DNA of 64,000 nucleotides from Tritonibacter mobilis (GTDB taxonomy: Bacteria; Pseudomonadota; Alphaproteobacteria; Rhodobacterales; Rhodobacteraceae), in contig NZ_LNWY01000008.1 in assembly GCF_001681715.1 (NCBI RefSeq), positions 1 through 64,000 on the forward strand, given 5' to 3'. The translations under genes were made by a program, and so were the position numbers. The notes below the pieces were generated by a model. The model saw nothing but the letters and a program-made list of their open reading frames with translations, was not told the origin of the DNA and did not search any database. Shown piece by piece: positions 1 through 64,000 of this stretch; position 1 is the stretch's first letter, and each line of letters starts with the position of its first letter.

Positions 1-519
1 GTGGTTGACACGGTTCTGGGCGAGGATGGCCTCGTGGGCGGCTTGCTCGGCGGTGAAGATGGCCTCATCGGAAACCTTCTTGGCGAGGGGAACCCGCTGG
101 ATGGCGTGACGGATGGGCTGCTGGGTGATGCAGGCGGACTTCTTGGCGGTGTGCTTGGCGAAGAGGGGCTTGTTGATAGTGTCCTTGGCGAGGACGGCCT
201 TGTTGGCGGTGCTCTTGGTGATGATGGCCTCATCGGTGGACTGCTCGGCGAAGGAAAACCGCTGGGCGGCGTGACCGATGGGTTGCTAGGCGACTCTGAC
301 AGTCTCCTCGCAAGTATTCTCGGTGAGGACGGTGTCGTGGATGGCGTGCTTGGCGAGGATGGTCTTGTTGACGATCTAGTTGACACGGTGCTTGGTGAAA
401 ATGGCCTTGTTGGAGGTCTCCTCGGCGATGGTAACCCGCTGGCTGGTGTGACCGATGGCTTGCTTGGGGATGACTTGCTGGCTGGCCTCACCGGAAGTGA
501 TGAAGGTGGGTTGCTCTAA
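1..519 (+). CDS. Gly/Leu/Asp-rich tandem-repeat protein, C-terminal part
   Basis: The frame is open from the first base, so the gene probably begins upstream and only its C-terminal 172 residues are visible. The protein is built from degenerate units of the type LGEDGLVGGLLG. A longer period of about 55-57 residues is marked by three copies of GNPLDGVTDGLLGD or close variants, starting near residues 31, 86 and 143. It is acidic, glycine-rich and free of cysteine. I recognise no enzyme family. Such low-complexity acidic repeats are typical of secreted, surface or structural proteins, but function is unknown. The GTG at base 1 may be an internal valine. Confidence 0.7.
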   Translation: MVDTVLGEDGLVGGLLGGEDGLIGNLLGEGNPLDGVTDGLLGDAGGLLGGVLGEEGLVDSVLGEDGLVGGALGDDGLIGGLLGEGKPLGGVTDGLLGDSDSLLASILGEDGVVDGVLGEDGLVDDLVDTVLGENGLVGGLLGDGNPLAGVTDGLLGDDLLAGLTGSDEGGLL

Positions 520-537
520 AGGCGTTTCCTGTCAGTT

Positions 538-565
538 AGGACCGGATGCGTATGTGTCCGGTCCT
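538..565 (+). terminator. Hairpin after the repeat protein
   Basis: Nine-base arms AGGACCGGA and TCCGGTCCT flank a 10-base loop, 19 bases after the stop of the repeat-protein gene. No T-run follows, so it may be a weak or Rho-assisted terminator or an mRNA-stabilising stem. Confidence 0.35.
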
Positions 566-676
566 CGATTACTGAAAACGACATCTGGAATATCAGGCAG
601 CCTGTCCGGTTCTCACCATCAGCATTGTAGGATTTGTGTGAGTGCTCGCTGCTCAAGCTTGCGGCGTCTAGGCACA

Positions 677-865
677 ATGAAGGGAGAAGGAACATTGGGA
701 GTTCTATTCGTAGGAATGATTTCTGGTGTGATCGCGGTTTTGCTGGGCGGCTATTGGGGCGCGTCCCTGCTACAGTGTATTGTGCTCTACAGTAGCGTCG
801 GTAGCGGTAGCGTAATTTTGGTGTCCGTCGTCAGGGATTTTGGGACAGATGGCGGCGTGACCTAA
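677..865 (+). CDS. Possible small membrane protein
   Basis: An ATG at 677 preceded by a purine-rich stretch opens a 62-residue frame. After MKGEG it is almost entirely hydrophobic, with two likely membrane segments (about residues 6-27 and 30-50) and a short hydrophilic tail. I recognise no family, but the composition is plausible for a small inner-membrane protein. A longer frame exists upstream of this ATG, but its sequence looks non-coding. It sits between the repeat protein and IS debris and may be a fragment. Confidence 0.35.
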   Translation: MKGEGTLGVLFVGMISGVIAVLLGGYWGASLLQCIVLYSSVGSGSVILVSVVRDFGTDGGVT

Positions 866-895
866 GAGAGGGTCTGGCTCATCTGGTTGCTTTGA

Positions 896-1162
896 TTATG
901 CGGCGGATTTGCGGTGAGGCAAGCGCCGGGTTTCGATTGTCTTCTGTTTGATCCTTTTTCGTCGTTTCAGAATGGTCTTGCCACGACCGAAGTAGACATC
1001 AGCCGGGGTGAGGTTTTGTAGGCTCTCGTGATAGCGCCGGTGGTTGTAATGGTCGACAAAGGCATCAATCTGTTGCTTGAGGTCACCGGGCAGGCAGTAG
1101 TTTTCCAGCAAGATGCGGTTCTTCAAGGCCTGATGCCATCGCTCCACTGCCCGGCAGTGCAT
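896..1162 (-). pseudogene. IS3-family transposase, C-terminal remnant
   Basis: The 88-residue frame matches the end of an IS3-type OrfB (rve/DDE integrase). It contains ERWHQALKNR, then HYNHRRYHESLQNLTPADVYFGR near residues 37-59 and a basic tail. This stretch follows the last catalytic Glu region of such transposases. The front two-thirds of OrfB and all of OrfA are missing, so it cannot be active. Past base 1162 the sequence switches to a different, oppositely oriented transposase remnant. Confidence 0.85.
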
Positions 1163-1209
1163 TGCGCAGCAATGTCACGAGAGGGATCTTGCCCTGAGTT
1201 TCGACCTGT

Positions 1210-1520
1210 GTTCTCTGTACCTGCAAAATGTCCAAGGGCACGGCTGGAAACAGAAATGCGACCGTAAGCTGGAGCTGAACCTCAGGATTAAGCCGCGCAA
1301 GCGTTTGAAACGGGAAAAGCCGGATGAATGAGCCGTGCCGTCATCGCTACAATCGATCCCCCGGATTAGGTCTGGTCCATCGACTTCATGGCTGGCAGGC
1401 TTGGGCATGAACGGCAATTCCGCCTCCTGAACGTTCTGAACGACTTCAACCGCGAAGGACTGGGTATTGAAATCGACTTCTCACTTCCTGTGGAGCGAGT
1501 TGTTCGAGCCCGACGGTGAT
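1210..1520 (+). pseudogene. Second, decayed IS3-family transposase remnant
   Basis: Translating the plus strand gives LELNLRIKPRKRLKREKPDE, then an in-frame stop and a frameshift. The next frame resumes as VWSIDFMAGRLG and RLLNVLNDFNREGLGIEIDF and ends with LPVERVVRARR. This order is characteristic of the linker and first catalytic Asp region (SIDF/SMDF) of IS407-type OrfB proteins. It is broken by at least one stop and one frameshift and has lost both ends. With the neighbouring minus-strand remnant it marks an old insertion site between the repeat protein and parE. Confidence 0.75.
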
Positions 1521-1652
1521 AATCTCCGACATGACCGCTCTCCTATGTGGATCGTTGCAGACCCACCTTGACACATTGATGCCATGGGAGGGGCGGTTAC
1601 ATCATCAAAGCCCCTTCGCTAGAAAAGGTCTATGATTGGCGTTTAATGTACC

Positions 1653-3611
1653 TCAAACATCCAGCTCTTCGACGAACTTCGCGTTCTCCTGAATGTACTG
1701 GAAGCGCAGTTCGGGTTTCTTGCCCATCAGACGCTCGACCAGATCGCCGGTCTCGCCGGGTTCGTCCTCGTCGATGGTGACCCGGATCAATTTTCGGGTT
1801 TTGGGGTCCATGGTGGTCTCTTTCAAGTCCTTGGCGTCCATCTCACCAAGACCCTTGAAACGGCTCACGTCGATCTTGCCTTTGCCGCCCAGACCCTTCT
1901 CCAGCCACATGTCGCGCTCGGCTTCGTCGAGGCAATAAACACGCTTAGCGCCTTGGGTCAGGCGGAACAGGGGCGGGCAGGCCAGATAGAGGTGGCCGCC
2001 GTCAATAAGCGGGCGCATCTGGGTAAAGAAAAAGGTCATCAGCAACGAGGCGATATGGGCGCCGTCGACATCCGCATCGGTCATGATGATGATCTTGTCA
2101 TAGCGCAGATCGTCGAGGTTGAACTTGGTGCCGAGTCCCACGCCCAGTGCCTCGCAGAGATCGCGGATTTCGGCGTTTGACGTGAGCTTGCCTGAAGCTG
2201 CACCAAGCACGTTCAGGATCTTACCCTTGAGGGGCAAGAGCGCCTGATATTCACGGTGGCGCGCCCCTTTGCCGGACCCGCCCGCCGAGTCGCCCTCGAC
2301 AATGAACAATTCAGTGCCGGCGCGATCCTTGGAGGTACAATCGGTGAGCTTTCCGGGCAGGCGCAGCTTCTTGGTGGCTGATTTGCGCTGGGTCTCTTTT
2401 TCCTGTTTGCGGCGCAGGCGTTCCTCGGCGCGCAGGATCAGAAAATCGAGGATGGCGCCGGCGGATTTGGTATCGGCGGCAAGCCAGTTGTCGAAGTGGT
2501 CACGCACGGAGTTTTCGACCATTTTGGCCGCGCCCTCGGTGGAGAGGCGATCCTTGGTCTGGCCGACGAATGCGGGATCAGCAATAAAGCACGACACCAG
2601 TGCGCAGCCTCCCGCCATCAGGTCGTCGCGGGTGATCTGGGCGGCCTTCTTGTTGCCGACCAATTCGCCGTAAGCCTTGATCCCCTTGAGGATTGCGGCC
2701 CAAAAACCGGCGACATGGGTGCCGCCCTCGGGTGTGGGGACGGTGTTACAGTAGCTCTGGGTGAAACCATCGCGCGAGGGCGTCCAGTTGATCGCCCATT
2801 CCACATAACCCGGCTCGCCAAATTTTTCGCGGAATTCGACTTTGCCCGCAAAAGGTGCATCGGCATAGACAGAGGATTTTCCCAATACTTCAGTCAGGTA
2901 GTCGCGCAGACCGCCGGGAAAATGGAAGGTGGCCTCTTGTGGCGTTTCCCCATCCGTGATGGCAGATTTCCAGCGGATTTCGACGCCCGAGAACAGATAA
3001 GCCTTGGAACGCACCAGTTTGAACAAGCGCGCGGGTTTGAAACGGTGAGAGCCAAAGATCTCCTCATCCGCATGAAAAGTCACGGTGGTGCCGCGCCGGT
3101 TGGGGGCCGCACCGATCTTTTCCACACCGCCCAAGGGTTTGCCGCGTGAAAATCGCTGCTCAAACAACTCCTTGTTTTTGGCAACCTGAACCACCAGCGA
3201 GTCCGACAGTGCATTCACAACGGAAGACCCCACACCATGCAGACCGCCCGAGGTCTGATAGGCCTTGCCGGAGAATTTACCGCCTGCGTGCAGCGTACAG
3301 AGGATCACCTCCAGCGCGGATTTGTCGGGAAACTTTGGGTGCGGGTCGATCGGGATGCCACGCCCGTTGTCGCGTACGGTGAGCGAGTAATCCTCGTGCA
3401 GTTCGACCTCAATCCGGTTGGCATGACCTGCGACGGCCTCGTCCATCGAGTTATCGAGGATTTCGGCAACCATATGATGCAGCGCGCGCTCGTCGGTGCC
3501 GCCGATATACATACCGGGGCGTTGACGCACAGGTTCGAGGCCCTCGAGGACTTCGATGGAGGAGGCGTCATAGGTGTCAGACGAGGACGGGCTCAGGAGA
3601 TCGTCGGCCAT
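1653..3611 (-). CDS. parE: DNA topoisomerase IV subunit B
   Basis: ATPase subunit of topoisomerase IV, which decatenates daughter chromosomes with ParC. The 652 residues carry the GHKL ATPase domain (EVLEGLEPVRQRPGMYIGG near the N-terminus, then the DNSMDEA and GRGIP motifs), the transducer domain, and a TOPRIM domain with EGDSAGG near residue 440 and DADVDGAHI further on. The C-terminus ends in FQYIQENA. The length and the absence of a long insertion favour ParE over GyrB, which is about 800 residues in these bacteria. parC is not in the window. No strong ribosome site precedes the start, but no better start is available. Confidence 0.93.
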   Translation of the reverse strand: MADDLLSPSSSDTYDASSIEVLEGLEPVRQRPGMYIGGTDERALHHMVAEILDNSMDEAVAGHANRIEVELHEDYSLTVRDNGRGIPIDPHPKFPDKSALEVILCTLHAGGKFSGKAYQTSGGLHGVGSSVVNALSDSLVVQVAKNKELFEQRFSRGKPLGGVEKIGAAPNRRGTTVTFHADEEIFGSHRFKPARLFKLVRSKAYLFSGVEIRWKSAITDGETPQEATFHFPGGLRDYLTEVLGKSSVYADAPFAGKVEFREKFGEPGYVEWAINWTPSRDGFTQSYCNTVPTPEGGTHVAGFWAAILKGIKAYGELVGNKKAAQITRDDLMAGGCALVSCFIADPAFVGQTKDRLSTEGAAKMVENSVRDHFDNWLAADTKSAGAILDFLILRAEERLRRKQEKETQRKSATKKLRLPGKLTDCTSKDRAGTELFIVEGDSAGGSGKGARHREYQALLPLKGKILNVLGAASGKLTSNAEIRDLCEALGVGLGTKFNLDDLRYDKIIIMTDADVDGAHIASLLMTFFFTQMRPLIDGGHLYLACPPLFRLTQGAKRVYCLDEAERDMWLEKGLGGKGKIDVSRFKGLGEMDAKDLKETTMDPKTRKLIRVTIDEDEPGETGDLVERLMGKKPELRFQYIQENAKFVEELDV

Positions 3612-3984
3612 GTGCGGGTCGCTGCTCTTATCGTTGGGTTTGATTGTCGTTCATTATGACGCATGTGGTCCGGCGGGGGAAGAGGCCAGCGTGCCCTTGT
3701 GGATAAGGGAGAGAAGGGCATTTGTGACCGCTGACGATAGGATCACGGTCGCAGGCTTTGAACAGGGGGCTGTCTCATAAGATCCATCTCTCCTTCAGGT
3801 ACGGGTAGCCGTGGCGGATGATTCAAAGAGAATGTGAGGTTGATGGCCAAGGTTGGCGGCAAACCGGTGTATACGTGGCGATATTGGCCTTGTGCTCACA
3901 AAAACTCTACAATTTGGAAGGCCCTTAACAATTGAAATACCTCGTGATCGTAATAGCATAATTGCAGTATGCATGGGGGACACG
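3612..3984. other. Non-coding interval between parE and the peroxidase-related gene
   Basis: These 373 bases separate two divergent genes and must hold both promoters. No convincing reading frame, RNA gene or strong hairpin was seen. The first half is GC-rich and the second half is noticeably AT-rich. Confidence 0.5.
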
Positions 3985-4593
3985 ATGGCTTGGATCGAGA
4001 CTGTTGCGTTTAACGAGGCAACTGGAAAATTACGCAAGCTTTATGATCGCGTGAGCGGCCCGGATGGAAATGTCGACAATATCATGATGGCACATTCCTT
4101 GCGGCCTCATTCGATGGAAGGGCATATGGCGCTCTATAAAAACGTCTTGCACCACAGCGGGAATGCGCTGCCCAAATGGGTGCTGGAAATGATCGGCGTT
4201 TGGGTGTCTTCACTGAACGGGTGCGAATACTGCGTTGAACATCATTACCAAGGTCTGAGACGATTGATGCAGGACGATACACGCGCAGAGGCGATCCGGG
4301 CGGCTATTGAGGCGCAGGACATGAAGACCTTGCCCGTAAGAGCAAGCGAAAGAGCGGCGATGAATTATGCGCGCAAGCTCACAGAACAACCCGCCGATAT
4401 GGACGAGGCAGATCTGCGACCGCTCCGTGACGCTGGATTGGGCGATGGCGAAATTCTCGAGATCAATCAGGTTGTGGCCTATTTTGCCTATGCCAATCGC
4501 ACGGTGCTGGGCCTTGGTTGCTCCACTAAGGGGGATGTTCTGGGGCTTAGTCCCGGCAATGGTGATGACCCGCAAGATTGGGGGCATCAATAG
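3985..4593 (+). CDS. Peroxidase-related CxxC protein (AhpD-like)
   Basis: The 202-residue protein belongs to the uncharacterised peroxidase-related branch of the carboxymuconolactone decarboxylase/AhpD superfamily. The family signature NGCEYCVEHHYQG holds Cys80, Cys83 and His87, the likely redox and proton-relay residues of an alkylhydroperoxidase-type site. The ATG at 3985 was chosen because GGGGGA lies just upstream; an earlier in-frame ATG at 3973 would overlap that ribosome site. A role in peroxide or organic hydroperoxide removal is inferred from the family, and the substrate is unknown. It appears to be transcribed alone. Confidence 0.8.
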   Translation: MAWIETVAFNEATGKLRKLYDRVSGPDGNVDNIMMAHSLRPHSMEGHMALYKNVLHHSGNALPKWVLEMIGVWVSSLNGCEYCVEHHYQGLRRLMQDDTRAEAIRAAIEAQDMKTLPVRASERAAMNYARKLTEQPADMDEADLRPLRDAGLGDGEILEINQVVAYFAYANRTVLGLGCSTKGDVLGLSPGNGDDPQDWGHQ

Positions 4594-4689
4594 GGAAAAC
4601 CAAGATCCAGATGGCGGAAATTGGCACAGCTTTGGAACACGGCGTTTTGTTCTCTTGAGCGGCGGCAGAGCCTTGGCTAGGGTCCGGAT

Positions 4690-5328
4690 ATGCTGAAGCC
4701 TGTCGCCACTTTACTTGCACTTATCGCCCCACTGCCGGTGTTGGCGCATCCGCATATTTTTGTTGATAGCGGCCTGAAGCTTGAGGTGGACGCTGAAGGC
4801 ATAGTGCAAGCCGCCGAGGTGACGTGGGTCTACGACGATTTCTACACGCTTCTGGTCTTTGAAGATATGATGCTCGACAGTGATCTGGATGGTGAGTTGA
4901 CCCCGGCAGAGCTTGAGCGGCTCAAAGGGTTTGATTTGAACTGGGTCGAGGGGTTCGAGGGCGATCTTTACCTAAGCCAACAGGATCTTAACCTCCATCT
5001 GGGTGCGCCGGAGCATTTGAGCACTGAAGTGCGTGACGGGGTCATCATCACCCGTCATCGGCGGTTGGTCATCGAAGAGACACCGGTGAAGGCTGAAGGC
5101 GTGACCGCACGGATGTATGATCCGACATATTATACCGCATATGATCTGAGCCAAGGGGTCGAAGTCACCGGACCATGTTCGGCGTCGATCACGCCGCCCA
5201 ATCTCGATCAGGCCTATACGCTTGTCGAAGAGCTGCTCTATGCGATGCCAACGCAACAGGCCGAGGATGCTTTCCCTGAGGTCGGCTCGGCTTTTGCTGC
5301 AGTGGTTTCACTGGATTGCGAGAGCTGA
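4690..5328 (+). CDS. DUF1007 periplasmic protein with an EF-hand-like loop
   Basis: A signal peptide (about residues 1-19, ending VLA before HPHIFVD) is followed by a DUF1007 domain. DUF1007 proteins are repeatedly encoded next to NicO/RcnA-type metal transporters, as here, where the next gene starts 4 bases after the stop. Residues 63-74 ([12 protein letters not shown]) fit the canonical EF-hand loop, with Asp63, Asp65, Asp67, Glu69, Thr71 and Glu74 in the ligand positions. The mature N-terminal HPH motif could also bind metal. I infer a periplasmic metal-binding partner of the exporter; no direct function is known to me. Confidence 0.8.
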
Positions 5329-5332
5329 AAAA

Positions 5333-6316
5333 ATGACACGCCACCTGCCGGGAATTATCGCAGCGATCACGCTGATTGCCGTTGCTGTGCTGGCGATTTG
5401 GCTCTGGGGATTGGGCGGTGCGGATCAGGTTTTGCGCGCGGCTGCTGAGGCGCAGCGGGAGGCTCAGAACGCGATGGCGCGGGGCCTGCGGGCGCTCAAA
5501 GGTGGCCAACCCGGGGCATGGTGGGGCCTGATGGGCGTGTGTTTCGCCTATGGTTTCTTTCATGCTGCAGGTCCGGGCCACGGCAAGCTCGTGATCGGTG
5601 GGTATGGTCTGGGGCGTGCGGTGACACTATGGCGTTTGTCGGCGCTTGCAGTGGCGTCGTCACTGGCGCAGGCCGCAACTGCGGTACTGCTGGTTTTGGC
5701 TGGTGTGTGGATGTTTGACTGGGGGCGCGAACGGCTGACTGCGACAGCTGAAAACCTCTTGGCGCCGGTCTCATACGGGTTGATGGCGCTATTGGGACTG
5801 TATCTGCTGTTACGGGGGTTGCGGCGCGGCTGGCGGCTCTGGGATGCGCGGCGGCACAGCCATGACCACCATGGCGATCATGGGCATCACGATCATCATC
5901 ACACTCATGCGGAACACCACCATGATCATGGTCCGGGTGAGGTCTGCTCCAGCTGCGGTCATCGCCATGGTCCGACGCTGAGCGAGGCCGAGAACCTCAG
6001 ATCATGGCGCGAGGCGGCGGCGATCATCTTCAGTATCGCGGCACGTCCCTGTACGGGTGCCGTCTTTTTTTTGCTTTTGACGTGGCGGCTCGACGTGCTT
6101 GTGGCTGGTGTGGCAGGCGCTTTTGCCATGGGGCTCGGCACCGCCAGTGTGACTCTCTGTGTGGCGCTTCTGGCGGCGGGAGTTCGGGGCGGACTATTGG
6201 CGCGTATGATGTCAGGAGATGGCACCGGAGGCGCGCGCATTGCTGCAGCCCTGGAGGTCTGTGCCGGTGGCTTGGTCTTGGCGCTTTGTTTGCAGCTCCT
6301 ATTGCGGAGCATCTGA
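5333..6316 (+). CDS. NicO/RcnA-family nickel-cobalt transporter
   Basis: Predicted inner-membrane metal transporter of 327 residues. It has an N-terminal membrane anchor and further hydrophobic segments. A long His-rich cytoplasmic or periplasmic loop (about residues 174-200) is followed by CSSCGHRHG, and the C-terminal segments contain the ARPCTGAVF motif of the family. Family members export Ni or Co, and some DUF1007-linked members are thought to handle other divalent metals. The start at 5333 lies 4 bases after the DUF1007 gene, so the two are surely co-transcribed. The metal cannot be decided from sequence. Confidence 0.85.
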
Positions 6317-6399
6317 CCTGTTCTAAACGGACAGAACCGCTGAGCAGCCGCTATAGGCGGGCTCTCGCCGGTTTTCAGACTGCCTGATCTTTGTGCAAT

Positions 6400-6477
6400 T
6401 GTATCGGTACGAAAAGCTGTCTTGTCGATACAGGGCACGCGTCCTAATGGCTGTGTCTCATGAAGGAGGCCGATACA
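6400..6477 (+). promoter_or_regulatory. Three CGATACA/TGTATCG heptamers before the MATE gene
   Basis: TGTATCG at 6400-6406 and CGATACA at 6426-6432 form an inverted pair. A third CGATACA at 6471-6477 directly precedes the start codon and follows the ribosome site AAGGAGG (6462-6468). The arrangement could be an operator for a drug-responsive repressor, but no regulator gene is adjacent. Confidence 0.3.
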
Positions 6478-7896
6478 ATGGCAAGTACACAACCTGCAGA
6501 TCAGATGAGCTACGGCGGGCATGTTCGCGCGCTGTCGATCCTTGGCCTGCCGCTGATTGGTGGCCATTTGGCGCAGTTTGCCATTGGTTTGACCGACACC
6601 GTCATGCTGGGTTGGTATGGTGTGAATGAGTTGGCGGCGGTGACGCTGGCGCAGTCGTTTTTCTTTGTATGGTTTATCCTTGGTTCTGGTTTCGCCTTTG
6701 CTGTGATGCCGATGGTCGCCTCTGCCGTGGCGACGGATGATCATCGCCGTATTCGCCGCTCCACCCGTATGGGGCTGTGGTTGTCAGTGGTCTATGGCGT
6801 GCTGTCGATGCCCTTGATGTGGTATTCGGAAGCGATCCTTCTGGCGGCAGGACAAGAAGCACAGGTTGCTGCGGATGCTGGTACCTATCTGCGGATCGCG
6901 GGGTGGGGGATTTTTCCAGCACTATTGGTGATGGTGCTGAAATCCTATCTGGCGGGACTGGAACGCACGCAGGTGGTGCTTTGGATCACGGTGATGGCTG
7001 CGGTGGTCAATGCAATCGTGAACTACGTGCTGATCTTTGGTCATCTCGGCTTGCCGGAGATGGGCCTGCAAGGTGCAGCACTTGCTTCATTGGCGACACA
7101 ATCCGTTTCGGTTGTTGCTGTGGTGGCCTACGCCCTGTGGCGGTTGCCGGAACATGACCTGCTGCGCAATCTGCAGCGCCCTGACTGGGAGATGATGCGT
7201 GAGATTGTGCGCCATGGTCTCCCCATCGGTTTGACAACTCTGTGCGAAGTCAGCTTGTTCTCCGCTTCTGCCCTGATGATGGGGTGGCTCGGCACCGTGC
7301 CACTGGCCGCGCATGGCATCGCGGTCTCAGTCGCTGGTCTTACATTCATGGCACATCTTGGGCTCTCCAATGCGGCGACCATTCGTGTGGGCAATGCGTT
7401 GGGCCGTGGGGATAAAGCGCATATGGTACGCGGAGCAATTGTTGTAACGGTGGCCTCTCTAGTGATCGCGGTGGCAACAGCGCTGGTGTTCTTTCTTGCG
7501 CCGGAACCTCTGATCCTGCTGTTCCTTGATCCCGATGATCCACAAAAACCTGAGATCCTCGCAATTGGTGTGTCTCTCTTGGCCATGGCTGGGCTGTTTC
7601 AGCTGATGGATGGCATGCAGGCGATTGCGCTGGGGCTGTTGCGCGGGTTGCTGGATACAGGCGTGCCAATGGTGATGGCAGCACTCAGCTACTGGGCGGT
7701 AGGGGTTCCGACCTCCTACATCCTCGGATTCCGCACGGAAATGGGTGGGGTCGGTGTCTGGATCGGGCTGATCCTCGGCCTCAGCACGGCGGGTGTTCTG
7801 CTATTGCTGCGTTTTTGGCTCCACGCATTACGGCGCGTTCAAACCCCTCCACCGGGGAATGTACCGCCGAGCGATGCAATGGCTGGCTCCGCCTAA
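6478..7896 (+). CDS. MATE-family multidrug efflux transporter
   Basis: A 472-residue, 12-segment membrane protein of the MATE (NorM-like) family. It should export cationic drugs or metabolites in exchange for Na+ or H+ across the inner membrane. The two six-helix halves are visible; the first begins LPLIGGHLAQFAIGLTDTVMLGWYG, as in NorM proteins. The ATG at 6478 is preferred over the in-frame ATG at 6460 because a perfect AAGGAGG ribosome site lies 9 bases upstream of it. The gene is probably monocistronic. Confidence 0.92.
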   Translation: MASTQPADQMSYGGHVRALSILGLPLIGGHLAQFAIGLTDTVMLGWYGVNELAAVTLAQSFFFVWFILGSGFAFAVMPMVASAVATDDHRRIRRSTRMGLWLSVVYGVLSMPLMWYSEAILLAAGQEAQVAADAGTYLRIAGWGIFPALLVMVLKSYLAGLERTQVVLWITVMAAVVNAIVNYVLIFGHLGLPEMGLQGAALASLATQSVSVVAVVAYALWRLPEHDLLRNLQRPDWEMMREIVRHGLPIGLTTLCEVSLFSASALMMGWLGTVPLAAHGIAVSVAGLTFMAHLGLSNAATIRVGNALGRGDKAHMVRGAIVVTVASLVIAVATALVFFLAPEPLILLFLDPDDPQKPEILAIGVSLLAMAGLFQLMDGMQAIALGLLRGLLDTGVPMVMAALSYWAVGVPTSYILGFRTEMGGVGVWIGLILGLSTAGVLLLLRFWLHALRRVQTPPPGNVPPSDAMAGSA

Positions 7897-7961
7897 CGCG
7901 TGCTAGGCCGCTCAGCGTATTACGTCCGTCTTTCATAAAAGGCCGATCGTGTGCGGCAGGG

Positions 7962-8366
7962 TTATCGATCCTGTTCCAGACGATCGGCTTTTTTGCGCAC
8001 CAGCACATTGCGCAGATCATGCATCGCGAGAAGCAGCGTGTCGGTCACCGCTTCAAGTTGATCGTCGCTGGCCCGTGATTGCGCCCACTGAGTGGTCAGG
8101 TTGAGGTGGTCCACCGTGCGCAGAATGTCATCAACCTCCCGATGAAGCAGCAGTTCTGTGCGTTCAATGACCCATGCCTCAATCGCGGCTTCATCTTCAA
8201 CGCTCAGGACAGTGTCGCCGTGGGGCTTTATCTCGCCCTTCCTGAGATTCACCACCGCGATTTGATCCATTTCAATACGACGATTGCGGTTCTCGGTGTC
8301 GAGACGGAACACGATTGCGCCGTTCTCGCGTATGCGAAAATAGTAGTCGGGTAAGGCAGTTGTCAT
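7962..8366 (-). CDS. Conserved-looking hypothetical protein
   Basis: A 134-residue soluble protein with no signal peptide or membrane segment. The front half resembles a small beta-rich domain (YYFRIRENGAIVFRLDTENR, then IAVVNLRKGEIKPHG). The back half is helical and acidic and ends in a basic DRLEQDR tail. I do not recognise the family. Codon use and composition match neighbouring genes, which supports it being real. It is convergent with the MATE gene. Confidence 0.65.
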   Translation of the reverse strand: MTTALPDYYFRIRENGAIVFRLDTENRNRRIEMDQIAVVNLRKGEIKPHGDTVLSVEDEAAIEAWVIERTELLLHREVDDILRTVDHLNLTTQWAQSRASDDQLEAVTDTLLLAMHDLRNVLVRKKADRLEQDR

Positions 8367-8552
8367 GAAAACCCTGAAAGAGATTGGACAGTCGGTTCAG
8401 CGTATCAGGCCCGAGCTCTAGGGCAAAGGGGGCTAAGAATCGAAAAGAGGAATGGTTTTTGAGCGCCTCTTGTTCGGGCGAGCTCCCGCCCATGCATGTC
8501 CCTTACCTAAGGGTAAGCGACATTGGCCCGGTTGGGCCGGGCGGGGGCCGCG

Positions 8553-8584
8553 CCGCGATGCGCGAAGCGCAGCGCAAAACCTCA
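8553..8584. repeat. Intergenic repeat, copy 1
   Basis: This 32-base element with core CCGCGATGCGC and AGCGCAGCGCAA matches 28 of 32 bases with 34977-35008. Both copies lie in intergenic DNA a little downstream of a CTCCCGCC string. The core is a partial inverted repeat. Confidence 0.55.
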
Positions 8585-8653
8585 TATGGTTCAAAATTTG
8601 AGGAATAGCCCGCGCAACCGAGCGCTGCCACGCAGCACTCGGTCTGCGCAAAA

Positions 8654-9913
<1,260 letters not shown>

Positions 9914-9940
9914 TCAAGTCGTCCACTTAGGAGAGACCGC

Positions 9941-10342
9941 ATGACCGACATTATGAATGACTGGTATGGCCCCGATGCTGCGACTTTTGGCGATCGCGTT
10001 GCTGCCGCACGCGAAAGTGCAGGAATGACCCAAGGGCAGCTGGCTCGCCGCATGGGTGTGAAGAAAACCACCCTGATCGGTTGGGAGCAGGATCTGTCTG
10101 AACCACGCGCCAATAAGCTCTCGATGCTGTCTGGCCTGTTGAATGTGTCGATGAGCTGGCTTTTGACTGGTGAGGGCGATGATCTTTCGGCACCGAGCGA
10201 GGATACGCTTGGGGAAGATATGGCTGCAATTGCACGAGAATTGCGTAGCTTGCGCGAAGACTTGCGCCAACAGGCTGAACGTGCCGGACGTCTTGAAAAG
10301 ACGTTGCGGCGTCTCGTCGCCACGCAGGAGTCTGCAGAATGA
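9941..10342 (+). CDS. XRE-type helix-turn-helix protein
   Basis: A 133-residue regulator. An XRE/Cro HTH occupies about residues 20-75 (MTQGQLARRMGVKKTTLIGW, then LSEPRANKLSMLSGLLNVSMSWLLTG). It is followed by a charged, probably coiled-coil tail rich in Arg, Glu and Leu that may serve dimerisation. It overlaps sdhE by 4 bases (ATGA), so the two are translationally coupled. The targets are unknown. Confidence 0.85.
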   Translation: MTDIMNDWYGPDAATFGDRVAAARESAGMTQGQLARRMGVKKTTLIGWEQDLSEPRANKLSMLSGLLNVSMSWLLTGEGDDLSAPSEDTLGEDMAAIARELRSLREDLRQQAERAGRLEKTLRRLVATQESAE

Positions 10343-10617
10343 TCGAGGCGCAGGCTGATCTGGAAGAGAGCCGTGAAATCCGCATCAAACGCTTGACGAT
10401 GCGCTCCATGAGACGCGGCATTAAAGAGATGGATATCTTGCTGTCTGGTTTTGCCGCTGCGAATCTGGCTGAAATGACCGACGCGCAATTGGGTGAGTAC
10501 GATCACCTTTTGCGGGAAAACGATCAGGATCTTTACCAATGGGTAACGGGTCAGGCACCGGCACCGGAACGGTTTAACGCTCTCATTGATAAAATCTCTA
10601 GAACATACCAAAAATAA
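10339..10617 (+). CDS. sdhE: FAD assembly factor SdhE
   Basis: Small cytoplasmic protein (92 residues) of the SdhE/Sdh5 family that promotes covalent flavinylation of the succinate dehydrogenase flavoprotein. The family motif RGxxEMD is present as RGIKEMDILL near residues 28-37. It is followed by a helical bundle with YDHLLRENDQDLYQWVTG, also typical. The start overlaps the upstream HTH gene by 4 bases. The sdh genes themselves are elsewhere. Confidence 0.92.
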   Translation: MIEAQADLEESREIRIKRLTMRSMRRGIKEMDILLSGFAAANLAEMTDAQLGEYDHLLRENDQDLYQWVTGQAPAPERFNALIDKISRTYQK

Positions 10618-10696
10618 AAGAGAAATCCGGTTTAACGCATTTTCAGGAAATTCCAGTCACATTTGTCATGAAGCAATTTCGATTCGGAGATGCTGA

Positions 10697-11194
10697 ATGA
10701 GTATGGAACGACCAATCAGCCAGCTAGACCGCAAAGGGTTCATGACTGGTTATCTTGATGCACTTGCACTGGTGGAGCGTCTGCACCGCTTGTTGTTGGA
10801 TGTAATCAAGGACGAGTTTGAACGCGTGGGTGTCCTTGACATCAACGCGGTGCAGGCTCTGTTGCTGTTTAACATCGGCGACAATGAAGTGACTGCGGGG
10901 GAACTCAAAACCCGTGGCTACTATCAGGGTAGCAACGTCAGCTATAACCTGAAGAAACTGGTGGAGATGGGCTATATGCACCATCAACGCTGCGAAATCG
11001 ACCGCCGGTCGGTTCGCGTTCGTCTGACCCCCCGTGGTCGTGAAATTCGCGACATCGTTGCGTCGCTGTTTTCGCGTCATGCTGAGGGTCTGGAAAACAA
11101 AGGTGTAATCAGCGCCGAAGGGATCGAGGATATCACCGGTTCCCTCAAGCGTATGGAGCGGTACTGGTCTGACCAGATTCGCTACATCTATTAA
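10697..11194 (+). CDS. ldtR: MarR-type winged-helix regulator, LdtR-like
   Basis: A 165-residue MarR-superfamily regulator. The winged helix covers about residues 45-115 (VQALLLFNIGDNEVTAGEL, then GYYQGSNVSYNLKKLVEMGY and the wing around DRRSVRVRLTPRG). The sequence closely resembles the alphaproteobacterial LdtR group as I recall it, which controls cell-wall L,D-transpeptidase and stress genes. That assignment is from memory of the family and not from local context. It lies 79 bases after sdhE with its own probable ribosome site (CGGAG). Confidence 0.8.
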   Translation: MSMERPISQLDRKGFMTGYLDALALVERLHRLLLDVIKDEFERVGVLDINAVQALLLFNIGDNEVTAGELKTRGYYQGSNVSYNLKKLVEMGYMHHQRCEIDRRSVRVRLTPRGREIRDIVASLFSRHAEGLENKGVISAEGIEDITGSLKRMERYWSDQIRYIY

Positions 11195-11619
11195 AAACCG
11201 TTTTTCGGGCCGCAAGGTTCGTGGAACACATAAGACAGCTTTACGTCTGCTCCTTTTGCCAGTCTCGGCTCTACCGAAAACAGCCAATTGGATTAAATCA
11301 GAAGGTAAATCTGTCAACCTGGTCAAGCCAAACGCCGTAATACGGTTCAAATGGTAAGATGAGGGCGGTTGCAGAAGCAACCGAGGTACTGCCGAAGCCG
11401 GAGAATTCGGCAATCTGTCAGTTGAGAATGTAATACGTTGCTACCCATTGTTTCGGGTATGCTGCGACGGTGACCCCATGGGACACCCGACCAGTGCAGG
11501 AATGGTGCTGCAATACTGTTACTGAAGTTGCGCTCTCTTTTCTCGCGAGCGTAATTTGAACCGGGCGGTCCGTGATATTTGTCGCGGACAAATCAGGTCT
11601 TTCAGCGAAAGCTGTCAAT
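11195..11619 (+). ncRNA. Non-coding interval, possible small RNA gene
   Basis: This interval follows the ldtR-like gene and ends at a strong plus-strand terminator (11620-11656), more than 400 bases downstream of that gene's stop. It holds no convincing protein gene and several short inverted repeats, for example around CGGTTGCAGAAGCAACCG near 11367. A stand-alone RNA or a very long 3' UTR would fit. I could not match it to SRP RNA, RNase P RNA, 6S RNA or tmRNA. The 5' end is unknown. Confidence 0.25.
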
Positions 11620-11656
11620 CAGCCCGGACTGGCATGAGCCAGATCCGGGCTGTTTT
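11620..11656 (+). terminator. Rho-independent terminator
   Basis: A stem of CAGCCCGGA and TCCGGGCTG is extended inward by CTGGC/GCCAG around an ATGA loop. It is followed directly by TTTTT. The T-run lies on the plus-strand side only, so it ends rightward transcription and not the convergent gloA. Confidence 0.85.
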
Positions 11657-11740
11657 TACATCGGTTTAGAAAAGAACTCAGCGATCTCGTGCCGTACCTC
11701 GAAAGTGCGATCAGCCGAATATCTCAATAGGCGGCGCACC

Positions 11741-12169
11741 TCACCAGTGACCGGTGTTTTCCATACTCGCCCATGGCTCGGCAGCGGCAAGCGCCTCTCC
11801 TGCCTGCAGCAACTCGATTGAGATATTGTCAGGGGAGCGGACAAAAGCCATACGCCCATCGCGCGGCGGGCGGTTGATGGTGACGCCATTGTCCATCAGG
11901 TGCTGGCACATCTCATAGATATTATCGACCTCATAGGCGAGATGGCCAAAGTGACGGCTGTCTGAGGGCAGTTCATCATCGCCATCCCAGTTCCACGTCA
12001 ATTCAATAGGAGCTTCTTCCTGACCTGGAGGTGCCATGAAGATCAGCGAAAAACGTCCGCCTTCACTGTCGTGGCGGCGAATTTCCTTCAAACCCAGAAG
12101 TTCATAAAAAGCCATGGATTTTTCGAGATCTTTTACTCGGACCATGGTGTGCAGATACTTGAGCGGCAT
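11741..12169 (-). CDS. gloA: Lactoylglutathione lyase (glyoxalase I)
   Basis: Converts the hemithioacetal of methylglyoxal and glutathione to S-lactoylglutathione in the cytoplasm. The 142 residues form two VOC motifs, starting LKYLHTMVRVKDLEKSMAFY. Metal ligands appear as His7, the Glu in PIELTWNW, the His in RHFGHLAYEV and the Glu in ISIELLQ near residue 120. The C-terminus is slightly longer than in the short E. coli enzyme. It is divergent from thyA and convergent with the possible small RNA. Confidence 0.92.
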   Translation of the reverse strand: MPLKYLHTMVRVKDLEKSMAFYELLGLKEIRRHDSEGGRFSLIFMAPPGQEEAPIELTWNWDGDDELPSDSRHFGHLAYEVDNIYEMCQHLMDNGVTINRPPRDGRMAFVRSPDNISIELLQAGEALAAAEPWASMENTGHW

Positions 12170-12318
12170 AGGACGTCCTTTTTTCCAGCAGCCAAAATAA
12201 TACGGTGTCGTGGGTCAACCTAAGTTCTGAGGCTGGAATGTCGAGGGTGGCGGGGTAAATTGCTTGGAACTGTCCAGTTCGCACGGTATCACCGGAGGGC
12301 AAAGAGGAGGCCCGCGCC

Positions 12319-13152
12319 ATGCAGCAATATCACGACGCCTTGCAGCATATCCTTGACCACGGGGTCGAGACGACGGACCGCACCGGTACGGGCACCCTGT
12401 CGTGTTTCGGCATGCAACAGCGGTATGATCTTGCCGATGGCTTCCCGCTGGTCACCACAAAAAAGCTGCACCTGCGCTCTATCATTCACGAGCTTCTGTG
12501 GTTTTTGTCCGGCGATACCAACATCAAATACCTGAAAGACAATGGTGTTTCGATCTGGGACGAGTGGGCGGATGAAAATGGCGACCTTGGGCCGGTTTAT
12601 GGTTACCAGTGGCGCAAGTTTCCGCGACTTGAACTGGCAGAGGGCACTTTGGGAGATGAGCCGCTATATCGTGCAGGCACGGTGGATCAGATCAGCGATC
12701 TGGTGAAAATGATCCGCAATAGCCCCGACAGCCGCCGCCTGATTGTGACCGCATGGAACCCGGCCGATGTTCCCGATATGGCGCTGCCGCCCTGTCATAG
12801 CCTCTGGCAGGTACGCGTATTGGGCGGAAAAATGCATCTGCAGCTTTATCAACGCTCCGCGGACATGTTCCTTGGTGTGCCGTTCAACATCGCGTCTTAT
12901 GCGCTGCTTTTGCAAATGCTTGCGCATGTAACCGGCTATGAGATTGGGACATTTGTGCACACCATGGGGGATGCGCATATTTACTCAAACCACATGGAAC
13001 AAGTGAAGCTGCAACTGTCCCGTACCCCGAAACAGCTGCCACAAATTCGCATCGCGCGGAATGTGACATCACTCTTTGATTTCAAATACGAGGATTTTGA
13101 AGTCATCGGCTATGATCCTGATCCCACCATCAAAGCGCCCGTCGCGGTTTGA
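12319..13152 (+). CDS. thyA: Thymidylate synthase
   Basis: Makes dTMP from dUMP with methylene-tetrahydrofolate, releasing dihydrofolate. The 277 residues show the ThyA fold, with the catalytic Cys159 in [13 protein letters not shown] and the folate/dUMP motifs [20 protein letters not shown] and [12 protein letters not shown]. It lies 27 bases upstream of folA, which recycles the dihydrofolate it produces. The two form a classic thyA-folA operon. Confidence 0.97.
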
Positions 13153-13179
13153 TCGCTCCAGATACATGCAGGCACTTTT

Positions 13180-13662
13180 ATGATCACACTTATCGTCGCT
13201 CGGGCTCGAAACGGGGCCATCGGCAAGGACAACGATATCCCGTGGCACGCGCCCGAAGATATGAAAGCCTTTCAGCGCGAAACGCTGGGCGGGGCTATTA
13301 TTATGGGGCGCAACACTTGGGACAGCTTACCCGTAAAGCCCCTGAAAAACCGGCTGAATATTGTTGTGTCCTCAAACCCGGATGCGGCTGAAACCGTAGT
13401 GAAAACGATCGAGGACGCCGTTGCCTTAGCGCGGTGCGAGGGCTATGCGCGTATCTATGGGATTGGTGGGGCAGGGATCTATAAAGGCATGCTGGAAATC
13501 GCGGATCGGTTAATGATAACTGAAGTCGCGCTTGATATTTCTGATGCAGATGCCTTCTTTCCGTCATTTGACGAAAGCCAATGGCGTATCGGTGCGCGTC
13601 TGCCATTGAGAACGGAAACGCCAGCCTGCGTCCTGACGGAGTACCTGCGCAAGCCGAACTGA
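13180..13662 (+). CDS. folA: Dihydrofolate reductase
   Basis: NADPH-dependent reduction of dihydrofolate to tetrahydrofolate. The 160 residues begin MITLIVARARNGAIGKDNDIPWHAPEDM, with the family Trp and an acidic residue (Glu/Asp region APEDM) of the substrate site. The cofactor loop GGAIIMGRNTWDS and IYGIGGAGIY follow. It is downstream of thyA in the same operon and is the target of trimethoprim. Confidence 0.96.
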   Translation: MITLIVARARNGAIGKDNDIPWHAPEDMKAFQRETLGGAIIMGRNTWDSLPVKPLKNRLNIVVSSNPDAAETVVKTIEDAVALARCEGYARIYGIGGAGIYKGMLEIADRLMITEVALDISDADAFFPSFDESQWRIGARLPLRTETPACVLTEYLRKPN

Positions 13663-13707
13663 CCCACGGCATGAAATCTGCGCGCCGGATTTGAGATTGT
13701 GGAATAT

Positions 13708-13748
13708 AAAAACTGCGCCCAAGCCACAGAAGCGTGGGTCGGACGCAG
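13708..13748 (-). terminator. Terminator after the cold-shock gene
   Basis: Read on the minus strand, outer arms CTGCG/CGCAG enclose an inner CCCACGC/GTGG stem and are followed by TTTTTAT. It lies just after the cspA-like stop and also faces the end of folA. Confidence 0.65.
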
Positions 13749-13770
13749 AGATCTTTATGGGGGAGGGGCC

Positions 13771-13977
13771 TTAAAGCGGGCGAATATCGCCGGCCATTTG
13801 TCGGCCATCTCGGCCTTCGCTCAGCTCATATCCCACTTTTTGGTTGTCAGCCAGGCCGGTCAGGCCAGAGCGTTCGACGGCGGAAATATGGACAAACACG
13901 TCCTTGCCGCCCTCATCGGGTTCAATAAAACCATAGCCCTTGGTGGTGTTGAACCATTTCACGGTGCCAGTTGGCAT
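13771..13977 (-). CDS. cspA: Cold-shock domain protein
   Basis: A 68-residue single cold-shock domain that binds single-stranded nucleic acid and acts as an RNA chaperone. RNP1 (KGYGFI, residues 13-18) and RNP2 (DVFVHISAV) are intact. Such proteins prevent mRNA secondary structure at low temperature or during stationary phase. The upstream region carries a perfect 20-base palindrome 30-49 bases before the start. Alphaproteobacteria encode several Csp paralogues, so the symbol denotes the family only. Confidence 0.92.
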   Translation of the reverse strand: MPTGTVKWFNTTKGYGFIEPDEGGKDVFVHISAVERSGLTGLADNQKVGYELSEGRDGRQMAGDIRPL

Positions 13978-14006
13978 GTCCCGTGTCTCCTTCTCACTTG
14001 CACTTC

Positions 14007-14026
14007 ACTTTGAGCATGCTCAAAGT
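14007..14026. promoter_or_regulatory. Perfect 20-base palindrome upstream of the cold-shock gene
   Basis: ACTTTGAGCATGCTCAAAGT is fully self-complementary and lies 30 bases upstream of the cspA-like start, in its promoter or 5' leader. It could be an operator for a dimeric regulator or a leader hairpin. The regulator is unknown. Confidence 0.55.
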
Positions 14027-14199
14027 ACCTTTCAATCTCCCGTCCCGAGGCGAACAAACGACGCCCAAGCCCAGGTGATCCAAGCCCTTGGTTAACGCAG
14101 GCCCGTTTTAGTGTGGCACGGGGTTTTGAAAAATCAAAGGAAATCGGTGGGACTCTACCGTAAATTGTGTGAAACTTTCATGCGCAAGGGAAAGCTGAA

Positions 14200-14517
14200 G
14201 TGAAGCTCTATGGTCTGAAAACATGCGACACATGTCGCAAGGCATTGAAATCGTTGCCTGCGGCTGATTTTGTGGATGTCCGCAAAGATGGAGTTCCGGC
14301 AGATGTGATGGAGCAAGCGTATGCTCAATTTCCAGACACATTGCTTAACACCCGCTCGACCACGTGGCGTGGCTTGAGCGACGAAGAGCGTGCAAGACCC
14401 CCACTGGAGCTGGTGGCAGAGCATCCGAGTCTGATGAAACGCCCGCTGATTGAAGCTGAGGGGCGGCTCTTTCTTGGTTGGAACGCTGAGGTAAAATCAG
14501 CGCTCGGCGTGGCCTGA
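14200..14517 (+). CDS. ArsC/Spx-like thioredoxin-fold protein
   Basis: A 105-residue ArsC-family protein beginning MKLYGLKTCDTCRKALKSLP. The CxxC at Cys9/Cys12 and the late RPLIEAEGRLFLGW segment are typical of the YffB/Spx-like branch, whose members are often not arsenate reductases. The GTG start at 14200 follows AAGGGA. There are no arsenic genes nearby. A glutathione- or thiol-linked role is likely, with substrate unknown. Confidence 0.8.
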   Translation: MKLYGLKTCDTCRKALKSLPAADFVDVRKDGVPADVMEQAYAQFPDTLLNTRSTTWRGLSDEERARPPLELVAEHPSLMKRPLIEAEGRLFLGWNAEVKSALGVA

Positions 14518-14540
14518 GAAGCCCTACTTTAGATAGAAAG

Positions 14541-14571
14541 ACGGCGCGTTTGGTCGGTTCAGACGCGCCGT
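14541..14571. terminator. Terminator between the convergent ArsC-like and doxX genes
   Basis: Arms ACGGCGCGT and ACGCGCCGT surround a 13-base loop. TTTCT follows on the plus strand, and a T-containing stretch follows on the minus strand (CTTTCTATC). It can serve both convergent units. Confidence 0.75.
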
Positions 14572-14594
14572 TTCTAAGGAGAAGGGATGCTACC

Positions 14595-15158
14595 TCAGGC
14601 CTGGGTTGCGGCGTGGCGGTGACGCAAGAGGGCATCAACCGATAGCGCGCCTGCACCTTTTACGACCAGAAACACCAGCACAAAGACCCACAACAGCCGT
14701 TGATCCATTATGACGCTGTCAGAAAAGCGATCAAACCATGCACCCAGTGTTTTGGTGTCCGTTGCGCCGTGCCCGTAAACATCGGTGAGAGACTGCACCA
14801 CCACAAAACCGATCATGCCAAGAGCGGCGAGACGCGTAGCAAGCCCGATCACGATCAGCAGCGGCAGCAAGAATTCTGCGTAAGTGCCAGCCATCACCAC
14901 CAACCAATGAAAGACACCGAACTGCGACACGTCGTAGCCAGCGGCTTCGAGTTGTTTCGGGAAAATCTGGCTGTAGGCTCCGATTGAAGGGGAGAACAGG
15001 CCGAAGATCCCGTCTCCCAGCTTGGTCAGGCCGGAGTTCCAGTAATAAAGCAGCAAAACAGCTGCAAAGGTGAAACGGGCAAACAGCGGCATCAGCCAAT
15101 TGCCCGCGCGCTCAATCAGGTTGAACGCGGCGTTATGCAGTGAAATCAACGCGGTCAT
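14595..15158 (-). CDS. DoxX-family membrane protein of the bufferin operon
   Basis: A 187-residue DoxX-family protein with four or five membrane segments (for example FARFTFAAVLLLYYWNSGLTK and the FLLPLLIVIGLATRLAALG region). DoxX proteins are small quinone- or redox-linked membrane proteins of uncertain chemistry. It is the last gene of the bufA-bufB-bufC-doxX operon, 8 bases after bufC. A DoxX gene is a recurring member of such operons. I infer a membrane redox role linked to copper or thiol stress, but this is unproven. Confidence 0.82.
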   Translation of the reverse strand: MTALISLHNAAFNLIERAGNWLMPLFARFTFAAVLLLYYWNSGLTKLGDGIFGLFSPSIGAYSQIFPKQLEAAGYDVSQFGVFHWLVVMAGTYAEFLLPLLIVIGLATRLAALGMIGFVVVQSLTDVYGHGATDTKTLGAWFDRFSDSVIMDQRLLWVFVLVFLVVKGAGALSVDALLRHRHAATQA

Positions 15159-15166
15159 GGGAAGTC

Positions 15167-15913
15167 CTATTGCGAGAGGTCGGTGAGGGCCAAGCCCTCG
15201 ATCAGGAGCGCCAAGGGGGCGCTGAGGTCGAAATCAGGAAATTCATTTGTAGCGGCATCGGTTGCATCTCCGAGTGTCTCGCCTGCCTGAAGCGCGGCAA
15301 TCCAGACCGCACTGCCTTTGGGAAGCAGTTGCGGAATGGGGTCAAAATCGGGTCGGGTGATCAATAGGTCTTCGGCGCCTGCCTGCGGCTTCGGCGCGTT
15401 TGGCTCGGTGTTATAGCGCCAGATGGAGAAAATCGGCCAATCCGAGCGCATCAGGCCCATCGCGGGTGCAAAGTGCAGACGGCAACGCATCAAATCTTGT
15501 GGAGCCATCGCGCTAAGGCGCGCAGGGTCCAACGGTGTGGCGTCACCCGCATGGTAGCTGCAGCGTAGGGCAAGTTCCAATCGCGCCACATCGCCCAGAT
15601 AACCCAGGTGAGAGAGCTGTTCGAGGTTTTCCAAAAATTCGGGAAAGCCCGCGCCGTAATGCATCATCAACGGTGAGGACGGAGGATGGGCGCGCAGATA
15701 CATTGCGGCCAGACCGTCCATGTTCTGTTGTCCCAGAAGCTTCGCGATGACAGGAAACCCCTGATGCAAAGCCTCGGTAAGGGAGACGGCGACATTGTTG
15801 CGATAGACGCTAAAACGACGCCCCGCGGGCCGCGCGACGCCATCCAGCAGCCCCTCAGGGACGGGCAGGCGCGCATCCAGAATGGCGCGGGTGAATTGCT
15901 CTTCGCGTGACAT
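15167..15913 (-). CDS. bufC: DUF2063 putative DNA-binding-domain protein, bufferin partner (BufC)
   Basis: A 248-residue DUF2063 protein starting [42 protein letters not shown] near residues 33-61 is the family signature. These proteins are obligate partners of DUF692 enzymes and are thought to recognise and present the precursor peptide; the 'DNA-binding' name is probably misleading. The start codon overlaps the bufB stop as TGATG, so translation is coupled. Longer in-frame starts upstream lie inside bufB and are not needed. Confidence 0.87.
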   Translation of the reverse strand: MSREEQFTRAILDARLPVPEGLLDGVARPAGRRFSVYRNNVAVSLTEALHQGFPVIAKLLGQQNMDGLAAMYLRAHPPSSPLMMHYGAGFPEFLENLEQLSHLGYLGDVARLELALRCSYHAGDATPLDPARLSAMAPQDLMRCRLHFAPAMGLMRSDWPIFSIWRYNTEPNAPKPQAGAEDLLITRPDFDPIPQLLPKGSAVWIAALQAGETLGDATDAATNEFPDFDLSAPLALLIEGLALTDLSQ

Positions 15914-16773
15914 CAGGCCGCCACTTTGACTGCGTGCAGGGCACTCGCGGCGCGGGCGGCCTCGGCTTCCAGCACTGGCCAATCAGGCACATCGGTGTCC
16001 CATTCCACCAGTGTTGGTTTGGGCCCCGAGCGCACCAGCGTATAGGCCAGCAGCGACCAGACCGGATCTACCACTTCTGCGCCGTGGCTGTCGATCAGCA
16101 GCGGGCGGCCATGGTCGTCTTCGTCTTCGTCATGCCCGCCCAAGTGAATTTCACCAACCAGATCAATCGGATAGGCGTCAATATATTCCTGTGGCCGATA
16201 CCCAAGATTGGTGGCCGAGACAAAGACGTTGTTCACATCCAAGAGCAACCCGCAGCCGGTGCGCTTTGCAATCTCATTCAGGAATGCTGGTTCTGCCCAA
16301 GTACTCTCAGCAAAGGCGAGGTAGCTTGATGGGTTCTCCAGCAGCATCTGCCGTCCCAACAGGTCTTGTACCTGATTGATGTGATCACAGACGCGCGTGA
16401 GCGTGCTATCCGTGTAAGGCAACGGCAGCAGGTCGTTGTAGAAATGAGTATCATGGGTGGACCATGCCAGATGCTCGGAAAAGCTCGCAGGTTTCAACCA
16501 GTCGACAAGGTGTTTCAGCCGGGCGAGGTGATCGGGGTCAAGGGGACCTTCGCCACCGATCGACAGACCCACACCATGCACCGAAATTGGAAAGCGCTCG
16601 GACAGGTGGCGCAACTGCGCCAAGGGACGACCGCCGTCGCCCATGTAGTTTTCCGCATGAATTTCCAGCCACTCGACCGTGCCCGCATTTTCCATGATTG
16701 ACTGAAAATGCTGAGGTTTATAACCGACACCTGCGGCGTTCGGCAGGTGAGAATGCTCTGAACGTGCGGGCAT
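15913..16773 (-). CDS. bufB: DUF692 multinuclear iron oxidase (MNIO), bufferin-modifying enzyme
   Basis: A 286-residue DUF692/UPF0276 protein, a TIM-barrel family that uses a cluster of non-haem irons and O2 to modify cysteines in ribosomal peptides, as MbnB does in methanobactin synthesis. Likely metal ligands lie in [46 protein letters not shown] and [10 protein letters not shown]. The start at 16773 has AAGAGG upstream. It follows the DUF2282 precursor gene and precedes its DUF2063 partner, the standard arrangement for bufferin biosynthesis. Expected product: oxidised cysteines, probably thiooxazole-type, that chelate copper. Confidence 0.92.
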
Positions 16774-16842
16774 GGCGCACCTCTTTTCGATGAAGCGAAG
16801 GGAGAGAGACAGTCGTGTCAATCAACACGGAGCAGGTCGCGA

Positions 16843-16860
16843 GGGCGCGATTGTGCGCCC
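16843..16860 (-). promoter_or_regulatory. Intercistronic hairpin between bufA and bufB
   Basis: GGGCGC and GCGCCC are separated by six bases within the 110-base gap between precursor and enzyme genes. No T-run follows, so it is more likely a processing or stability element, or a partial attenuator that keeps precursor mRNA above enzyme mRNA. Confidence 0.45.
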
Positions 16861-16883
16861 CCACGGAAAAGTATCGCAGTGGA

Positions 16884-17189
16884 TTATGCGGGCAGGTCGC
16901 GCTCCAGCGGCTCCAGAGAGCCGTTGCGCGCCGTGCCGTCTGCCATTGCAGGCAGATCCATATCGGCGCAGGTGCCTGCATCAACGAGGGTCCATGCGTT
17001 GCCTTGATAATCAACGGTCGAAGTACCTGCGCAGGTCGTGCCGGGACCGGCGGCGCAGTCATTGTCGCCTGCAAGAGAGACGCCGTAGCATTTTTCTTTG
17101 GCCTGTGCGGATGCATGCGGAGCAGTAACTGCGGTCAGCGCTGCGGCAACAGCGCCAGCAACAGCAAGGGTTTTCTTAGTGGTCGACAT
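16884..17189 (-). CDS. bufA: DUF2282 bufferin precursor peptide
   Basis: A 101-residue secreted precursor. An N-terminal Sec-type signal peptide (about residues 1-29, basic start, hydrophobic core, ending ASAQA) precedes a core with four cysteines: Cys34 (EKCYG), Cys45 (GDNDC), Cys53 (GTTCAGTS) and Cys74 (AGTCAD). This spacing is the DUF2282/bufferin signature. In characterised bufferins the DUF692 enzyme converts core cysteines to metal-binding groups and the product is exported to the periplasm to buffer copper. A strong AGGAGG ribosome site precedes the start. It is the first gene of the operon, fitting high expression. Confidence 0.92.
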
Positions 17190-17361
17190 ACGCGTGTCCT
17201 CCTGAAGTGATATGCGTCGTCTTTAGTGACAAGAACACACTAACCGGGGATTGATGCGTAAACAAACTCACGAGCACGTGGCTCACGCCTGCGTCAGTCG
17301 ATGTTAGAGAACGGCCACAGTTGAACCGTATATTCCCTTGGTTTTAGGCTGGTTGTAACAA

Positions 17362-17385
17362 AACGGCCCCCGATTGGGGGCCGTT
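17362..17385 (-). terminator. thrS terminator
   Basis: A perfect 10-base stem, AACGGCCCCC and GGGGGCCGTT, surrounds a four-base loop. On the minus strand it is followed by TTTGTTAC, just after the thrS stop. Confidence 0.88.
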
Positions 17386-17408
17386 CATTGCAGGAATATC
17401 GAGAATTG

Positions 17409-19355
17409 TTACAGAAGATCCGGCGGCGTCGCGGCCTTTGCGAGCTCTTCTGTAACATTTGTGAGGCTTTCAACCTTGGTTTGCTTTTCGCCAAGGCGGC
17501 GCACCGATACCGTGCGCTCCTCGACCTCGCGGTGGCCAACGGCGAGAATGACCGGCACCTTGCCCACGGAGTGTTCGCGAACCTTGTAGTTGATCTTCTC
17601 ATTGCGGATGTCGGCCTCAGCCCGCACGCCTGCGGCGCGCAGGGTTGCGACCACCTCGTTCACATAGTCATCGGCCTCCGACGTAATCGACGCGACAACA
17701 ACCTGACGCGGTGCGAGCCAGAACGGCAGTTTGCCTGCGTGTTCCTCGATCAAGATGCCGATGAAACGTTCGAAGGAGCCCAATGTGGCGCGGTGCAGCA
17801 TGAAGGGGTGGTGCTTGCTGCCGTCCTGACCGATGAAATTCGCATCCAGGCGTTCCGGCAGGTTGGGATCCACCTGCAGGGTGCCGCATTGCCAGTTGCG
17901 GCCGATGGCGTCGGTCAGGGTGAATTCCAGCTTCGGACCATAAAAGGCGCCTTCGCCTTCCAGCAGCTCATACTCGTAGCCGGCGGCCTTGCAGGCATCC
18001 CCCAGCGCCTTTTCGACCAGATCCCAGCTCTCGTCGCTGCCGATGCGCTTTTCGGGGCGGGTCGACAGTTTGATGGTCCAGTCGTGAAAGCCGAGATCGG
18101 CATAGACCTTGGACAGGAAGGCGATGAATTTTGCGGTCTCGGATTCGATCTGATCCTCGGCGCAGAAGATATGGCCATCGTCCTGGGTAAAGCCGCGCAC
18201 CCGCATGATGCCGTGCAGCGCGCCCGAGGGTTCATAGCGCGCGCAGGAGCCGAACTCGGCCATGCGCAGGGGCAGGTCGCGGTAGGATTTCAGACCCTGG
18301 TTAAAGACCTGAACGTGGCAGGGGCAGTTCATCGGCTTTAGCGCGTTCACCGCCTTTTCACGGGCGTGGTCCTCGTCGACCTCAACGATGAACATGTTTT
18401 CCTGGTATTTGTCCCAGTGGCCTGAAGCCTCCCAGAGTTTGCGGTCGACCACCTGCGGCGTGTTGACCTCGACATAGCCGTCGCGGTCCTGCATCCGGCG
18501 CATGTAGTCCTGCAAGGTGGTGTAGATTTTCCAGCCATTAGGGTGCCAGAAGATCTGACCGGGGGCCTCTTCCTGCATGTGAAACAGGTTCATCTCGCGG
18601 CCCAGCTTGCGGTGGTCGCGCTTGGCGGCCTCTTCCAGCATGGTCAGATGCGCCTTGAGCTTTTCCTTGCCGGTGAAGGCGACGCCGTAGATGCGTTGCA
18701 GCATGGCGCGATCACTGTCGCCGCGCCAATAGGCACCCGCAATGGACATCAGCTTAAAAGCATCGCCGGGCACCTGGCCGGTGTGCTGCAGGTGCGGGCC
18801 GCGACAGAGGTCCTGCCAGTCGCCGTGCCAGTACATGCGCAAAGGCTCGTCGCCGGGAATGGCGTCGATCAGCTCGACCTTATAGGGCTCGTTGTTGTCG
18901 GTGTAATATTGCACCGCACGTGCGCGGTCCCAGACCTCTGTGGTCACCGGCTCGCGCTTGTTGATGATCTCTTTCATCTTCTTTTCGATGGTGCCGAGAT
19001 CTTCGGGCGTGAACGGCTCGGCGCGGTCGAAATCGTAGTACCAGCCATTTTCAATGACCGGACCGATGGTGACCTTGGTGTCGGGCCAGATCTCCTGCAC
19101 CGCGCGCGCCATGATGTGGGCGAGGTCGTGACGGATCAGCTCATTGGCCTGCGCCTCGTCCTTCATGGTGTGGATGGCGATGGCGGCATCCTTGGTCACG
19201 GGCCATTGCAGGTCCCAGTGCTGACCGTCCACGGTTGCGGAGATCGCTTTTTTGGCAAGCGAGGTGGAGATGTCGGCCGCGACCTCTGCAAGCGTGATGC
19301 CGGCGTCGTAGGATCGTGCGTTGCCATCGGGGAATGTGAGGGAAATCTGGGCCAT
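17409..19355 (-). CDS. thrS: Threonyl-tRNA synthetase
   Basis: A 648-residue class II synthetase that charges tRNA-Thr. Domains in order: an N-terminal TGS-like domain ([19 protein letters not shown]), the editing domain with [17 protein letters not shown], the catalytic core ([20 protein letters not shown] and [14 protein letters not shown]) and the C-terminal anticodon-binding domain. The start at 19355 has AGGAGAG upstream and gives the normal length; an in-frame extension further upstream lies in repeat-containing intergenic DNA. It is monocistronic with its own terminator. Confidence 0.96.
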
Positions 19356-19481
19356 ATGCTGGCTCTCCTCGTCGGTTTGGCGCCCACTGAACGCCCGGTT
19401 GCGGGTTATATGCGTGTTTGCTGTTTGGCCGAGGGGGCGGGCAAGGTCAAGGTGTCGGTTGGAAAATTGCTGACAGTGTGG

Positions 19482-19518
19482 GCGAGGGGCGCTGCCCCTC
19501 GCGCTCCCCGGGATATTT
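19482..19518. repeat. Palindromic intergenic element ending in CCCCGGGATATTT
   Basis: A perfect hairpin (GCGAGGGGC, GCT, GCCCCTCGC) is followed by GCTCCCCGGGATATTT. It lies between the divergent thrS and hydrolase genes. The CTCC...TATTT tail resembles the element at 43834-43852. I believe elements of this kind are common in Rhodobacterales genomes. Confidence 0.45.
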
Positions 19519-19599
19519 CGCGTTAGAAGTGGTGAGGAATTGGCGAATCTTGCAGCGCCGTGGCATGTGGGGACGACGAAGGCTTTAGGGAGAATGCAA

Positions 19600-20352
19600 A
19601 TGGCGCCGCAGTATCTGGACACCGCTGAAGGACGACGTATTGCCTATCACAAGACCGAAGGGCAGGGGCCCTGCGTGGTGTTTTTAGGCGGATTGAAATC
19701 CGACATGGAGGGCACCAAGGCGTTGTTTCTGGAGGATTGGGCCAAGGCGCGCGGCCAGGCGTTCCTGCGGTTTGACTACTCCGGGCATGGCGAGAGCTCA
19801 GGCCAGTTTGAGGAGGGCTGCATCGGCGATTGGCACGCAGACACGCTGGCGGCGGTGGATGCGTTAACCGAGGGTGACATCGTGCCGGTTGGCTCCTCTA
19901 TGGGCGGTTGGCAGGCACTCTTGCTAGCCAAGGCGCGGGCAGCGCGGATCAAGGGGATGGTGACCATCGCGGCGGCACCCGATTTCACTGAGGATGGCTA
20001 TTGGGCGAATTTCAGTGCGGCGCAGAAGGCGGAGCTGGATCGCCATGGTCGGGTGGAGTTGCCAAGCGACTATATGGAACCCTATGTGGTGACCAAGCGG
20101 ATGGTGGAAAACGGACGCCAGAATCTCGTGTTGCGCAGCAATCTGATTTTACCGTTTCCTGTGCGCTGTCTGCAAGGGACAGCAGACACGGCGGTTTCTA
20201 CCGAGACCGCATTGCGACTGCTGGATCATGCGACCTGCGAAGATATGCAACTGACGTTGGTAAAGGATGCGGATCATCGGTTTTCCGATGAGGCCTGCTT
20301 GGCGCTTATTGAAAAAGCGGTTGAGGAGGTTTGCTGCGGCAACGCGAATTAA
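19600..20352 (+). CDS. Alpha/beta hydrolase
   Basis: A 250-residue alpha/beta-hydrolase fold enzyme, probably an esterase or acyl hydrolase in the cytoplasm. The nucleophile elbow is VGSSMGG (Ser near residue 102). The acid is the Asp in GTADTAVS and the histidine is in KDADHRFSD near the C-terminus, so the triad is complete. The start at 19600 was chosen from the GGGAGA six bases upstream; an ATG at 19594 is also possible. The substrate cannot be named. Confidence 0.85.
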
Positions 20353-20420
20353 GTGTTCGCTTTTTGTTCCTGCATGGGGTAGCAAGAAGGCACGTTAATT
20401 GTATGTGAGAGGATTGAACA

Positions 20421-20846
20421 ATGGAGCAACGAATTAGCCTGATCACGCTTGGGGTGCGTGATATGGAGGCCTCAGCGCAATTTTATGAAAGCCTGGGCTG
20501 GAAGCGTGTTGAGAGCGAAGAAGGCATCATTGCGTTTGATCTGATTTCCCAGACGATCGGGCTTTATCCGCTGGAGAAACTGGCCGAGGATATGAACCTG
20601 CCTGTTGAGGACCTCGGAACTGGGGCCATGACCCTGAGCCATAATGTGCGCAAAGCCGAAGACGTTACCGCGCTCATGGAACGCGCGCGTGCGGCGGGAG
20701 CCTCGGTGCTGCGTGAGGCAGGGGCTGTGTTTTGGGGTGGCACCATCGGATATTTCCGCGCGCCGGATGGGCATATCTGGGAAGTAGCGCATAACCCCTA
20801 TTCACCACTTGCCGAGAACGGTGCGTTTCGATGGGCTGGGTATTGA
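20421..20846 (+). CDS. VOC (glyoxalase/dioxygenase-fold) protein
   Basis: A 141-residue vicinal-oxygen-chelate protein of the YycE/PhnB-like type, starting EQRISLITLGVRDMEASAQFYESLGWKR and ending in the second module GTIGYFRAPDGHIWEVAHNP. Typical metal-binding positions are only partly filled: the expected N-terminal His is replaced by Thr-Leu, while the late Glu of WEVAHNP is present. The substrate is unknown. It has its own ribosome site (GAGAGG) and lies 68 bases after the hydrolase. Confidence 0.82.
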   Translation: MEQRISLITLGVRDMEASAQFYESLGWKRVESEEGIIAFDLISQTIGLYPLEKLAEDMNLPVEDLGTGAMTLSHNVRKAEDVTALMERARAAGASVLREAGAVFWGGTIGYFRAPDGHIWEVAHNPYSPLAENGAFRWAGY

Positions 20847-20946
20847 GGAAGACACACATCCTTAACCAATTTTGCGCAAAATAAAAAAGTCCTTGCTGCC
20901 CTGCACTTTGGGACGTGTAGTGAACCCAAGCGTCACAGATAGGCGC

Positions 20947-21870
20947 ATGAAATACGGGCAGATGTATATGATTGAACCAGCGCAGTTGTTGGCGCATCCT
21001 TTGGTGGTTGTGCCGGGATTCATGAGTGATGGACGGGTCTGGGAACCCCAGATCCGATTACTGTCACGGCATGTGCCGGTGACGGTTGCGCCGGTTCTCA
21101 ATGCTGACAGGGTCGAGGATGTTGCCGCCTCGCTGTTGGTTCATATGCCCGAAAAGTTTACTGTCGTTGGTGCGGGGCTTGGCGGTTCGATCGCCATGGC
21201 AATGCTGCAGGAGGCGCCGGATCGCATAGCAGGGATTTGCCTGATCGGATCGACGCCGCTGCCTGAAACCCCGGCCAAAGCGGCAGAACGTGAACCGTGG
21301 ATTATCCGTGCCCGTTCCGGGCGATTGCGCGGCGTGATGGAAGAGGTCATTCCGGCATCAGCACTCGCACCGGGACCGTTGCGGCATCAGGTGATGGGGC
21401 AGCTTGCCGATATGGCAGAGGATCTTGGGGCGGATGTTTTTGTATCCCAAAGTCGCATGTTGCAGCGCCGGTCGGACCAACAGGCCACATTGATGCGGGC
21501 GGATCAGCCTGGATTGGTGATCTGTGGCGTTCATGACCAAATCATCCCGGTGAAGCGGCAGTTGTTCACTGCGGAACTGATGAAAAATGCTCGGATCGAA
21601 ATGATCGAGGACGCTGGCCATCTGCCTTTGATGGAACAACCGGATCGGGTGTCGGCTATTTTGCACAACTGGATTGTTGGTGAACACGCGCTACTGCCCA
21701 AGTGCGAAGAAACGCTTGATCCTCTACCTGAACCCGTCTGGACAAGCCGCCGGTCCCGGCGGCGTCCGGTGGCTGTGGAAACTCCAGCAGTGGACAGTAC
21801 CGCAGCTACTTCGGAGCCAGTTTCCGAAGACGTCCTGCAATTGACCTCTGAATACCGTGCGAGCGCCTGA
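20947..21870 (+). CDS. Alpha/beta-hydrolase-fold protein lacking the nucleophile serine
   Basis: A protein of about 307 residues with an alpha/beta-hydrolase fold. It has the oxyanion region LVVVPGFMSDGRVWEPQI, an acid (GVHDQIIPVK) and a histidine (EDAGHLPLMEQPD). The elbow, however, reads VGAGLGGSIAM, so the residue normally occupied by the catalytic Ser in GxSxG is Gly. The C-terminal 60 residues are a basic then Ser/Thr/Glu-rich extension (TSRRSRRRPVAVE onwards) not seen in ordinary family members. The start is uncertain (20947 or 20968). It may be a non-catalytic or altered enzyme. Confidence 0.75.
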   Translation: MKYGQMYMIEPAQLLAHPLVVVPGFMSDGRVWEPQIRLLSRHVPVTVAPVLNADRVEDVAASLLVHMPEKFTVVGAGLGGSIAMAMLQEAPDRIAGICLIGSTPLPETPAKAAEREPWIIRARSGRLRGVMEEVIPASALAPGPLRHQVMGQLADMAEDLGADVFVSQSRMLQRRSDQQATLMRADQPGLVICGVHDQIIPVKRQLFTAELMKNARIEMIEDAGHLPLMEQPDRVSAILHNWIVGEHALLPKCEETLDPLPEPVWTSRRSRRRPVAVETPAVDSTAATSEPVSEDVLQLTSEYRASA

Positions 21871-21878
21871 TATTAGGT

Positions 21879-22469
21879 TTAAGATTCTTGTGTCAGAGCC
21901 TTGCGTTCTGCTTTTGAAAGGACCAGTGGCTGCGCCACGGGCAACCCGCTTTCGATGTCAAAAAGGGGTGTCTGTCGCCAGCGTCCAGATACCCAAGCAG
22001 AAATCATCCGGCTTGCGAGCTTCATGGTCATCCGAGCGGCCCCATCATGGCGCGGGGGCTTGCCTGCCTGCGGAATGAAGGCTTGCGCCACGACTTTTCC
22101 AAGCCTATCAGGCTCTGCAAAAAGCGCACTGCGTAGAGCGATGAAAGGCAGCCGGGGTTTGCGCAAGCTGTTGAACATAGGCGTGCCGCAACACCCAGCG
22201 TACCAACGATATAGCCCCCTTGGCGATAATTGCAGCAGCTGTAAATGCTCTGCGCCCTGATCAATTTTGACCATGTCGGGGTTCAGTTGTAGCAGGTCCA
22301 CGCCGCTGTCTTTTGGATCCGGCGCGCCATGATAAAGCTCAACCGCGCGACAGTCCGCGCAGTGGCAGACTATGCGTGTCCCCTGTTTTGCCGCAGCCGC
22401 ATCAATATGTCCGGAGAGGCTGCCACAAGCACATGAAAAACCGAGAGCGTCGGGTGATGTGCTGGGCAT
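21879..22469 (-). CDS. DUF6151-type, GFA-like zinc protein
   Basis: A 196-residue protein with cysteine motifs reminiscent of the GFA zinc fold: FSCACGSLSGH near residues 11-21, CHCADCRAVELYHG near 35-48 and AGCCGTPMFNS near residue 91. These should bind one or two zincs. Beyond the GFA-like core it has a C-terminal helical region ending KAERKALTQES. The activity is unknown. It lies close upstream of phaZ on the same strand (11 bases from the phaZ stop), but its promoter side faces the hydrolase gene. Confidence 0.75.
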   Translation of the reverse strand: MPSTSPDALGFSCACGSLSGHIDAAAAKQGTRIVCHCADCRAVELYHGAPDPKDSGVDLLQLNPDMVKIDQGAEHLQLLQLSPRGLYRWYAGCCGTPMFNSLRKPRLPFIALRSALFAEPDRLGKVVAQAFIPQAGKPPRHDGAARMTMKLASRMISAWVSGRWRQTPLFDIESGLPVAQPLVLSKAERKALTQES

Positions 22470-22480
22470 AGGAAGCTCCT

Positions 22481-23752
22481 TTATTTGGCTGCAGTCTTAC
22501 TTGGCTGTTTGCGCGAGGACTTTCGGGTGTTTGCATCCATGAAGTCAATCACCAACGGGCGAATGTTGTTGCGCCAGGACCGACCTGCAAAGATGCCATA
22601 GTGCCCTGCATCCGGTTCGACATGGCTGGCCTTTTTCGAGTCGGGCAGGCCGGTACAGAGATCAAGCGCGGCGATGCACTGACCGGGGGCAGATATATCG
22701 TCCTTGGCCCCTTCAACAGTTTTGACCGCGACATCGGTGATCTTGCCAATGTCGACCTTATGACCTTGCACAGTGAACTCGTTCTTGGCGATTTCACGGT
22801 TCTTAAACACCCGCTCTACGGTTGAGAGATAAAACTCCGCAGGCATATCCATCACTGCGAGATATTCATCGTAAAAACGGTTGTGCGCATCGTGATCAGT
22901 GGCCTCACCACGGCTTACGCGCAGGATCTGCTCCGAAAATGCCTTAGAATGGCGGTCCATGTTCATCGACATGAATGAAGCCAGCTGCAGCAGGCCGGGA
23001 TAAACCGCACGGCCCACACCCTTATATTTGAAACCGACACGCTGGATCATGGTTTGCTCGAGTTGGCCCATGGTGACGCGGTGGCCAAAGTCGGTAACAT
23101 CGGTGGGCGTTGCATCGGGATCGACCGGACCGCCGATCAGTGTCAGCGACGAAGGCTGCGCCTTAGGGTCGATTTCCGCCAGATAAGCCGTGGCCGCGAG
23201 AGTCAGCGGTGCGGGCTGACAGACGGCGACCACATGGGTATCGGGGCCAAGTTCACGCATGAAGTCAACGAGGTAGAGCGTGTAATCCTCCACATCGAAC
23301 TTGCCCGCAGAGACCGGAATATCGCGGGCATTGTGCCAGTCTGTCACGTAGACTTCGCAGTTCTCGATCAGGCTTTTGACGGTAGAGCGCAGGAGCGTCG
23401 CGTAATGGCCGGACATCGGCGCAACAACCAAGACCTTGCGCGGCTGCTCGGCGCGGTCGGTTACCCGAAAATGAATGAGATCGCCAAAAGGTTTTTCGAC
23501 AACGGTATCGACTTCTACCAAATGGTCCTTACCATCAGGCAGGGTGGTGGCTGGAATACCCCAATCGGGCTTGGCTACCATTCGCTCAAAACTGCGTTCT
23601 GTGACCTGCCCCCATGCGGCCATCCAGCTCAACATTGGATTGGGGAGCGCCGCAAAGGCAGGGTAGGAGGCCATGGACAGCGCCGTCGCGCCAAACCACT
23701 GGTTCGCGTTACGAACCGTCTCCATCAGGTCATAGGACATCATGTAGCGCAT
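22481..23752 (-). CDS. phaZ: Intracellular polyhydroxyalkanoate depolymerase
   Basis: A 423-residue intracellular PHB depolymerase that mobilises stored polyhydroxybutyrate. It starts MRYMMSYDLMETVRNANQWFGA, as usual for the family. It has the PVSAGKFDVEDYTLYLVDFM segment, the VVAVCQPAPLTLAA elbow with a cysteine nucleophile as in this class, and a C-terminal GHYGIFAGRSWRNNIRPLV containing the catalytic His. The start at 23752 has AAGGAGA upstream; a longer frame would run into the phaC promoter region. It is divergent from phaC, pairing storage and mobilisation. Confidence 0.93.
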   Translation of the reverse strand: MRYMMSYDLMETVRNANQWFGATALSMASYPAFAALPNPMLSWMAAWGQVTERSFERMVAKPDWGIPATTLPDGKDHLVEVDTVVEKPFGDLIHFRVTDRAEQPRKVLVVAPMSGHYATLLRSTVKSLIENCEVYVTDWHNARDIPVSAGKFDVEDYTLYLVDFMRELGPDTHVVAVCQPAPLTLAATAYLAEIDPKAQPSSLTLIGGPVDPDATPTDVTDFGHRVTMGQLEQTMIQRVGFKYKGVGRAVYPGLLQLASFMSMNMDRHSKAFSEQILRVSRGEATDHDAHNRFYDEYLAVMDMPAEFYLSTVERVFKNREIAKNEFTVQGHKVDIGKITDVAVKTVEGAKDDISAPGQCIAALDLCTGLPDSKKASHVEPDAGHYGIFAGRSWRNNIRPLVIDFMDANTRKSSRKQPSKTAAK

Positions 23753-23900
23753 GTGCGTCTCCTTGGCGGTGCTTTTCGTGCCGCGGTTTGGGTTCATCTT
23801 TGCCGACTCAAGTCGGGGGATTCGGACCTTTCGCCGCTTTGCCGTAGAATGGCTGGACAAGTATTCTGCACAGCAGAAAGATTAAAAGGGTTTCCTTAAG

Positions 23901-25727
23901 ATGACAACAACGCACAGGGATATAGACGCACCATCCGCGGAACAGATTGACCAACTTAAGGAAAATCTGGTGCGGGTGGAGCAACTGTCGAAGCGTTTGA
24001 TGGATGTTTTGGCGCAGAAGAAGACCCACAACCCCGGTTTGGACGCTCCGAATCAAGAACTTTTCGCGCGTGCAGCATCCTCCTATTGGGCGGCGATGGC
24101 GCAAAATCCCACACGGTTGCTGGAACAGCAGGTGCAGTATTGGGGCAAGTCGGTTCAGAATTTCGCCGAGGCCCAGCAAATCATGGCCAACGCGTTGAAA
24201 TCTGATGAGATCGAAGCCCAAACCGCAGAGCCCCCAAGGTCGACTGATCGCCGCTTCTCCAACCCGATGTGGGAGACCAACCCTTATTTCAAATTCCTGC
24301 GTGATCAATATTTAACCAATGCAGAAGCCATCCGCACTGCCGTCGAGGAGGTCGAGGATCTGGACCGCGTTGACCGGCAGCGGCTGGGATATTTTGCCGA
24401 CCAAATCATTAACATGATGGCTCCCACAAATTTCCTCGCGACCAACCCGGATGCGTTGGAAAAAGCGCTGGAAACCGACGGGCAATCCTTGATCGACGGG
24501 TTGGAAAACCTCGTCGCGGACCTAGAGGCCAATGATGGTGAATTGATCGTACGTCTCGCGGATGAAACGGCCTTTGAAATCGGTCGCAATATCGCAACCA
24601 CCCCCGGCGAGGTGGTCTTTCGCAACCGTATGATGGAACTGATCCAATATAGCCCCACCACGCAGACGGTGCATGAAACACCGATCGTTTTGTTTCCACC
24701 TTGGATCAACAAGTTCTATATTCTTGATTTGAAAGAGAAGAACAGCCTGATCAAATGGATCACGGATCAGGGTTACAGTCTTTTTGTCGTGTCATGGGTC
24801 AACCCGAACCACGACTATGCCGACGTAGGTATGGAAGATTACATCGAGGAAGGATTCCTGAAAGCCATTGAGGTTACCAAGGAAATTTGCGGTACCAAGC
24901 AAGTCAATGCCGTTGGCTACTGCATCGCGGGAACCACGCTCAGCCTGACTTTGTCGCTCTTGAAGCAACGTGGCGATAAGTCGGTGAAGTCCGCAACCTT
25001 CTTTACGGCGTTGACGGATTTCTCGGATCAGGGGGATTTCACACCTTTCCTGCAAAATGACTTTGTCGACGCGATTGAGGCTGAGATCGGCGAAGATGGC
25101 ATCATGCCGCATTACATCATGGCGCGTACGTTTTCTTATTTGCGCGCCAATGACTTGGTCTATGGCCCGGCAATCCGAAGCTACATGATGGGGGAAACAC
25201 CGCCTGCGTTCGACCTGCTTTTTTGGAATGGCGATGGTGCCAATCTGCCGGGTAAGATGGCCGTGCAGTATTTGCGGGGGCTGTGTCAGGATAATCGGTT
25301 TGTGACCGATGGGTTCGAACTCTTTGGTCACACGCTGCATGTGCGAGACGTCGACGTGCCGCTGATGGCGATCACCTGCGAGACGGATCATATCGCGGCG
25401 TGGAAGCAATGCTATCGTGGCGTGCAGCAGATGGGGTCGCGGTCAAAGAACTTTATCGTCAGCCAGTCCGGACATATCGCGGGTATCGTTAATCCGGTGA
25501 GCCGCAACAAATACGGCCATTACGTCAACGACGATCTGAAACTGGACGCGGATGCGTGGATGGATGAGGCCGGTTTTCACGATGGGTCATGGTGGCCGCG
25601 TTGGGAGGCATGGCTCAAGAAACGCTCGGGCAAGCAAGTGGAAGCTCGCGCACCGGGGACGCATAAATCCTACCCTGTTCTGGGTTCGGCACCGGGGCAA
25701 TATGTGCGCGCCAAAGCGCGAGGCTGA
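23901..25727 (+). CDS. phaC: Class I polyhydroxyalkanoate synthase
   Basis: Polymerises (R)-3-hydroxyacyl-CoA into storage granules. The 608 residues comprise an N-terminal PhaC_N region and an alpha/beta-hydrolase catalytic domain. The modified lipase box is VGYCIAGT with Cys341 as nucleophile. Asp496 (CETDHIAAW) and His525 (SQSGHIAGIVNP) complete the triad. Length and the absence of phaE indicate class I. A phasin gene, phaR, phaA and phaB are not in the window. It diverges from phaZ over a 148-base intergenic region. Confidence 0.95.
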   Translation: MTTTHRDIDAPSAEQIDQLKENLVRVEQLSKRLMDVLAQKKTHNPGLDAPNQELFARAASSYWAAMAQNPTRLLEQQVQYWGKSVQNFAEAQQIMANALKSDEIEAQTAEPPRSTDRRFSNPMWETNPYFKFLRDQYLTNAEAIRTAVEEVEDLDRVDRQRLGYFADQIINMMAPTNFLATNPDALEKALETDGQSLIDGLENLVADLEANDGELIVRLADETAFEIGRNIATTPGEVVFRNRMMELIQYSPTTQTVHETPIVLFPPWINKFYILDLKEKNSLIKWITDQGYSLFVVSWVNPNHDYADVGMEDYIEEGFLKAIEVTKEICGTKQVNAVGYCIAGTTLSLTLSLLKQRGDKSVKSATFFTALTDFSDQGDFTPFLQNDFVDAIEAEIGEDGIMPHYIMARTFSYLRANDLVYGPAIRSYMMGETPPAFDLLFWNGDGANLPGKMAVQYLRGLCQDNRFVTDGFELFGHTLHVRDVDVPLMAITCETDHIAAWKQCYRGVQQMGSRSKNFIVSQSGHIAGIVNPVSRNKYGHYVNDDLKLDADAWMDEAGFHDGSWWPRWEAWLKKRSGKQVEARAPGTHKSYPVLGSAPGQYVRAKARG

Positions 25728-25735
25728 TAAAAATT

Positions 25736-25763
25736 CTGCCCCGCCGTCAGATCTGCGGGGCAG
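25736..25763. terminator. Terminator between phaC and the amino acid permease
   Basis: Arms CTGCCCCGC and GCGGGGCAG surround a 10-base loop. On the minus strand it is followed by AATTTTTATC, so it is strongest for the leftward transporter operon. It can also stabilise or end phaC mRNA. Confidence 0.8.
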
Positions 25764-25791
25764 ATGCCTTGGTCATAGTGCCCTGTGATCT

Positions 25792-26598
25792 TTAGCGGAT
25801 CAGCTGAGGGCGTATGCGAATTTTGCGGCGCAATTCTTGCGGCATATGACGGTTGAGACGTGTATTGATAACGCCAAACAGTCCTATGATCACCAGTGTC
25901 AGCAGGATGAAATAGAACGCCAGAATTGGATAAGGCACAAAGGGGTTGAAGGTCTTATCCGCGAAGTAGTTGGCGTAATAGAGCGCATCCCCTTTCTGTC
26001 GCCACGCGGGAAAGCCCGAGAAGAACACCAGCGTTGTGGCATGAAAGAGGAAAATCGCCTCGTTTGTGTAAGACGGCCACGCCAACCGCATCATCGTAGG
26101 CCAGATCACCCGACGGAAACGGCTCCATCCGGACAGCCCATAGGCATCGGCGGCCTCCAGATCCCCTTTGGGGATTGAGCGCAGCGCACCATAGAAGATC
26201 TCGGCAGAATAAGCGGAGGTGTTGAGAAACAACACGATCAAGGCACCAAGCCACGCGGCCGAGAGCGGATCAAAGATTGGCGACACACTCTTGAGCGACA
26301 GAAACACGAAGTAGGCGAAGAAGAACTGGATGAACAGCGGTGAGCCACGGAACACAAAAATGAACCCATTGGCAGGCGACCGTAGCCAGCGCTTCGGAGA
26401 GTTTTTGGCCACCGCAAGCGCATTGGCAAAGAAGAACCCAGTGACGATTGCAATAACGCCGAAGTAGACATTCCAGATCAGGCCGGAGCCGATCAGCACG
26501 AACTGGTCGCACAGGGTGAAATCACTGCGCGGCAACAGCCGTTCACCAAACCCCAGAGAGCGTAGCGCATAGGCCTGAAAGGTTTCAAAGCAGCTCAT
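25792..26598 (-). CDS. Polar amino acid ABC transporter permease (HisM-like)
   Basis: A 268-residue inner-membrane permease of the polar amino acid family. It carries the EAA loop near EAADAYGLSGWSRFRRVIWP and the typical late segment LAFYFILLTLVIIGLFGVINTRLNR. It forms the channel with the preceding permease, whose stop it overlaps by 4 bases. It is the last gene of the operon. The opine/basic amino acid subfamily is likely, but the substrate is not certain. Confidence 0.88.
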   Translation of the reverse strand: MSCFETFQAYALRSLGFGERLLPRSDFTLCDQFVLIGSGLIWNVYFGVIAIVTGFFFANALAVAKNSPKRWLRSPANGFIFVFRGSPLFIQFFFAYFVFLSLKSVSPIFDPLSAAWLGALIVLFLNTSAYSAEIFYGALRSIPKGDLEAADAYGLSGWSRFRRVIWPTMMRLAWPSYTNEAIFLFHATTLVFFSGFPAWRQKGDALYYANYFADKTFNPFVPYPILAFYFILLTLVIIGLFGVINTRLNRHMPQELRRKIRIRPQLIR

Positions 26599-27488
26599 AT
26601 GGAGGCTCCTTCCGTCTTGCGCAGTGCTTCTCCGGCCAAGGTGGCCTGACCATGTGACAGACGGCGAGAAATGCGCGCCAGTACGATTTCAGAGACTTTG
26701 GTGAAGGCAAGATAGAAGACCAGAAGCGCGAAGAAGTACCACATGCGCCAGTCGCCATGCGGATAGTCCGTAAAGCGCGTGGTTTTTGAGCCGCCCAATT
26801 CGCGTGCCCAGTAGACGATGTCTTCGACACCCAGCAGGAACAACAATGGTGTGGCCTTGATCAAGACCATCCAGAGGTTGGAAAGCCCCGGCAGCGCATA
26901 CACCCACATTTGCGGCACAAGCACACGCCAGAAGGTTTGACGGGTGGTCATCCCATAAGCCTCAGCCGTTTCGATCTGCGCGCGCGGCACGGCACGCATC
27001 GCGCCAAACAGGACGTTTGCGGCAAAAGCGCCAAACACAATGGCAAAGGTCAATACCGCTAGGCTGAACCCATAGACTTCATGCATCCACTGAGGCGCAG
27101 TATTCAGCGGCATCTTGGCGACCTGACACACAAGGAAGTCATTGCCCTGCCGGATCGGCTCGTCCCAGTCGGGGCATTTCACCTTGTGGCGGAGCCATTC
27201 GATCCCTTGGTCCAAGGCGATGACAAAAAACAGGAAAAAGGCGATATCCGGTACGCCCCGCACAATGGCGATATATCCCTTGCCGAACCATGCCAGCGGC
27301 AGAAAACGTGACCGGGCGGCGCTGGCACCAAAGAAGCCGAAGGCGAGCGCCAGCGGCGCGGTGATCGCCAGCAACAATAGGACCGTCCCGAAAGACAGGT
27401 AAAAGGCCCAATGCTTGCCGGTTGTGAGATAGCAACTCAGCCACTGGAAGCCCTCCAGAGTGGCCGGATCAGAGCAATAGGAAAAAAT
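26595..27488 (-). CDS. Polar amino acid ABC transporter permease (HisQ-like) with unusual start
   Basis: Permease partner with the GYIAIVRGVPDIAFFLFFVIALDQG segment, a periplasmic insertion with cysteines (KVKCPDWDEP and DFLVCQVAKMP) and the EAA loop ETAEAYGMTTRQTFWRVLVP. The first conventional in-frame start is a TTG at 27377, which would cut into the first membrane segment. Upstream the frame stays open and encodes ATLEGFQWLSCYLTTGKHWA and FYLSFGTVLLLLAIT, which look like the conserved N-terminus. The best start is therefore an ATT at 27488 behind CGAGG, giving 297 residues. No ATG, GTG or TTG exists there. Confidence 0.82.
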   Translation of the reverse strand: MFSYCSDPATLEGFQWLSCYLTTGKHWAFYLSFGTVLLLLAITAPLALAFGFFGASAARSRFLPLAWFGKGYIAIVRGVPDIAFFLFFVIALDQGIEWLRHKVKCPDWDEPIRQGNDFLVCQVAKMPLNTAPQWMHEVYGFSLAVLTFAIVFGAFAANVLFGAMRAVPRAQIETAEAYGMTTRQTFWRVLVPQMWVYALPGLSNLWMVLIKATPLLFLLGVEDIVYWARELGGSKTTRFTDYPHGDWRMWYFFALLVFYLAFTKVSEIVLARISRRLSHGQATLAGEALRKTEGASI

Positions 27489-27555
27489 GGCGAGCCTCGT
27501 CTTCTGATGGGGAGCGGGCGCTAGCGCAAAGGGGCTGCGCTGGCAAAAGTGGAAA

Positions 27556-27571
27556 GGGGGCCGATGCCCCC
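27556..27571 (-). promoter_or_regulatory. Hairpin between binding-protein and permease genes
   Basis: GGGGGC and GCCCCC around a CGAT tetraloop. On the minus strand it is followed by CCTTTCCACTTTTG, a weak T-rich tail. Placed just after the binding-protein gene, it probably causes partial termination or protects the upstream mRNA, so the binding protein is made in excess. Confidence 0.6.
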
Positions 27572-27601
27572 CTCCCGTGTTTCAGTTAGGGATCGGGGCG
27601 A

Positions 27602-28309
27602 TCAGAACTTGCCCTCGATCTCCCATTTGTCGAGCATCTCGTTGAGGGTGCCGTCTTCTTTCATTGATGCAATCGCTGCGTCGAATTTGCCGCGCAGTTC
27701 ATCGTCGGATTGACGGAACGCCATACCGATGCCGCCGCCCAGATAGACGTCACCAAGGAAGACGAGATCGGTTTCTTCAACGATCGGCGCAAGGAAGTCT
27801 TTGTCGGCCATAACCACGTCAACTTCGCCGGAGTTCACGGCAGCAATGGTTTCGTCCGGGGTCGGGAATTCAACGAGGGTTGCGCCGGATTCAGCCACGT
27901 GCGCGGCCTGAATGGTGCCGGACTGGGCTGCAACAACGCTTGCGTTCACGTCGAGCCCTTCAGACATCGCCGCATAAGCGGAGGGCGAGGGTAGGGTGTA
28001 ACCTTCGGTAAACGCAACAACTTCTTTGCGCTCATCCGTGATCGACATGCCTGCGATGATGGCATCGTAGTTGCCCGAAAGCAGGTTCGGAATGATCGAA
28101 TCCCAGTCGTTGGTGACCCACTCGCAGGTCAGCTCGGCACGTTTGCACAGCTCATCGCCCAGCTCGCGCTCGAACCCGTCAACTTCACCAGCATCGTTGA
28201 TGAAGTTGTAGGGAGGGTAGCCGCCCTCGGTGCCGAGGCGAATGGTGTCGGCCATTGCGAAGGTTGCGGACAGTGCCAGAGCGGCAGAGGCAAGAAGCAG
28301 AGATTTCAT
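27602..28309 (-). CDS. Polar amino acid ABC transporter periplasmic binding protein
   Basis: A 235-residue SBP of family 3 (HisJ/ArgT type). The signal peptide MKSLLLASAALALSATFAMA is followed by DTIRLGTEGGYPPYNFIND, then GFERELGDELCKRAELTCEWV and the ligand loop YDAIIAGMSITDERKEVVAF, all family hallmarks. Acidic residues and the C-terminal cysteine pair suggest a basic amino acid ligand, but this is inference. The start at 28309 has GGGAG upstream. Confidence 0.88.
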   Translation of the reverse strand: MKSLLLASAALALSATFAMADTIRLGTEGGYPPYNFINDAGEVDGFERELGDELCKRAELTCEWVTNDWDSIIPNLLSGNYDAIIAGMSITDERKEVVAFTEGYTLPSPSAYAAMSEGLDVNASVVAAQSGTIQAAHVAESGATLVEFPTPDETIAAVNSGEVDVVMADKDFLAPIVEETDLVFLGDVYLGGGIGMAFRQSDDELRGKFDAAIASMKEDGTLNEMLDKWEIEGKF

Positions 28310-28346
28310 GTGGTAACTCCCGTTATAGTGTTGGTCTGGTTTTTGG

Positions 28347-29126
28347 TTATTGGGCCTGTCGCGTGGACGACAGGAAGGCCCGCAGCCGTTCGCTGCGGGT
28401 ATTTCCAAAGATCTCGTCAGGGCAGCCTTCTTCTTCGATCAGCCCCTTGTGCAGGAACACAATATGATCAGAGACATCAGCCGCCATACGCATGTCGTGA
28501 GTGACGATAAGCATGGTGCGGCCCTCGCTGGCGAGGTCCTTGATGACCTTCACGACCTCTTGCTCCAGCTCGGGGTCAAGGGCAGAGGTCGGCTCGTCAA
28601 ACAAGAGCGCCTCGGGCTCCATGCAGAGCGCCCGCGCAATCGCGGCCCGCTGTTGCTGGCCACCGGACAGCTGCGCAGGATAGACGTCACATTTGTCACC
28701 GATTCCCACTTGGTCGAGATACTTGCGGGCGGATTTTTCGACCTCTGCACGGTCGCGCTTCAGCACTGTCAGCGGTGCTTCCATCACGTTTTGCAGAATG
28801 GTCATATGGGACCACAGGTTGAACTGCTGAAACACCATCGACAGATTGGTGCGGATGCGCAGCACCTGTTTGGGATCTGCGGGCTGGCGGGTGATCCCAC
28901 TGCCGCGCCACGAAATTGGCTCACCTTTGAACAGGATATCGCCCTGCTGACTGTCTTCGAGCAGGTTGCAACAGCGCAGAAGCGTGGATTTGCCGGAACC
29001 GGACGAGCCGATCAGAGACACCACATCGCCCCGCTTGGCGGTGATATCCACCCCTTTGATCACTTCCAAGTCGCCGTAGGATTTATGCAATCCGCGGATT
29101 TCGAGTACAGGGGTTTCGTCGGTCAA
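28347..29126 (-). CDS. Polar amino acid ABC transporter ATPase
   Basis: A 259-residue ATPase of the HisP/GlnQ type. Walker A is GSSGSGKSTLLR near residues 37-48, the signature is LSGGQQQRAAIARAL and Walker B is ALLFDEPTSALDPE. The HisP-type insertion between Walker A and signature (ITRQPADPKQVLRIRTNLSM) is present. The start appears to be TTG at 29126, since no ATG or GTG lies between it and LEIRGLHKSYG. It is the first gene of the transporter operon, an order (ATPase, SBP, two permeases) common in Rhodobacterales. Confidence 0.88.
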   Translation of the reverse strand: MTDETPVLEIRGLHKSYGDLEVIKGVDITAKRGDVVSLIGSSGSGKSTLLRCCNLLEDSQQGDILFKGEPISWRGSGITRQPADPKQVLRIRTNLSMVFQQFNLWSHMTILQNVMEAPLTVLKRDRAEVEKSARKYLDQVGIGDKCDVYPAQLSGGQQQRAAIARALCMEPEALLFDEPTSALDPELEQEVVKVIKDLASEGRTMLIVTHDMRMAADVSDHIVFLHKGLIEEEGCPDEIFGNTRSERLRAFLSSTRQAQ

Positions 29127-29306
29127 GGTTACATCGTCCGGCTGTTATGTGAAGTGGCCCCTATTGGACCAACTTTCCGGTCGATTGCAATGCGCAAAGG
29201 GGGTGCGAGAGGGGGCAAAACGGCAATTTCGCTACGGAAACTGCCGGAACGGGCAAAGTTGCCCCTGATGCCCACCGATGAGGTGTACGCCGACGCGCAG
29301 CGGATT

Positions 29307-30077
29307 TCAGTGCGCGCGCGCAAGGCGGTCCATCACCAAGGTTGGCCCCGGAGGGGTTGGCACCGCGAGGTAGTCACTTGGTGTTGTCGCGATGATTTTT
29401 TTCAGATGCAGGGTTTCGCGGTGCTCTGGCGCCAGCGTATCCAGTGCGCGTTGCAAAGCAGACAGGATCGCGCCTGCATCCTGCGAAAGCGCGGTGATGA
29501 ATGGCAGGGCTGGCGTGGGTTCGGTGCGTTCCAATTCGCATAGGGACGACACCAGGTCAGGTTCATAGTCTTGCAGCATCTGATAGGTCAGCGCGTCGAT
29601 ACTGGCAAAATCTGCGCGCCCCTCCGCCACGGCCTCGGCCGAGGCCTGATGACTGCCTGTTTCCAGTAATTCGCCCGGCAACATATCGTCTGCGCGCATC
29701 CGCATCATCGCGGCAGCCCAGCCTGATTGCGATATCGGATCATTATAGGCAAAACGGCTTCCGGCGAATTTCGTCAACGCAGTGCCCTTGCGGTCGGCAT
29801 CGGCAATCATCACGCTGTTGTAATGTCCTTCGGGGCACCCCGGCAGACCATAATCAGGCGTCCCCACAAGTTCGACATCGCCATAAAGACGAGCGCGATA
29901 GGGCAACCCGCAGGTCTGCGCCAACAACAAATCCGGCGAGCGCCAAGCCTGCCAAAGATCCATGTCACGTGTGAGAGCTTCGGGCCCTTGTCCAATTTCT
30001 GCGCGAATGGCGGCCCAAAACGCATCATTTGCTGCTGCCGTCTCTTTGCGGTCATACATCGGCAGTAGGGCGATCAT
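29307..30077 (-). CDS. PhnD-like phosphate/phosphonate-binding fold protein, apparently cytoplasmic
   Basis: A 256-residue protein resembling the PhnD/phosphite-binding SBP family: it starts MIALLPMYDRKETAAANDAFWA, and RFAYNDPISQSGWAAAMMRM and RADFASIDALTYQMLQ match the ligand-cleft motifs. No signal peptide is visible, so it is probably not a transport SBP. No phn transporter genes are adjacent. It is translationally coupled (ATGA) to two TerB-like genes. Its role is unknown; a ligand-sensing function is possible. Confidence 0.7.
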   Translation of the reverse strand: MIALLPMYDRKETAAANDAFWAAIRAEIGQGPEALTRDMDLWQAWRSPDLLLAQTCGLPYRARLYGDVELVGTPDYGLPGCPEGHYNSVMIADADRKGTALTKFAGSRFAYNDPISQSGWAAAMMRMRADDMLPGELLETGSHQASAEAVAEGRADFASIDALTYQMLQDYEPDLVSSLCELERTEPTPALPFITALSQDAGAILSALQRALDTLAPEHRETLHLKKIIATTPSDYLAVPTPPGPTLVMDRLARAH

Positions 30078-30517
30078 GCGCGGCTCTCCGCCCGCTTGCG
30101 CGCCATTGCACTGTCGACGTCATTGACGCCCAGAAGGTTGGCGGCAAGGCGGATCAAGGCATCCTCTTCGGCGTCACGTTTGCCATCTGCAAGGGCGACC
30201 TGCCAAAGGGTTTCCACCACCCCTGTGCGGTCCTCATAAGGGACTGCGTCTTTGATCGCGCGGGTGAAGCGTACGGTGTCAGGTGCCTCGGCCTCTAGCC
30301 CTTCGCCTTGTTCCCGCAAGATTTGCGCGGCCCCAGAATCCAATTGGAAGCGGCTGCGCAGGATGCGATCAATTCGGTCGCGCTCGGTGTCGGAATAACT
30401 CTCATCCGAACGCGCAAGGCGTACCAGCAATGCGGTCAATGCAAGGCGCGCGTCCTCGTCTGGCAGGATCGCGGGGGCAGGGGCCAGCAGCTTATCCAGA
30501 AAATCCTTGAATATCAT
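30074..30517 (-). CDS. TerB-like protein 2
   Basis: A 147-residue, all-helical TerB-type domain with the family acidic motif near the C-terminus (VALADGKRDAEEDALIRLAANLLGV) and the N-terminal LALTALLVRLARSDESYSDTERDRI. TerB domains bind metal through conserved acidic residues and are found in stress and envelope systems. It overlaps the next gene by 4 bases and is itself overlapped by the preceding TerB-like gene, with which it shares architecture, suggesting a tandem duplication. A short N-terminal hydrophobic stretch precedes the domain. Confidence 0.8.
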   Translation of the reverse strand: MIFKDFLDKLLAPAPAILPDEDARLALTALLVRLARSDESYSDTERDRIDRILRSRFQLDSGAAQILREQGEGLEAEAPDTVRFTRAIKDAVPYEDRTGVVETLWQVALADGKRDAEEDALIRLAANLLGVNDVDSAMARKRAESRA

Positions 30518-30984
30518 GCATCCCCCTGCGGCACTGGTTGCGTGTCCAATTTTGAGCGTGCGCGTGCGCGGGCACGTTTGTTGTCGATCACCGACAGGCC
30601 CATGGCCTTGCAGGCATCGTTGACGATTTCGATCTCGCCTTCGTGCTCGCGATTGTCCGCCAGCACAACTTCCCACAGCGCATCCAAAGCCGCGAGACGC
30701 TCTTCGAGGCCGGTGGTTTCGCGGATCAGGCGGCCAAATGTATCCGTCTCCGGTGCGGCGGCATGCAGTTTTTCACAGGTTGCGCGCACCTTTGCGGCCT
30801 CAAGCGCGTTGTGGCCGTAAAGGCGCGCCAGAATGCGGTCGATCAGGCTGATCTCTTCCACAAGATAGGCGCGGTCGGACTGTGCAATCCGCACCAACAG
30901 TGCCCCCAACGCCAGTTCTGCGTCCGGATCGGGCAGGTTCGGGCTTTGCGGTGGGCGAAAGGCCTGAAACAGCTTCTTCAGCAT
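30514..30984 (-). CDS. TerB-like protein 1
   Basis: A 156-residue TerB-type helical protein with LALGALLVRIAQSDRAYLVEEISLIDRI and an acidic C-terminal motif around VVLADNREHEGEIEIVNDACKAMGL. The ATG at 30984 with GAGGAG upstream was chosen over a TTG at 30987. A basic tail (KRARARARSK) distinguishes it from its paralogue downstream. It is the first gene of the TerB-TerB-PhnD-like operon. Confidence 0.8.
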   Translation of the reverse strand: MLKKLFQAFRPPQSPNLPDPDAELALGALLVRIAQSDRAYLVEEISLIDRILARLYGHNALEAAKVRATCEKLHAAAPETDTFGRLIRETTGLEERLAALDALWEVVLADNREHEGEIEIVNDACKAMGLSVIDNKRARARARSKLDTQPVPQGDA

Positions 30985-31006
30985 CAAAAACTCCTCTTCG
31001 GCGGCG

Positions 31007-31300
31007 TCAGCCGTCGTAGCCTTCGATTATTTCCATATCGCCGGTCGAAACCGGATCTCTGAGCGCCTTGGCCTGCTGGTAAGCGACGCTATCATAGCAG
31101 GCTTTGGCCGTGGTGAAGTCCTCAAACTCAATCACAACAGTGCGCGCGCGCATCTGTCCTTCGCGCACTTCTTTCGTCCCACCTCGGACCAGAAATCGTG
31201 CACCATACTCGCGAAAAGGGACTGCATTGGCATCAATATACGCCTTGTAGCGCTCCATGTCGTCAATATCGACATGTGCGACCCAATACCCCTTGGCCAT
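31007..31300 (-). CDS. DUF1330 family protein
   Basis: A 97-residue dimeric alpha/beta-barrel (ferredoxin-like) protein starting MAKGYWVAHVDIDDMERYKAYIDANA. The family signature RFLVRGGTKEVREG is near the middle, and the C-terminus FEDFTTAKACYDSVAYQQAKALR is typical. The function of DUF1330 proteins is unknown. The ATG at 31300 gives the normal length; upstream in-frame residues are unconserved. Confidence 0.85.
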   Translation of the reverse strand: MAKGYWVAHVDIDDMERYKAYIDANAVPFREYGARFLVRGGTKEVREGQMRARTVVIEFEDFTTAKACYDSVAYQQAKALRDPVSTGDMEIIEGYDG

Positions 31301-31460
31301 GTTCTTTCCCCACCTTCTCCGGGCCGGTGACCGGCCTCTATCGTTTCGCGTTCCAAGCTGAACCAGAACACGGGCTTTGGCAATCACCACCTATAGGCGA
31401 TTGTCGATAATTTCACGGGGAAAGGCCCTCGGTGTGCAGCTTGGGTGCATAACGTTACAA

Positions 31461-31497
31461 AACAAAACGCCCGGAACCAGTGTCCGGGCGTTTTGTT
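31461..31497 (-). terminator. valS terminator
   Basis: A 15-base perfect stem (AACAAAACGCCCGGA with TCCGGGCGTTTTGTT) lies just downstream of valS on the minus strand. The arm itself supplies the T-run on both strands. Confidence 0.88.
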
Positions 31498-31515
31498 GAA
31501 CGGACTACAGCCGCA

Positions 31516-34500
31516 TCAACCGATTTCAGCAAGGCGGGCAAGTGCCTCTTTGAGCTTGGTTTCTTCCTCTTCGCGTGCAGCAAGGTTTTCGCGGGCCTCT
31601 TCAACCACCTCATCAGGGGCCGAGGCCACAAATTTGGGGTTGTTCAATCGACCACGCAGACCGCCGAGTTCCTTTGCGAGCTTGCCGAGGGATTTCTCCA
31701 GCCGTGCCTTTTCGCCGTCGATGTCGATGATGTCGGCCAGCGGCAGCAGGAAGGACGCACCGGGCGCAGAAATCGACACGCAGCCCTTGGGCGCGGTCTC
31801 GACCTTGCTCAGGTTCTCAATACGCGCAAGGCGTTTGATCAGCGTCTCATTGGCGTCCCAGGCGGCCTGACCGGCGTCGTCGATATCGGTGACCAGCATA
31901 TCCACATAAAGCCCGGCGGGCACATGCATCTGAGCGCGGGCAGAGCGGGTGTTCTCGATGACCGAGATTACCCAGTTCATCTCCGCATCCGCCTCGGGCT
32001 TCACCAGATCGGCGGCCGTGTAGGTCGGCCAGTCTGCATGCACCAGCATCGTGGCGCGCGTGCCTGTCGCGCCCCAAAGCTCCTCGGTGATGAAGGGCAT
32101 GATCGGGTGCAACAGGATCATGCACTGATCCATCACCCAACGCATGGTGGCGCGAGTCTCGGCCTGTGCCTTGGCATCATCGCCTTGCAGCAGCGGCTTT
32201 GACAGCTCCACATACCAGTCGCAGACCTTGCCCCAGACAAAGCCATAAAGCGCCTGTGCCGCGTCGTTGAAGCGGAAACCCTCCATAGCCTCGTCCACCG
32301 CCTCGCGCACGCGGGTAGTTTCGCCGATGATCCAGGCGTTGACGGCGGCCCTGGGGGCGAGCTGGTCGACGGTCAGCTGCGGCACGGCGTCGGCAAAGAC
32401 CTCGTTCATCTCGGCAAAACGCACGGCGTTCCACAGCTTGGTGCCGAAGTTGCGATAGCCCGCGATGCGCTGCATATCCAGTTTCAGCACGCCACCTAGA
32501 GAGGCCATCGCCGCATTGGTGAAGCGCAGCGCGTCGGCGCCGTATTCCTCGATGATTTCCAGCGGGTCGACCACATTGCCGGTGGATTTCGACATCTTCT
32601 TGCCCTTGGCATCGCGCACGAGGCCATGCAGGTAGACGGTGTCAAAGGGGATGCGCTCCTGCACCGGCAGGTTTTCGTCCAGCACCGCCAGCTGCATCAT
32701 CATCATGCGCGCAACCCAGAAGAACAGGATGTCCTGACCGGTGACTAGGGTCGAGGTCGGGAAATACTTGGACGTCTCCTCGGTCCATTCCGGCCAGCCC
32801 AGCGTGCCGATCGGCCAGAGGCCGGAAGAGAACCAAGTGTCCAGCACGTCGGGGTCACGGAACATCGGCACCTGCATCGGCCCCTCAAAGCTCCGGATGG
32901 TGCCTTCGGTGCGCACATCCATCAGCTTGCGCTGTTCGGCGAGGATTTCGACCGCTTCCTGCTGATCTGCAACAATGCGGAATTCGGTGCCCTCGGCGGA
33001 TTGCAGGCGGGCTTTTTCAAGCGCTTCCTCTTCGGTCGCGGCACAGATTGGATACCAGTCGTCCTCACCCGGGACGTACCAGACCGGGATCTGATGCCCC
33101 CACCAGAGCTGGCGCGAGATGCACCAGGGCTCGATGTTTTCCAGCCAGTGGAAATAGGTCTTCTCGCCCGACTCCGGCATGATCTTAACATCGCCATTGC
33201 GCACGGCATCCAGTGCCGGGCCTACAACCTTTTCGGCGTCGACGAACCATTGGTCGGTCAGCATCGGCTCAATCACCACCTTGGAGCGGTCGCCAAAGGG
33301 CTGCATGATCGGCTTGTTTTCGACGTAAGGCACGATCTGCGTGACCTCGGTTTCGTTGCCGTCCTCATCCTTCACCAATGAGGTGATGGTCTGCATCACC
33401 GCGAGGCCCTCGTCGGTGATTTCCTGCACCACCAGCTTGCGCGCCTCAAAGCGGTCCAATCCGCGCAGGTGATCGGGGACGAGGTTGATGGCATCCACCT
33501 CGTTCTCGGTGAACTCCGCACCTTTGGCATGGGCCTGAGCTTTGGCGGCCTCATTGGCGTAGGGGGCACCATCGGCGCGCATCGCGCCCTTCATGTCCAT
33601 CAGGCGATACATCGGAATACCGCCGCGTTTGGCGACCTGATAGTCATTGAAGTCATGCGCGCCGGTGATCTTCACAGCACCCGAGCCAAAGTCCTTGTCC
33701 GGGTATTCATCGGTGATGATCGGGATCAGGCGGCGGTGTTCCTTGGGGCCGACCGGGATTTCCACCAGTTTGCCGACGATAGGCGCATAGCGCTCGTCCG
33801 AAGGGTGCACCGCAACCGCGCCATCGCCCAGCATAGTTTCGGGGCGGGTGGTGGCGATGGAGATATAGTCACGCTCTTCCTCAAGCGTGACGTTGCCGTC
33901 TTCGTCTTTCTCGACGTAGGTGTAGGTCGCGCCGCCCGCCAGCGGGTACTTAAAATGCCACATGTGGCCGGCGACTTCGATATTTTCCACCTCAAGGTCG
34001 GAAATCGCAGTCTCGAAATGCGGGTCCCAGTTGACCAGCCGCTTGCCACGGTAGATCAGGCCCTTGTTGTACATCTCCACAAAGACCTTGATGACCGCAT
34101 CGTGGAAGTTGGGCGAGTTCTCATGCCCGGTGCGGGTGTCGCCCGCCGCACCCGCCATGGTGAAGGCGGTGCGACCATAGTCACACGACGCGCCGAGGCG
34201 CTTGAGCTGGTTGATGATGGTGCCGCCGGACTGTTCTTTCCATTCCCAGACTTTCTCCAAGAACTTCTCGCGCCCCAGTTCGCGACGCGAAGGCTGCTGG
34301 GTTTCCGCCAGCTTGCGCTCCACCACCATCTGCGTGGCGATCCCTGCATGATCGGTGCCGGGCTGCCATAGCGTGTCAAAGCCCTGCATACGCTTCCAAC
34401 GGATCAGGATATCCTGCAATGTATTGTTGAAAGCATGACCCATGTGCAAGACGCCGGTGACGTTTGGGGGCGGGATCATGATGCAATAGGTCGACGCGCC

Positions 34501-34602
34501 GGGCTTGGCGTTTGCGCTTGCGGTAAAACAGCCCGCCTTTTCCCAAGCGTCAAACAGGCGGCTCTCCGCCTCGGCTGCGTTAAAGGTCTTGTCCAGTGCC
34601 AT
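31516..34602 (-). CDS. valS: Valyl-tRNA synthetase
   Basis: A 1028-residue class I synthetase that charges tRNA-Val. The HIGH-type motif is [16 protein letters not shown] near the N-terminus, the KMSKS motif is [11 protein letters not shown] near residue 665, and [14 protein letters not shown] and the CP1 editing domain lie between. A C-terminal coiled-coil arm ([19 protein letters not shown]) completes the ValS architecture and separates it from IleS. The start at 34602 ([13 protein letters not shown]) was chosen over longer frames with unconserved N-termini. Confidence 0.96.
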
Positions 34603-34840
34603 GTCAGATGCCCCGTGCGTCGCGTCTTGAAATCTCAGATAGTGGGTCAAAGCCCGCATTTGGTCCTCCAATAACGAATGCCGCTTCAAAGGGAAAGTGT
34701 CGAACCATCGTGGAAAACTTTGCAGATCTTGCAAGCTGGGTGTGTGCCGATAACCCGCTATTAAGTCTTATTTGAAATAAAGGTCGCCAAGGGACGCAGC
34801 CCACCCCACTCACCACTCCCAACTGCGCCCCCCTCCATTT

Positions 34841-34920
34841 GAAAGTCCCGGTACTCGTGCCCGGTCAGGTCTGACGCGTATCCCGCGAACCTGACCGGGT
34901 ACACGAGGTCCGGGGCTTTC
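34841..34920. repeat. Long imperfect inverted repeat
   Basis: The left arm (34841-34870) and right arm (34889-34920) are complementary over about 30 bases, with a few mismatches and a 2-base bulge, around an 18-base loop. The innermost 15 bases of the arms (GTGCCCGGTCAGGT region) pair best. It sits in the 553-base gap between valS and the CoxL-like gene. The rest of the gap (34603-34840 and 34921-35155) holds no gene that I can see, apart from the repeat at 34977. Confidence 0.6.
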
Positions 34921-34976
34921 TTGTTCTGGGCGTTAGGTGTGTTGTTGGCTGATACACGAGGGAATTGCTCCCGCCA

Positions 34977-35008
34977 CCGCGATGCGCATCGCGCAGCGCA
35001 ATACCTCA
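34977..35008. repeat. Intergenic repeat, copy 2
   Basis: This 32-base element is identical to 8553-8584 at 28 of 32 positions; the differences cluster in the central triplet. Like copy 1 it follows a CTCCCGCC string. Confidence 0.55.
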
Positions 35009-35155
35009 AGTACCATCGCATCGAGGTTCGCTGTGACCATGTATCGAGTGATAGCGGCTGGAATTTTCTCTCAGCATTGTCACGCGATCACTGGACAAGC
35101 CTGTCTCGCGCATTAGGCTCCGCCTGAGCTGAGCGCAGGCAGAGGGAGCCATCTC

Positions 35156-37465
35156 ATGAACCAACGCGTCGAGAAATTTGGAAAAAGTCAGCCGCTCGCA
35201 CGGGTGGAAGATCAGCGTTTGCTGACAGGTCAGGGTCGCTACATCGAAGATACGATGCCACAGGGCGCGTTGCGGGCCTTTGTCTTTCGCAGCCCCGTCG
35301 CCCATGGTGAGATCACGACACTCAACGTCGAGGATGCGCGCGAGGCGGATGGTGTTCATCTGGTGATCACGCAGGCCGATCTGGTTGAGGCCGGTATTGA
35401 GGCCCATCTGGACGGGGTGGTGGTGAATAATATCGACGGCAGCAAGGGCGCGGCTCCCGAGCGCCCCGTGCTGGCGGGTCATCGTGTGCGCTACGTCGGC
35501 GAGCCTGTGGCGGTGGTCATCGCTGAGACCATGGAACAGGCCCGTGACGCGGCTGAGATGATCGAGTTCGACTATGATGATCTCGATGTGAAACTGGGCC
35601 TGACAGTGGGGGGACCCCAGATCCACCCGGAAGCGTCGGACAATCGCGCCTTCAACTGGGGTCTTGGCGATAGAGAGGCGACAGAAGCTGCCTTTGCGCA
35701 GGCCGCCCACAGAGTGAGCCTGCAAGTGGCCGACAACCGGATCATTGTAAATTCGATGGAGCCACGCGGTTGCCACGCCACTTGGGAAGATGGTCGGATG
35801 CATTTCCACTACGGCGGGCAAGGTGTCTGGGCCATGAAAGAGCAACTGGCCAAGAAATTACATCTCTCAGAAGACAATGTGCATGTGGTGACGCCGGATG
35901 TGGGCGGCGGCTTTGGCATGAAGGCAATGCCGTATCCAGAATATTTTGCAGTGGCGCATGCGGCGCGAGTTCTTGATCGGCCAGTTGGCTGGATGTCGGA
36001 TCGTACCGAAGCAATGCTGAGCGACAACGGCGGGCGAGATCTGACCTCTCTGGCTGAATTGGCCTTTGATGAAAATCTGAAAATCACGGCTTACCGTGTC
36101 CACACGCAATGTAACCTTGGGGCTTATAACTCCCACTTTGGTCAGCCGATCCAGACGCAGCTGTTTTCGCGCGTACTTGCTGGGGTTTACGACATTCAGA
36201 CTGCGTGGCTGGAGGTCGATGGCATCTATACCAACACAACGCAGGTCGATGCCTATCGCGGCGCGGGGCGACCAGAGGCCATTTATGTGCTGGAGCGGGT
36301 AATGGACCGCGCGGCGCGGGATCTCGGTGTTGACCCGATGGAACTGCGGCGCAGGAATTTCATCGCGCCTCAAAAATTTCCCTACAAGACCGTCACCGAT
36401 GAAACCTATGACGTCGGCGATTTTAATCTCGTCCTCGACCGGCTGGTGCAAGAGGCCGACCTGGCTGGATTTGAAACCCGGCGCGCAAAGAATGCGGCAG
36501 AGGGACGTTACCGGGGCGCGGGCCTTTGTTACTATATCGAAAGTATTTTGGGCGATCCTTCAGAAACCGCAGACGTCGAATTTCTGGAGGACGGCCGGGT
36601 GAACATCTATGTGGGCACGCAAAGCAACGGACAAGGACACGAAACTGTCTTTGCCAAGTTCCTTGCGGACCAGACCGGCATTCCTGTCAGTGCGATTGAG
36701 GTCATCCAAGGTGACAGTGACCGTATTGCCAAGGGCGGCGGTACGGGCGGCTCTCGGTCTGTCACGACGCAGGCCAATGCAACCCTGGCCACGGTCGATA
36801 AGATGGTGGCGGCCTTCACACCCTTCCTTGCGGAGGAAATGGGCGTCGAAGAGAGTGCTGTCGACTTTGATGGTGAGACCTTCCGCGCACCGGGGTCGAA
36901 CCTGACACCAACGGTGCTCGAAGCGGCTGATCTTGCACGTGAAAGGGGGCGCACGGACCTGTTGCGCCATCAGGCGGAGGCTTCATTGCCGGGGCGATCT
37001 TTCCCCAATGGTGCCCACCTCGCGGAGGTCGTGATCGACACGGAGACCGGACAATCGCGTGTGGACCGCTATACGGTGGTCGATGATTTTGGTAATCTGA
37101 TCAACCCGATGCTTGCCGAAGGTCAGGTTCATGGCGGGGTCGCGCAGGGCCTCGGGCAGGCGATGCTTGAACATGTGGTTTATGATGCCGATGGCCAGTT
37201 GCTCACGGCAACGTTCATGGACTACGCGATGCCCCGCGCTGAGGATATGCCTTGGGTTGGCTTCACGTCCGAACCTGTGCCCTCCACCCAGAACCCTATG
37301 GGCATGAAGGGCTGTGGCGAGGCAGGGACCGTTGGCGCGCTGGCGGCCGTGGCCAATGCGGTTCAGGACGCGCTCTGGGATCAGGGCATCCGGCAGGTGG
37401 ACATGCCGTTCACACCGGTCAAACTATGGGAGTTGATCAAGGATGTTCCTCAAGCGGCTGAGTAA
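35156..37465 (+). CDS. Xanthine-dehydrogenase-family molybdopterin-binding subunit (form II CoxL-like)
   Basis: A 769-residue large subunit of a molybdenum hydroxylase. The N-terminal Ald_Xan_dh hammerhead domain (SQPLARVEDQRLLTGQGRYI) is followed by Mo-cofactor domains with GGFGMK. The active-site loop is AYRGAGR near residues 366-372, which marks form II and not the CO-dehydrogenase loop AYXCSFR. The C-terminal molybdenum-ligating Glu is in GCGEAGTVGA near residue 723. The usual medium (FAD) and small (2Fe-2S) subunit genes are absent on either side, so it is an orphan here. Its stop overlaps the next gene by 23 bases. Confidence 0.9.
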   Translation: MNQRVEKFGKSQPLARVEDQRLLTGQGRYIEDTMPQGALRAFVFRSPVAHGEITTLNVEDAREADGVHLVITQADLVEAGIEAHLDGVVVNNIDGSKGAAPERPVLAGHRVRYVGEPVAVVIAETMEQARDAAEMIEFDYDDLDVKLGLTVGGPQIHPEASDNRAFNWGLGDREATEAAFAQAAHRVSLQVADNRIIVNSMEPRGCHATWEDGRMHFHYGGQGVWAMKEQLAKKLHLSEDNVHVVTPDVGGGFGMKAMPYPEYFAVAHAARVLDRPVGWMSDRTEAMLSDNGGRDLTSLAELAFDENLKITAYRVHTQCNLGAYNSHFGQPIQTQLFSRVLAGVYDIQTAWLEVDGIYTNTTQVDAYRGAGRPEAIYVLERVMDRAARDLGVDPMELRRRNFIAPQKFPYKTVTDETYDVGDFNLVLDRLVQEADLAGFETRRAKNAAEGRYRGAGLCYYIESILGDPSETADVEFLEDGRVNIYVGTQSNGQGHETVFAKFLADQTGIPVSAIEVIQGDSDRIAKGGGTGGSRSVTTQANATLATVDKMVAAFTPFLAEEMGVEESAVDFDGETFRAPGSNLTPTVLEAADLARERGRTDLLRHQAEASLPGRSFPNGAHLAEVVIDTETGQSRVDRYTVVDDFGNLINPMLAEGQVHGGVAQGLGQAMLEHVVYDADGQLLTATFMDYAMPRAEDMPWVGFTSEPVPSTQNPMGMKGCGEAGTVGALAAVANAVQDALWDQGIRQVDMPFTPVKLWELIKDVPQAAE

Positions 37466-38528
37466 ATCAGTTCTGGGATTGTTCGGACGGCCTCGGCTGC
37501 TGTCCGCGCAATCCTCAGAGACCGCTCAACGTGGTCCGCAATGTCATGTGATCATCCTTGACGGCACTATGTCGACGCTGGAGCCGGGGCGTGAAACCCA
37601 TGCCGGGACGGCTTATCGCCTGTGCAAGGAAATGGGGCCACGGGTTTCGGTCTACTATGAGGCGGGCGTGCAATGGAGCGCGTGGAACAAAACCGCAGAC
37701 GTGATGATTGGGCGTGGCATCAATCGCAAGATCCGCCGCGCTTACGGCTACCTAGCATCGCGCTATCGCCCCGGTGATAAAATCTACCTTCTGGGCTATT
37801 CGCGCGGCGCATATGCAGTGCGCTCGCTGGCGGGGATGCTCGGCGCGGTTGGGCTAGTGCGGACCGAGTTTGCCACGGTGCGCCATATCCGCACGGCCTA
37901 TCGCCATTATCAGATGGGCAGTGGTACAGAAATCCGTGCCGCCTTTCGCGATGCCTATTGCCACCCAGAGGTTGAGGTGGAAATGGTCGGCGCATGGGAC
38001 ACAGTCAAGGCGCTTGGTTTCCGTTTGCCGCTATTGTGGCAATGGTCCGAGGTACGTCACGCCTTTCATGACCACAAACTCGGCTCTCATGTGAAGGCGG
38101 GGTATCACGCGCTTGCGCTGAACGAGACGCGCGACGTCTATACGCCTGTGCTGTGGAAAACGACGCCCGATTATTCTGGCCAGCTTGAACAAGTCTGGTT
38201 TCGCGGAGCCCATGGCGATGTGGGTGGCCAGCTCGGGGATTACGATGCGGCGCGTCCACTGGCGAACATACCTCTTGTCTGGATGCTGGAGCGGGCGGAA
38301 ATGTCAGGTCTGCCTCTACCACGCGATTGGCGCATGCGTTTTCCGGTTGATCCGGATGCGCCCTCGGTGGGAACGTGGTCGGGTTGGGGCAAGATTTTCC
38401 TGATGCGCAGTCGCCGTAAAGTTGGACAAGATCCAAGTGAAAAAATCCATCCCAGCGTTCAGGTGGGGGATTCACCTAAGAAATCGGGGAATTGGCTGAA
38501 TATGTTTATGCGTCAGACCCGTCTGTGA
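37443..38528 (+). CDS. DUF2235 (Tle1-like) alpha/beta hydrolase
   Basis: A 361-residue DUF2235 protein, a family that includes T6SS phospholipase effectors (Tle1) and uncharacterised cytoplasmic hydrolases. The nucleophile motif is LLGYSRGAYAVRSLAG near residues 116-131. Supporting family motifs are ILDGTMST, GAWDTVKALG and the AHGDVGG segment containing a likely catalytic Asp/His. There are no T6SS genes nearby, no immunity gene and no secretion signal. It overlaps the CoxL-like gene by 23 bases, suggesting coupled expression of unrelated-looking enzymes. Confidence 0.85.
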   Translation: MFLKRLSKSVLGLFGRPRLLSAQSSETAQRGPQCHVIILDGTMSTLEPGRETHAGTAYRLCKEMGPRVSVYYEAGVQWSAWNKTADVMIGRGINRKIRRAYGYLASRYRPGDKIYLLGYSRGAYAVRSLAGMLGAVGLVRTEFATVRHIRTAYRHYQMGSGTEIRAAFRDAYCHPEVEVEMVGAWDTVKALGFRLPLLWQWSEVRHAFHDHKLGSHVKAGYHALALNETRDVYTPVLWKTTPDYSGQLEQVWFRGAHGDVGGQLGDYDAARPLANIPLVWMLERAEMSGLPLPRDWRMRFPVDPDAPSVGTWSGWGKIFLMRSRRKVGQDPSEKIHPSVQVGDSPKKSGNWLNMFMRQTRL

Positions 38529-38553
38529 TGAGCGATTGGCGCAGGTTCGAATT

Positions 38554-39162
38554 TCAGACCTGCTTGATCATTTCGGTCGCCGTAGAAAAACCAAAGATGG
38601 GCGCGGCCAGCCCGAGTTTTTTCACGTCTTGGACCACAAAACCCTCGCGCTCATAGAGTGCGCGCGCCCGCGGATTGGTGTCGATGACATCCAGACGGAC
38701 CCGTTGTAGCTGAGAATGCGCGGCATGACCCATGATCGCGTGCAAGAGCGCCGTGCCCACACCCAAGCCGCGCGCTCGGGGTTCGACAAAAATCCCATCC
38801 ATCAAGAGGGTTCCGTTCTCGCACGCGCGCTCCAGAGTGCTGACCAACAGGCCACGCCAAACCGCTCCAAACAGGCCATAGACCTGACGCAGATCATCGA
38901 ACTCGCCTCCGATAAAGCTGCCATTGGGGGTTTTGAAGCCGGCCGCACCGAGAAAGTCACCAGATGCAGAGACGGCGCTGATTGCGTGATCTGGCTGCAG
39001 AACACGCTCAACAAAGGTGATGGCCTTCTGTTCTGGTCCAAGCGGATAGCGCAATTTGCGTGAAAACGCCTGCCAATACCCGCGCGCGGCTTGGGCGCGA
39101 TGTTCCGGTCGCAGGCCCGATTCAATGACATATTTTGCGGACTCGCCGTTTGAGTTTGTCAT
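38554..39162 (-). CDS. GNAT-family N-acetyltransferase
   Basis: A 202-residue GNAT. Acetyl-CoA binding motif A is visible as GIFVEPRARGLGVGTALLHAI near residues 122-142, followed by RVRLDVIDTNPRARALYEREGF, the usual beta5-alpha4 region. The acceptor substrate is unknown. It is convergent with the DUF2235 gene and divergent from the TTG-starting hydrolase. Confidence 0.88.
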   Translation of the reverse strand: MTNSNGESAKYVIESGLRPEHRAQAARGYWQAFSRKLRYPLGPEQKAITFVERVLQPDHAISAVSASGDFLGAAGFKTPNGSFIGGEFDDLRQVYGLFGAVWRGLLVSTLERACENGTLLMDGIFVEPRARGLGVGTALLHAIMGHAAHSQLQRVRLDVIDTNPRARALYEREGFVVQDVKKLGLAAPIFGFSTATEMIKQV

Positions 39163-39213
39163 GATGCCTCCCTAAATCCAAAGAGATATGGATTTTTATA
39201 AGGCGGCATTCAA

Positions 39214-40227
39214 TTGAAGAGACACATTTTCATCGCCGCAGGCGTTGTTGCCTGTTTGCTGGCGGCACTCGTATTCTGGCGTCTGCTGGATCATGATCTG
39301 GGGTGGCGTAACAGTACTGCATTTCAATTTCGCACGCTTCAGGGCGAGGTTTCAGGCACGCTCTGGTTACCCGATGATGCACCGCGTGCGGCGATTGTGC
39401 TGGTTCACGGGGACGGGCCGCAGGATCGTACCTCGAACGGGGGGTATGCGCCCTTAATCAACACTTTGTTGGATCGCGGAATTGCGGTAGCGGCGTGGGA
39501 TAAGCCGGGCATAGGTGCGTCTGCAGGGGATTGGTTGATGCAGTCGATGGCGGACCGTGCAATGGAAACCCGCGTGGCGCTGGCAGAGCTGGATTTACGA
39601 TTTGAAAACATACCAGTTGGGGCAATGGGGTTTTCGCAAGCAGGCTGGGTGTTGCCACAACTGGAGCCCGAAGTCTCAGATTTCCTTGTGCTGATTGGGC
39701 CAGCAGTTTCGTGGCAAGCGCAGGGCGAGTATTACACCCGGACGCGGCTAGTGCGAGAAGGACGCGGCACTGAAGAGATCGAGCAGAGACTGCGTGACGC
39801 GGCAAAACAGGATGAGATTTTATTCTCCGCCGATCGCCCACCTGCGGATTTGCCAGAGGATATGACACCGGCGCGCTGGCGCTTCATCCGTATCAATCGC
39901 ACGGTTGATGCCAGTGCTGATCTGGCAGCGCAAACCTTGCCTGTCTTGGCGATTTGGGGGGCGAAAGATCTGAATGTCGATGCGCAGGCAGATGCTGCGG
40001 CTTACCAAGATCTATTAGTAGATGGAGCTGCTGGCACTCAAATCCAGCTTTGGCCGGAGGCCACTCATGGGTTACTTCGGGCGGGTCCCTATAACTATCA
40101 ATTGGTTGATGAATGGCCGTGGCATGCAAAGCTGCGCTTTTTCTTTGAGGGGCGGCACGCCTTTGCACCGGGGGCGTTGGATATGATTTCCGACTGGATC
40201 TTGGCCCAATCGGCGAACGATCCCTGA
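39214..40227 (+). CDS. Membrane-anchored or exported alpha/beta hydrolase
   Basis: A 337-residue hydrolase with an N-terminal hydrophobic segment (residues 5-23, IFIAAGVVACLLAALVFW), either an uncleaved anchor or a signal peptide. The fold motifs are AAIVLVHGDGPQDR, the nucleophile elbow AMGFSQAG, the acid in WGAKDLNVDAQ and the histidine in PEATHGLLR, so the triad is complete. The start appears to be TTG with AAGGCGG upstream. It probably acts in the periplasm; the substrate is unknown. Confidence 0.82.
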   Translation: MKRHIFIAAGVVACLLAALVFWRLLDHDLGWRNSTAFQFRTLQGEVSGTLWLPDDAPRAAIVLVHGDGPQDRTSNGGYAPLINTLLDRGIAVAAWDKPGIGASAGDWLMQSMADRAMETRVALAELDLRFENIPVGAMGFSQAGWVLPQLEPEVSDFLVLIGPAVSWQAQGEYYTRTRLVREGRGTEEIEQRLRDAAKQDEILFSADRPPADLPEDMTPARWRFIRINRTVDASADLAAQTLPVLAIWGAKDLNVDAQADAAAYQDLLVDGAAGTQIQLWPEATHGLLRAGPYNYQLVDEWPWHAKLRFFFEGRHAFAPGALDMISDWILAQSANDP

Positions 40228-40248
40228 GAGGTGGATTGGACCGTTAGA

Positions 40249-40731
40249 TCACGGGGCAACTTTCATCACGATACAGGTGGTCGACCCCGTCGCATAGAGC
40301 TTGCCATCCTCGACCCCACGGATTTCGCCATGAGCAACACCCGTCGAGCGCCCCACGTGATCGATTTCGCCCCAGCAATCAATGGTCATGCCAAGTGGGA
40401 TGGAGCGTAAGATATTGATCTTGAGTTCAAGCGTTGTGTAGACGGAACCTTTCGGTACACGGGTCATCACGGAGCAGGCCATGGCACTATCCAATAGCGT
40501 GCCGTACCACCCGCCATGCACGGTGCCCATCGGGTTGGTGACGTTGAATTCGGGTGTGCCGCGAAACACGACACGGCCCGGCTCAACGCTCTTCAGGTGA
40601 TAGCCAAGTGTTTCGCCAATCGGCGGGCCGGGCATGCGACCCTCAAGGATGCCGGTCATGAAATCAAGACCAGAGATCTGCGCGACCTCAGCGAGCGGCA
40701 TCAGGTCCGTGGGGGATTTTGCAACCGACAT
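40249..40731 (-). CDS. PaaI-family hotdog thioesterase
   Basis: A 160-residue single-hotdog acyl-CoA thioesterase of the PaaI/YdiI type. The signature NPMGTVHGGWYGTLLDSAMACSV lies near residues 65-87, with the catalytic acid probably Asp. The C-terminal strand GKLYATGSTTCIVMK is typical. It should hydrolyse an aromatic or other acyl-CoA in the cytoplasm, but no linked pathway genes are nearby. Confidence 0.88.
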   Translation of the reverse strand: MSVAKSPTDLMPLAEVAQISGLDFMTGILEGRMPGPPIGETLGYHLKSVEPGRVVFRGTPEFNVTNPMGTVHGGWYGTLLDSAMACSVMTRVPKGSVYTTLELKINILRSIPLGMTIDCWGEIDHVGRSTGVAHGEIRGVEDGKLYATGSTTCIVMKVAP

Positions 40732-40789
40732 GACGTCCTCCAGTCTGCGTTGTGCAAACGCTAGGAGGGCGCCATGGGCTCAACAAGTG

Positions 40790-41659
40790 TTACGCGACGT
40801 TCTGCAGGCGCGCTTTGGATTTTACACCAAGCGCATGGCACACATCGCGGGTCAGTTCCGGGCGATTCAACGTGTAGAAATGCAGCTTCTTCACGCCGCC
40901 ATCCAGAAGTTCAGTGCAGAGTTCACTGCAAAGTGCCGTCGCCAGTAGGTCGCAACGATCATCGCGCTGTGCTTTCTCAAAGGCCTCGTCGAGCCACGCC
41001 GGAATGGTTGTGCCACAGGCTTCGGCAAAGCGGCGCACACCTTTCCAGTTCTCGATCGGCAGAATGCCGGGAGTGATACGATCGGTGTCAATGCCCGCCT
41101 TGGCGCAGGCATCGCGGAAGCGGAAGAAGCTCTCGGCCTCAAAGAAAAATTGCGTCAGCGCCTCATCGGCTCCGGCGTCCAGTTTGCGCTTGAGCCACTC
41201 CACATTGGCCTGCTGGCTGGCAGCTTCGGGGTGGCTCTCAGGGTAGGCCCCGACGCGCAGGTTGAATTTACCCTTGGCCGCCAGCGCTTCGATCAGTTCC
41301 ACTGAAGAACCAAAGCCATCCTCAGTCGGGGTGAAACGGCCCTGTTCTTTCGGCGGGTCGCCACGCAGCGCAACAATATCCGTGATGCCTGCCGCGGCGT
41401 ATTGATCCGCAATGTCGAGGGTTTCCTGTCGCGTTGCAGACACGCAGGTCAAATGCGCCGCAACCTTGAGGCCGGAGTTCTTATGCAGCGTCGTCACTGC
41501 ATCGCGGGTCAATTCGCGAGTGGTGCCGCCCGCACCGTAGGTGACGGACACAAAGCGCGGTGCCAGCGGTGCCAGAGACTGCACCGTGTCCCAAAGCCGG
41601 AAGGATGCTTCGAGGTTTTTGGGCGGAAAGAATTCAAAGGAAATCTCTGGCGTGGTCAC
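40790..41659 (-). CDS. metF: Methylenetetrahydrofolate reductase
   Basis: FAD enzyme that reduces 5,10-methylene-THF to 5-methyl-THF for methionine synthesis. The 289 residues start EISFEFFPPKN (catalytic Glu in FEFFPP), with FVSVTYGAGGTTRE, HLTCVSATR and the QFFFEAESFFRFRDAC stretch of the TIM barrel. It is divergent from a MetR-type regulator, a classical pairing. A candidate MetR box lies between them. Confidence 0.95.
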   Translation of the reverse strand: MTTPEISFEFFPPKNLEASFRLWDTVQSLAPLAPRFVSVTYGAGGTTRELTRDAVTTLHKNSGLKVAAHLTCVSATRQETLDIADQYAAAGITDIVALRGDPPKEQGRFTPTEDGFGSSVELIEALAAKGKFNLRVGAYPESHPEAASQQANVEWLKRKLDAGADEALTQFFFEAESFFRFRDACAKAGIDTDRITPGILPIENWKGVRRFAEACGTTIPAWLDEAFEKAQRDDRCDLLATALCSELCTELLDGGVKKLHFYTLNRPELTRDVCHALGVKSKARLQNVA

Positions 41660-41741
41660 TGTCGTGGCTCCTCGGAGGCGGAGCGCCCTTGGTCGTGCGC
41701 TCGGAATGTCGTGTTTTGCGTCACTTGTGTCGCATCAGGTT

Positions 41742-41754
41742 TGACCCCTTTTCA
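41742..41754. promoter_or_regulatory. Candidate MetR box between metF and metR
   Basis: TGACCCCTTTTCA matches the MetR consensus TGAA-N5-TTCA with one mismatch. It lies centrally in the 157-base divergent region, where MetR would act on metF with homocysteine as co-effector. Confidence 0.4.
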
Positions 41755-41816
41755 CATGAGAGCTATCAGTGAATCAAACTCATATTTCTCAAGAACAACA
41801 TGAGGCGGATCGAAGT

Positions 41817-42722
41817 ATGCATATCGAGTTTCGTCACCTTCGCACCATCAAGGCGATCCATGAGGCGGGAGGATTGGCGCGGGCTGCGGATCAGCTGAAC
41901 ATCACCCAAAGCGCGCTTAGCCATCAGATCAAAGGGCTGGAAGAACAGGCCGGGGTAGAGTTGTTTCTACGCCGTTCCAAGCCGATGAAACTCTCGGCAG
42001 CGGGGTTGCGCCTGTTGCGGCTGGCGGAACAGGTCTTGCCACAGGTCGAAGCGGCACAGGCAGAATTCTCTGCCCTGCGTGACGGCGAGGCGGGGCGGCT
42101 TCATATCGCCATTGAATGTCACGCCTGTTTTGAATGGTTGTTTCCGGTGCTTGAGGGGTTTCGCAAAAGCTGGGGCGATGTGGATGTGGACATCCGTCCC
42201 GGTTTGGCCTTTGAGGCGATGCCTGCGTTGATGCGCGAGGAGGTGGATCTGGTGGTCACATCCGACCCCGAGGACATGTCCGGTGTCACCTTTATTGAGC
42301 TTTTTGATTACAATCCGGTGTTTGTGGCCTCTGCCCAGCATGCGCTTGCCTGCAAACCCTATGTGGAGGCAGAAGATTTTCGCGGTCAAACGCTCATTAC
42401 CTATCCTGTGGAGCGCACGCGCCTTGATGTGTTCAGCCAGCTTCTGATTCCGGCCGGGGTGGAGCCTGCAAGTATTCGCAAGGTCGAGCTGACGGCGGTG
42501 ATCCTCTTGCTCGTGGCCTCCAATCGCGGTGTTTCGGTGCTGCCGGACTGGGTGGTGCGTGAGGTGAAATATTCCTCGGATTACGTCACGCGCCCGCTGA
42601 CCAAAGAGGGCATTACCCGCAGGCTTTATGCAGCCATTCGCAGCGATGATGAGAGCAAGCCTTTTATGCAAGAGCTGATCCGGCTCGCACGTGTCGAAGC
42701 ACGCAAGCTGCAACAGCAATAG
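41817..42722 (+). CDS. metR: LysR-type regulator, MetR-like
   Basis: A 301-residue LysR-family regulator. The N-terminal HTH reads EFRHLRTIKAIHEAGGLARA and ITQSALSHQIKGLEEQ. The effector domain segment ECHACFEWLFPVLEGF near residues 99-114 is characteristic of MetR, which senses homocysteine. It lies divergent to metF. The ATG at 41817 gives the standard MHIEFRHL N-terminus; an in-frame ATG at 41784 or 41769 would add unconserved residues. Confidence 0.87.
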   Translation: MHIEFRHLRTIKAIHEAGGLARAADQLNITQSALSHQIKGLEEQAGVELFLRRSKPMKLSAAGLRLLRLAEQVLPQVEAAQAEFSALRDGEAGRLHIAIECHACFEWLFPVLEGFRKSWGDVDVDIRPGLAFEAMPALMREEVDLVVTSDPEDMSGVTFIELFDYNPVFVASAQHALACKPYVEAEDFRGQTLITYPVERTRLDVFSQLLIPAGVEPASIRKVELTAVILLLVASNRGVSVLPDWVVREVKYSSDYVTRPLTKEGITRRLYAAIRSDDESKPFMQELIRLARVEARKLQQQ

Positions 42723-42909
42723 ACCCGCCTGCTATTGGGCCTGTAAGAACGATGTTTTAGATGCGGGGGCGCATTGTCGCCGTCGTTCTTATGCGCCCAG
42801 TGCATGGCTGAAACTTCCTCGCAACAGGGCTTGGCCTCTTGGCAACTGCGGCCAGCCCGTGTATGGGCACCCTTTGACCGACATCTCCCCCGCAAGGACA
42901 GCTCGTACA

Positions 42910-43695
42910 ATGATTGGTAGCGCAAATCTCAACGTGATGATCAAGGCCGCTCGCAAGGCAGGCCGTTCCCTGGTGAAGGATTTCCGCGAAGTGGAAAACC
43001 TGCAGGTCTCCACCAAGGGGGCCGGAGATTTTGTGAGCCGCGCGGATATCGCCGCCGAGAAGATCCTCAAAGACGAGCTGATGGGCGCGCGTCCCACCTA
43101 TGGCTGGCTTGCTGAAGAGGGGGGCGAAACCCCCGGCGAAGATCCAACGCGTCGTTGGATCGTGGACCCCTTGGATGGCACCACCAACTTTTTGCACGGT
43201 CTGCCCCATTGGGCAGTCTCCATCGCGCTGGAACATAAAGGCAAGATCGTTGCAGGGGTGATTTATGACGCCGCCAAAGACGAGATGTTCTTTGCCGAAA
43301 AAGGCGCAGGCGCTTGGATGAATGAGACCCGCATTCGCGTCTCTGCCCGTCATCGCATGATCGAGTCGATTTTTGCTACTGGTCTGCCCTTTGCAGGTCG
43401 TGCAGACCTGCCGGAAACTCTGCATGATCTGGCGCGTCTGATGCCTGCCTGTGCCGGGGTGCGGCGCTGGGGGGCGGCGGCGCTTGATATGGCCTATGTG
43501 GCTGCGGGTCGTTACGAGGGATTCTGGGAACGCCGCCTCAACGCTTGGGATTTGGCGGCTGGGATCATCATCGTCAAAGAGGCGGGTGGTCTGTGCGAAG
43601 CTTTGGACGCCGATGAGTCAATCATCGAGAGCGGTGACGTGATTTGCGCCAACGAGCCGATCTTTGAGAACTTCACCAAGGTGATCCGCGGCTGA
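42910..43695 (+). CDS. suhB: Inositol-monophosphatase family protein
   Basis: A 261-residue Mg-dependent phosphatase of the IMPase/SuhB type. Metal-binding motifs are AEEGGETP near residues 68-75, WIVDPLDGTTNFLHGLPHWAVS and the late WDLAAGIIIVKEAGG. It removes phosphate from myo-inositol-1-phosphate or related compounds; the SuhB group also acts in rRNA maturation. The start at 42910 gives the conserved length. Confidence 0.9.
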   Translation: MIGSANLNVMIKAARKAGRSLVKDFREVENLQVSTKGAGDFVSRADIAAEKILKDELMGARPTYGWLAEEGGETPGEDPTRRWIVDPLDGTTNFLHGLPHWAVSIALEHKGKIVAGVIYDAAKDEMFFAEKGAGAWMNETRIRVSARHRMIESIFATGLPFAGRADLPETLHDLARLMPACAGVRRWGAAALDMAYVAAGRYEGFWERRLNAWDLAAGIIIVKEAGGLCEALDADESIIESGDVICANEPIFENFTKVIRG

Positions 43696-43737
43696 TAAGG
43701 CTGCTTGGCTGCCTTAAGGTGGCGACAGAGTTTGAAG

Positions 43738-43770
43738 ACACCCCAGTTGCGTCATACCGCAGCGGGGTGT
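43738..43770 (+). terminator. Terminator after suhB
   Basis: Arms ACACCCC and GGGGTGT, with some inner pairing (GTTGCG/CGCAGC), are followed by TTCTC on the plus strand. It lies 43 bases after the suhB stop. Confidence 0.65.
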
Positions 43771-43833
43771 TTCTCGTTGAACGCAGGTGCTTTTGCTGCA
43801 CCAGAGGCGCATCGTTCGTGTCTCCTGTCGGAT

Positions 43834-43852
43834 GCCTCCGGCGGAGGTATTT
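43834..43852. repeat. Short palindromic intergenic element CCTCCGGCGGAGG-TATTT
   Basis: GCCTCCGGCGGAGGTATTT contains a CCTCCG/CGGAGG palindrome and the TATTT tail also seen at 19518. It sits between suhB and the GFA gene. It may be a mobile or structural intergenic repeat common in this group. Confidence 0.4.
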
Positions 43853-43878
43853 GCAAAAGGTGAAAACGCAGGGCTGCA

Positions 43879-44265
43879 CTAATCGGTTGTGCGGTCTGAA
43901 GGGTGGTTAACCCCGTCATTCCAAGGAATTTCGCCGTATGTTTGCGCATGGGTGCGCGGATTGCCCGCGTCGATACAGCCGAGGTTTACTCCGCATTCGG
44001 ACGGGTTTGAGCGGCGTTGGTGGTAGACGTATATGCCGCAGGTTTTGCAAAAATAATGTTTCGCAGTGTGTGTGCCCCAAGTGTAGAGGCTCAGATTGTC
44101 GCCTCCGCGCAAGAGTTCGACAGAGTCTGCATGGGCGGTGACGGCTGCCGCACCCCTGCGCAGGCAGAAGGAACAATCACAACGGCTTGCAGAGGCGAGG
44201 CCCTGTGGAAAAGCGGCAGTGATCTCGACCGCGCCACAGTGGCAGCTGGCGGTGTGGTGTTCCAT
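43879..44265 (-). CDS. GFA-family (glutathione-dependent formaldehyde-activating-like) protein
   Basis: A 128-residue GFA-fold protein with the zinc motifs CHCGAVEI (residues 8-15), RCDCSFCLRRG (28-38) and FCKTCGIYVYHQ (72-83). Family members include Gfa and centromere-like V-type domains, but most are not formaldehyde enzymes. The substrate here is unknown. It is the second cysteine-motif protein of this kind in the window, distinct from the DUF6151 gene at 22 kb. Confidence 0.88.
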   Translation of the reverse strand: MEHHTASCHCGAVEITAAFPQGLASASRCDCSFCLRRGAAAVTAHADSVELLRGGDNLSLYTWGTHTAKHYFCKTCGIYVYHQRRSNPSECGVNLGCIDAGNPRTHAQTYGEIPWNDGVNHPSDRTTD

Positions 44266-44291
44266 GTACGCCTCCTTTGGCAGAAGTTATG

Positions 44292-45062
44292 TTATTTGCC
44301 CCATGGTCCACTGGGGCGACGTGGAAGATTTCTGGCCACCCGTGGGATGCGGCTTGCACTATAGGTGGTTTCCGGGTGAGGGGGCTGGCCATGGGTGCGA
44401 GACCAGTATCTGGGCCCGCCGCGTTTGAGCCAGAGCGGAACCGTAAGTGCCAGTCCGATGAAGAAGCCGCCAGCATGTGCCCAGTATGCGACACCACCAA
44501 GGTTCGGATCGGCATTGAGGCCACCAAAAAACTGCATTGCAAGCCAAAGCCCGAGCATGATGAAGGCGGGTATGGGAATGATGCGAAAGAAGATGATCAG
44601 AATGATCAATATATCGACGCGCGCCTTTGGGAACATCAAGAGATAGCCCCCCATAACGCCCGCGATCGCACCAGATGCTCCGACTAAAGGGACATTGGAC
44701 ATTGGTGCAGACATCACATGTACGAGCGTCGCGCCGACGCCTGAGACGAGATAGAACAACAAGAAGGGTAGATGGCCCATCTCGTCTTCCATATTGTCGC
44801 CGAAGATCCACAAAAACAGCATATTGCCGGCCAGATGCATAATACCGCCATGAATGAACATGGAAGTGAGCAAGGTGAGCGGTGCGTCCCCCATCATGAT
44901 CTCGCGCGGGACAGCAGCGAAAGTGGCGTAGAACAACGCCATACTGCGGTCGGTGGGGAAGCTCGTGGAATACCAAAGATAGCCAAGAATATTGGCCGCC
45001 ATCAGCAGATAGACGACATAGGGCGTTCGGCCAGATGGGTTGTGGTCGCGTAGAGGAAACAT
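44292..45062 (-). CDS. Rhomboid intramembrane serine protease
   Basis: A 256-residue membrane protease with six or more hydrophobic segments. The catalytic dyad is visible: Ser130 in GASGAIAGVMGG and His196 in YWAHAGGFFIGL. The GMxxH-type first transmembrane motif (HGGIMHLAGNMLFLWIFG) is intact. The C-terminus is a proline/arginine-rich tail. Rhomboids cleave membrane-tethered substrates; none is evident here. Confidence 0.92.
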   Translation of the reverse strand: MFPLRDHNPSGRTPYVVYLLMAANILGYLWYSTSFPTDRSMALFYATFAAVPREIMMGDAPLTLLTSMFIHGGIMHLAGNMLFLWIFGDNMEDEMGHLPFLLFYLVSGVGATLVHVMSAPMSNVPLVGASGAIAGVMGGYLLMFPKARVDILIILIIFFRIIPIPAFIMLGLWLAMQFFGGLNADPNLGGVAYWAHAGGFFIGLALTVPLWLKRGGPRYWSRTHGQPPHPETTYSASRIPRVARNLPRRPSGPWGK

Positions 45063-45190
45063 GCGCTGACGCTGAGCCGTTGACGCGGGGAGGTCAAGCG
45101 AAATGGCAGGTTTGGGCGATATGTCTCGCCTGATCTGAAGTGTGCGACTGAGGTGACCTTAGGTCCACGGGAAACTTATGTCTAAAAAGG

Positions 45191-45223
45191 CCTCGCCGCC
45201 CGCCCCAAGGATGGGCGGCGAGG
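45191..45223 (-). terminator. putA terminator
   Basis: Arms CCTCGCCGCCC and GGGCGGCGAGG surround an 11-base loop. On the minus strand the stem is followed by CCTTTTTAGAC. It lies about 18 bases after the putA stop. Confidence 0.85.
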
Positions 45224-45240
45224 ATTGTTCGAGGTGAGCG

Positions 45241-48200
45241 TTAGCCGTTGCCGCCCAGAAGGGCCGCGTTACCACCGGCGGCGGTGGTATCGACGCAGAC
45301 GTGACGTTCCGCGAGGACGCGTGCGCGGTCCGGGGCTCCGGGGATGAGCGGGACAATCGGTCCGTCACGTTTGGCGAGGCTTTGTTCGATTTCGCGACCG
45401 GTGGCCTCATCGCCCCACCACAACACGCCGGAGATCCCGTCGAGATGCTGGAGACGATGCAGATCTACCATTCCGTTGGCCTTAATCGCGGTTCCACCGA
45501 GATCCGTGACCATTTTGGCCTGTTCGGTAACGGCATCCTTGCCGGGGCCCATGCACAACAGAGGCGCCCGCGCCGAAACCGTCAGACGGTTCGATTCACC
45601 TGTAGGGCCGGGCAGGGAGGTGGTTTCCGGGCGTCCGGGCTGGCCGCTCTCGCCGGGGATTTCGCCCATGGTCTGATCCCAAACAGCAGTGCTCTGGCGG
45701 CGATCCGGGGCGCAGAACCGGGCCAGATAGTTGGGGCCACCCGCCTTGGGTCCGGTGCCGGAAAGGCCCTCGCCGCCAAAGGGTTGGCTGCCAACGATTG
45801 CGCCGATCTGGTTGCGGTTCACATAGATGTTGCCCGCGTGGATACGGTCACACACGTGCTGCACGCGGTCATCAATCCGGGTTTGCAGACCAAAGGTCAG
45901 CCCATAACCAGTGACGTTGATGGCATCGATCACGTCATCAAGTTCGCGCGACTTGAAGGTTGCCACATGTAGTACCGGACCAAAGATCTCTTCTTTGAGA
46001 TCACTGATCCCGCCGATCGAGATCATCGTCGGGCCAACAAATGTCCCTCCCTGCGGGGCCTGCATTTCCTTGAGCACGCGGCCTTCAGTGCGGGCCTGGT
46101 CAATGTGGGCGAGGATTTTTGCGCGCGAACCTTCGTCGATAACCGGGCCACTGTCGGTGGACAGATGCCATGGATCGTCAAGATCCAGCACTTCCATTGC
46201 GCCCTTGAGCATGGTCAGCACATCTTCGGCGACGTCCTCTTGCAGGTAGAGGCAACGCAGCGCCGAGCAGCGCTGGCCCGCAGACTGAAACGCGCTCTCG
46301 ACCACGGCTTGCACGGCCTGTTCCGGCAGTGCGGTAGAGTCCACGATCATCGCGTTCAGACCACCGGTTTCGGCGATCAGGGGCGTGCCGGGCGCGCAAT
46401 GCTCAGCCATGGCCGAACGGATGCGCATGGCCGTCGCGGTAGAGCCGGTGAAGGCCACACCACCTACACGCGCATCACCGGTGATCGCCGCACCAACCTT
46501 GGAGCCACGACCGGGCAGGAACTGCAGCACTTCGCGCGGAACACCTGCCTCGTGCATCAGCTCAACCGCTCGGAAGGCCACCAACGGAGTTTGATCGGCA
46601 GGTTTGGCCAGCACAGCGTTGCCTGCAGCGAGCGCCGCCGACACCTGTCCGGTGAAGATCGCCAGTGGGAAGTTCCACGGCGAAATGCAGGTAAAGATCC
46701 CTGCAGGTGCAGCATTGGGGATGCGGGAAGCGTAATAGCGAAGGAAATCCACCGCCTCGCGCAGTTCCGCCACAGCGTCCATCTGGGTTTTGCCTGCTTC
46801 ACGGGCCAGAAGCGCGAACAACTCGCCAAAATTGGCTTCATAGAGGTCGGCCGCTTTGTTGAGCGCCGCCGCGCGCACCTTTGCTGGAGCGTCCCAAATA
46901 TTGGCGGAGGCAAGGGCAAGTTCCACATCCTCGGCGCTGGATTGGGCGACGGAACCGATTTCGCTGAGATCGCTGGGGTTAGTGACCGCAACGCGGGTTT
47001 CAGGCGTTGCCTCGCCCGCGATCAGTGGCACCGCGTCCCATGTGGCATCGCGGAAAGGGGCGCGGGCTTGTTCGATCGCGGCCAAAGTTGGCGCGTGACG
47101 CAGATCGAACCCTTTGGAGTTGGTCCGTTCCGGCTGGAACAGGTTCGGGCCGGTGGGAATATCCGTCGACAGGTCGTCCACCTGCAGGAAAGGATCCGCT
47201 GCAACCTCGCTTGGCGGCACGTCTTCGTCCACGATCTGGTTCACGAAGGAGGAGTTGGCGCCGTTTTCCAGAAGACGCCGCACCAAATAGGCGAGCAGAT
47301 CGCGGTGCGCCCCAACCGGCGCGTAGATGCGGCAGCGGGTTTTGTTCTTGTCCATCACCATCTGGTGCAGGGTCTCACCCATGCCGTGCAGGCGCTGGAA
47401 CTCATAGGCCTGACCGTCCTCGGCCATGTGCAAAATGGCGCTGACGGTGTGAGCATTGTGGGTGGCAAACTGCGGGTAGATCCGATCTGTGCGCGACAGG
47501 AGTTTGCGCGCATTGGCGATATAGGACACATCCGTGAGCGCCTTGGAGGTGAAGACCGGAAAGCCGTCCATCCCCTCAACCTGAGCGCGTTTGATCTCGG
47601 TGTCCCAATAGGCCCCTTTCACCAGACGCACCATGAAGCGGCGGTCGTATTTTTCCGCCATCTCGTAGAGCGCATCAATCGCCAGCCCGGTGCGTGGACC
47701 ATAGGCTTGAACGACAACACCAAAGCCGTCCCAGCCCTTGAGTGCTGGATCAGAGATCACCTCCTCGATCACTTCGAGCGAGATCGACAGGCGGTCGGCC
47801 TCCTCGGCGTCGATGTTGAGACCCATTTTTGCAGCCTTGGCCAACAGCGCCAGTGCCTTCAGGCGCGGCACCAGTTGTTGCTTGACCGAGGCTTCTTTGG
47901 CGATCTCGTAGCGCGGGTGCAGCGCCGAAAGCTTGACTGAGATGCCGGGGTTTTCGCGGATGTCGCTGCTTGTGCAAGCACTGGCAATAGCTGAGATCGC
48001 GCGGGAGTAGGCAAGGTGATAGCGCGATGCATCGGCTTCGGTCCGCGCAGCCTCGCCCAGCATGTCATAAGAATAGGTATAGCCTTTGGCTTCCATCCCG
48101 GAAGCGCGCTTCATCGCGCTCTCGATGGTCTCGCCCAATACGAACTGGCGTCCCATCTCCTTCATCGCGCGACCAACGGCGGTGCGGATGACCGGCTCAC

Positions 48201-48648
48201 CCAGACGTTTGATCGCGCCGCGCAGGGCACCGACGGGGCTTTTTTCCTCGTCCAGTACTTTGCCGGTCAGCATGAGCGCCCAAGTGGAGGCATTGACCAG
48301 CGAAGAGGTCGATTTTCCCATATGTTTGCCCCAGTCCGAGGGGGCGATTTTATCCTCGATAAGTGCGTCAATGGTATCCGCATCCGGTACCCGCAGCAGC
48401 GCCTCGGCCAGACACATCAGTGCCACGCCTTCGTCGGTCGACAGGCCATATTCAGCGAGGAAGACCTCCATCAAGCCGGGCGAGGAATGGCCGCGAATGT
48501 CCGTCACCAATTGGGTGGCGGAGGCGCAGATGGCAGAGCGATCCGCCTCGGAAAGAGCAGCCTGTGCCACCAGCGCGTCGCGCATGTTGGCCTGGTCCAC
48601 ATAGGTTCCGGCATCAATCCGGTCGCGCAAGCGCATATCACGAGTCAT
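45241..48648 (-). CDS. putA: Bifunctional proline dehydrogenase / glutamate semialdehyde dehydrogenase
   Basis: Oxidises proline to glutamate in two steps. The 1135 residues comprise an N-terminal arch/PRODH domain without a ribbon-helix-helix DNA-binding segment. A FAD-binding barrel follows (for example [20 protein letters not shown] and [19 protein letters not shown]), then an ALDH domain with [15 protein letters not shown] and the catalytic Cys794 in [11 protein letters not shown]. The C-terminus continues with a short domain. The absent RHH fits control by the divergent PutR. The ATG at 48648 has AAGGGGA upstream. Confidence 0.95.
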
Positions 48649-48700
48649 TTCTGTTCCCCTTGGTCAGAGATTTTTCCCCTTTTATCCTGTCCTCACTGGT

Positions 48701-48737
48701 CATTTGTCCTGATTGTTGCGATAGTACAGGACAAATG
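48701..48737. promoter_or_regulatory. Palindromic operator candidate between putA and putR
   Basis: Eleven-base perfect arms CATTTGTCCTG (48701-48711) and CAGGACAAATG (48727-48737) are separated by 15 bases in the divergent intergenic region. This is a plausible PutR (Lrp-type) binding site. A further ATCCTGTCCTC-like half-site lies just before it. Confidence 0.6.
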
Positions 48738-48760
48738 CGTTTATTTGCGGAGGGTTTTTG

Positions 48761-49237
48761 ATGCAATCGCGCTTTCCCGGATTGGACCGGTTCGATCAGG
48801 CGATTCTGCGCGAGTTGAGCCACAATGGCCGCAGTTCCGTATCTGACTTGGCCCGCGCTATCGGCCTGTCGAAATCGCCCACGCAGGCACGGTTGAAGCG
48901 GCTGGAGACGGAAGGGATCATTCAGGGCTACCGCGCCATGATTGATCCGATCCGGCTGGGGCTTGATCACGTGGCGTTCGTTGAGGTGAAACTCACCGAC
49001 ACGCGCGAGGCGGCGCTGGCGTCGTTCAACGCTGCGGTGGTGCAAGTGGCCGAAATCGAAGAGGTTCATATGCTGGCCTCACATTTTGACTATCTGCTGA
49101 AAGTTCGCTGCCGATCCATGTCAGATTTCCGCGCAGTTCTGGGTGAGAAGATCTCCTCCCTGCCGCATGTTTCTTCCACTTCGACCTACATGTCGATGCA
49201 AGCGGTAAAGGACGACGCGGGCCTCGGACCGATCTGA
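48761..49237 (+). CDS. putR: Lrp/AsnC regulator of proline use
   Basis: A 158-residue Lrp/AsnC protein. The HTH reads LRELSHNGRSSVSDLARAIG and SKSPTQARLKRLETEGIIQGY, and a RAM-type effector domain follows (VEVKLTDTREAALASF, then VAEIEEVHMLASHFDYLLKVR). Divergent placement to putA and the palindrome between them make PutR likely; PutR activates putA in response to proline in related bacteria. The start is ATG 48761, preceded by GGAGGG. Confidence 0.9.
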   Translation: MQSRFPGLDRFDQAILRELSHNGRSSVSDLARAIGLSKSPTQARLKRLETEGIIQGYRAMIDPIRLGLDHVAFVEVKLTDTREAALASFNAAVVQVAEIEEVHMLASHFDYLLKVRCRSMSDFRAVLGEKISSLPHVSSTSTYMSMQAVKDDAGLGPI

Positions 49238-49285
49238 CGCGCAAATGTGACTTGCCTGCGGTCGCATGAGCACCACCTATATAAC

Positions 49286-49855
49286 ATGTTTATGCGTGTC
49301 GTGTTGCCCACTGTTTTTACTTTTGCCCTATCCAGTACGGCCTTCGCGCAGGGATGCCCGGAAGCACCGGACCACTCCGCATCGATTGCAGCACTATTGG
49401 CAGACGTTCAGGCGGCGGAGAGTGAAGCTGAGGCACAGCGCCTCGGCAATCAGCTTTGGGAGTTTTGGGCGGATGCGCCCGACGCCCGCGCGCAAGAAAT
49501 TCTGGATCGCGGAATGACACGTCGCTCCGCCTATGACTTTCTGGGGGCGTTATCGGATTTTGATCGGCTGATCGATTATTGCCCGGAATATGCCGAGGGC
49601 TATAACCAACGTGCTTTTGTGCATTATCTGCGCCGCGATTTTGCCGCCGCGCTACGCGATCTGAACCGCGCCTTGGAGTTGTCTCCACAGCATGTCGCTG
49701 CCCTAAGTGGCCGGGCATTATCGCTTCTGGGGTTGTCGCGCCTTGATGAGGCAAGAGCGACCCTCCAAGAGGCGCTTAACCTCAACCCGTGGCTGCCAGA
49801 GCGGTATCTTCTCGACCCAGGCGGGCCGTTGGCAGATGATGCGGTCGAACTCTAG
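49286..49855 (+). CDS. Exported tetratricopeptide-repeat protein
   Basis: A protein of about 190 residues with a signal peptide (VVLPTVFTFALSSTAFA before QGCPE) and two or three TPR units, for example SAYDFLGALSDFDRLIDYCP and EYAEGYNQRAFVHYLRRDFAAALRDLNRAL. The tail LDPGGPLADDAVEL is acidic. Such periplasmic TPR proteins are usually scaffold or partner proteins; the partner is unknown. The start could be 49286 or 49292; neither has a clear ribosome site. Confidence 0.82.
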   Translation: MFMRVVLPTVFTFALSSTAFAQGCPEAPDHSASIAALLADVQAAESEAEAQRLGNQLWEFWADAPDARAQEILDRGMTRRSAYDFLGALSDFDRLIDYCPEYAEGYNQRAFVHYLRRDFAAALRDLNRALELSPQHVAALSGRALSLLGLSRLDEARATLQEALNLNPWLPERYLLDPGGPLADDAVEL

Positions 49856-50175
49856 GCTCAGGTATCCATTGATTTGCGTATGGAGGCGGGCAGGGGTCTG
49901 TACACGCTTGATCTCTTCTGGTTGAGCGACGCCTAGATGGCGTGCCTGCGTATTAGGCAAAAGACTGTGCTTCGCGCCTAAAAGCACCCTGATATCTTCC
50001 AATCCGTCATCGCATTCGTCATCTACGTGGTATCACCCCTGATCCCATCTGGCCGATCATACTGTGCCCTTTGAGGGGTGAAACCACTGGAGGTGACGTC
50101 GTATTTGCATTCGCTGATCGAATTGTGTCATCTCGCCGAGAAGTCCATAGTCCCATCAGGCAAGAAAGCGGGATC
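49856..50175. other. Non-coding interval before the AI-2E gene
   Basis: I see no supported gene or strong hairpin in these 320 bases. They hold the promoter side of the permease gene. An in-frame extension of that gene covers the second half (50071-50175), but it reads as unconserved sequence. Confidence 0.5.
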
Positions 50176-51315
50176 ATGTCGAAAGATAGCAACAAGATGT
50201 CAGGGTTTTTGGATGAAGTCGAAAGCCATGCTCGGCTGCGTACGGTTGCGCTGATCATTATCGCGTTTGCTGTGGTCTTGTTCTTGCTGGTTCAGGCACG
50301 TTTTCTTCTTATTTCATTGGCTGTTGCGATTATCTTATTTTCGCTCACCTCAGATGTGATCCGCCTGATCGCACGTCAGCGCATTGGGCGACTAGGTGTG
50401 CCAAACTGGCTTGCATCGGTTGCGGCGTTATTGCTCATTTCCACCGCATTGCTGTTGTTGTCGTCGATCCTTTTGGCGCAACTTAATACAGTGCTGAGTA
50501 CGACGCTGTCTTATGCGGAACGCGCGCCATCTGCGGTGGCCTCTCTTTTTGCATGGATGGGTGAAGACGTGGAACGGGCTGTGCTCAACTCGTTGAACAG
50601 TGTCGAATTGTCGAGCTATGTACGCACCGTTGCCGGGCAAGCTGGCAACCTGATGCAGGGCACAGTTCTGGTTATTCTATTTGTTGGTTTTTTGTTTGCG
50701 GAGCGCATTTGGTTTAGCACCAAAATGTCGAATTTCTTCGGTGATGAGGCTCAGGCCGAACGTGCGAACAAGATCATTACCTCGATCATTCACCGCGTGA
50801 ACTACTACCTACTCGTCAAAACCGCCGTGAGTGTGATCACTGGCGTAATGGTGTATGCAGTCGCGTCATTCTTTGGCATCGAATTGGCACTGTCTCTGGG
50901 CATCTTGACCTTCATACTGAATTACATCCCCAACATTGGCTCCATTGTTGCGACGGGGATGGTGGCGTTGGTTGGGTTCGTTGAAACCGGAGAACCCACC
51001 TCGACCGCCTTGCTGTTCTTGATCACGGGGCTGATTCAGTTTGTGAATGGCAATGTGATCGACCCTTTGCTAATGGGCCGCGCGCTGCGTTTGTCTTCTT
51101 TTGGGATCATCTTGAGCCTTGCATTCTGGGGAGCCGTCTGGGGCGTACCTGGCATGTTTCTGTCGGTTCCGATCATGGTCATGATGCTGGTAATCTGCAG
51201 CCATGTACCCGGGTTGCGAAAGGTTGCAGTCTTGCTCTCTCGGGAAGGCCTTCCAGAAGATGAGCGCGAACTCGATCGCTTTAACGATGAAATCGAGGAC
51301 CGGAAGGCACTTTGA
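50176..51315 (+). CDS. AI-2E family transporter
   Basis: A 379-residue inner-membrane protein of the AI-2E/PerM family. Segments include VALIIIAFAVVLFLLVQARFLLISLAVAI and the family signature VNYYLLVKTAVSVITGVMVY, GILTFILNYIPNIGSIVAT, then NGNVIDPLLMGRALRLS. Members move small molecules or ions (some Na+/H+, some AI-2), and the substrate is not predictable. The ATG at 50176 gives the normal length. Confidence 0.88.
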   Translation: MSKDSNKMSGFLDEVESHARLRTVALIIIAFAVVLFLLVQARFLLISLAVAIILFSLTSDVIRLIARQRIGRLGVPNWLASVAALLLISTALLLLSSILLAQLNTVLSTTLSYAERAPSAVASLFAWMGEDVERAVLNSLNSVELSSYVRTVAGQAGNLMQGTVLVILFVGFLFAERIWFSTKMSNFFGDEAQAERANKIITSIIHRVNYYLLVKTAVSVITGVMVYAVASFFGIELALSLGILTFILNYIPNIGSIVATGMVALVGFVETGEPTSTALLFLITGLIQFVNGNVIDPLLMGRALRLSSFGIILSLAFWGAVWGVPGMFLSVPIMVMMLVICSHVPGLRKVAVLLSREGLPEDERELDRFNDEIEDRKAL

Positions 51316-51362
51316 ATTTGCGCCTCGGCGCGAGTAGCGCAGTTCCCCCCCCACAAGAATGC

Positions 51363-52688
51363 TCATCGCTGAGTTGCAGCTGCGAACGCGGCCTCAATGG
51401 CATCCAAGAAAAGTTGTGCTTCGGTCTGCTGCAAGGCAAGTGGCGGGCGGATTTTGAGAATATTAGCTCCCGGGCCTGTCGCGCTTATGAGAACACCGTT
51501 TTCGCGCAAGTGATTGACTACAAAATGCGCAAGCGTTGCATCAGGTCTATGCGTCTCGTGCGAGGTGATGCATTCGACCGCGAGAAACAATCCAGCGCCT
51601 CGAACATGACCGATCTTCGGGTATCGGGTCGCGATATGCTGCAAACCCGCCTTGAGGAATGCGCCTACTTTAGCGGCGTTGGCTTGCAAACCTTCCTCCG
51701 CGATCACATCAAGCACTGCCATTCCCGCGGCTGCAGCGACAGGGTTTCCGCCAAAGGTGTTGAAATAACGCGCTTTCTCTCCAAACTCCTGAACGAGTTC
51801 GGGCCGCATCGCAGCTCCCGAAAGTGGGAAACCATTGCCCATAGGTTTGCCCATAGTGACCATGTCGGGCACGACCCCATGGCGTTGAAATCCCCAGAAC
51901 GTATCTCCTGTACGGGCAAAGCCGGGCTGCACTTCGTCGGCGATAAAAAGCCCGCCCTCGGCGCGAATCAGATCGACTGCCGGTTGCAGAAAACCCGCCG
52001 GATCAGGGTGCAAACCGTCGCTAGAAAAGATCGTGTCGACAATGAATGCGGCAGGCTCAATCCCATCGGCACGCATCTGCGCAATCGCGTGTGCCAGATC
52101 GGTTGCGAGTTTGGGACCTTGTTCGGCTGCAGGGATACGTAACGTATCCGGGGCATCAATCAGGCGGATGCGGGAACTGCGTGGGGTGAATTCCCCTAAC
52201 GAGGGGGAAAGTTCGGCAACCGCTTCGGTCAGCCCGTGATAGGCAAGACGGGTAACGATCACGCCCTGCCGCCGGGTATAACTTCGTGCAATACGCAGGG
52301 CGATATCGTTTGCCTCAGACCCGGTGCAGGTGAACATGACATGCCCAAGTGGGTCAGGCATTGTTGCCAATAGACGCTCAGCATAGTTCACAACGCCTTC
52401 ATGCAGATAACGGGTGTGGGTGTTCAAGGTGCTGAGCTGGTTGGAAATTGCCTCCACCACATGGGGATGGCAATGACCGACAGATGCGACGTTGTTATAC
52501 GCATCCAGATATCGGCGTCCGTCCTTGTCCCAAAGCCAGACCCCTTCACTGCGCTGGATATGCAGCGGCTGATCGTAAAAGAGCCGGTAAGCTGGACCAA
52601 GCGCCTTGGTCCGGCGGTCGATCAGGGCCTTGTCGGTTGCGTCGAGCGCGCTCGCCCGAGCACTGTCATAGGCGTTTATCATGGTCAT
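51363..52688 (-). CDS. Class III PLP enzyme of the AGXT2L/phospho-lyase type
   Basis: A 441-residue class III aminotransferase-fold protein. Its N-terminal motif [19 protein letters not shown] and the [19 protein letters not shown] stretch resemble AGXT2L1/AGXT2L2, which are phospho-lyases acting on O-phosphoethanolamine and 5-phosphohydroxylysine. PLP-binding motifs are [32 protein letters not shown] and Lys281 in [13 protein letters not shown]. The preceding kinase gene supports a kinase/phospho-lyase pair, but a true aminotransferase remains possible. It is the last gene of the catabolic operon. Confidence 0.85.
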
Positions 52689-52696
52689 GGGTCACT

Positions 52697-53806
52697 CTAT
52701 ATTGCCGCCGCGCGTTTCAGGGCGTTGATCACGGTTGCGTCACCAATTTGGTCAAGCGTGGCAAGCCCACGCTGCGCGGCGTCAGCATTGCGTAGAATGT
52801 ACGGCGCATTAGCTGGATACCGGCGCGCGCGCGACGCACCGATAGCAAGCGTTGTGGTATGGCGCAGGCGAATGAGGCTTGGCAAAAGTGCGATTTCATC
52901 AGGCTCTAGCTGGAGGCAGTTCGTATAGCCTGCCACCATCTCGCAGATCGCACGCAGCGGATCGGTTCCACTTCCGATCTGATAGGAGCAGGCCACGGCA
53001 AGATCGCATGCAATCGGCGTGTGCACCATATCCCCAAAATCAATCAGCCCAACGGGGTAGGTGGCATGGGGAGCATCGACCAAAATATTGTGCGGATTAA
53101 AATCATTATGCACGATCTGCGCTCTGAGACGCGGCAGCAATGGCGCGATTTCAGCCTCAAAGTGATCAAGCGTGCGCTCCAATTGAGCGCGCAGGTTGAT
53201 GTCCTGCATATCCGTCAAAAGTGGACGTAAATGGTGCGCCCGTTTGATGTCCCATTGCAGGAAATGATTTCCGCCGGCGTGAAAAAAGCTACGCAAACCA
53301 CGAGTTACGCGCGCATGGAAGTTTCCCAATGCAGGGTAAAGGTTGGGGCCGGGCGTTGCATGACTGAGGGTCGTTCCTTCCAGATAAGACATCAGCCGCA
53401 CAACGTGGCTTTGACCGTCAGATGCCGTGACAATCTCCGCAGCTTTGCCGTTCAGGCTGGCGCAGATCCGTTGTACGGGCAGGGTGGGATCGGTTGCGGC
53501 AAGATGCATCAGCGCCGCAGTCTGCATATCTGTTACCGTGCGCGCTTCGGCAGCATTGGTGATCTTCAGGAGCGCCCGTTCGCCTGTTGGCAGGGTAATC
53601 AGGAAGTTGGCGTCTTTTTCCGCCGATAACGGTTTGATCGCGCCTGACAGGCCATAACACCGCAAGGCGGTTTCTGCTGCAAGCGCGCAATCAAAAGCGG
53701 GGGGATCCTGCGCCAGCAAATCCGTTTTAGGGCTGGCCTCTTCGAGCAGCACTCCGCTCAGAAAAGGGGGGAGACCGTTTCGTGGGATTAACCCCGCATC
53801 GCTCAT
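52697..53806 (-). CDS. APH-family kinase, hydroxylysine-kinase-like
   Basis: A 369-residue aminoglycoside-phosphotransferase-fold kinase. The catalytic loop IVHNDFNPHNILVD (His233, Asp235, Asn240) and the metal motif GLIDFGDMVHTPIACDLA match the hydroxylysine kinase/HYKK branch as I recall it, where FGDM is typical. It should phosphorylate a hydroxyl group on an amine or amino acid. Its stop lies 8 bases before the phospho-lyase-like gene, and it overlaps the upstream deacylase gene by 4 bases. Confidence 0.82.
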   Translation of the reverse strand: MSDAGLIPRNGLPPFLSGVLLEEASPKTDLLAQDPPAFDCALAAETALRCYGLSGAIKPLSAEKDANFLITLPTGERALLKITNAAEARTVTDMQTAALMHLAATDPTLPVQRICASLNGKAAEIVTASDGQSHVVRLMSYLEGTTLSHATPGPNLYPALGNFHARVTRGLRSFFHAGGNHFLQWDIKRAHHLRPLLTDMQDINLRAQLERTLDHFEAEIAPLLPRLRAQIVHNDFNPHNILVDAPHATYPVGLIDFGDMVHTPIACDLAVACSYQIGSGTDPLRAICEMVAGYTNCLQLEPDEIALLPSLIRLRHTTTLAIGASRARRYPANAPYILRNADAAQRGLATLDQIGDATVINALKRAAAI

Positions 53807-55092
53807 GGGGTGATGTCCTCAGTCCCACACCATTCGGCGATAAACAGTGCCATGGCTTGGGTGATTTTCTTGATCGAACTGAGGCTGACGGATTCATTTA
53901 TCCCGTGAATATTGCGCGACTTCGGTCCGTAGCAGAGCGCCGGGATCTTGTTATAGAGCGCATATACCCGCGTATCGAGATAACCGGCTGTCATAAAGGA
54001 TTGAAGCGGTGCGCCGATGGCGCTCTCGTGGGCGCGTTCCAACACCGCTTCGGCCTCGCTGCCCAGCTCCAGCACGTAGCCTTCGGCATGAAAGCCGTTA
54101 AAGACGATCTTTGGCGGATTGTTGGACAAGAAACCATCGGTCTGGGCGAAGGCTTTGACCCGTTCGGTGATTTCGCGTGCGGCGTCTTCTGCACTGCGGC
54201 CGGGGTAGATGGAAACACGGCAATCGATGTTGCACCACGACGGCACCGAAGAGGCCCAATCGCCACCTTCAATCTTGCCTATATTGAGGTTGATCGGATG
54301 TGCTTCCTCCTCGAAATGGGGATGGTTTCCTTTCTCGGCGTTCCAATCCTCCTCCATGGCGCGCAGGGCTGTGATGACGCGGGTGGCCGCATCAATCGCA
54401 TTTGCGCCTTCGCCCATTTCACGCACATGCACAGGGACGCCACGCACCTGCACCTGAAACCAGATGACGCCGGTATTGGCACGCACCAGCATTTCCTCTT
54501 CCGGCTCTGGGATCAGCACTGCATCAGCGGTGTAGCCCTGTAAAAAGGTCTGCAAAGCACCGTTGCCGGTGGATTCTTCCTCCACCACAGATTGTATGTA
54601 AACCGTTGCAGCCGGTTGCAGCCCGATCCGGCGCAGCGCATCCAGTGCAAAAATATTTGCCGCTGCCCCCGCCTTCATATCGCCCGCGCCCCGGCCATAC
54701 ATCCAGTCTCCTTCAATTCTGGCGGAGAAGGGCGGGTTATCCCACATATCGTGCAGCCCCTCCGGCACCACATCGAGATGAGATTGAAGGATCAATGAGC
54801 GACCAACCTCTTTGGCTGGACGGTGGATTCCCACCACGATTGGGGCGTCGGAGTGGTCGTCTGAGTATTTCGAACCGCCCGGATGCGCCTCGATTGCAGC
54901 ACGGTCCATCTTGAAACGGTCCATCGCATAGCCACGATTTTGTAAGGTGCGAAACAGAAGATCCTGGATTGCATGCTCGTGGCCGCGCAACGATGGGATT
55001 TGCACCAATTGTTGCGTATAGCTGATTTGGTCTGCGAACCCGTCGTCAACCGCCTGAAGGATGCGCGCTTTGAGGTCTGGATCGAGGGACAT
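53803..55092 (-). CDS. M20-family deacylase (ArgE/DapE-type)
   Basis: A 429-residue dinuclear zinc amidohydrolase. Metal ligands are visible in LILQSHLDVVPEG (His), GRGAGDMKAG (Asp), VVEEESTGNG (Glu-Glu) and LIPEPEEEM (Glu), with a C-terminal His in KSRNIHGINESV. The dimerisation domain with HVREMGEGANAIDAA is complete. It should remove an N-acyl group from an amino acid or related amine. It is the third gene of the operon (after the HDAC-like and ThDP genes) and overlaps the kinase gene by 4 bases. Confidence 0.85.
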   Translation of the reverse strand: MSLDPDLKARILQAVDDGFADQISYTQQLVQIPSLRGHEHAIQDLLFRTLQNRGYAMDRFKMDRAAIEAHPGGSKYSDDHSDAPIVVGIHRPAKEVGRSLILQSHLDVVPEGLHDMWDNPPFSARIEGDWMYGRGAGDMKAGAAANIFALDALRRIGLQPAATVYIQSVVEEESTGNGALQTFLQGYTADAVLIPEPEEEMLVRANTGVIWFQVQVRGVPVHVREMGEGANAIDAATRVITALRAMEEDWNAEKGNHPHFEEEAHPINLNIGKIEGGDWASSVPSWCNIDCRVSIYPGRSAEDAAREITERVKAFAQTDGFLSNNPPKIVFNGFHAEGYVLELGSEAEAVLERAHESAIGAPLQSFMTAGYLDTRVYALYNKIPALCYGPKSRNIHGINESVSLSSIKKITQAMALFIAEWCGTEDITP

Positions 55093-55110
55093 GTCGTTTC
55101 CTTTCAGGGA

Positions 55111-56673
55111 TTAGAGCATCGCTTCGATGAGGAAGGGGCCGGGTTCTTTCGCTGCATCCTCAATGGTGCGCATCAGATCGGTTATGTCTTCGACGCGTAT
55201 GCCGGGAACCCCCATCCCTTTGGCAAGTGCCACGAAATCCAACTGTGGGCGGTCGAGGTTCAGCATGCTCAAGGCATCGGGACCGGGTTGCGCGCCGACA
55301 TTGTGCAGCTCGCCCTTCAAAATTTCATATGACTGATTGGCGAGAATGACCGTGGTGACGTTGGAGTTTTCTCGCGCTTGCGTCCAAAGCGCCTGAATAG
55401 TGTACATCGCTGACCCATCCGCCTGAAGCGTGATCACCGGACGATCCGGGCAGGCAATGGCAGCCCCGGCAGAGAGCGGTATGCCGATACCGATCGACCC
55501 GCCAGTAAGCGCTAGCCATGTGTTGGGCGCGGCGCTGTCTCCCGCAGGGAAGGTGGCCCCGCCAGATGATACCGCCTCATCAACCACGATGGCATTTTCC
55601 GGCAACGCATGCGCGAGAGCCGCGCCGAGGTTCTGCAAGGTTATTGCCCCGGCTTGCGGTCGTGCGGGTCTTTCAGAGTCATGCGGTGTGGCGGCTTTGG
55701 CTCCGATGCAATCGGCCAGGGCCGCCAAGGCGGCGGGACCATCGCCGTCAACGGCAGCCAGTGTGACAGTGTGGCAGTCTGTTGGCAGAAGCAGACTTGG
55801 TCTGCCGGGGTAGGCAAAAAACGCCACCGGCGGTGGGGTCTCGATCAGGATTGCGCGTCTGTAGGGCGCGAGGCATTCGAGCGCGGCATTGATCGGATAG
55901 GGGATTTTATTGATCGCAAAATGCCCGTGACCGCGCTCTATACGGCGGTTTGATGTGGGCGCGAGGATATCCGCCCCGGTCTTTGCCGCGATGCCATGCA
56001 ATACGGCCATGGCATCCGGGTTCTCCAACACCGAACTGCCCACAAGTAAAACGGTTTTCTCGCCGCTTTCGAGCGCCCTGATCGCAGCATCGAGCGCGCG
56101 TTCGTCAAGCGGGCCCGCGGCGTGTGGGGCAACAACAGTTGCCATCTTGCCGCCTGCATCCCAACCAATGTCTGCAGGTGCAATGAGCGAGGCAATCTTT
56201 CCAGGCTTGCTTTGTGCCACGGCCAAAGCGGTCATCGCGTCGGCTGCAAAACTGCCTGCATCGCGGCCCGAGCGCACCCAGTCACTGAATGGCGCGCACG
56301 CGCCCTCAACATCTGCAGACAGTGGCGCGTCGTATTTTTGATGGCGCAACGCATGATCGCCTACGAGGTTCAGCATCGGCACGCGCGCTTTGCGGGCATT
56401 GTGCAGATTGGCGGCCGCATTGGCGAAACCGGGCGCAAGATGCAGCAAGGTTACGGCCGGTTTCTGGGCCATGCGCGCATACCCATCGGCAGCCCCTGTT
56501 ACCACGCCCTCAAAAAGCCCAAGCACACAGCGCATCAGTTTGGTTCGGTCCAATGCGTCGACGAATTGCATCTCGGACGTGCCGGGATTGGCGAAACAGA
56601 CATCGACCCCACCCGCATGCAGGCTTCGAACAACGCTCTCGGCGCCGTTCATTGTCTCAGGTGTCTTGCTCAT
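55111..56673 (-). CDS. ThDP-dependent acetolactate-synthase-like enzyme
   Basis: A 520-residue ThDP enzyme of the ALS/benzoylformate-decarboxylase fold. The N-terminal FANPGTSEMQFVDALD and the catalytic Glu region GLFEGVVTGAADGYARM are clear. The C-terminal ThDP motif is altered: LQADGSAMYTIQALWTQAR replaces the usual GDGS, and ILANQSYEILKGEL follows where NN is expected. It acts on a 2-keto acid or related substrate, but the reaction is unknown. Its start overlaps the HDAC-like gene by 4 bases. Confidence 0.82.
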   Translation of the reverse strand: MSKTPETMNGAESVVRSLHAGGVDVCFANPGTSEMQFVDALDRTKLMRCVLGLFEGVVTGAADGYARMAQKPAVTLLHLAPGFANAAANLHNARKARVPMLNLVGDHALRHQKYDAPLSADVEGACAPFSDWVRSGRDAGSFAADAMTALAVAQSKPGKIASLIAPADIGWDAGGKMATVVAPHAAGPLDERALDAAIRALESGEKTVLLVGSSVLENPDAMAVLHGIAAKTGADILAPTSNRRIERGHGHFAINKIPYPINAALECLAPYRRAILIETPPPVAFFAYPGRPSLLLPTDCHTVTLAAVDGDGPAALAALADCIGAKAATPHDSERPARPQAGAITLQNLGAALAHALPENAIVVDEAVSSGGATFPAGDSAAPNTWLALTGGSIGIGIPLSAGAAIACPDRPVITLQADGSAMYTIQALWTQARENSNVTTVILANQSYEILKGELHNVGAQPGPDALSMLNLDRPQLDFVALAKGMGVPGIRVEDITDLMRTIEDAAKEPGPFLIEAML

Positions 56674-57698
56674 GAACTGGCCTCGCGGAATGCTGTGAGA
56701 AAAGATCTGGCGTTGTCGGCCAGCGAGGGTCCAAGGTAACCGCCCTCCTGAATGAGAGCTGTCGGAAGGTTGAGCGCTGCCAACCGTCGTGCCATTTCGG
56801 CAAAGCCTTCTGGATAGACCGAGACGGCGGCAAGCGGGTCATCAACCGCCATGTCAAAGCCAAGCGAAACAACCAACGCCTCTGCACCAAAGTCGCGTAT
56901 CGCCGAGAGCCCTGTGTCAAGCGTGGCCAACACATCTTCTTGGCTCGCGCCTTGTTCAAGCAGCAGGTTCAGCGATTTTCCAGCCCCGTCCCCTTCGCCC
57001 GTTTCATCCGCATGACCAAGGAAGAATGTCGGATAGGTCGCGGGATCTGGATGCAGAGAGCAAAAGAAAACGTCGCCGCGTTCATAAAAAATATCGAGAG
57101 AGCCATTCCCGGTATGCACATCCACGTCAATCAGCGCGACCTTAGTGTAGGTTCGCGTCAGGTGATGCGCGGCGATCGCGGCATTGTTGAAAAAGCAAAA
57201 TCCGTTGGCACAATCGCGCATCGCGTGATGGCCCGGCGGACGGCAGAGGGCATAGGCCGCGCGCTCCCCTGACGCGATGGTTTCAGCGGTTTGCACTGCC
57301 GTTTGCGCCGACCAATAGGCGGCGTCCCATGTGCCTTCGGTCAAGGGAGTCGATGTATCAGTCATCCACCAGCCCAATTGACCATGAATATCCTTTGGCA
57401 CTTTGCCACGTCGCACACCGGGGTGCATCGTGGGAATCGCCAGTGCCTCTGACCCCGCGCTTTCAACAAAACGGGCGTGGGCGGTGGGCAGGAAATCGAC
57501 ATAGTCTGGATTGTGAACCGCCTTGATCGGGTCCAGCCCATGGTCCTGTGGCTTGGTGATTTCGAACCCTTCGCCGATCAACATATCGCGTAGAATTTCA
57601 GCACGTTCGGGCTGTTCTTGATGCGGCATCGCCGCCCCGCGCCGAAAGTAATGAGTCGGCGCATGGCGCAGCTGGCGTTCGTCAAAAAAGACTCTCAT
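56670..57698 (-). CDS. Acetylpolyamine-amidohydrolase-like (HDAC family) enzyme
   Basis: A 342-residue HDAC-superfamily deacetylase. It has RPPGHHAMRDCANGFCFFNN with His157/His158, the metal ligands Asp193 and His195 (IDVDVHTGNGS), Asp282 (LGFDMAVDDP) and the transition-state Tyr321 (QEGGYLGPSLA). Spacing and length match Mycoplana-type acetylpolyamine amidohydrolase as I recall it. It should remove acetyl groups from small amines rather than histones. It is the first gene of the operon, divergent from the GntR gene. The ATG at 57698 is preferred to 57701 on spacing to GGGA. Confidence 0.87.
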   Translation of the reverse strand: MRVFFDERQLRHAPTHYFRRGAAMPHQEQPERAEILRDMLIGEGFEITKPQDHGLDPIKAVHNPDYVDFLPTAHARFVESAGSEALAIPTMHPGVRRGKVPKDIHGQLGWWMTDTSTPLTEGTWDAAYWSAQTAVQTAETIASGERAAYALCRPPGHHAMRDCANGFCFFNNAAIAAHHLTRTYTKVALIDVDVHTGNGSLDIFYERGDVFFCSLHPDPATYPTFFLGHADETGEGDGAGKSLNLLLEQGASQEDVLATLDTGLSAIRDFGAEALVVSLGFDMAVDDPLAAVSVYPEGFAEMARRLAALNLPTALIQEGGYLGPSLADNARSFLTAFREASS

Positions 57699-57766
57699 CA
57701 TATTCCCTGTGGACCAATAGTGTTGTGCCAGAGCATTGCAGTTCAAATTTGCCAACTCAACAAAAA

Positions 57767-57803
57767 TGATGCATCATGCATCAAAATAGACCATGAATTG
57801 GTC
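57767..57803. promoter_or_regulatory. Two palindromes in the divergent control region
   Basis: TGATGCATCATGCATCA (57767-57783) is a near-perfect palindrome with a single central base. GACCATGAATTGGTC (57789-57803) has GACCA/TGGTC arms. Both lie between the HDAC-like operon and the gntR start (57822) and are candidate GntR operators. Confidence 0.6.
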
Positions 57804-57821
57804 AACCAAGAAGAGGGCACG

Positions 57822-58481
57822 ATGGCCGAAATCAATCAAGTATCATTGGGTGACGCCATCTATCAGCGGCTTAGTCAGGACTTGGTCAGTGGCAAGCTGC
57901 GTCCTAATGAAAAGGTGACAATTCGGGGACTCGCGGAGCGTCTGGGGACCAGTTCGACTCCGGTTCGGGATGCGGTGCAGCGACTGTTGCGAGATGAGGC
58001 GCTGGAGCAACGGAGCATGCGCGATGTCCGTGTGCCGGTGCCGACCAAGGCTCAGTATCTTGAAATCGCGAGCATTCGGCGAGAGTTGGAAGGCTTTGCC
58101 GCAAGCCGCGCTGCCGAGATGGTGGGTCCGAAGGAAATTCGCCGCCTAAATCAGATCGTTGAGAAAAATGAGGCAGCTGCAAAAGCCGGGCGCTGGTCTC
58201 AGGCTGTGAAGTACAATCAGGAGTTCCATTTTGCATTGGTCGAAGGGGCCGATATGCCCATTCTTTTGGCCATCCTCAGCAGGCTTTGGTTGCGAATGGG
58301 GCCATTGATTGCCGGGTACTACGCCCGTGAACAGGTCGCCTTGGTTCGACATCATCAAACAATTGTTGCAGCCTGCGAGAATCGCGACCCTGCCGCCGCG
58401 GCTGCTGCAATGCGTGCGGACATCGATGACGCAAAGGAGGGGATCATCAGATACATTGAGTCATTCACGACCAACGATTGA
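57822..58481 (+). CDS. GntR-family (FCD-type) regulator
   Basis: A 219-residue GntR regulator. The winged HTH includes GDAIYQRLSQDLVSGKLRPN and VTIRGLAERLGTSSTPVRDA. An FCD-type helical effector domain follows, with acidic and His residues that bind metal and a small organic ligand. It lies between the divergent catabolic operon and the ABC transporter and is the likely regulator of both. The start at 57822 gives the normal length. Confidence 0.9.
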   Translation: MAEINQVSLGDAIYQRLSQDLVSGKLRPNEKVTIRGLAERLGTSSTPVRDAVQRLLRDEALEQRSMRDVRVPVPTKAQYLEIASIRRELEGFAASRAAEMVGPKEIRRLNQIVEKNEAAAKAGRWSQAVKYNQEFHFALVEGADMPILLAILSRLWLRMGPLIAGYYAREQVALVRHHQTIVAACENRDPAAAAAAMRADIDDAKEGIIRYIESFTTND

Positions 58482-58590
58482 GACATCCAAACCCTGCACA
58501 GCGCAGGTCTAGTGACTAGCGAACGCGCAAATCGGCGCCAGATCGAACGTGCTCGCGGAATAGATTCAACATGAGCCAATGGGGAAAGAC

Positions 58591-60153
58591 ATGTTTAAAA
58601 CTACAAAATTGACCGCAGCCGTTTTAGCGCTGGCGCTCGCCGGGCCGCTCGCCGCGCAAGATGGCACACCCAAGGCGGGGGGCACGCTAAATGTCGTAAT
58701 CCAGCCAGAGCCGCCCAGCCTCATGATCGGCCTTGTGCAGAACGGGCCGACGCAGATGGTCGGGGGCGACATTTATGAGAGCCTCTTGCGCTATGATTTT
58801 GACCTGAAGCCTGAGGGCCAATTGGCGGAGTCGTGGGAGATTTCAGAAGACGGCAAGACCTATACCTTCAAATTGCGCAAGGGCGTGGTCTTTCATGATG
58901 GAGAACCGTTCACCTCGGCCGATGTCGAATTTTCCATGGATAAGTTCCTGCGCGAGACGCACTCGCGCATGCGCACCTATATGGAGCACGTCGAGAGTAT
59001 CGAGACACCGGATGACTACACGGTTGTGTTCAAGCTGAAGCAACCTTTCGGCCCGTTTATCGGTATTTTTGAGGCGGGCACCGCGCCCATGATCCCCAAG
59101 CACATCTATGAAGGGACGGATTTTGCCAATAACCCGGCAAACAACACGCCGATTGGCACCGGTCCTTTTAAGTTCGACAAATGGGAGAAGGGCAGCTTTA
59201 TCCATCTCGTGAAAAACGAAGACTACTACATGGAGGGGAAACCCTATGTGGATGAAGTCTACTATCACGTGATCCCAGACGCCGCCTCGCGTGCGGTGGC
59301 CTATGAAACCGGTAAGGTGGATGTTCTGCCGGGCGGTTCTGTCGAAAATTTTGACGTGGCGCGGATTCAAGCGATGGACAATACCTGCATCACCGACAAA
59401 GGGTGGGAGTATTTTGGTCCGCTGTCATGGATGTGGGTCAATAATGACAATAAGCCGCTCGATGATGTGAAGGTGCGCAAGGCCATTATGCACGGCATCG
59501 ATCGTGAGTTTGCCAAGGATGCTCTGTGGAATGGCCTTGGCAAGGTTGCGACCGGCCCACTCTCCTCCTCCACCCGGTTTTACGATGGCGATACGCCAGA
59601 CATTTCGTATGACCCCGATCAGGCCAAAGCTCTGCTTGCTGAAAGCAGCTACAACGGGGAAACCATCCGCATTCTGGGCCTGCCCTACGGCGAGACATGG
59701 CAGCGTTGGGCCGAGGCGGTCAAACAGAACCTCAGTGAAATCGGTATGACAACCGAGATCGTGCCTTCTGACGTAGCGGGTTGGAACCAGAAGGTTGCGG
59801 ATCGTGATTTCGATCTCGCTTTTACCTATCTCTACCAATATGGCGATCCGGCACTGGGCGTTTCGCGGACCTATATGGGCGACAATGCTGCCCCCGGCTC
59901 GCCATGGAATAACGTGGCGGATTACCAAAACCCCGAGACGGACAAACTGTTTGACGCCGCTGCGCTGATGGCCAGCCCCGATGACCGCATGGCCGCCTAC
60001 AAAACGATCCAAGATAAGATCGTTGAAGATGTGCCAAATATCTGGCTGCTGGAACTGGGTTTCCCCACGATCTACCGCTGTGATGTGAAGAACCCCGTCA
60101 ACACTGCGTTTGGTGTGAATGACGGGTTCCGTGACGTCTGGATCGACAAGTAA
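58591..60153 (+). CDS. Peptide-type ABC transporter binding protein (SBP family 5)
   Basis: A 520-residue periplasmic SBP of the DppA/OppA class. The signal peptide (TTKLTAAVLALALAGPLAAQ) is followed by GGTLNVVIQPEPPSL and the family-5 signature LAESWEISEDGKTYTFKLRKGV with FHDGEPFTSADVEFSM. These proteins bind di- or oligopeptides, opines or other amine-containing solutes. It is the first transporter gene, 109 bases after gntR. The ATG at 58591 has GGGGAAAG upstream; an earlier in-frame start at 58579 is less likely. Confidence 0.9.
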   Translation: MFKTTKLTAAVLALALAGPLAAQDGTPKAGGTLNVVIQPEPPSLMIGLVQNGPTQMVGGDIYESLLRYDFDLKPEGQLAESWEISEDGKTYTFKLRKGVVFHDGEPFTSADVEFSMDKFLRETHSRMRTYMEHVESIETPDDYTVVFKLKQPFGPFIGIFEAGTAPMIPKHIYEGTDFANNPANNTPIGTGPFKFDKWEKGSFIHLVKNEDYYMEGKPYVDEVYYHVIPDAASRAVAYETGKVDVLPGGSVENFDVARIQAMDNTCITDKGWEYFGPLSWMWVNNDNKPLDDVKVRKAIMHGIDREFAKDALWNGLGKVATGPLSSSTRFYDGDTPDISYDPDQAKALLAESSYNGETIRILGLPYGETWQRWAEAVKQNLSEIGMTTEIVPSDVAGWNQKVADRDFDLAFTYLYQYGDPALGVSRTYMGDNAAPGSPWNNVADYQNPETDKLFDAAALMASPDDRMAAYKTIQDKIVEDVPNIWLLELGFPTIYRCDVKNPVNTAFGVNDGFRDVWIDK

Positions 60154-60156
60154 CAA

Positions 60157-60199
60157 GAGCGAAAACGCTCAAGGTCTGGGCCGTTTTGGCGGCCCGGAC
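60157..60199 (+). promoter_or_regulatory. Two hairpins after the binding-protein gene
   Basis: GAGCG-AAAA-CGCTC is followed by GTCTGGGCCG and CGGCCCGGAC arms around a TTTTGG loop. Placed between binding-protein and permease genes, they probably favour binding-protein expression by partial termination or mRNA protection. Confidence 0.55.
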
Positions 60200-60228
60200 A
60201 CTTCTCGGAACCAAACGGGGCGGATAGT

Positions 60229-61200
60229 GTGATACGTTTCATTTTGGGCAGGTTGATCAAGGCAGTCTTTATTCTGCTGGCCATTCTTGTCTTCAATTTC
60301 TTGCTGATCCATGCGGCGCCGGGTGATCCTGCGGCTGTGATGGCCGGTGAAGCCGGAGCAGCAGACGAAAAATTCCTTGCAGACCTGCGTGCCAATTTTG
60401 GACTGGACCAACCCCTTTATGTCCAGTTGTGGCTTTATATCAAAGGCGCGGTGCAACTCGATCTGGGGTATTCCTTCCGCCAGCAGATGCCGGTCGCCGA
60501 AATGATTGGGGACCGCTTGCCTGCAACGCTATTGCTGACGGGCGTCGCATTTGTGCTGTCGCTGGTGCTGGGTGTCGCCGCGGGTGTGGCGGCCTCAGCT
60601 CGGCAAGGACGGTGGGGAGATACGATCATTTCCACCTTTGCGCTCCTGTTTTATGCAACCCCTCTGTTCTGGGTGGCGCTGATGGCGACACTCGTGTTTT
60701 CCGTTTGGCTCGAATGGTTGCCGGGATTTGGCTACTCCACAATCGGCGCGGGTTACACGGGACTGGCTCATGTGCTCGACGTCGCCAAACACCTGGTGCT
60801 GCCAGCGTCCACACTGGGGCTGTTTTTTACTGCGATTTACATGCGCATGACACGCGCTTCGATGCTCGAAGTTTCGCGGTTGGATTTTGTGAAGACAGCA
60901 CGTGCCAAAGGGTTGTCTCGTGGCGTGATCCAGCGACGGCACATTCTGAGAAACGCACTTTTACCGGTCATTACACTCGCTGGCCTACAAGCCGGGCAAA
61001 TTTTCGGCGGAGCAATTCTAACTGAGACCGTTTTTGCATGGCCTGGCATCGGGCGGCTGATGTTCGAAGCCATAAACCAACGGGATTACAACGTCATCCT
61101 TGGCGTCTTTTACATCTCAGCGGCCATGGTACTGCTGTTCAATCTGATCACGGATGTCATCTATGTCATTGTTGATCCGCGGATAAGGCTGACAACATGA
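60229..61200 (+). CDS. Peptide-type ABC transporter permease 1 (DppB-like)
   Basis: A 323-residue permease starting with GTG (MIRFILGRLIKAVFILLAILVFNFLLIHAAPGDPA), the DppB N-terminus with the APGDPA motif. Six segments and the EAA-type loop RARGLSRGVIQRRHILRNALLP-like stretch near residues 222-245 are visible. It pairs with permease 2, which it overlaps by 4 bases. Confidence 0.9.
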   Translation: MIRFILGRLIKAVFILLAILVFNFLLIHAAPGDPAAVMAGEAGAADEKFLADLRANFGLDQPLYVQLWLYIKGAVQLDLGYSFRQQMPVAEMIGDRLPATLLLTGVAFVLSLVLGVAAGVAASARQGRWGDTIISTFALLFYATPLFWVALMATLVFSVWLEWLPGFGYSTIGAGYTGLAHVLDVAKHLVLPASTLGLFFTAIYMRMTRASMLEVSRLDFVKTARAKGLSRGVIQRRHILRNALLPVITLAGLQAGQIFGGAILTETVFAWPGIGRLMFEAINQRDYNVILGVFYISAAMVLLFNLITDVIYVIVDPRIRLTT

Positions 61201-62036
61201 AGAGCTTTTGGACACGTTTCAGCTATAATCGAGGCGCGGTGATCGGTCTGGTAATCCTGACACTTGTTATCGCGACAGCCATTCTCGCACCTTTCCTCTT
61301 TCCACAAAGTCCGTGGAAAATGGTGCAACGTCCGTTCCTGCCACCGTTTACTCAGGATGGGTTGCCACTGGGCACCGATGCGCTTGGTCGCAATGTGCTG
61401 TCGGGCCTCGCTCATGGGGCCTATGTCAGCCTCTTGGTGGGCTTAGTTTCCACAATCGTTGCACTTGCAATCGGCGTTCCTGTCGGCGCGGCAGCGGGAT
61501 ATTTCGCCGGGCGTACAGATGATGCGCTGATGCGATTTACGGAGTTTTTTCAAACAATTCCGAGTTTTGCTTTGGCGATTGTGCTATTGGCAATCTTTCA
61601 GCCCAGCCTGACCTTTGTGATCATCGCAATTTCTATCGTGTCATGGCCGCCTGTGGCGCGGCTTGTACGGGGCGAGGTTTTGTCGCTCAGAACCCGTGAG
61701 TTTGTGGAAGCAGCCAGCCTTTCTGGCCTCGGCAATCTGCAAATCATCCTCCGCCACATCCTGCCAAATGCGCTGCCGCCGATCATTGTGCTCGCGTCGC
61801 TTATGGTCGCACAGGCGATCCTCTTGGAAAGCTCGCTTTCTTTCCTTGGTCTGGGTGATCCGAACATCATGTCATGGGGCTATATGATCGGTGCGGCGCG
61901 CACCGTGATCCGCACCGCGTGGTGGCTGTCGTTCCTGCCGGGGATGGCGATCCTCTTGACCGTGCTGGCGCTGAACTTGATCGGCGAGGGCCTGAATGAT
62001 GCGTTGAACCCACGCTTGACGAGGAAATCCGAATGA
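61197..62036 (+). CDS. Peptide-type ABC transporter permease 2 (DppC-like)
   Basis: A 279-residue DppC/OppC-like permease. The N-terminal segment is followed by the periplasmic GLPLGTDALGRNVLSGLAHGA motif and the EAA loop TREFVEAASLSGLGNLQIIL with RHILPNALPPIIV. It overlaps both neighbours by 4 bases. Confidence 0.9.
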   Translation: MKSFWTRFSYNRGAVIGLVILTLVIATAILAPFLFPQSPWKMVQRPFLPPFTQDGLPLGTDALGRNVLSGLAHGAYVSLLVGLVSTIVALAIGVPVGAAAGYFAGRTDDALMRFTEFFQTIPSFALAIVLLAIFQPSLTFVIIAISIVSWPPVARLVRGEVLSLRTREFVEAASLSGLGNLQIILRHILPNALPPIIVLASLMVAQAILLESSLSFLGLGDPNIMSWGYMIGAARTVIRTAWWLSFLPGMAILLTVLALNLIGEGLNDALNPRLTRKSE

Positions 62037-63661
62037 CCCTGCTCAGCATACGTGACCTCTCTATCGCCTTGCCACTCGGAGCGGATCGGCTTTACGCGGC
62101 CAAAAACATCAATTTTGATCTCGCCTCTGGTGAAATTCTCTGCATCGTTGGAGAAAGCGGATCGGGAAAGTCCATGTCCGCCAATGCTGTCATGGGTTTG
62201 TTACCGCAAGGTGTCGAGCCAGATAGTGGCAGCATCACTTTTGACGGCCAGTCGATCCTTGATTTGTCGGAAAACGAGTTGCTGAAGCTGCGCGGCAGTC
62301 GCATCTCGATGATCTTTCAGGAGCCACTCAGCGCGCTTAACCCCCTCATGCGTGTCGGGGCTCAGATTTCCGAAGTGTTTGAGGCCCACGGCGCGCTGAC
62401 GGGTGCCGAACGGCGCGCACGGGCCCTCAAACTGCTGGATGAAGTCGGTATCCCAGATCCGGAAGCGGCGATCAGAGCCTATCCTTTCCAGCTATCCGGC
62501 GGGCAAAGGCAACGGGTTATGATCGCCATGGCATTGGCACTGGAACCGGACATCCTGATCGCAGATGAACCGACCACTGCGCTTGATGTGACAACACAGG
62601 CGCAAATTCTTGCGCTGATCGAGGATCTGCGGAAAAAGCGTGGCATGGCTGTAATCTTTATCACCCATGATTTTGGCGTGGTGGCGGATATCGCCGACCG
62701 GGTGATCGTCATGAAAAAGGGCGAGATTGTTGAAGCCGGTCGTGCGCCGGATGTGTTGTTGAACCCGCAACACCCCTACACCCGTGCATTGATCGACGCG
62801 ATCCCGCGGCTGACCAAAACAGAACCCGTCGAAGAGGTCGAGCGCGCGCCTTTGCTCAAGGTCGAAGGTTTGCAAAAGACCTTCTCGACCGGCTCTGGCA
62901 CGTTGTTTGGCAAGCGCCGGGTCGTGAAGGCCGTGCAAGATGTGAGCTTCGATCTCTACGCGGGCGAGACCATTGGCATCGTTGGAGAATCTGGGTCGGG
63001 CAAATCAACCGTCGGTCGGTGCCTGGTGCGCCTGCTTCATCCTGACGGGGGGCGGGTGTTGATGGACGGCGTCGATATTGCCCATATGTCTGGCGCTGAA
63101 TTGCACGCACAGCGACGCAAACTGCAAATGATCTTCCAAGATCCGTTTTCATCGCTTAATCCTCGTGCGCGTGTTTCACGGATCCTTACGGAAGGCATGA
63201 TCGCCTATGGTATGCCCGACAAAGAAGCGAAGGCCAAAGCCCGAGAGTTACTCGAATTGGTCGGTTTGGATGAAACCGCGATGAAGCGTTTCCCGCATGA
63301 GTTCTCCGGTGGCCAACGACAACGAATAGGCATCGCACGCGCACTTGCACTGGAGCCTGCGATCATTATCGCGGATGAGGCCGTCTCGGCGCTTGATGTA
63401 TCTATTCAGGCGCAGGTGTTGGATTTGCTGGCTGAACTGAAGGAGCGATTGCATCTGTCGATGCTATTCATCACTCACGATTTACGCGTAGCGGCACGTA
63501 TTTGTGACCGTATTATCGTGATGCAAAAAGGGCAGATCGTCGAAGCCGGGCCTGTCAATAAGGTGCTGCACGATCCCGACACCGCTTATACCAGCAGTCT
63601 CCTAGAGGCTATTCCGGGGCAAGATTACGAACGCAGTCTAGCGGCCGCCAACAAAGGATAA
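62033..63661 (+). CDS. Peptide-type ABC transporter ATPase, DppD and DppF fused
   Basis: A single 542-residue protein with two complete ABC ATPase domains, so the usual DppD and DppF are fused. The first has Walker [12 protein letters not shown] and signature [15 protein letters not shown] near residue 156. The second has Walker [13 protein letters not shown] and signature [15 protein letters not shown] near residue 425. Each is followed by the short oligopeptide-type C-terminal segment ([17 protein letters not shown] and [16 protein letters not shown]). It completes the transporter. Confidence 0.92.
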
Positions 63662-63876
63662 GGGATGAATTTCGGCAGGGTAATCGCAGTGCGGCATGTC
63701 AAAACATCCCACTGCGGTTGCCTGCAGGTACCTTTTGAACAGCAGCGATCCGGTTTGCACGCAAGGTCTTGAGCCACAACGCGGAGTTGCCGCCGGAAGA
63801 CTTGTGTAACCCGCCCGGTTGGCCGGGGCATATGACGATCATGCGGGCAGGTTCGCGCGGCATGCCTTCTAAGGCT
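63662..63876. other. Intergenic stretch after the transporter
   Basis: No supported gene was seen. GCAGTG and CACTGC arms (near 63686-63716) form a loose hairpin that could help end the transporter transcript, but no T-run follows. Confidence 0.4.
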
Positions 63877-64000
63877 CTAATCCGCCGCGCGGTAGAGTTC
63901 GGGCTGCACGTATTCGATCACAGGAGGGGTCTCATTTTCGAGAAGTGCGAATGCACGTTGAACCAGCATTTTATGGCGCTGACGCATCATGTGAACAGGA
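63877..64000 (-). CDS. Partial protein, C-terminal end only
   Basis: The minus-strand frame is open from the window edge to a TAG at 63877-63879 and reads MLVQRAFALLENETPPVIE then YVQPELYRAAD. The sequence looks coding: charged, helical, with biased codon use. Too little is visible to name a family, and the start lies beyond the window or at one of the in-frame ATGs near 63990. Confidence 0.55.
   Translation of the reverse strand, partial: PVHMMRQRHKMLVQRAFALLENETPPVIEYVQPELYRAAD

What the first reader, a model, noticed from the sequence alone, without database searches (positions are those of the whole stretch)
51363..63661. Unrecognised catabolic cluster: deacetylase, deacylase, HYKK-like kinase, AGXT2L-like phospho-lyase, ThDP enzyme, GntR and peptide-type importer
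Five minus-strand genes, three junctions of which overlap or nearly touch, diverge from a GntR/FCD regulator and a full ABC importer. The kinase has the HNDFNPHN and DFGDM motifs of hydroxylysine-kinase-like enzymes, and the class III PLP enzyme resembles AGXT2L phospho-lyases. In animals this kinase/lyase pair degrades 5-hydroxylysine. The APAH-like and M20 enzymes suggest the imported compound is N-acylated. I infer: import, deacylation, O-phosphorylation, elimination of phosphate and ammonia to an aldehyde, and keto-acid chemistry by the ThDP enzyme. The actual substrate is unknown; acylated hydroxylysine, hydroxylated polyamines or related amines are candidates.
Basis: partly seen in the sequence, partly recalled or inferred. 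Interest (0 to 1): 0.85.

Follow-up and report, generated by a model that had tools for sequence, protein, structure and literature searches.

The report
Amide-import and amino-alcohol breakdown gene cluster
A marine bacterium carries a ten-gene set that appears to import an amide compound, cut it open, phosphorylate the released amino-alcohol and split off phosphate and ammonia to leave an aldehyde; the enzyme families are well supported by sequence, the natural substrate is still unknown.

Summary
In detail: five minus-strand enzyme genes diverge from a GntR/FCD regulator and a complete Opp-type importer. The kinase is of the APH-fold family that precedes a phospho-lyase gene in 87 of 88 loci. 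Its family profile best matches the microcompartment aminopropanol kinase 6ef6; HYKK could not be compared. Hydroxylysine is not favoured over smaller amino-alcohols.

New here: the cluster is a mosaic. Importer, APAH-type deacetylase and M20 deacylase also occur without kinase and lyase (0 of 31 importer loci have them); the kinase-lyase pair occurs mostly without this importer (71 of 88). A 17-bp palindrome beside the regulator, the only site with under 3 mismatches in this genome, recurs in 17 of 88 kinase loci (Roseobacter group, Microvirga, Azospirillum, Enterobacterales) and in 0 of 31 kinase-less importer loci. Verdict: a real, conserved catabolic locus; new variant of known chemistry; substrate unresolved.

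The parts
51363..52688 (-). Class III PLP enzyme of the phospho-lyase clade (ETNPPL/5g4i type); Schiff-base Lys281 (by alignment with GabT)
   Evidence: PDB 5g4i 370 bits, 6tor 338 bits, next GabT 199 bits; tree 100/100; 15 lyase-typical positions
52697..53806 (-). APH-fold small-molecule kinase, probably for an amino-alcohol; Lys81, Asp235, Asn240, Asp256 conserved
   Evidence: PF01636; matches the N-terminal part of fusion model PRK06148, 252 bits, under that model's cut-off for the whole fusion; profile best PDB match 6ef6; AF2 model pLDDT 90.2; conservation
53803..55092 (-). M20 ArgE/DapE-family deacylase (PRK06837)
   Evidence: 684 bits against cut-off 376; nearest solved chain 3pfo
55111..56673 (-). 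ThDP-dependent enzyme (PRK07586), nearest solved relatives benzoylformate decarboxylases
   Evidence: 685 bits against cut-off 363; LHLAPG and NPGTSE motifs in 10 of 10 orthologues examined
56670..57701 (-). HDAC-superfamily amidohydrolase, acetylpolyamine-amidohydrolase-like, zinc-site motifs intact
   Evidence: PF00850; nearest PDB 3men, 9gkz, 3q9b; motifs
57767..57783 (.). Operator candidate: 17-bp palindrome TGATGCATCATGCATCA between deacetylase and regulator
   Evidence: Only site with 0-2 mismatches in the 4.7-Mb genome; conserved in related loci
57822..58481 (+). GntR/FCD transcription factor
   Evidence: PF00392 and PF07729; in a group of 27 regulators that holds all 15 rows with the operator (quick tree)
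58579..60153 (+). Solute-binding protein, family 5 (Opp/Dpp/Nik type)
   Evidence: PF00496; nearest PDB AgaA 6hlx; 80-90% identical in the 8 window-type loci of other species
60229..61200 (+). Permease, OppB/DppB type
   Evidence: PF00528 and PF19300
61197..62036 (+). Permease, OppC/DppC type
   Evidence: PF00528 and PF12911
62033..63661 (+). Fused double ATPase, DppD-DppF type
   Evidence: PF00005 twice, PF08352

Best explanation
It is a catabolic locus made of two modules under one GntR switch. The first module imports an amide and hydrolyses it: Opp-type ABC importer, then the APAH-like and M20 amidohydrolases release a primary amine. The second module removes the nitrogen: the APH-fold kinase phosphorylates a hydroxyl next to the aminomethyl group (a vicinal amino-alcohol), and the PLP enzyme eliminates phosphate and ammonia to give an aldehyde. 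The ThDP enzyme most likely works on a 2-oxo acid or aldehyde from the other half of the compound or from the product, as a decarboxylase or carboligase. The GntR protein most likely binds the TGATGCATSATGCATCA palindrome and is released by the amino-alcohol or a metabolite of it. Shown by sequence: family membership, lyase-typical and catalytic residues, gene linkage, operator conservation. Inferred: every reaction, the order of steps, regulator binding, the effector, and the substrate. My ranking of the released amine is a small amino-alcohol such as 1-amino-2-propanol first, then 4-amino-3-hydroxybutyrate, 5-hydroxylysine, 2-hydroxyputrescine.
For: PLP enzyme: 370 and 338 bits to the two phospho-lyase structures against 199 to the next class III enzyme; 33 lyase rows and 14 transaminase rows split by one branch, 100/100; all 15 lyase-typical positions, chosen on the same alignment. 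Kinase: catalytic residues conserved in 12 and 20 homologues; model pLDDT 90.2 with APH-fold matches; best profile match 6ef6, E 2.6e-11. Pair: 87 of 88 loci. Deacylation and import: importer and HDAC both in 17, neither in 71 of 88 kinase-centred loci; HDAC in 12 and M20 in 6 of 31 kinase-less importer loci. Regulation: operator with up to 2 mismatches in 17 of 88 kinase loci (9 exact) and 0 of 31 kinase-less importer loci, no exact match of 40 shuffled palindromes; only this one of 385 class genomes has an exact site; among the 9 other window-type loci the 7 with GntR have the site with 0-1 mismatch and the 2 without GntR do not. Precedent: passages in PMC4207490 and PMC6620236 describe 1-amino-2-propanol loci with GntR, short-chain dehydrogenase, phosphotransferase and aminotransferase-like genes.
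Against: No activity is known for any of the ten proteins. Importer, HDAC and M20 occur without kinase and lyase in other Alphaproteobacteria, so the imported compound need not be an amino-alcohol there. The deacetylases of the eight more distant importer-plus-kinase loci are only 38-45% identical to the window's and may not do the same job. A single-sequence search finds only amicoumacin kinase in the PDB (24.5 bits), and in the fold search amicoumacin and homoserine kinases rank above 6ef6. No SDR like that of the 1-amino-2-propanol loci lies in the cluster. The nearest GntRs and the nearest kinase-lyase pairs come from different loci, so effector and substrate may have changed. The role of the ThDP enzyme is guesswork; the residue aligned to BFD position 281 is not His.
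Confidence: 0.6

Rival explanations
1. One reading: acylated 5-hydroxylysine is imported and degraded by a HYKK/PHYKPL-like pair to aminoadipate semialdehyde, then keto-acid chemistry by the ThDP enzyme.
For: Lyase of the same clade as human ETNPPL and a kinase of the fold expected; two kinds of amidohydrolase could remove N-alpha and N-epsilon acyl groups; a ThDP 2-oxo acid enzyme could act after transamination.
Against: The closer partner of the human lyase in this genome is the fusion gene on C1, not the window enzyme. None of the ten cluster genes is an aminoadipate-semialdehyde dehydrogenase or other lysine-pathway gene; the rest of the genome was not searched for them. The nearest solved kinase by profile is for aminopropanol.
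Confidence: 0.12
2. The amine is 4-amino-3-hydroxybutyrate (or an acyl form), and the lyase product is succinate semialdehyde.
For: In four Enterobacterales loci (L034, L049, L054, L099) the same operator and kinase-lyase operon follow gabT- and gabD-like genes.
Against: Those gab genes lie upstream of the operator and could be a separate operon; no aldehyde dehydrogenase of that kind lies in the window cluster.
Confidence: 0.14
3. Hydroxylated or acetylated polyamines such as 2-hydroxyputrescine: deacetylation, phosphorylation, elimination to 4-aminobutanal.
For: Deacetylase closest to acetylpolyamine amidohydrolases.
Against: The importer is of the Opp type; M20 and ThDP enzymes are not needed for it.
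Confidence: 0.1
4. Two unrelated functions side by side: an amide importer with deacylases, and an amino-alcohol kinase-lyase operon, sharing only a promoter region.
For: Each module occurs without the other: 71 of 88 kinase loci lack importer and HDAC, 31 of 31 importer loci fetched lack the kinase.
Against: The five enzyme genes nearly touch and the operator lies in the divergent region; the joined arrangement is kept in nine further window-type loci and, with other accessory genes, in eight loci of Microvirga, Bosea, Pararhodobacter and Burkholderiales.
Confidence: 0.13
5. The PLP enzyme is an ordinary omega-transaminase and the kinase an unrelated APH protein.
For: Pfam and NCBIfam names are generic.
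Against: Tree, scores and lyase-typical residues.
Confidence: 0.03

Closest known systems
1-Amino-2-propanol / aminoacetone utilization (RMM, AAU, Aut) loci of Mycobacterium and Rhodococcus
   Same: GntR regulator, APH-fold amino-alcohol kinase (6ef6 is the best profile match of the window kinase family), aminotransferase-like gene in the locus; passages in PMC4207490 and PMC6620236.
   Different: Those loci have microcompartment shell genes and a short-chain dehydrogenase; the window genome has no BMC shell match and the cluster no SDR. The window adds an importer, two amidohydrolases and a ThDP enzyme. The mycobacterial lyase sequence was not compared.
Animal HYKK with PHYKPL, and ETNPPL
   Same: Kinase plus class III phospho-lyase (pathway recalled); ETNPPL (6tor) is in the same clade.
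   Different: The window lyase is on another branch of that clade than ETNPPL; the fusion protein of the same genome is closer to it. HYKK and PHYKPL were not available for comparison.
Arthrobacter phospholyase 5g4i/5g4j
   Same: Best PDB match of the lyase (370 bits) and same clade.
   Different: Its gene context was not examined.
PRK06148-type kinase-peptidase-lyase fusions
   Same: Kinase and lyase domains in one chain.
   Different: In the window they are separate genes, without the M23 domain that lies between them in the fusion, and in a different cluster.
Acetylpolyamine amidohydrolases (3men, 3q9b, 6phr)
   Same: Full-length sequence similarity and intact zinc-site motifs.
   Different: DVDVHTGNG or DIDVHTGNG in the ten window-type sequences, where the others examined mostly have HHG; substrate untested.

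Membership tests
Class III phospho-lyases (ETNPPL/PHYKPL/5g4i) | Clade with solved phospho-lyases apart from transaminases | tested here: met
   33 lyase rows against 14 transaminase rows, 100/100; several transaminase rows are on long branches
Class III phospho-lyases (ETNPPL/PHYKPL/5g4i) | Residues shared by 5g4i and 6tor and rare or absent in transaminases | tested here: met
   15 of 15 positions present in the window enzyme; the positions were defined on the same alignment
Class III phospho-lyases (ETNPPL/PHYKPL/5g4i) | Release of phosphate and ammonia from an O-phospho-amino-alcohol | not testable with these tools
   needs enzyme assay
HYKK hydroxylysine kinases | APH fold and catalytic motifs | tested here: met
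   PF01636, conserved residues, model and fold matches
HYKK hydroxylysine kinases | Placement on the HYKK branch of the family | not testable with these tools
   no HYKK sequence in the collections; tree with bacterial outgroups unresolved
HYKK hydroxylysine kinases | Activity on 5-hydroxylysine | not testable with these tools
   needs enzyme assay
AAU/RMM 1-amino-2-propanol loci | Microcompartment shell proteins | tested here: not met
   PF00936: 0 matches in the genome, control rings in 2 of 14 genomes
AAU/RMM 1-amino-2-propanol loci | Aminopropanol dehydrogenase (SDR) in the locus | tested here: not met
   no SDR family among the ten cluster genes
AAU/RMM 1-amino-2-propanol loci | Amino-alcohol kinase of the 6ef6 type | tested here: inconclusive
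   best profile match but distant, 46 bits; not found by the single sequence
Acetylpolyamine amidohydrolases | HDAC fold with zinc-site motifs and GGY motif | tested here: met
Acetylpolyamine amidohydrolases | Hydrolysis of acetylated polyamines | not testable with these tools
   needs enzyme assay
Acetohydroxyacid synthases | Closest to biosynthetic acetolactate synthases | tested here: not met
   141 bits to a benzoylformate decarboxylase, 87 bits to the best AHAS chain; TIGR00118 107 bits against cut-off 538. NCBI's model PRK07586, which it passes, is nevertheless named acetolactate synthase large subunit

The most novel reading that the evidence does not exclude
A dedicated, undescribed catabolic route in marine and soil Proteobacteria for N-acylated (amide-bound) vicinal amino-alcohols, assembled by joining an amide importer-deacylase module to a phosphorylation-dependent deamination module, with one GntR group and one palindrome (TGATGCATSATGCATCA) controlling a set of amino-alcohol kinase-phospho-lyase operons in Alpha- and Gammaproteobacteria, including an E. 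coli plasmid from a human sample.
Probability: 0.45. Interest if true: 0.65.

Novelty: new variant of a known kind. Interest (0 to 1): 0.52.

Why it matters
Lyases are few among characterised class III aminotransferase-family enzymes (PMC8154272, passages), and the bacterial ones met here in annotated records carry aminotransferase names. The 15 lyase-typical residues and the kinase neighbour give a simple way to re-annotate them. The shared operator makes the unknown effector testable with one regulator, and the module comparison narrows the substrate to an amide that yields a vicinal amino-alcohol. If confirmed it adds a nitrogen-scavenging route to Roseobacter-group bacteria.

Tried and rejected
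Ordinary transaminase: rejected by tree and residues. A first PLP tree had two mis-extracted outgroup rows (own_L123, own_L132, branch length 10) and was replaced. A first gene-calling script failed in high-GC loci and was replaced by a codon-usage caller. Kinase tree: of five own-genome APH rows tried only two gave a usable sequence, both on very long branches (10 and 6.9), and one fell among the fusion kinases; unresolved. SBP structure for a ligand clue: model failed, pLDDT 57, not used. Microcompartment version: no shell match. Regulon elsewhere in the genome: no second site with 0-2 mismatches; 11 other places have 3 mismatches, against 1 for the reversed control pattern, so weak sites are not excluded; I did not examine them. 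Variant palindromes upstream of the 28 regulators without the site: no shared one seen apart from one identical GC-rich 17-mer in the related pair L031 and L043. Literature on the cluster, on bacterial hydroxylysine or on amino-alcohol phospho-lyase pathways: searches listed no paper that by title or start of abstract describes this cluster; the listings are capped and many papers are not held, so this is weak evidence of absence. PMC4349456 (passages) concerns a methylglyoxal-responsive regulator with other neighbours and was not used.
Full report
What is there. The window lies in a genome very close to Tritonibacter mobilis: the ten proteins are 97-100% identical to those on a plasmid of T. 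mobilis F1926. Family scans give class III PLP enzyme, APH-family kinase, M20 deacylase PRK06837, ThDP enzyme PRK07586, HDAC-superfamily amidohydrolase, GntR/FCD regulator, family 5 solute-binding protein, two permeases and a fused double ATPase. In addition I found a 17-bp palindrome, TGATGCATCATGCATCA, at 57767-57783 between the deacetylase and the regulator.

The PLP enzyme. Against solved structures it scores 370 bits with the Arthrobacter phospholyase 5g4i and 338 bits with human ethanolamine-phosphate phospho-lyase 6tor; the next class III enzyme scores 199. In a careful tree of 47 rows, chosen from 108 available, 33 rows labelled lyase (the window enzyme, 29 kinase-linked homologues from other loci, 5g4i, 6tor and the fusion domain of this genome) are split by one branch, 100/100, from 14 transaminase rows, nine of them from this genome; several transaminase rows have long branches. 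Fifteen positions are shared by nearly all lyases including both solved ones and occur in at most one transaminase row, among them N65, N66, R93, W265, G280, P282, N285, F309, N310 and K412; the window enzyme has all fifteen. They were chosen on the same alignment, so they describe the clade rather than test it independently. Within the clade the human enzyme groups with the lyase domain of a 1060-aa APH-M23-aminotransferase fusion at G000:C1:297761-300943 of this genome (99/94), not with the window enzyme.

The kinase. It matches PF01636 and, among NCBIfam models, the N-terminal part of the fusion model PRK06148 (252 bits, under that model's cut-off for the whole fusion). D235, N240 and D256 are invariant and K81 invariant or nearly so in 12 and 20 homologues. 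The AlphaFold2 model has mean pLDDT 90.2. In Foldseek the first matches are amicoumacin kinase and homoserine kinase; the structure titled microcompartment-associated aminopropanol kinase, 6ef6, is sixth. A single-sequence search of the PDB finds only amicoumacin kinase (24.5 bits). A profile of 20 kinases finds 6ef6 first (E 2.6e-11, 46 bits), then homoserine kinase (27 bits) and amicoumacin kinase (24 bits). HYKK is not in the collections, so HYKK membership was not tested; a tree with two usable APH outgroups was unresolved.

Linkage. In 87 of 88 the lyase follows the kinase directly (the exception is L107). HDAC and orthologous importer occur together in 17 loci and both are missing in 71. 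Fourteen of the 88 have short flanks; one of these is among the 17, and L038, a 5-kb fragment that looks like the window type, counts as negative. Nine of the 17 have the window's gene set, two of them without GntR. The other eight (Microvirga 2, Bosea, Pararhodobacter, Burkholderiales 4) keep importer genes, HDAC, kinase and lyase but differ in the rest: another ThDP family (PRK08199) in three, an aldehyde dehydrogenase in three, carbamoylase-type M20 in four, PRK06837-type M20 in two, GhrA-like reductase and an omega-transaminase in four. The loci are related to each other, so the counts are not independent events.

Two modules. Searching from the other side, 22 of 385 alphaproteobacterial genomes, this one included, have the SBP at E 1e-130 or better (at most three candidates per genome were scored). 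All 31 places besides the window's own were fetched; nine have less than 8 kb on at least one side. HDAC is present in 12, M20 in 6, GhrA-like reductase in 10, omega-transaminase in 6. The kinase is in none of 31 even at E 1e-5; the lyase query meets only class III enzymes at 27-33% identity in eight, and the ThDP queries only weak matches (26-33% identity) in three. So importer and deacylases are a module of their own, and the kinase-lyase pair another. The window pair is nearer to pairs beside B12-dependent diol dehydratase genes in L031, L032, L042 and L043 (Shinella, Agrobacterium, a Rhizobiales bacterium, Rhizobium; kinase 53-59%, lyase 70-76%) than to the pairs of the eight more distant loci that share the importer (kinase 39-43%, lyase 58-61%).

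The operator. In this genome the palindrome has one exact site and no other with fewer than 3 mismatches; 11 places have 3 mismatches, against 1 for the reversed control, and were not examined. Among the nine other window-type loci, the seven with a GntR gene have it with 0 or 1 mismatch, and the two without GntR (L040, L044) have only 5- and 3-mismatch remnants. With up to 2 mismatches it occurs in 17 of 88 kinase loci, 9 of them exact: seven window-type, two Microvirga (just before the kinase), four of six Azospirillum (before GntR-kinase-lyase), four Enterobacterales (before an ABC importer, SDR, kinase, lyase). It is in 0 of 31 kinase-less importer loci, and 40 shuffled palindromes gave no exact match in the kinase loci. 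Of 385 alphaproteobacterial genomes only this one has an exact site; 17 others of them have a kinase match, many in fusions, without an exact site. In a quick tree of 43 GntR proteins the 15 operator rows all fall in one group of 27 rows (SH-aLRT 93), with 12 rows that lack the site; 16 rows lie outside. Three operator loci had no GntR called nearby. The regulator therefore follows the kinase-lyase pair rather than the importer, which suggests that it senses the amino-alcohol or a metabolite. That is an inference.

Mechanism. Import by the Opp-type system, amide hydrolysis by APAH-like and M20 enzymes, O-phosphorylation next to the aminomethyl group, elimination of phosphate and ammonia to an aldehyde, and ThDP chemistry on a 2-oxo acid or aldehyde. 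The ThDP enzyme is nearer to benzoylformate decarboxylases than to acetolactate synthases and keeps the residues aligned to BFD Glu28, Glu47 and His70, but not His281 (residue roles and numbers recalled; alignment). Papers seen only as passages describe 1-amino-2-propanol loci with GntR, short-chain dehydrogenase, phosphotransferase and aminotransferase-like genes, some with diol dehydratase (PMC4207490; PMC6620236). The paper on the mycobacterial aminopropanol kinase and the 2012 paper on HYKK and the human lyases were not held; I know them from reference lists and recall. The classical bacterial 1-aminopropan-2-ol pathway through kinase and phospho-lyase is recalled.

Substrate. Not settled. 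A small amino-alcohol such as 1-amino-2-propanol has the best support (nearest solved kinase by profile, diol-dehydratase and SDR contexts of related pairs). 4-Amino-3-hydroxybutyrate is suggested by gabT- and gabD-like neighbours in four Enterobacterales loci. 5-Hydroxylysine is possible but has no specific support here.

Verdict. The finding is real and mostly well read; the hydroxylysine comparison was too narrow. It is a new variant of a known kind: known enzyme chemistry in an arrangement that my searches did not find described, with a new and testable operator.

Noticed in passing
L134:1762-4944 (-), i.e. G000:C1:297761-300943: A 1060-aa APH-M23-class III aminotransferase fusion in the same genome; its lyase domain groups with human ETNPPL (99/94), making it the closer relative of the animal enzyme.
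   Followed up: partly
L034 (NZ_CP107722.1, E. coli plasmid from a rectal swab), 2584-13210: gabT- and gabD-like genes, then the same 17-bp operator, then ABC importer, SDR, amino-alcohol kinase and phospho-lyase on an IncFIB plasmid; 39 Klebsiella plasmid records also hold a kinase relative.
   Followed up: partly
L031, L032, L042, L043: Kinase-lyase pairs beside B12-dependent diol dehydratase and SDR genes; gene content recalls the RMM2 loci described in PMC4207490 (passages).
   Followed up: no
L137-L149: Related importers with HDAC, M20, class II aldolase, GhrA- or ketopantoate-reductase-like and omega-transaminase genes in varying sets but no kinase-lyase; possibly a family of amide-scavenging loci for hydroxy-acid amides.
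   Followed up: partly
window 45241-49237: Bifunctional proline dehydrogenase (PutA type, 1135 aa) next to an Lrp/AsnC regulator upstream of the cluster; ordinary.
   Followed up: yes
G000:C58:65059-72804: Sugar-type ABC importer with TIM-barrel and FGGY kinase genes directly beyond the cluster; no sign that it belongs to it.
   Followed up: partly
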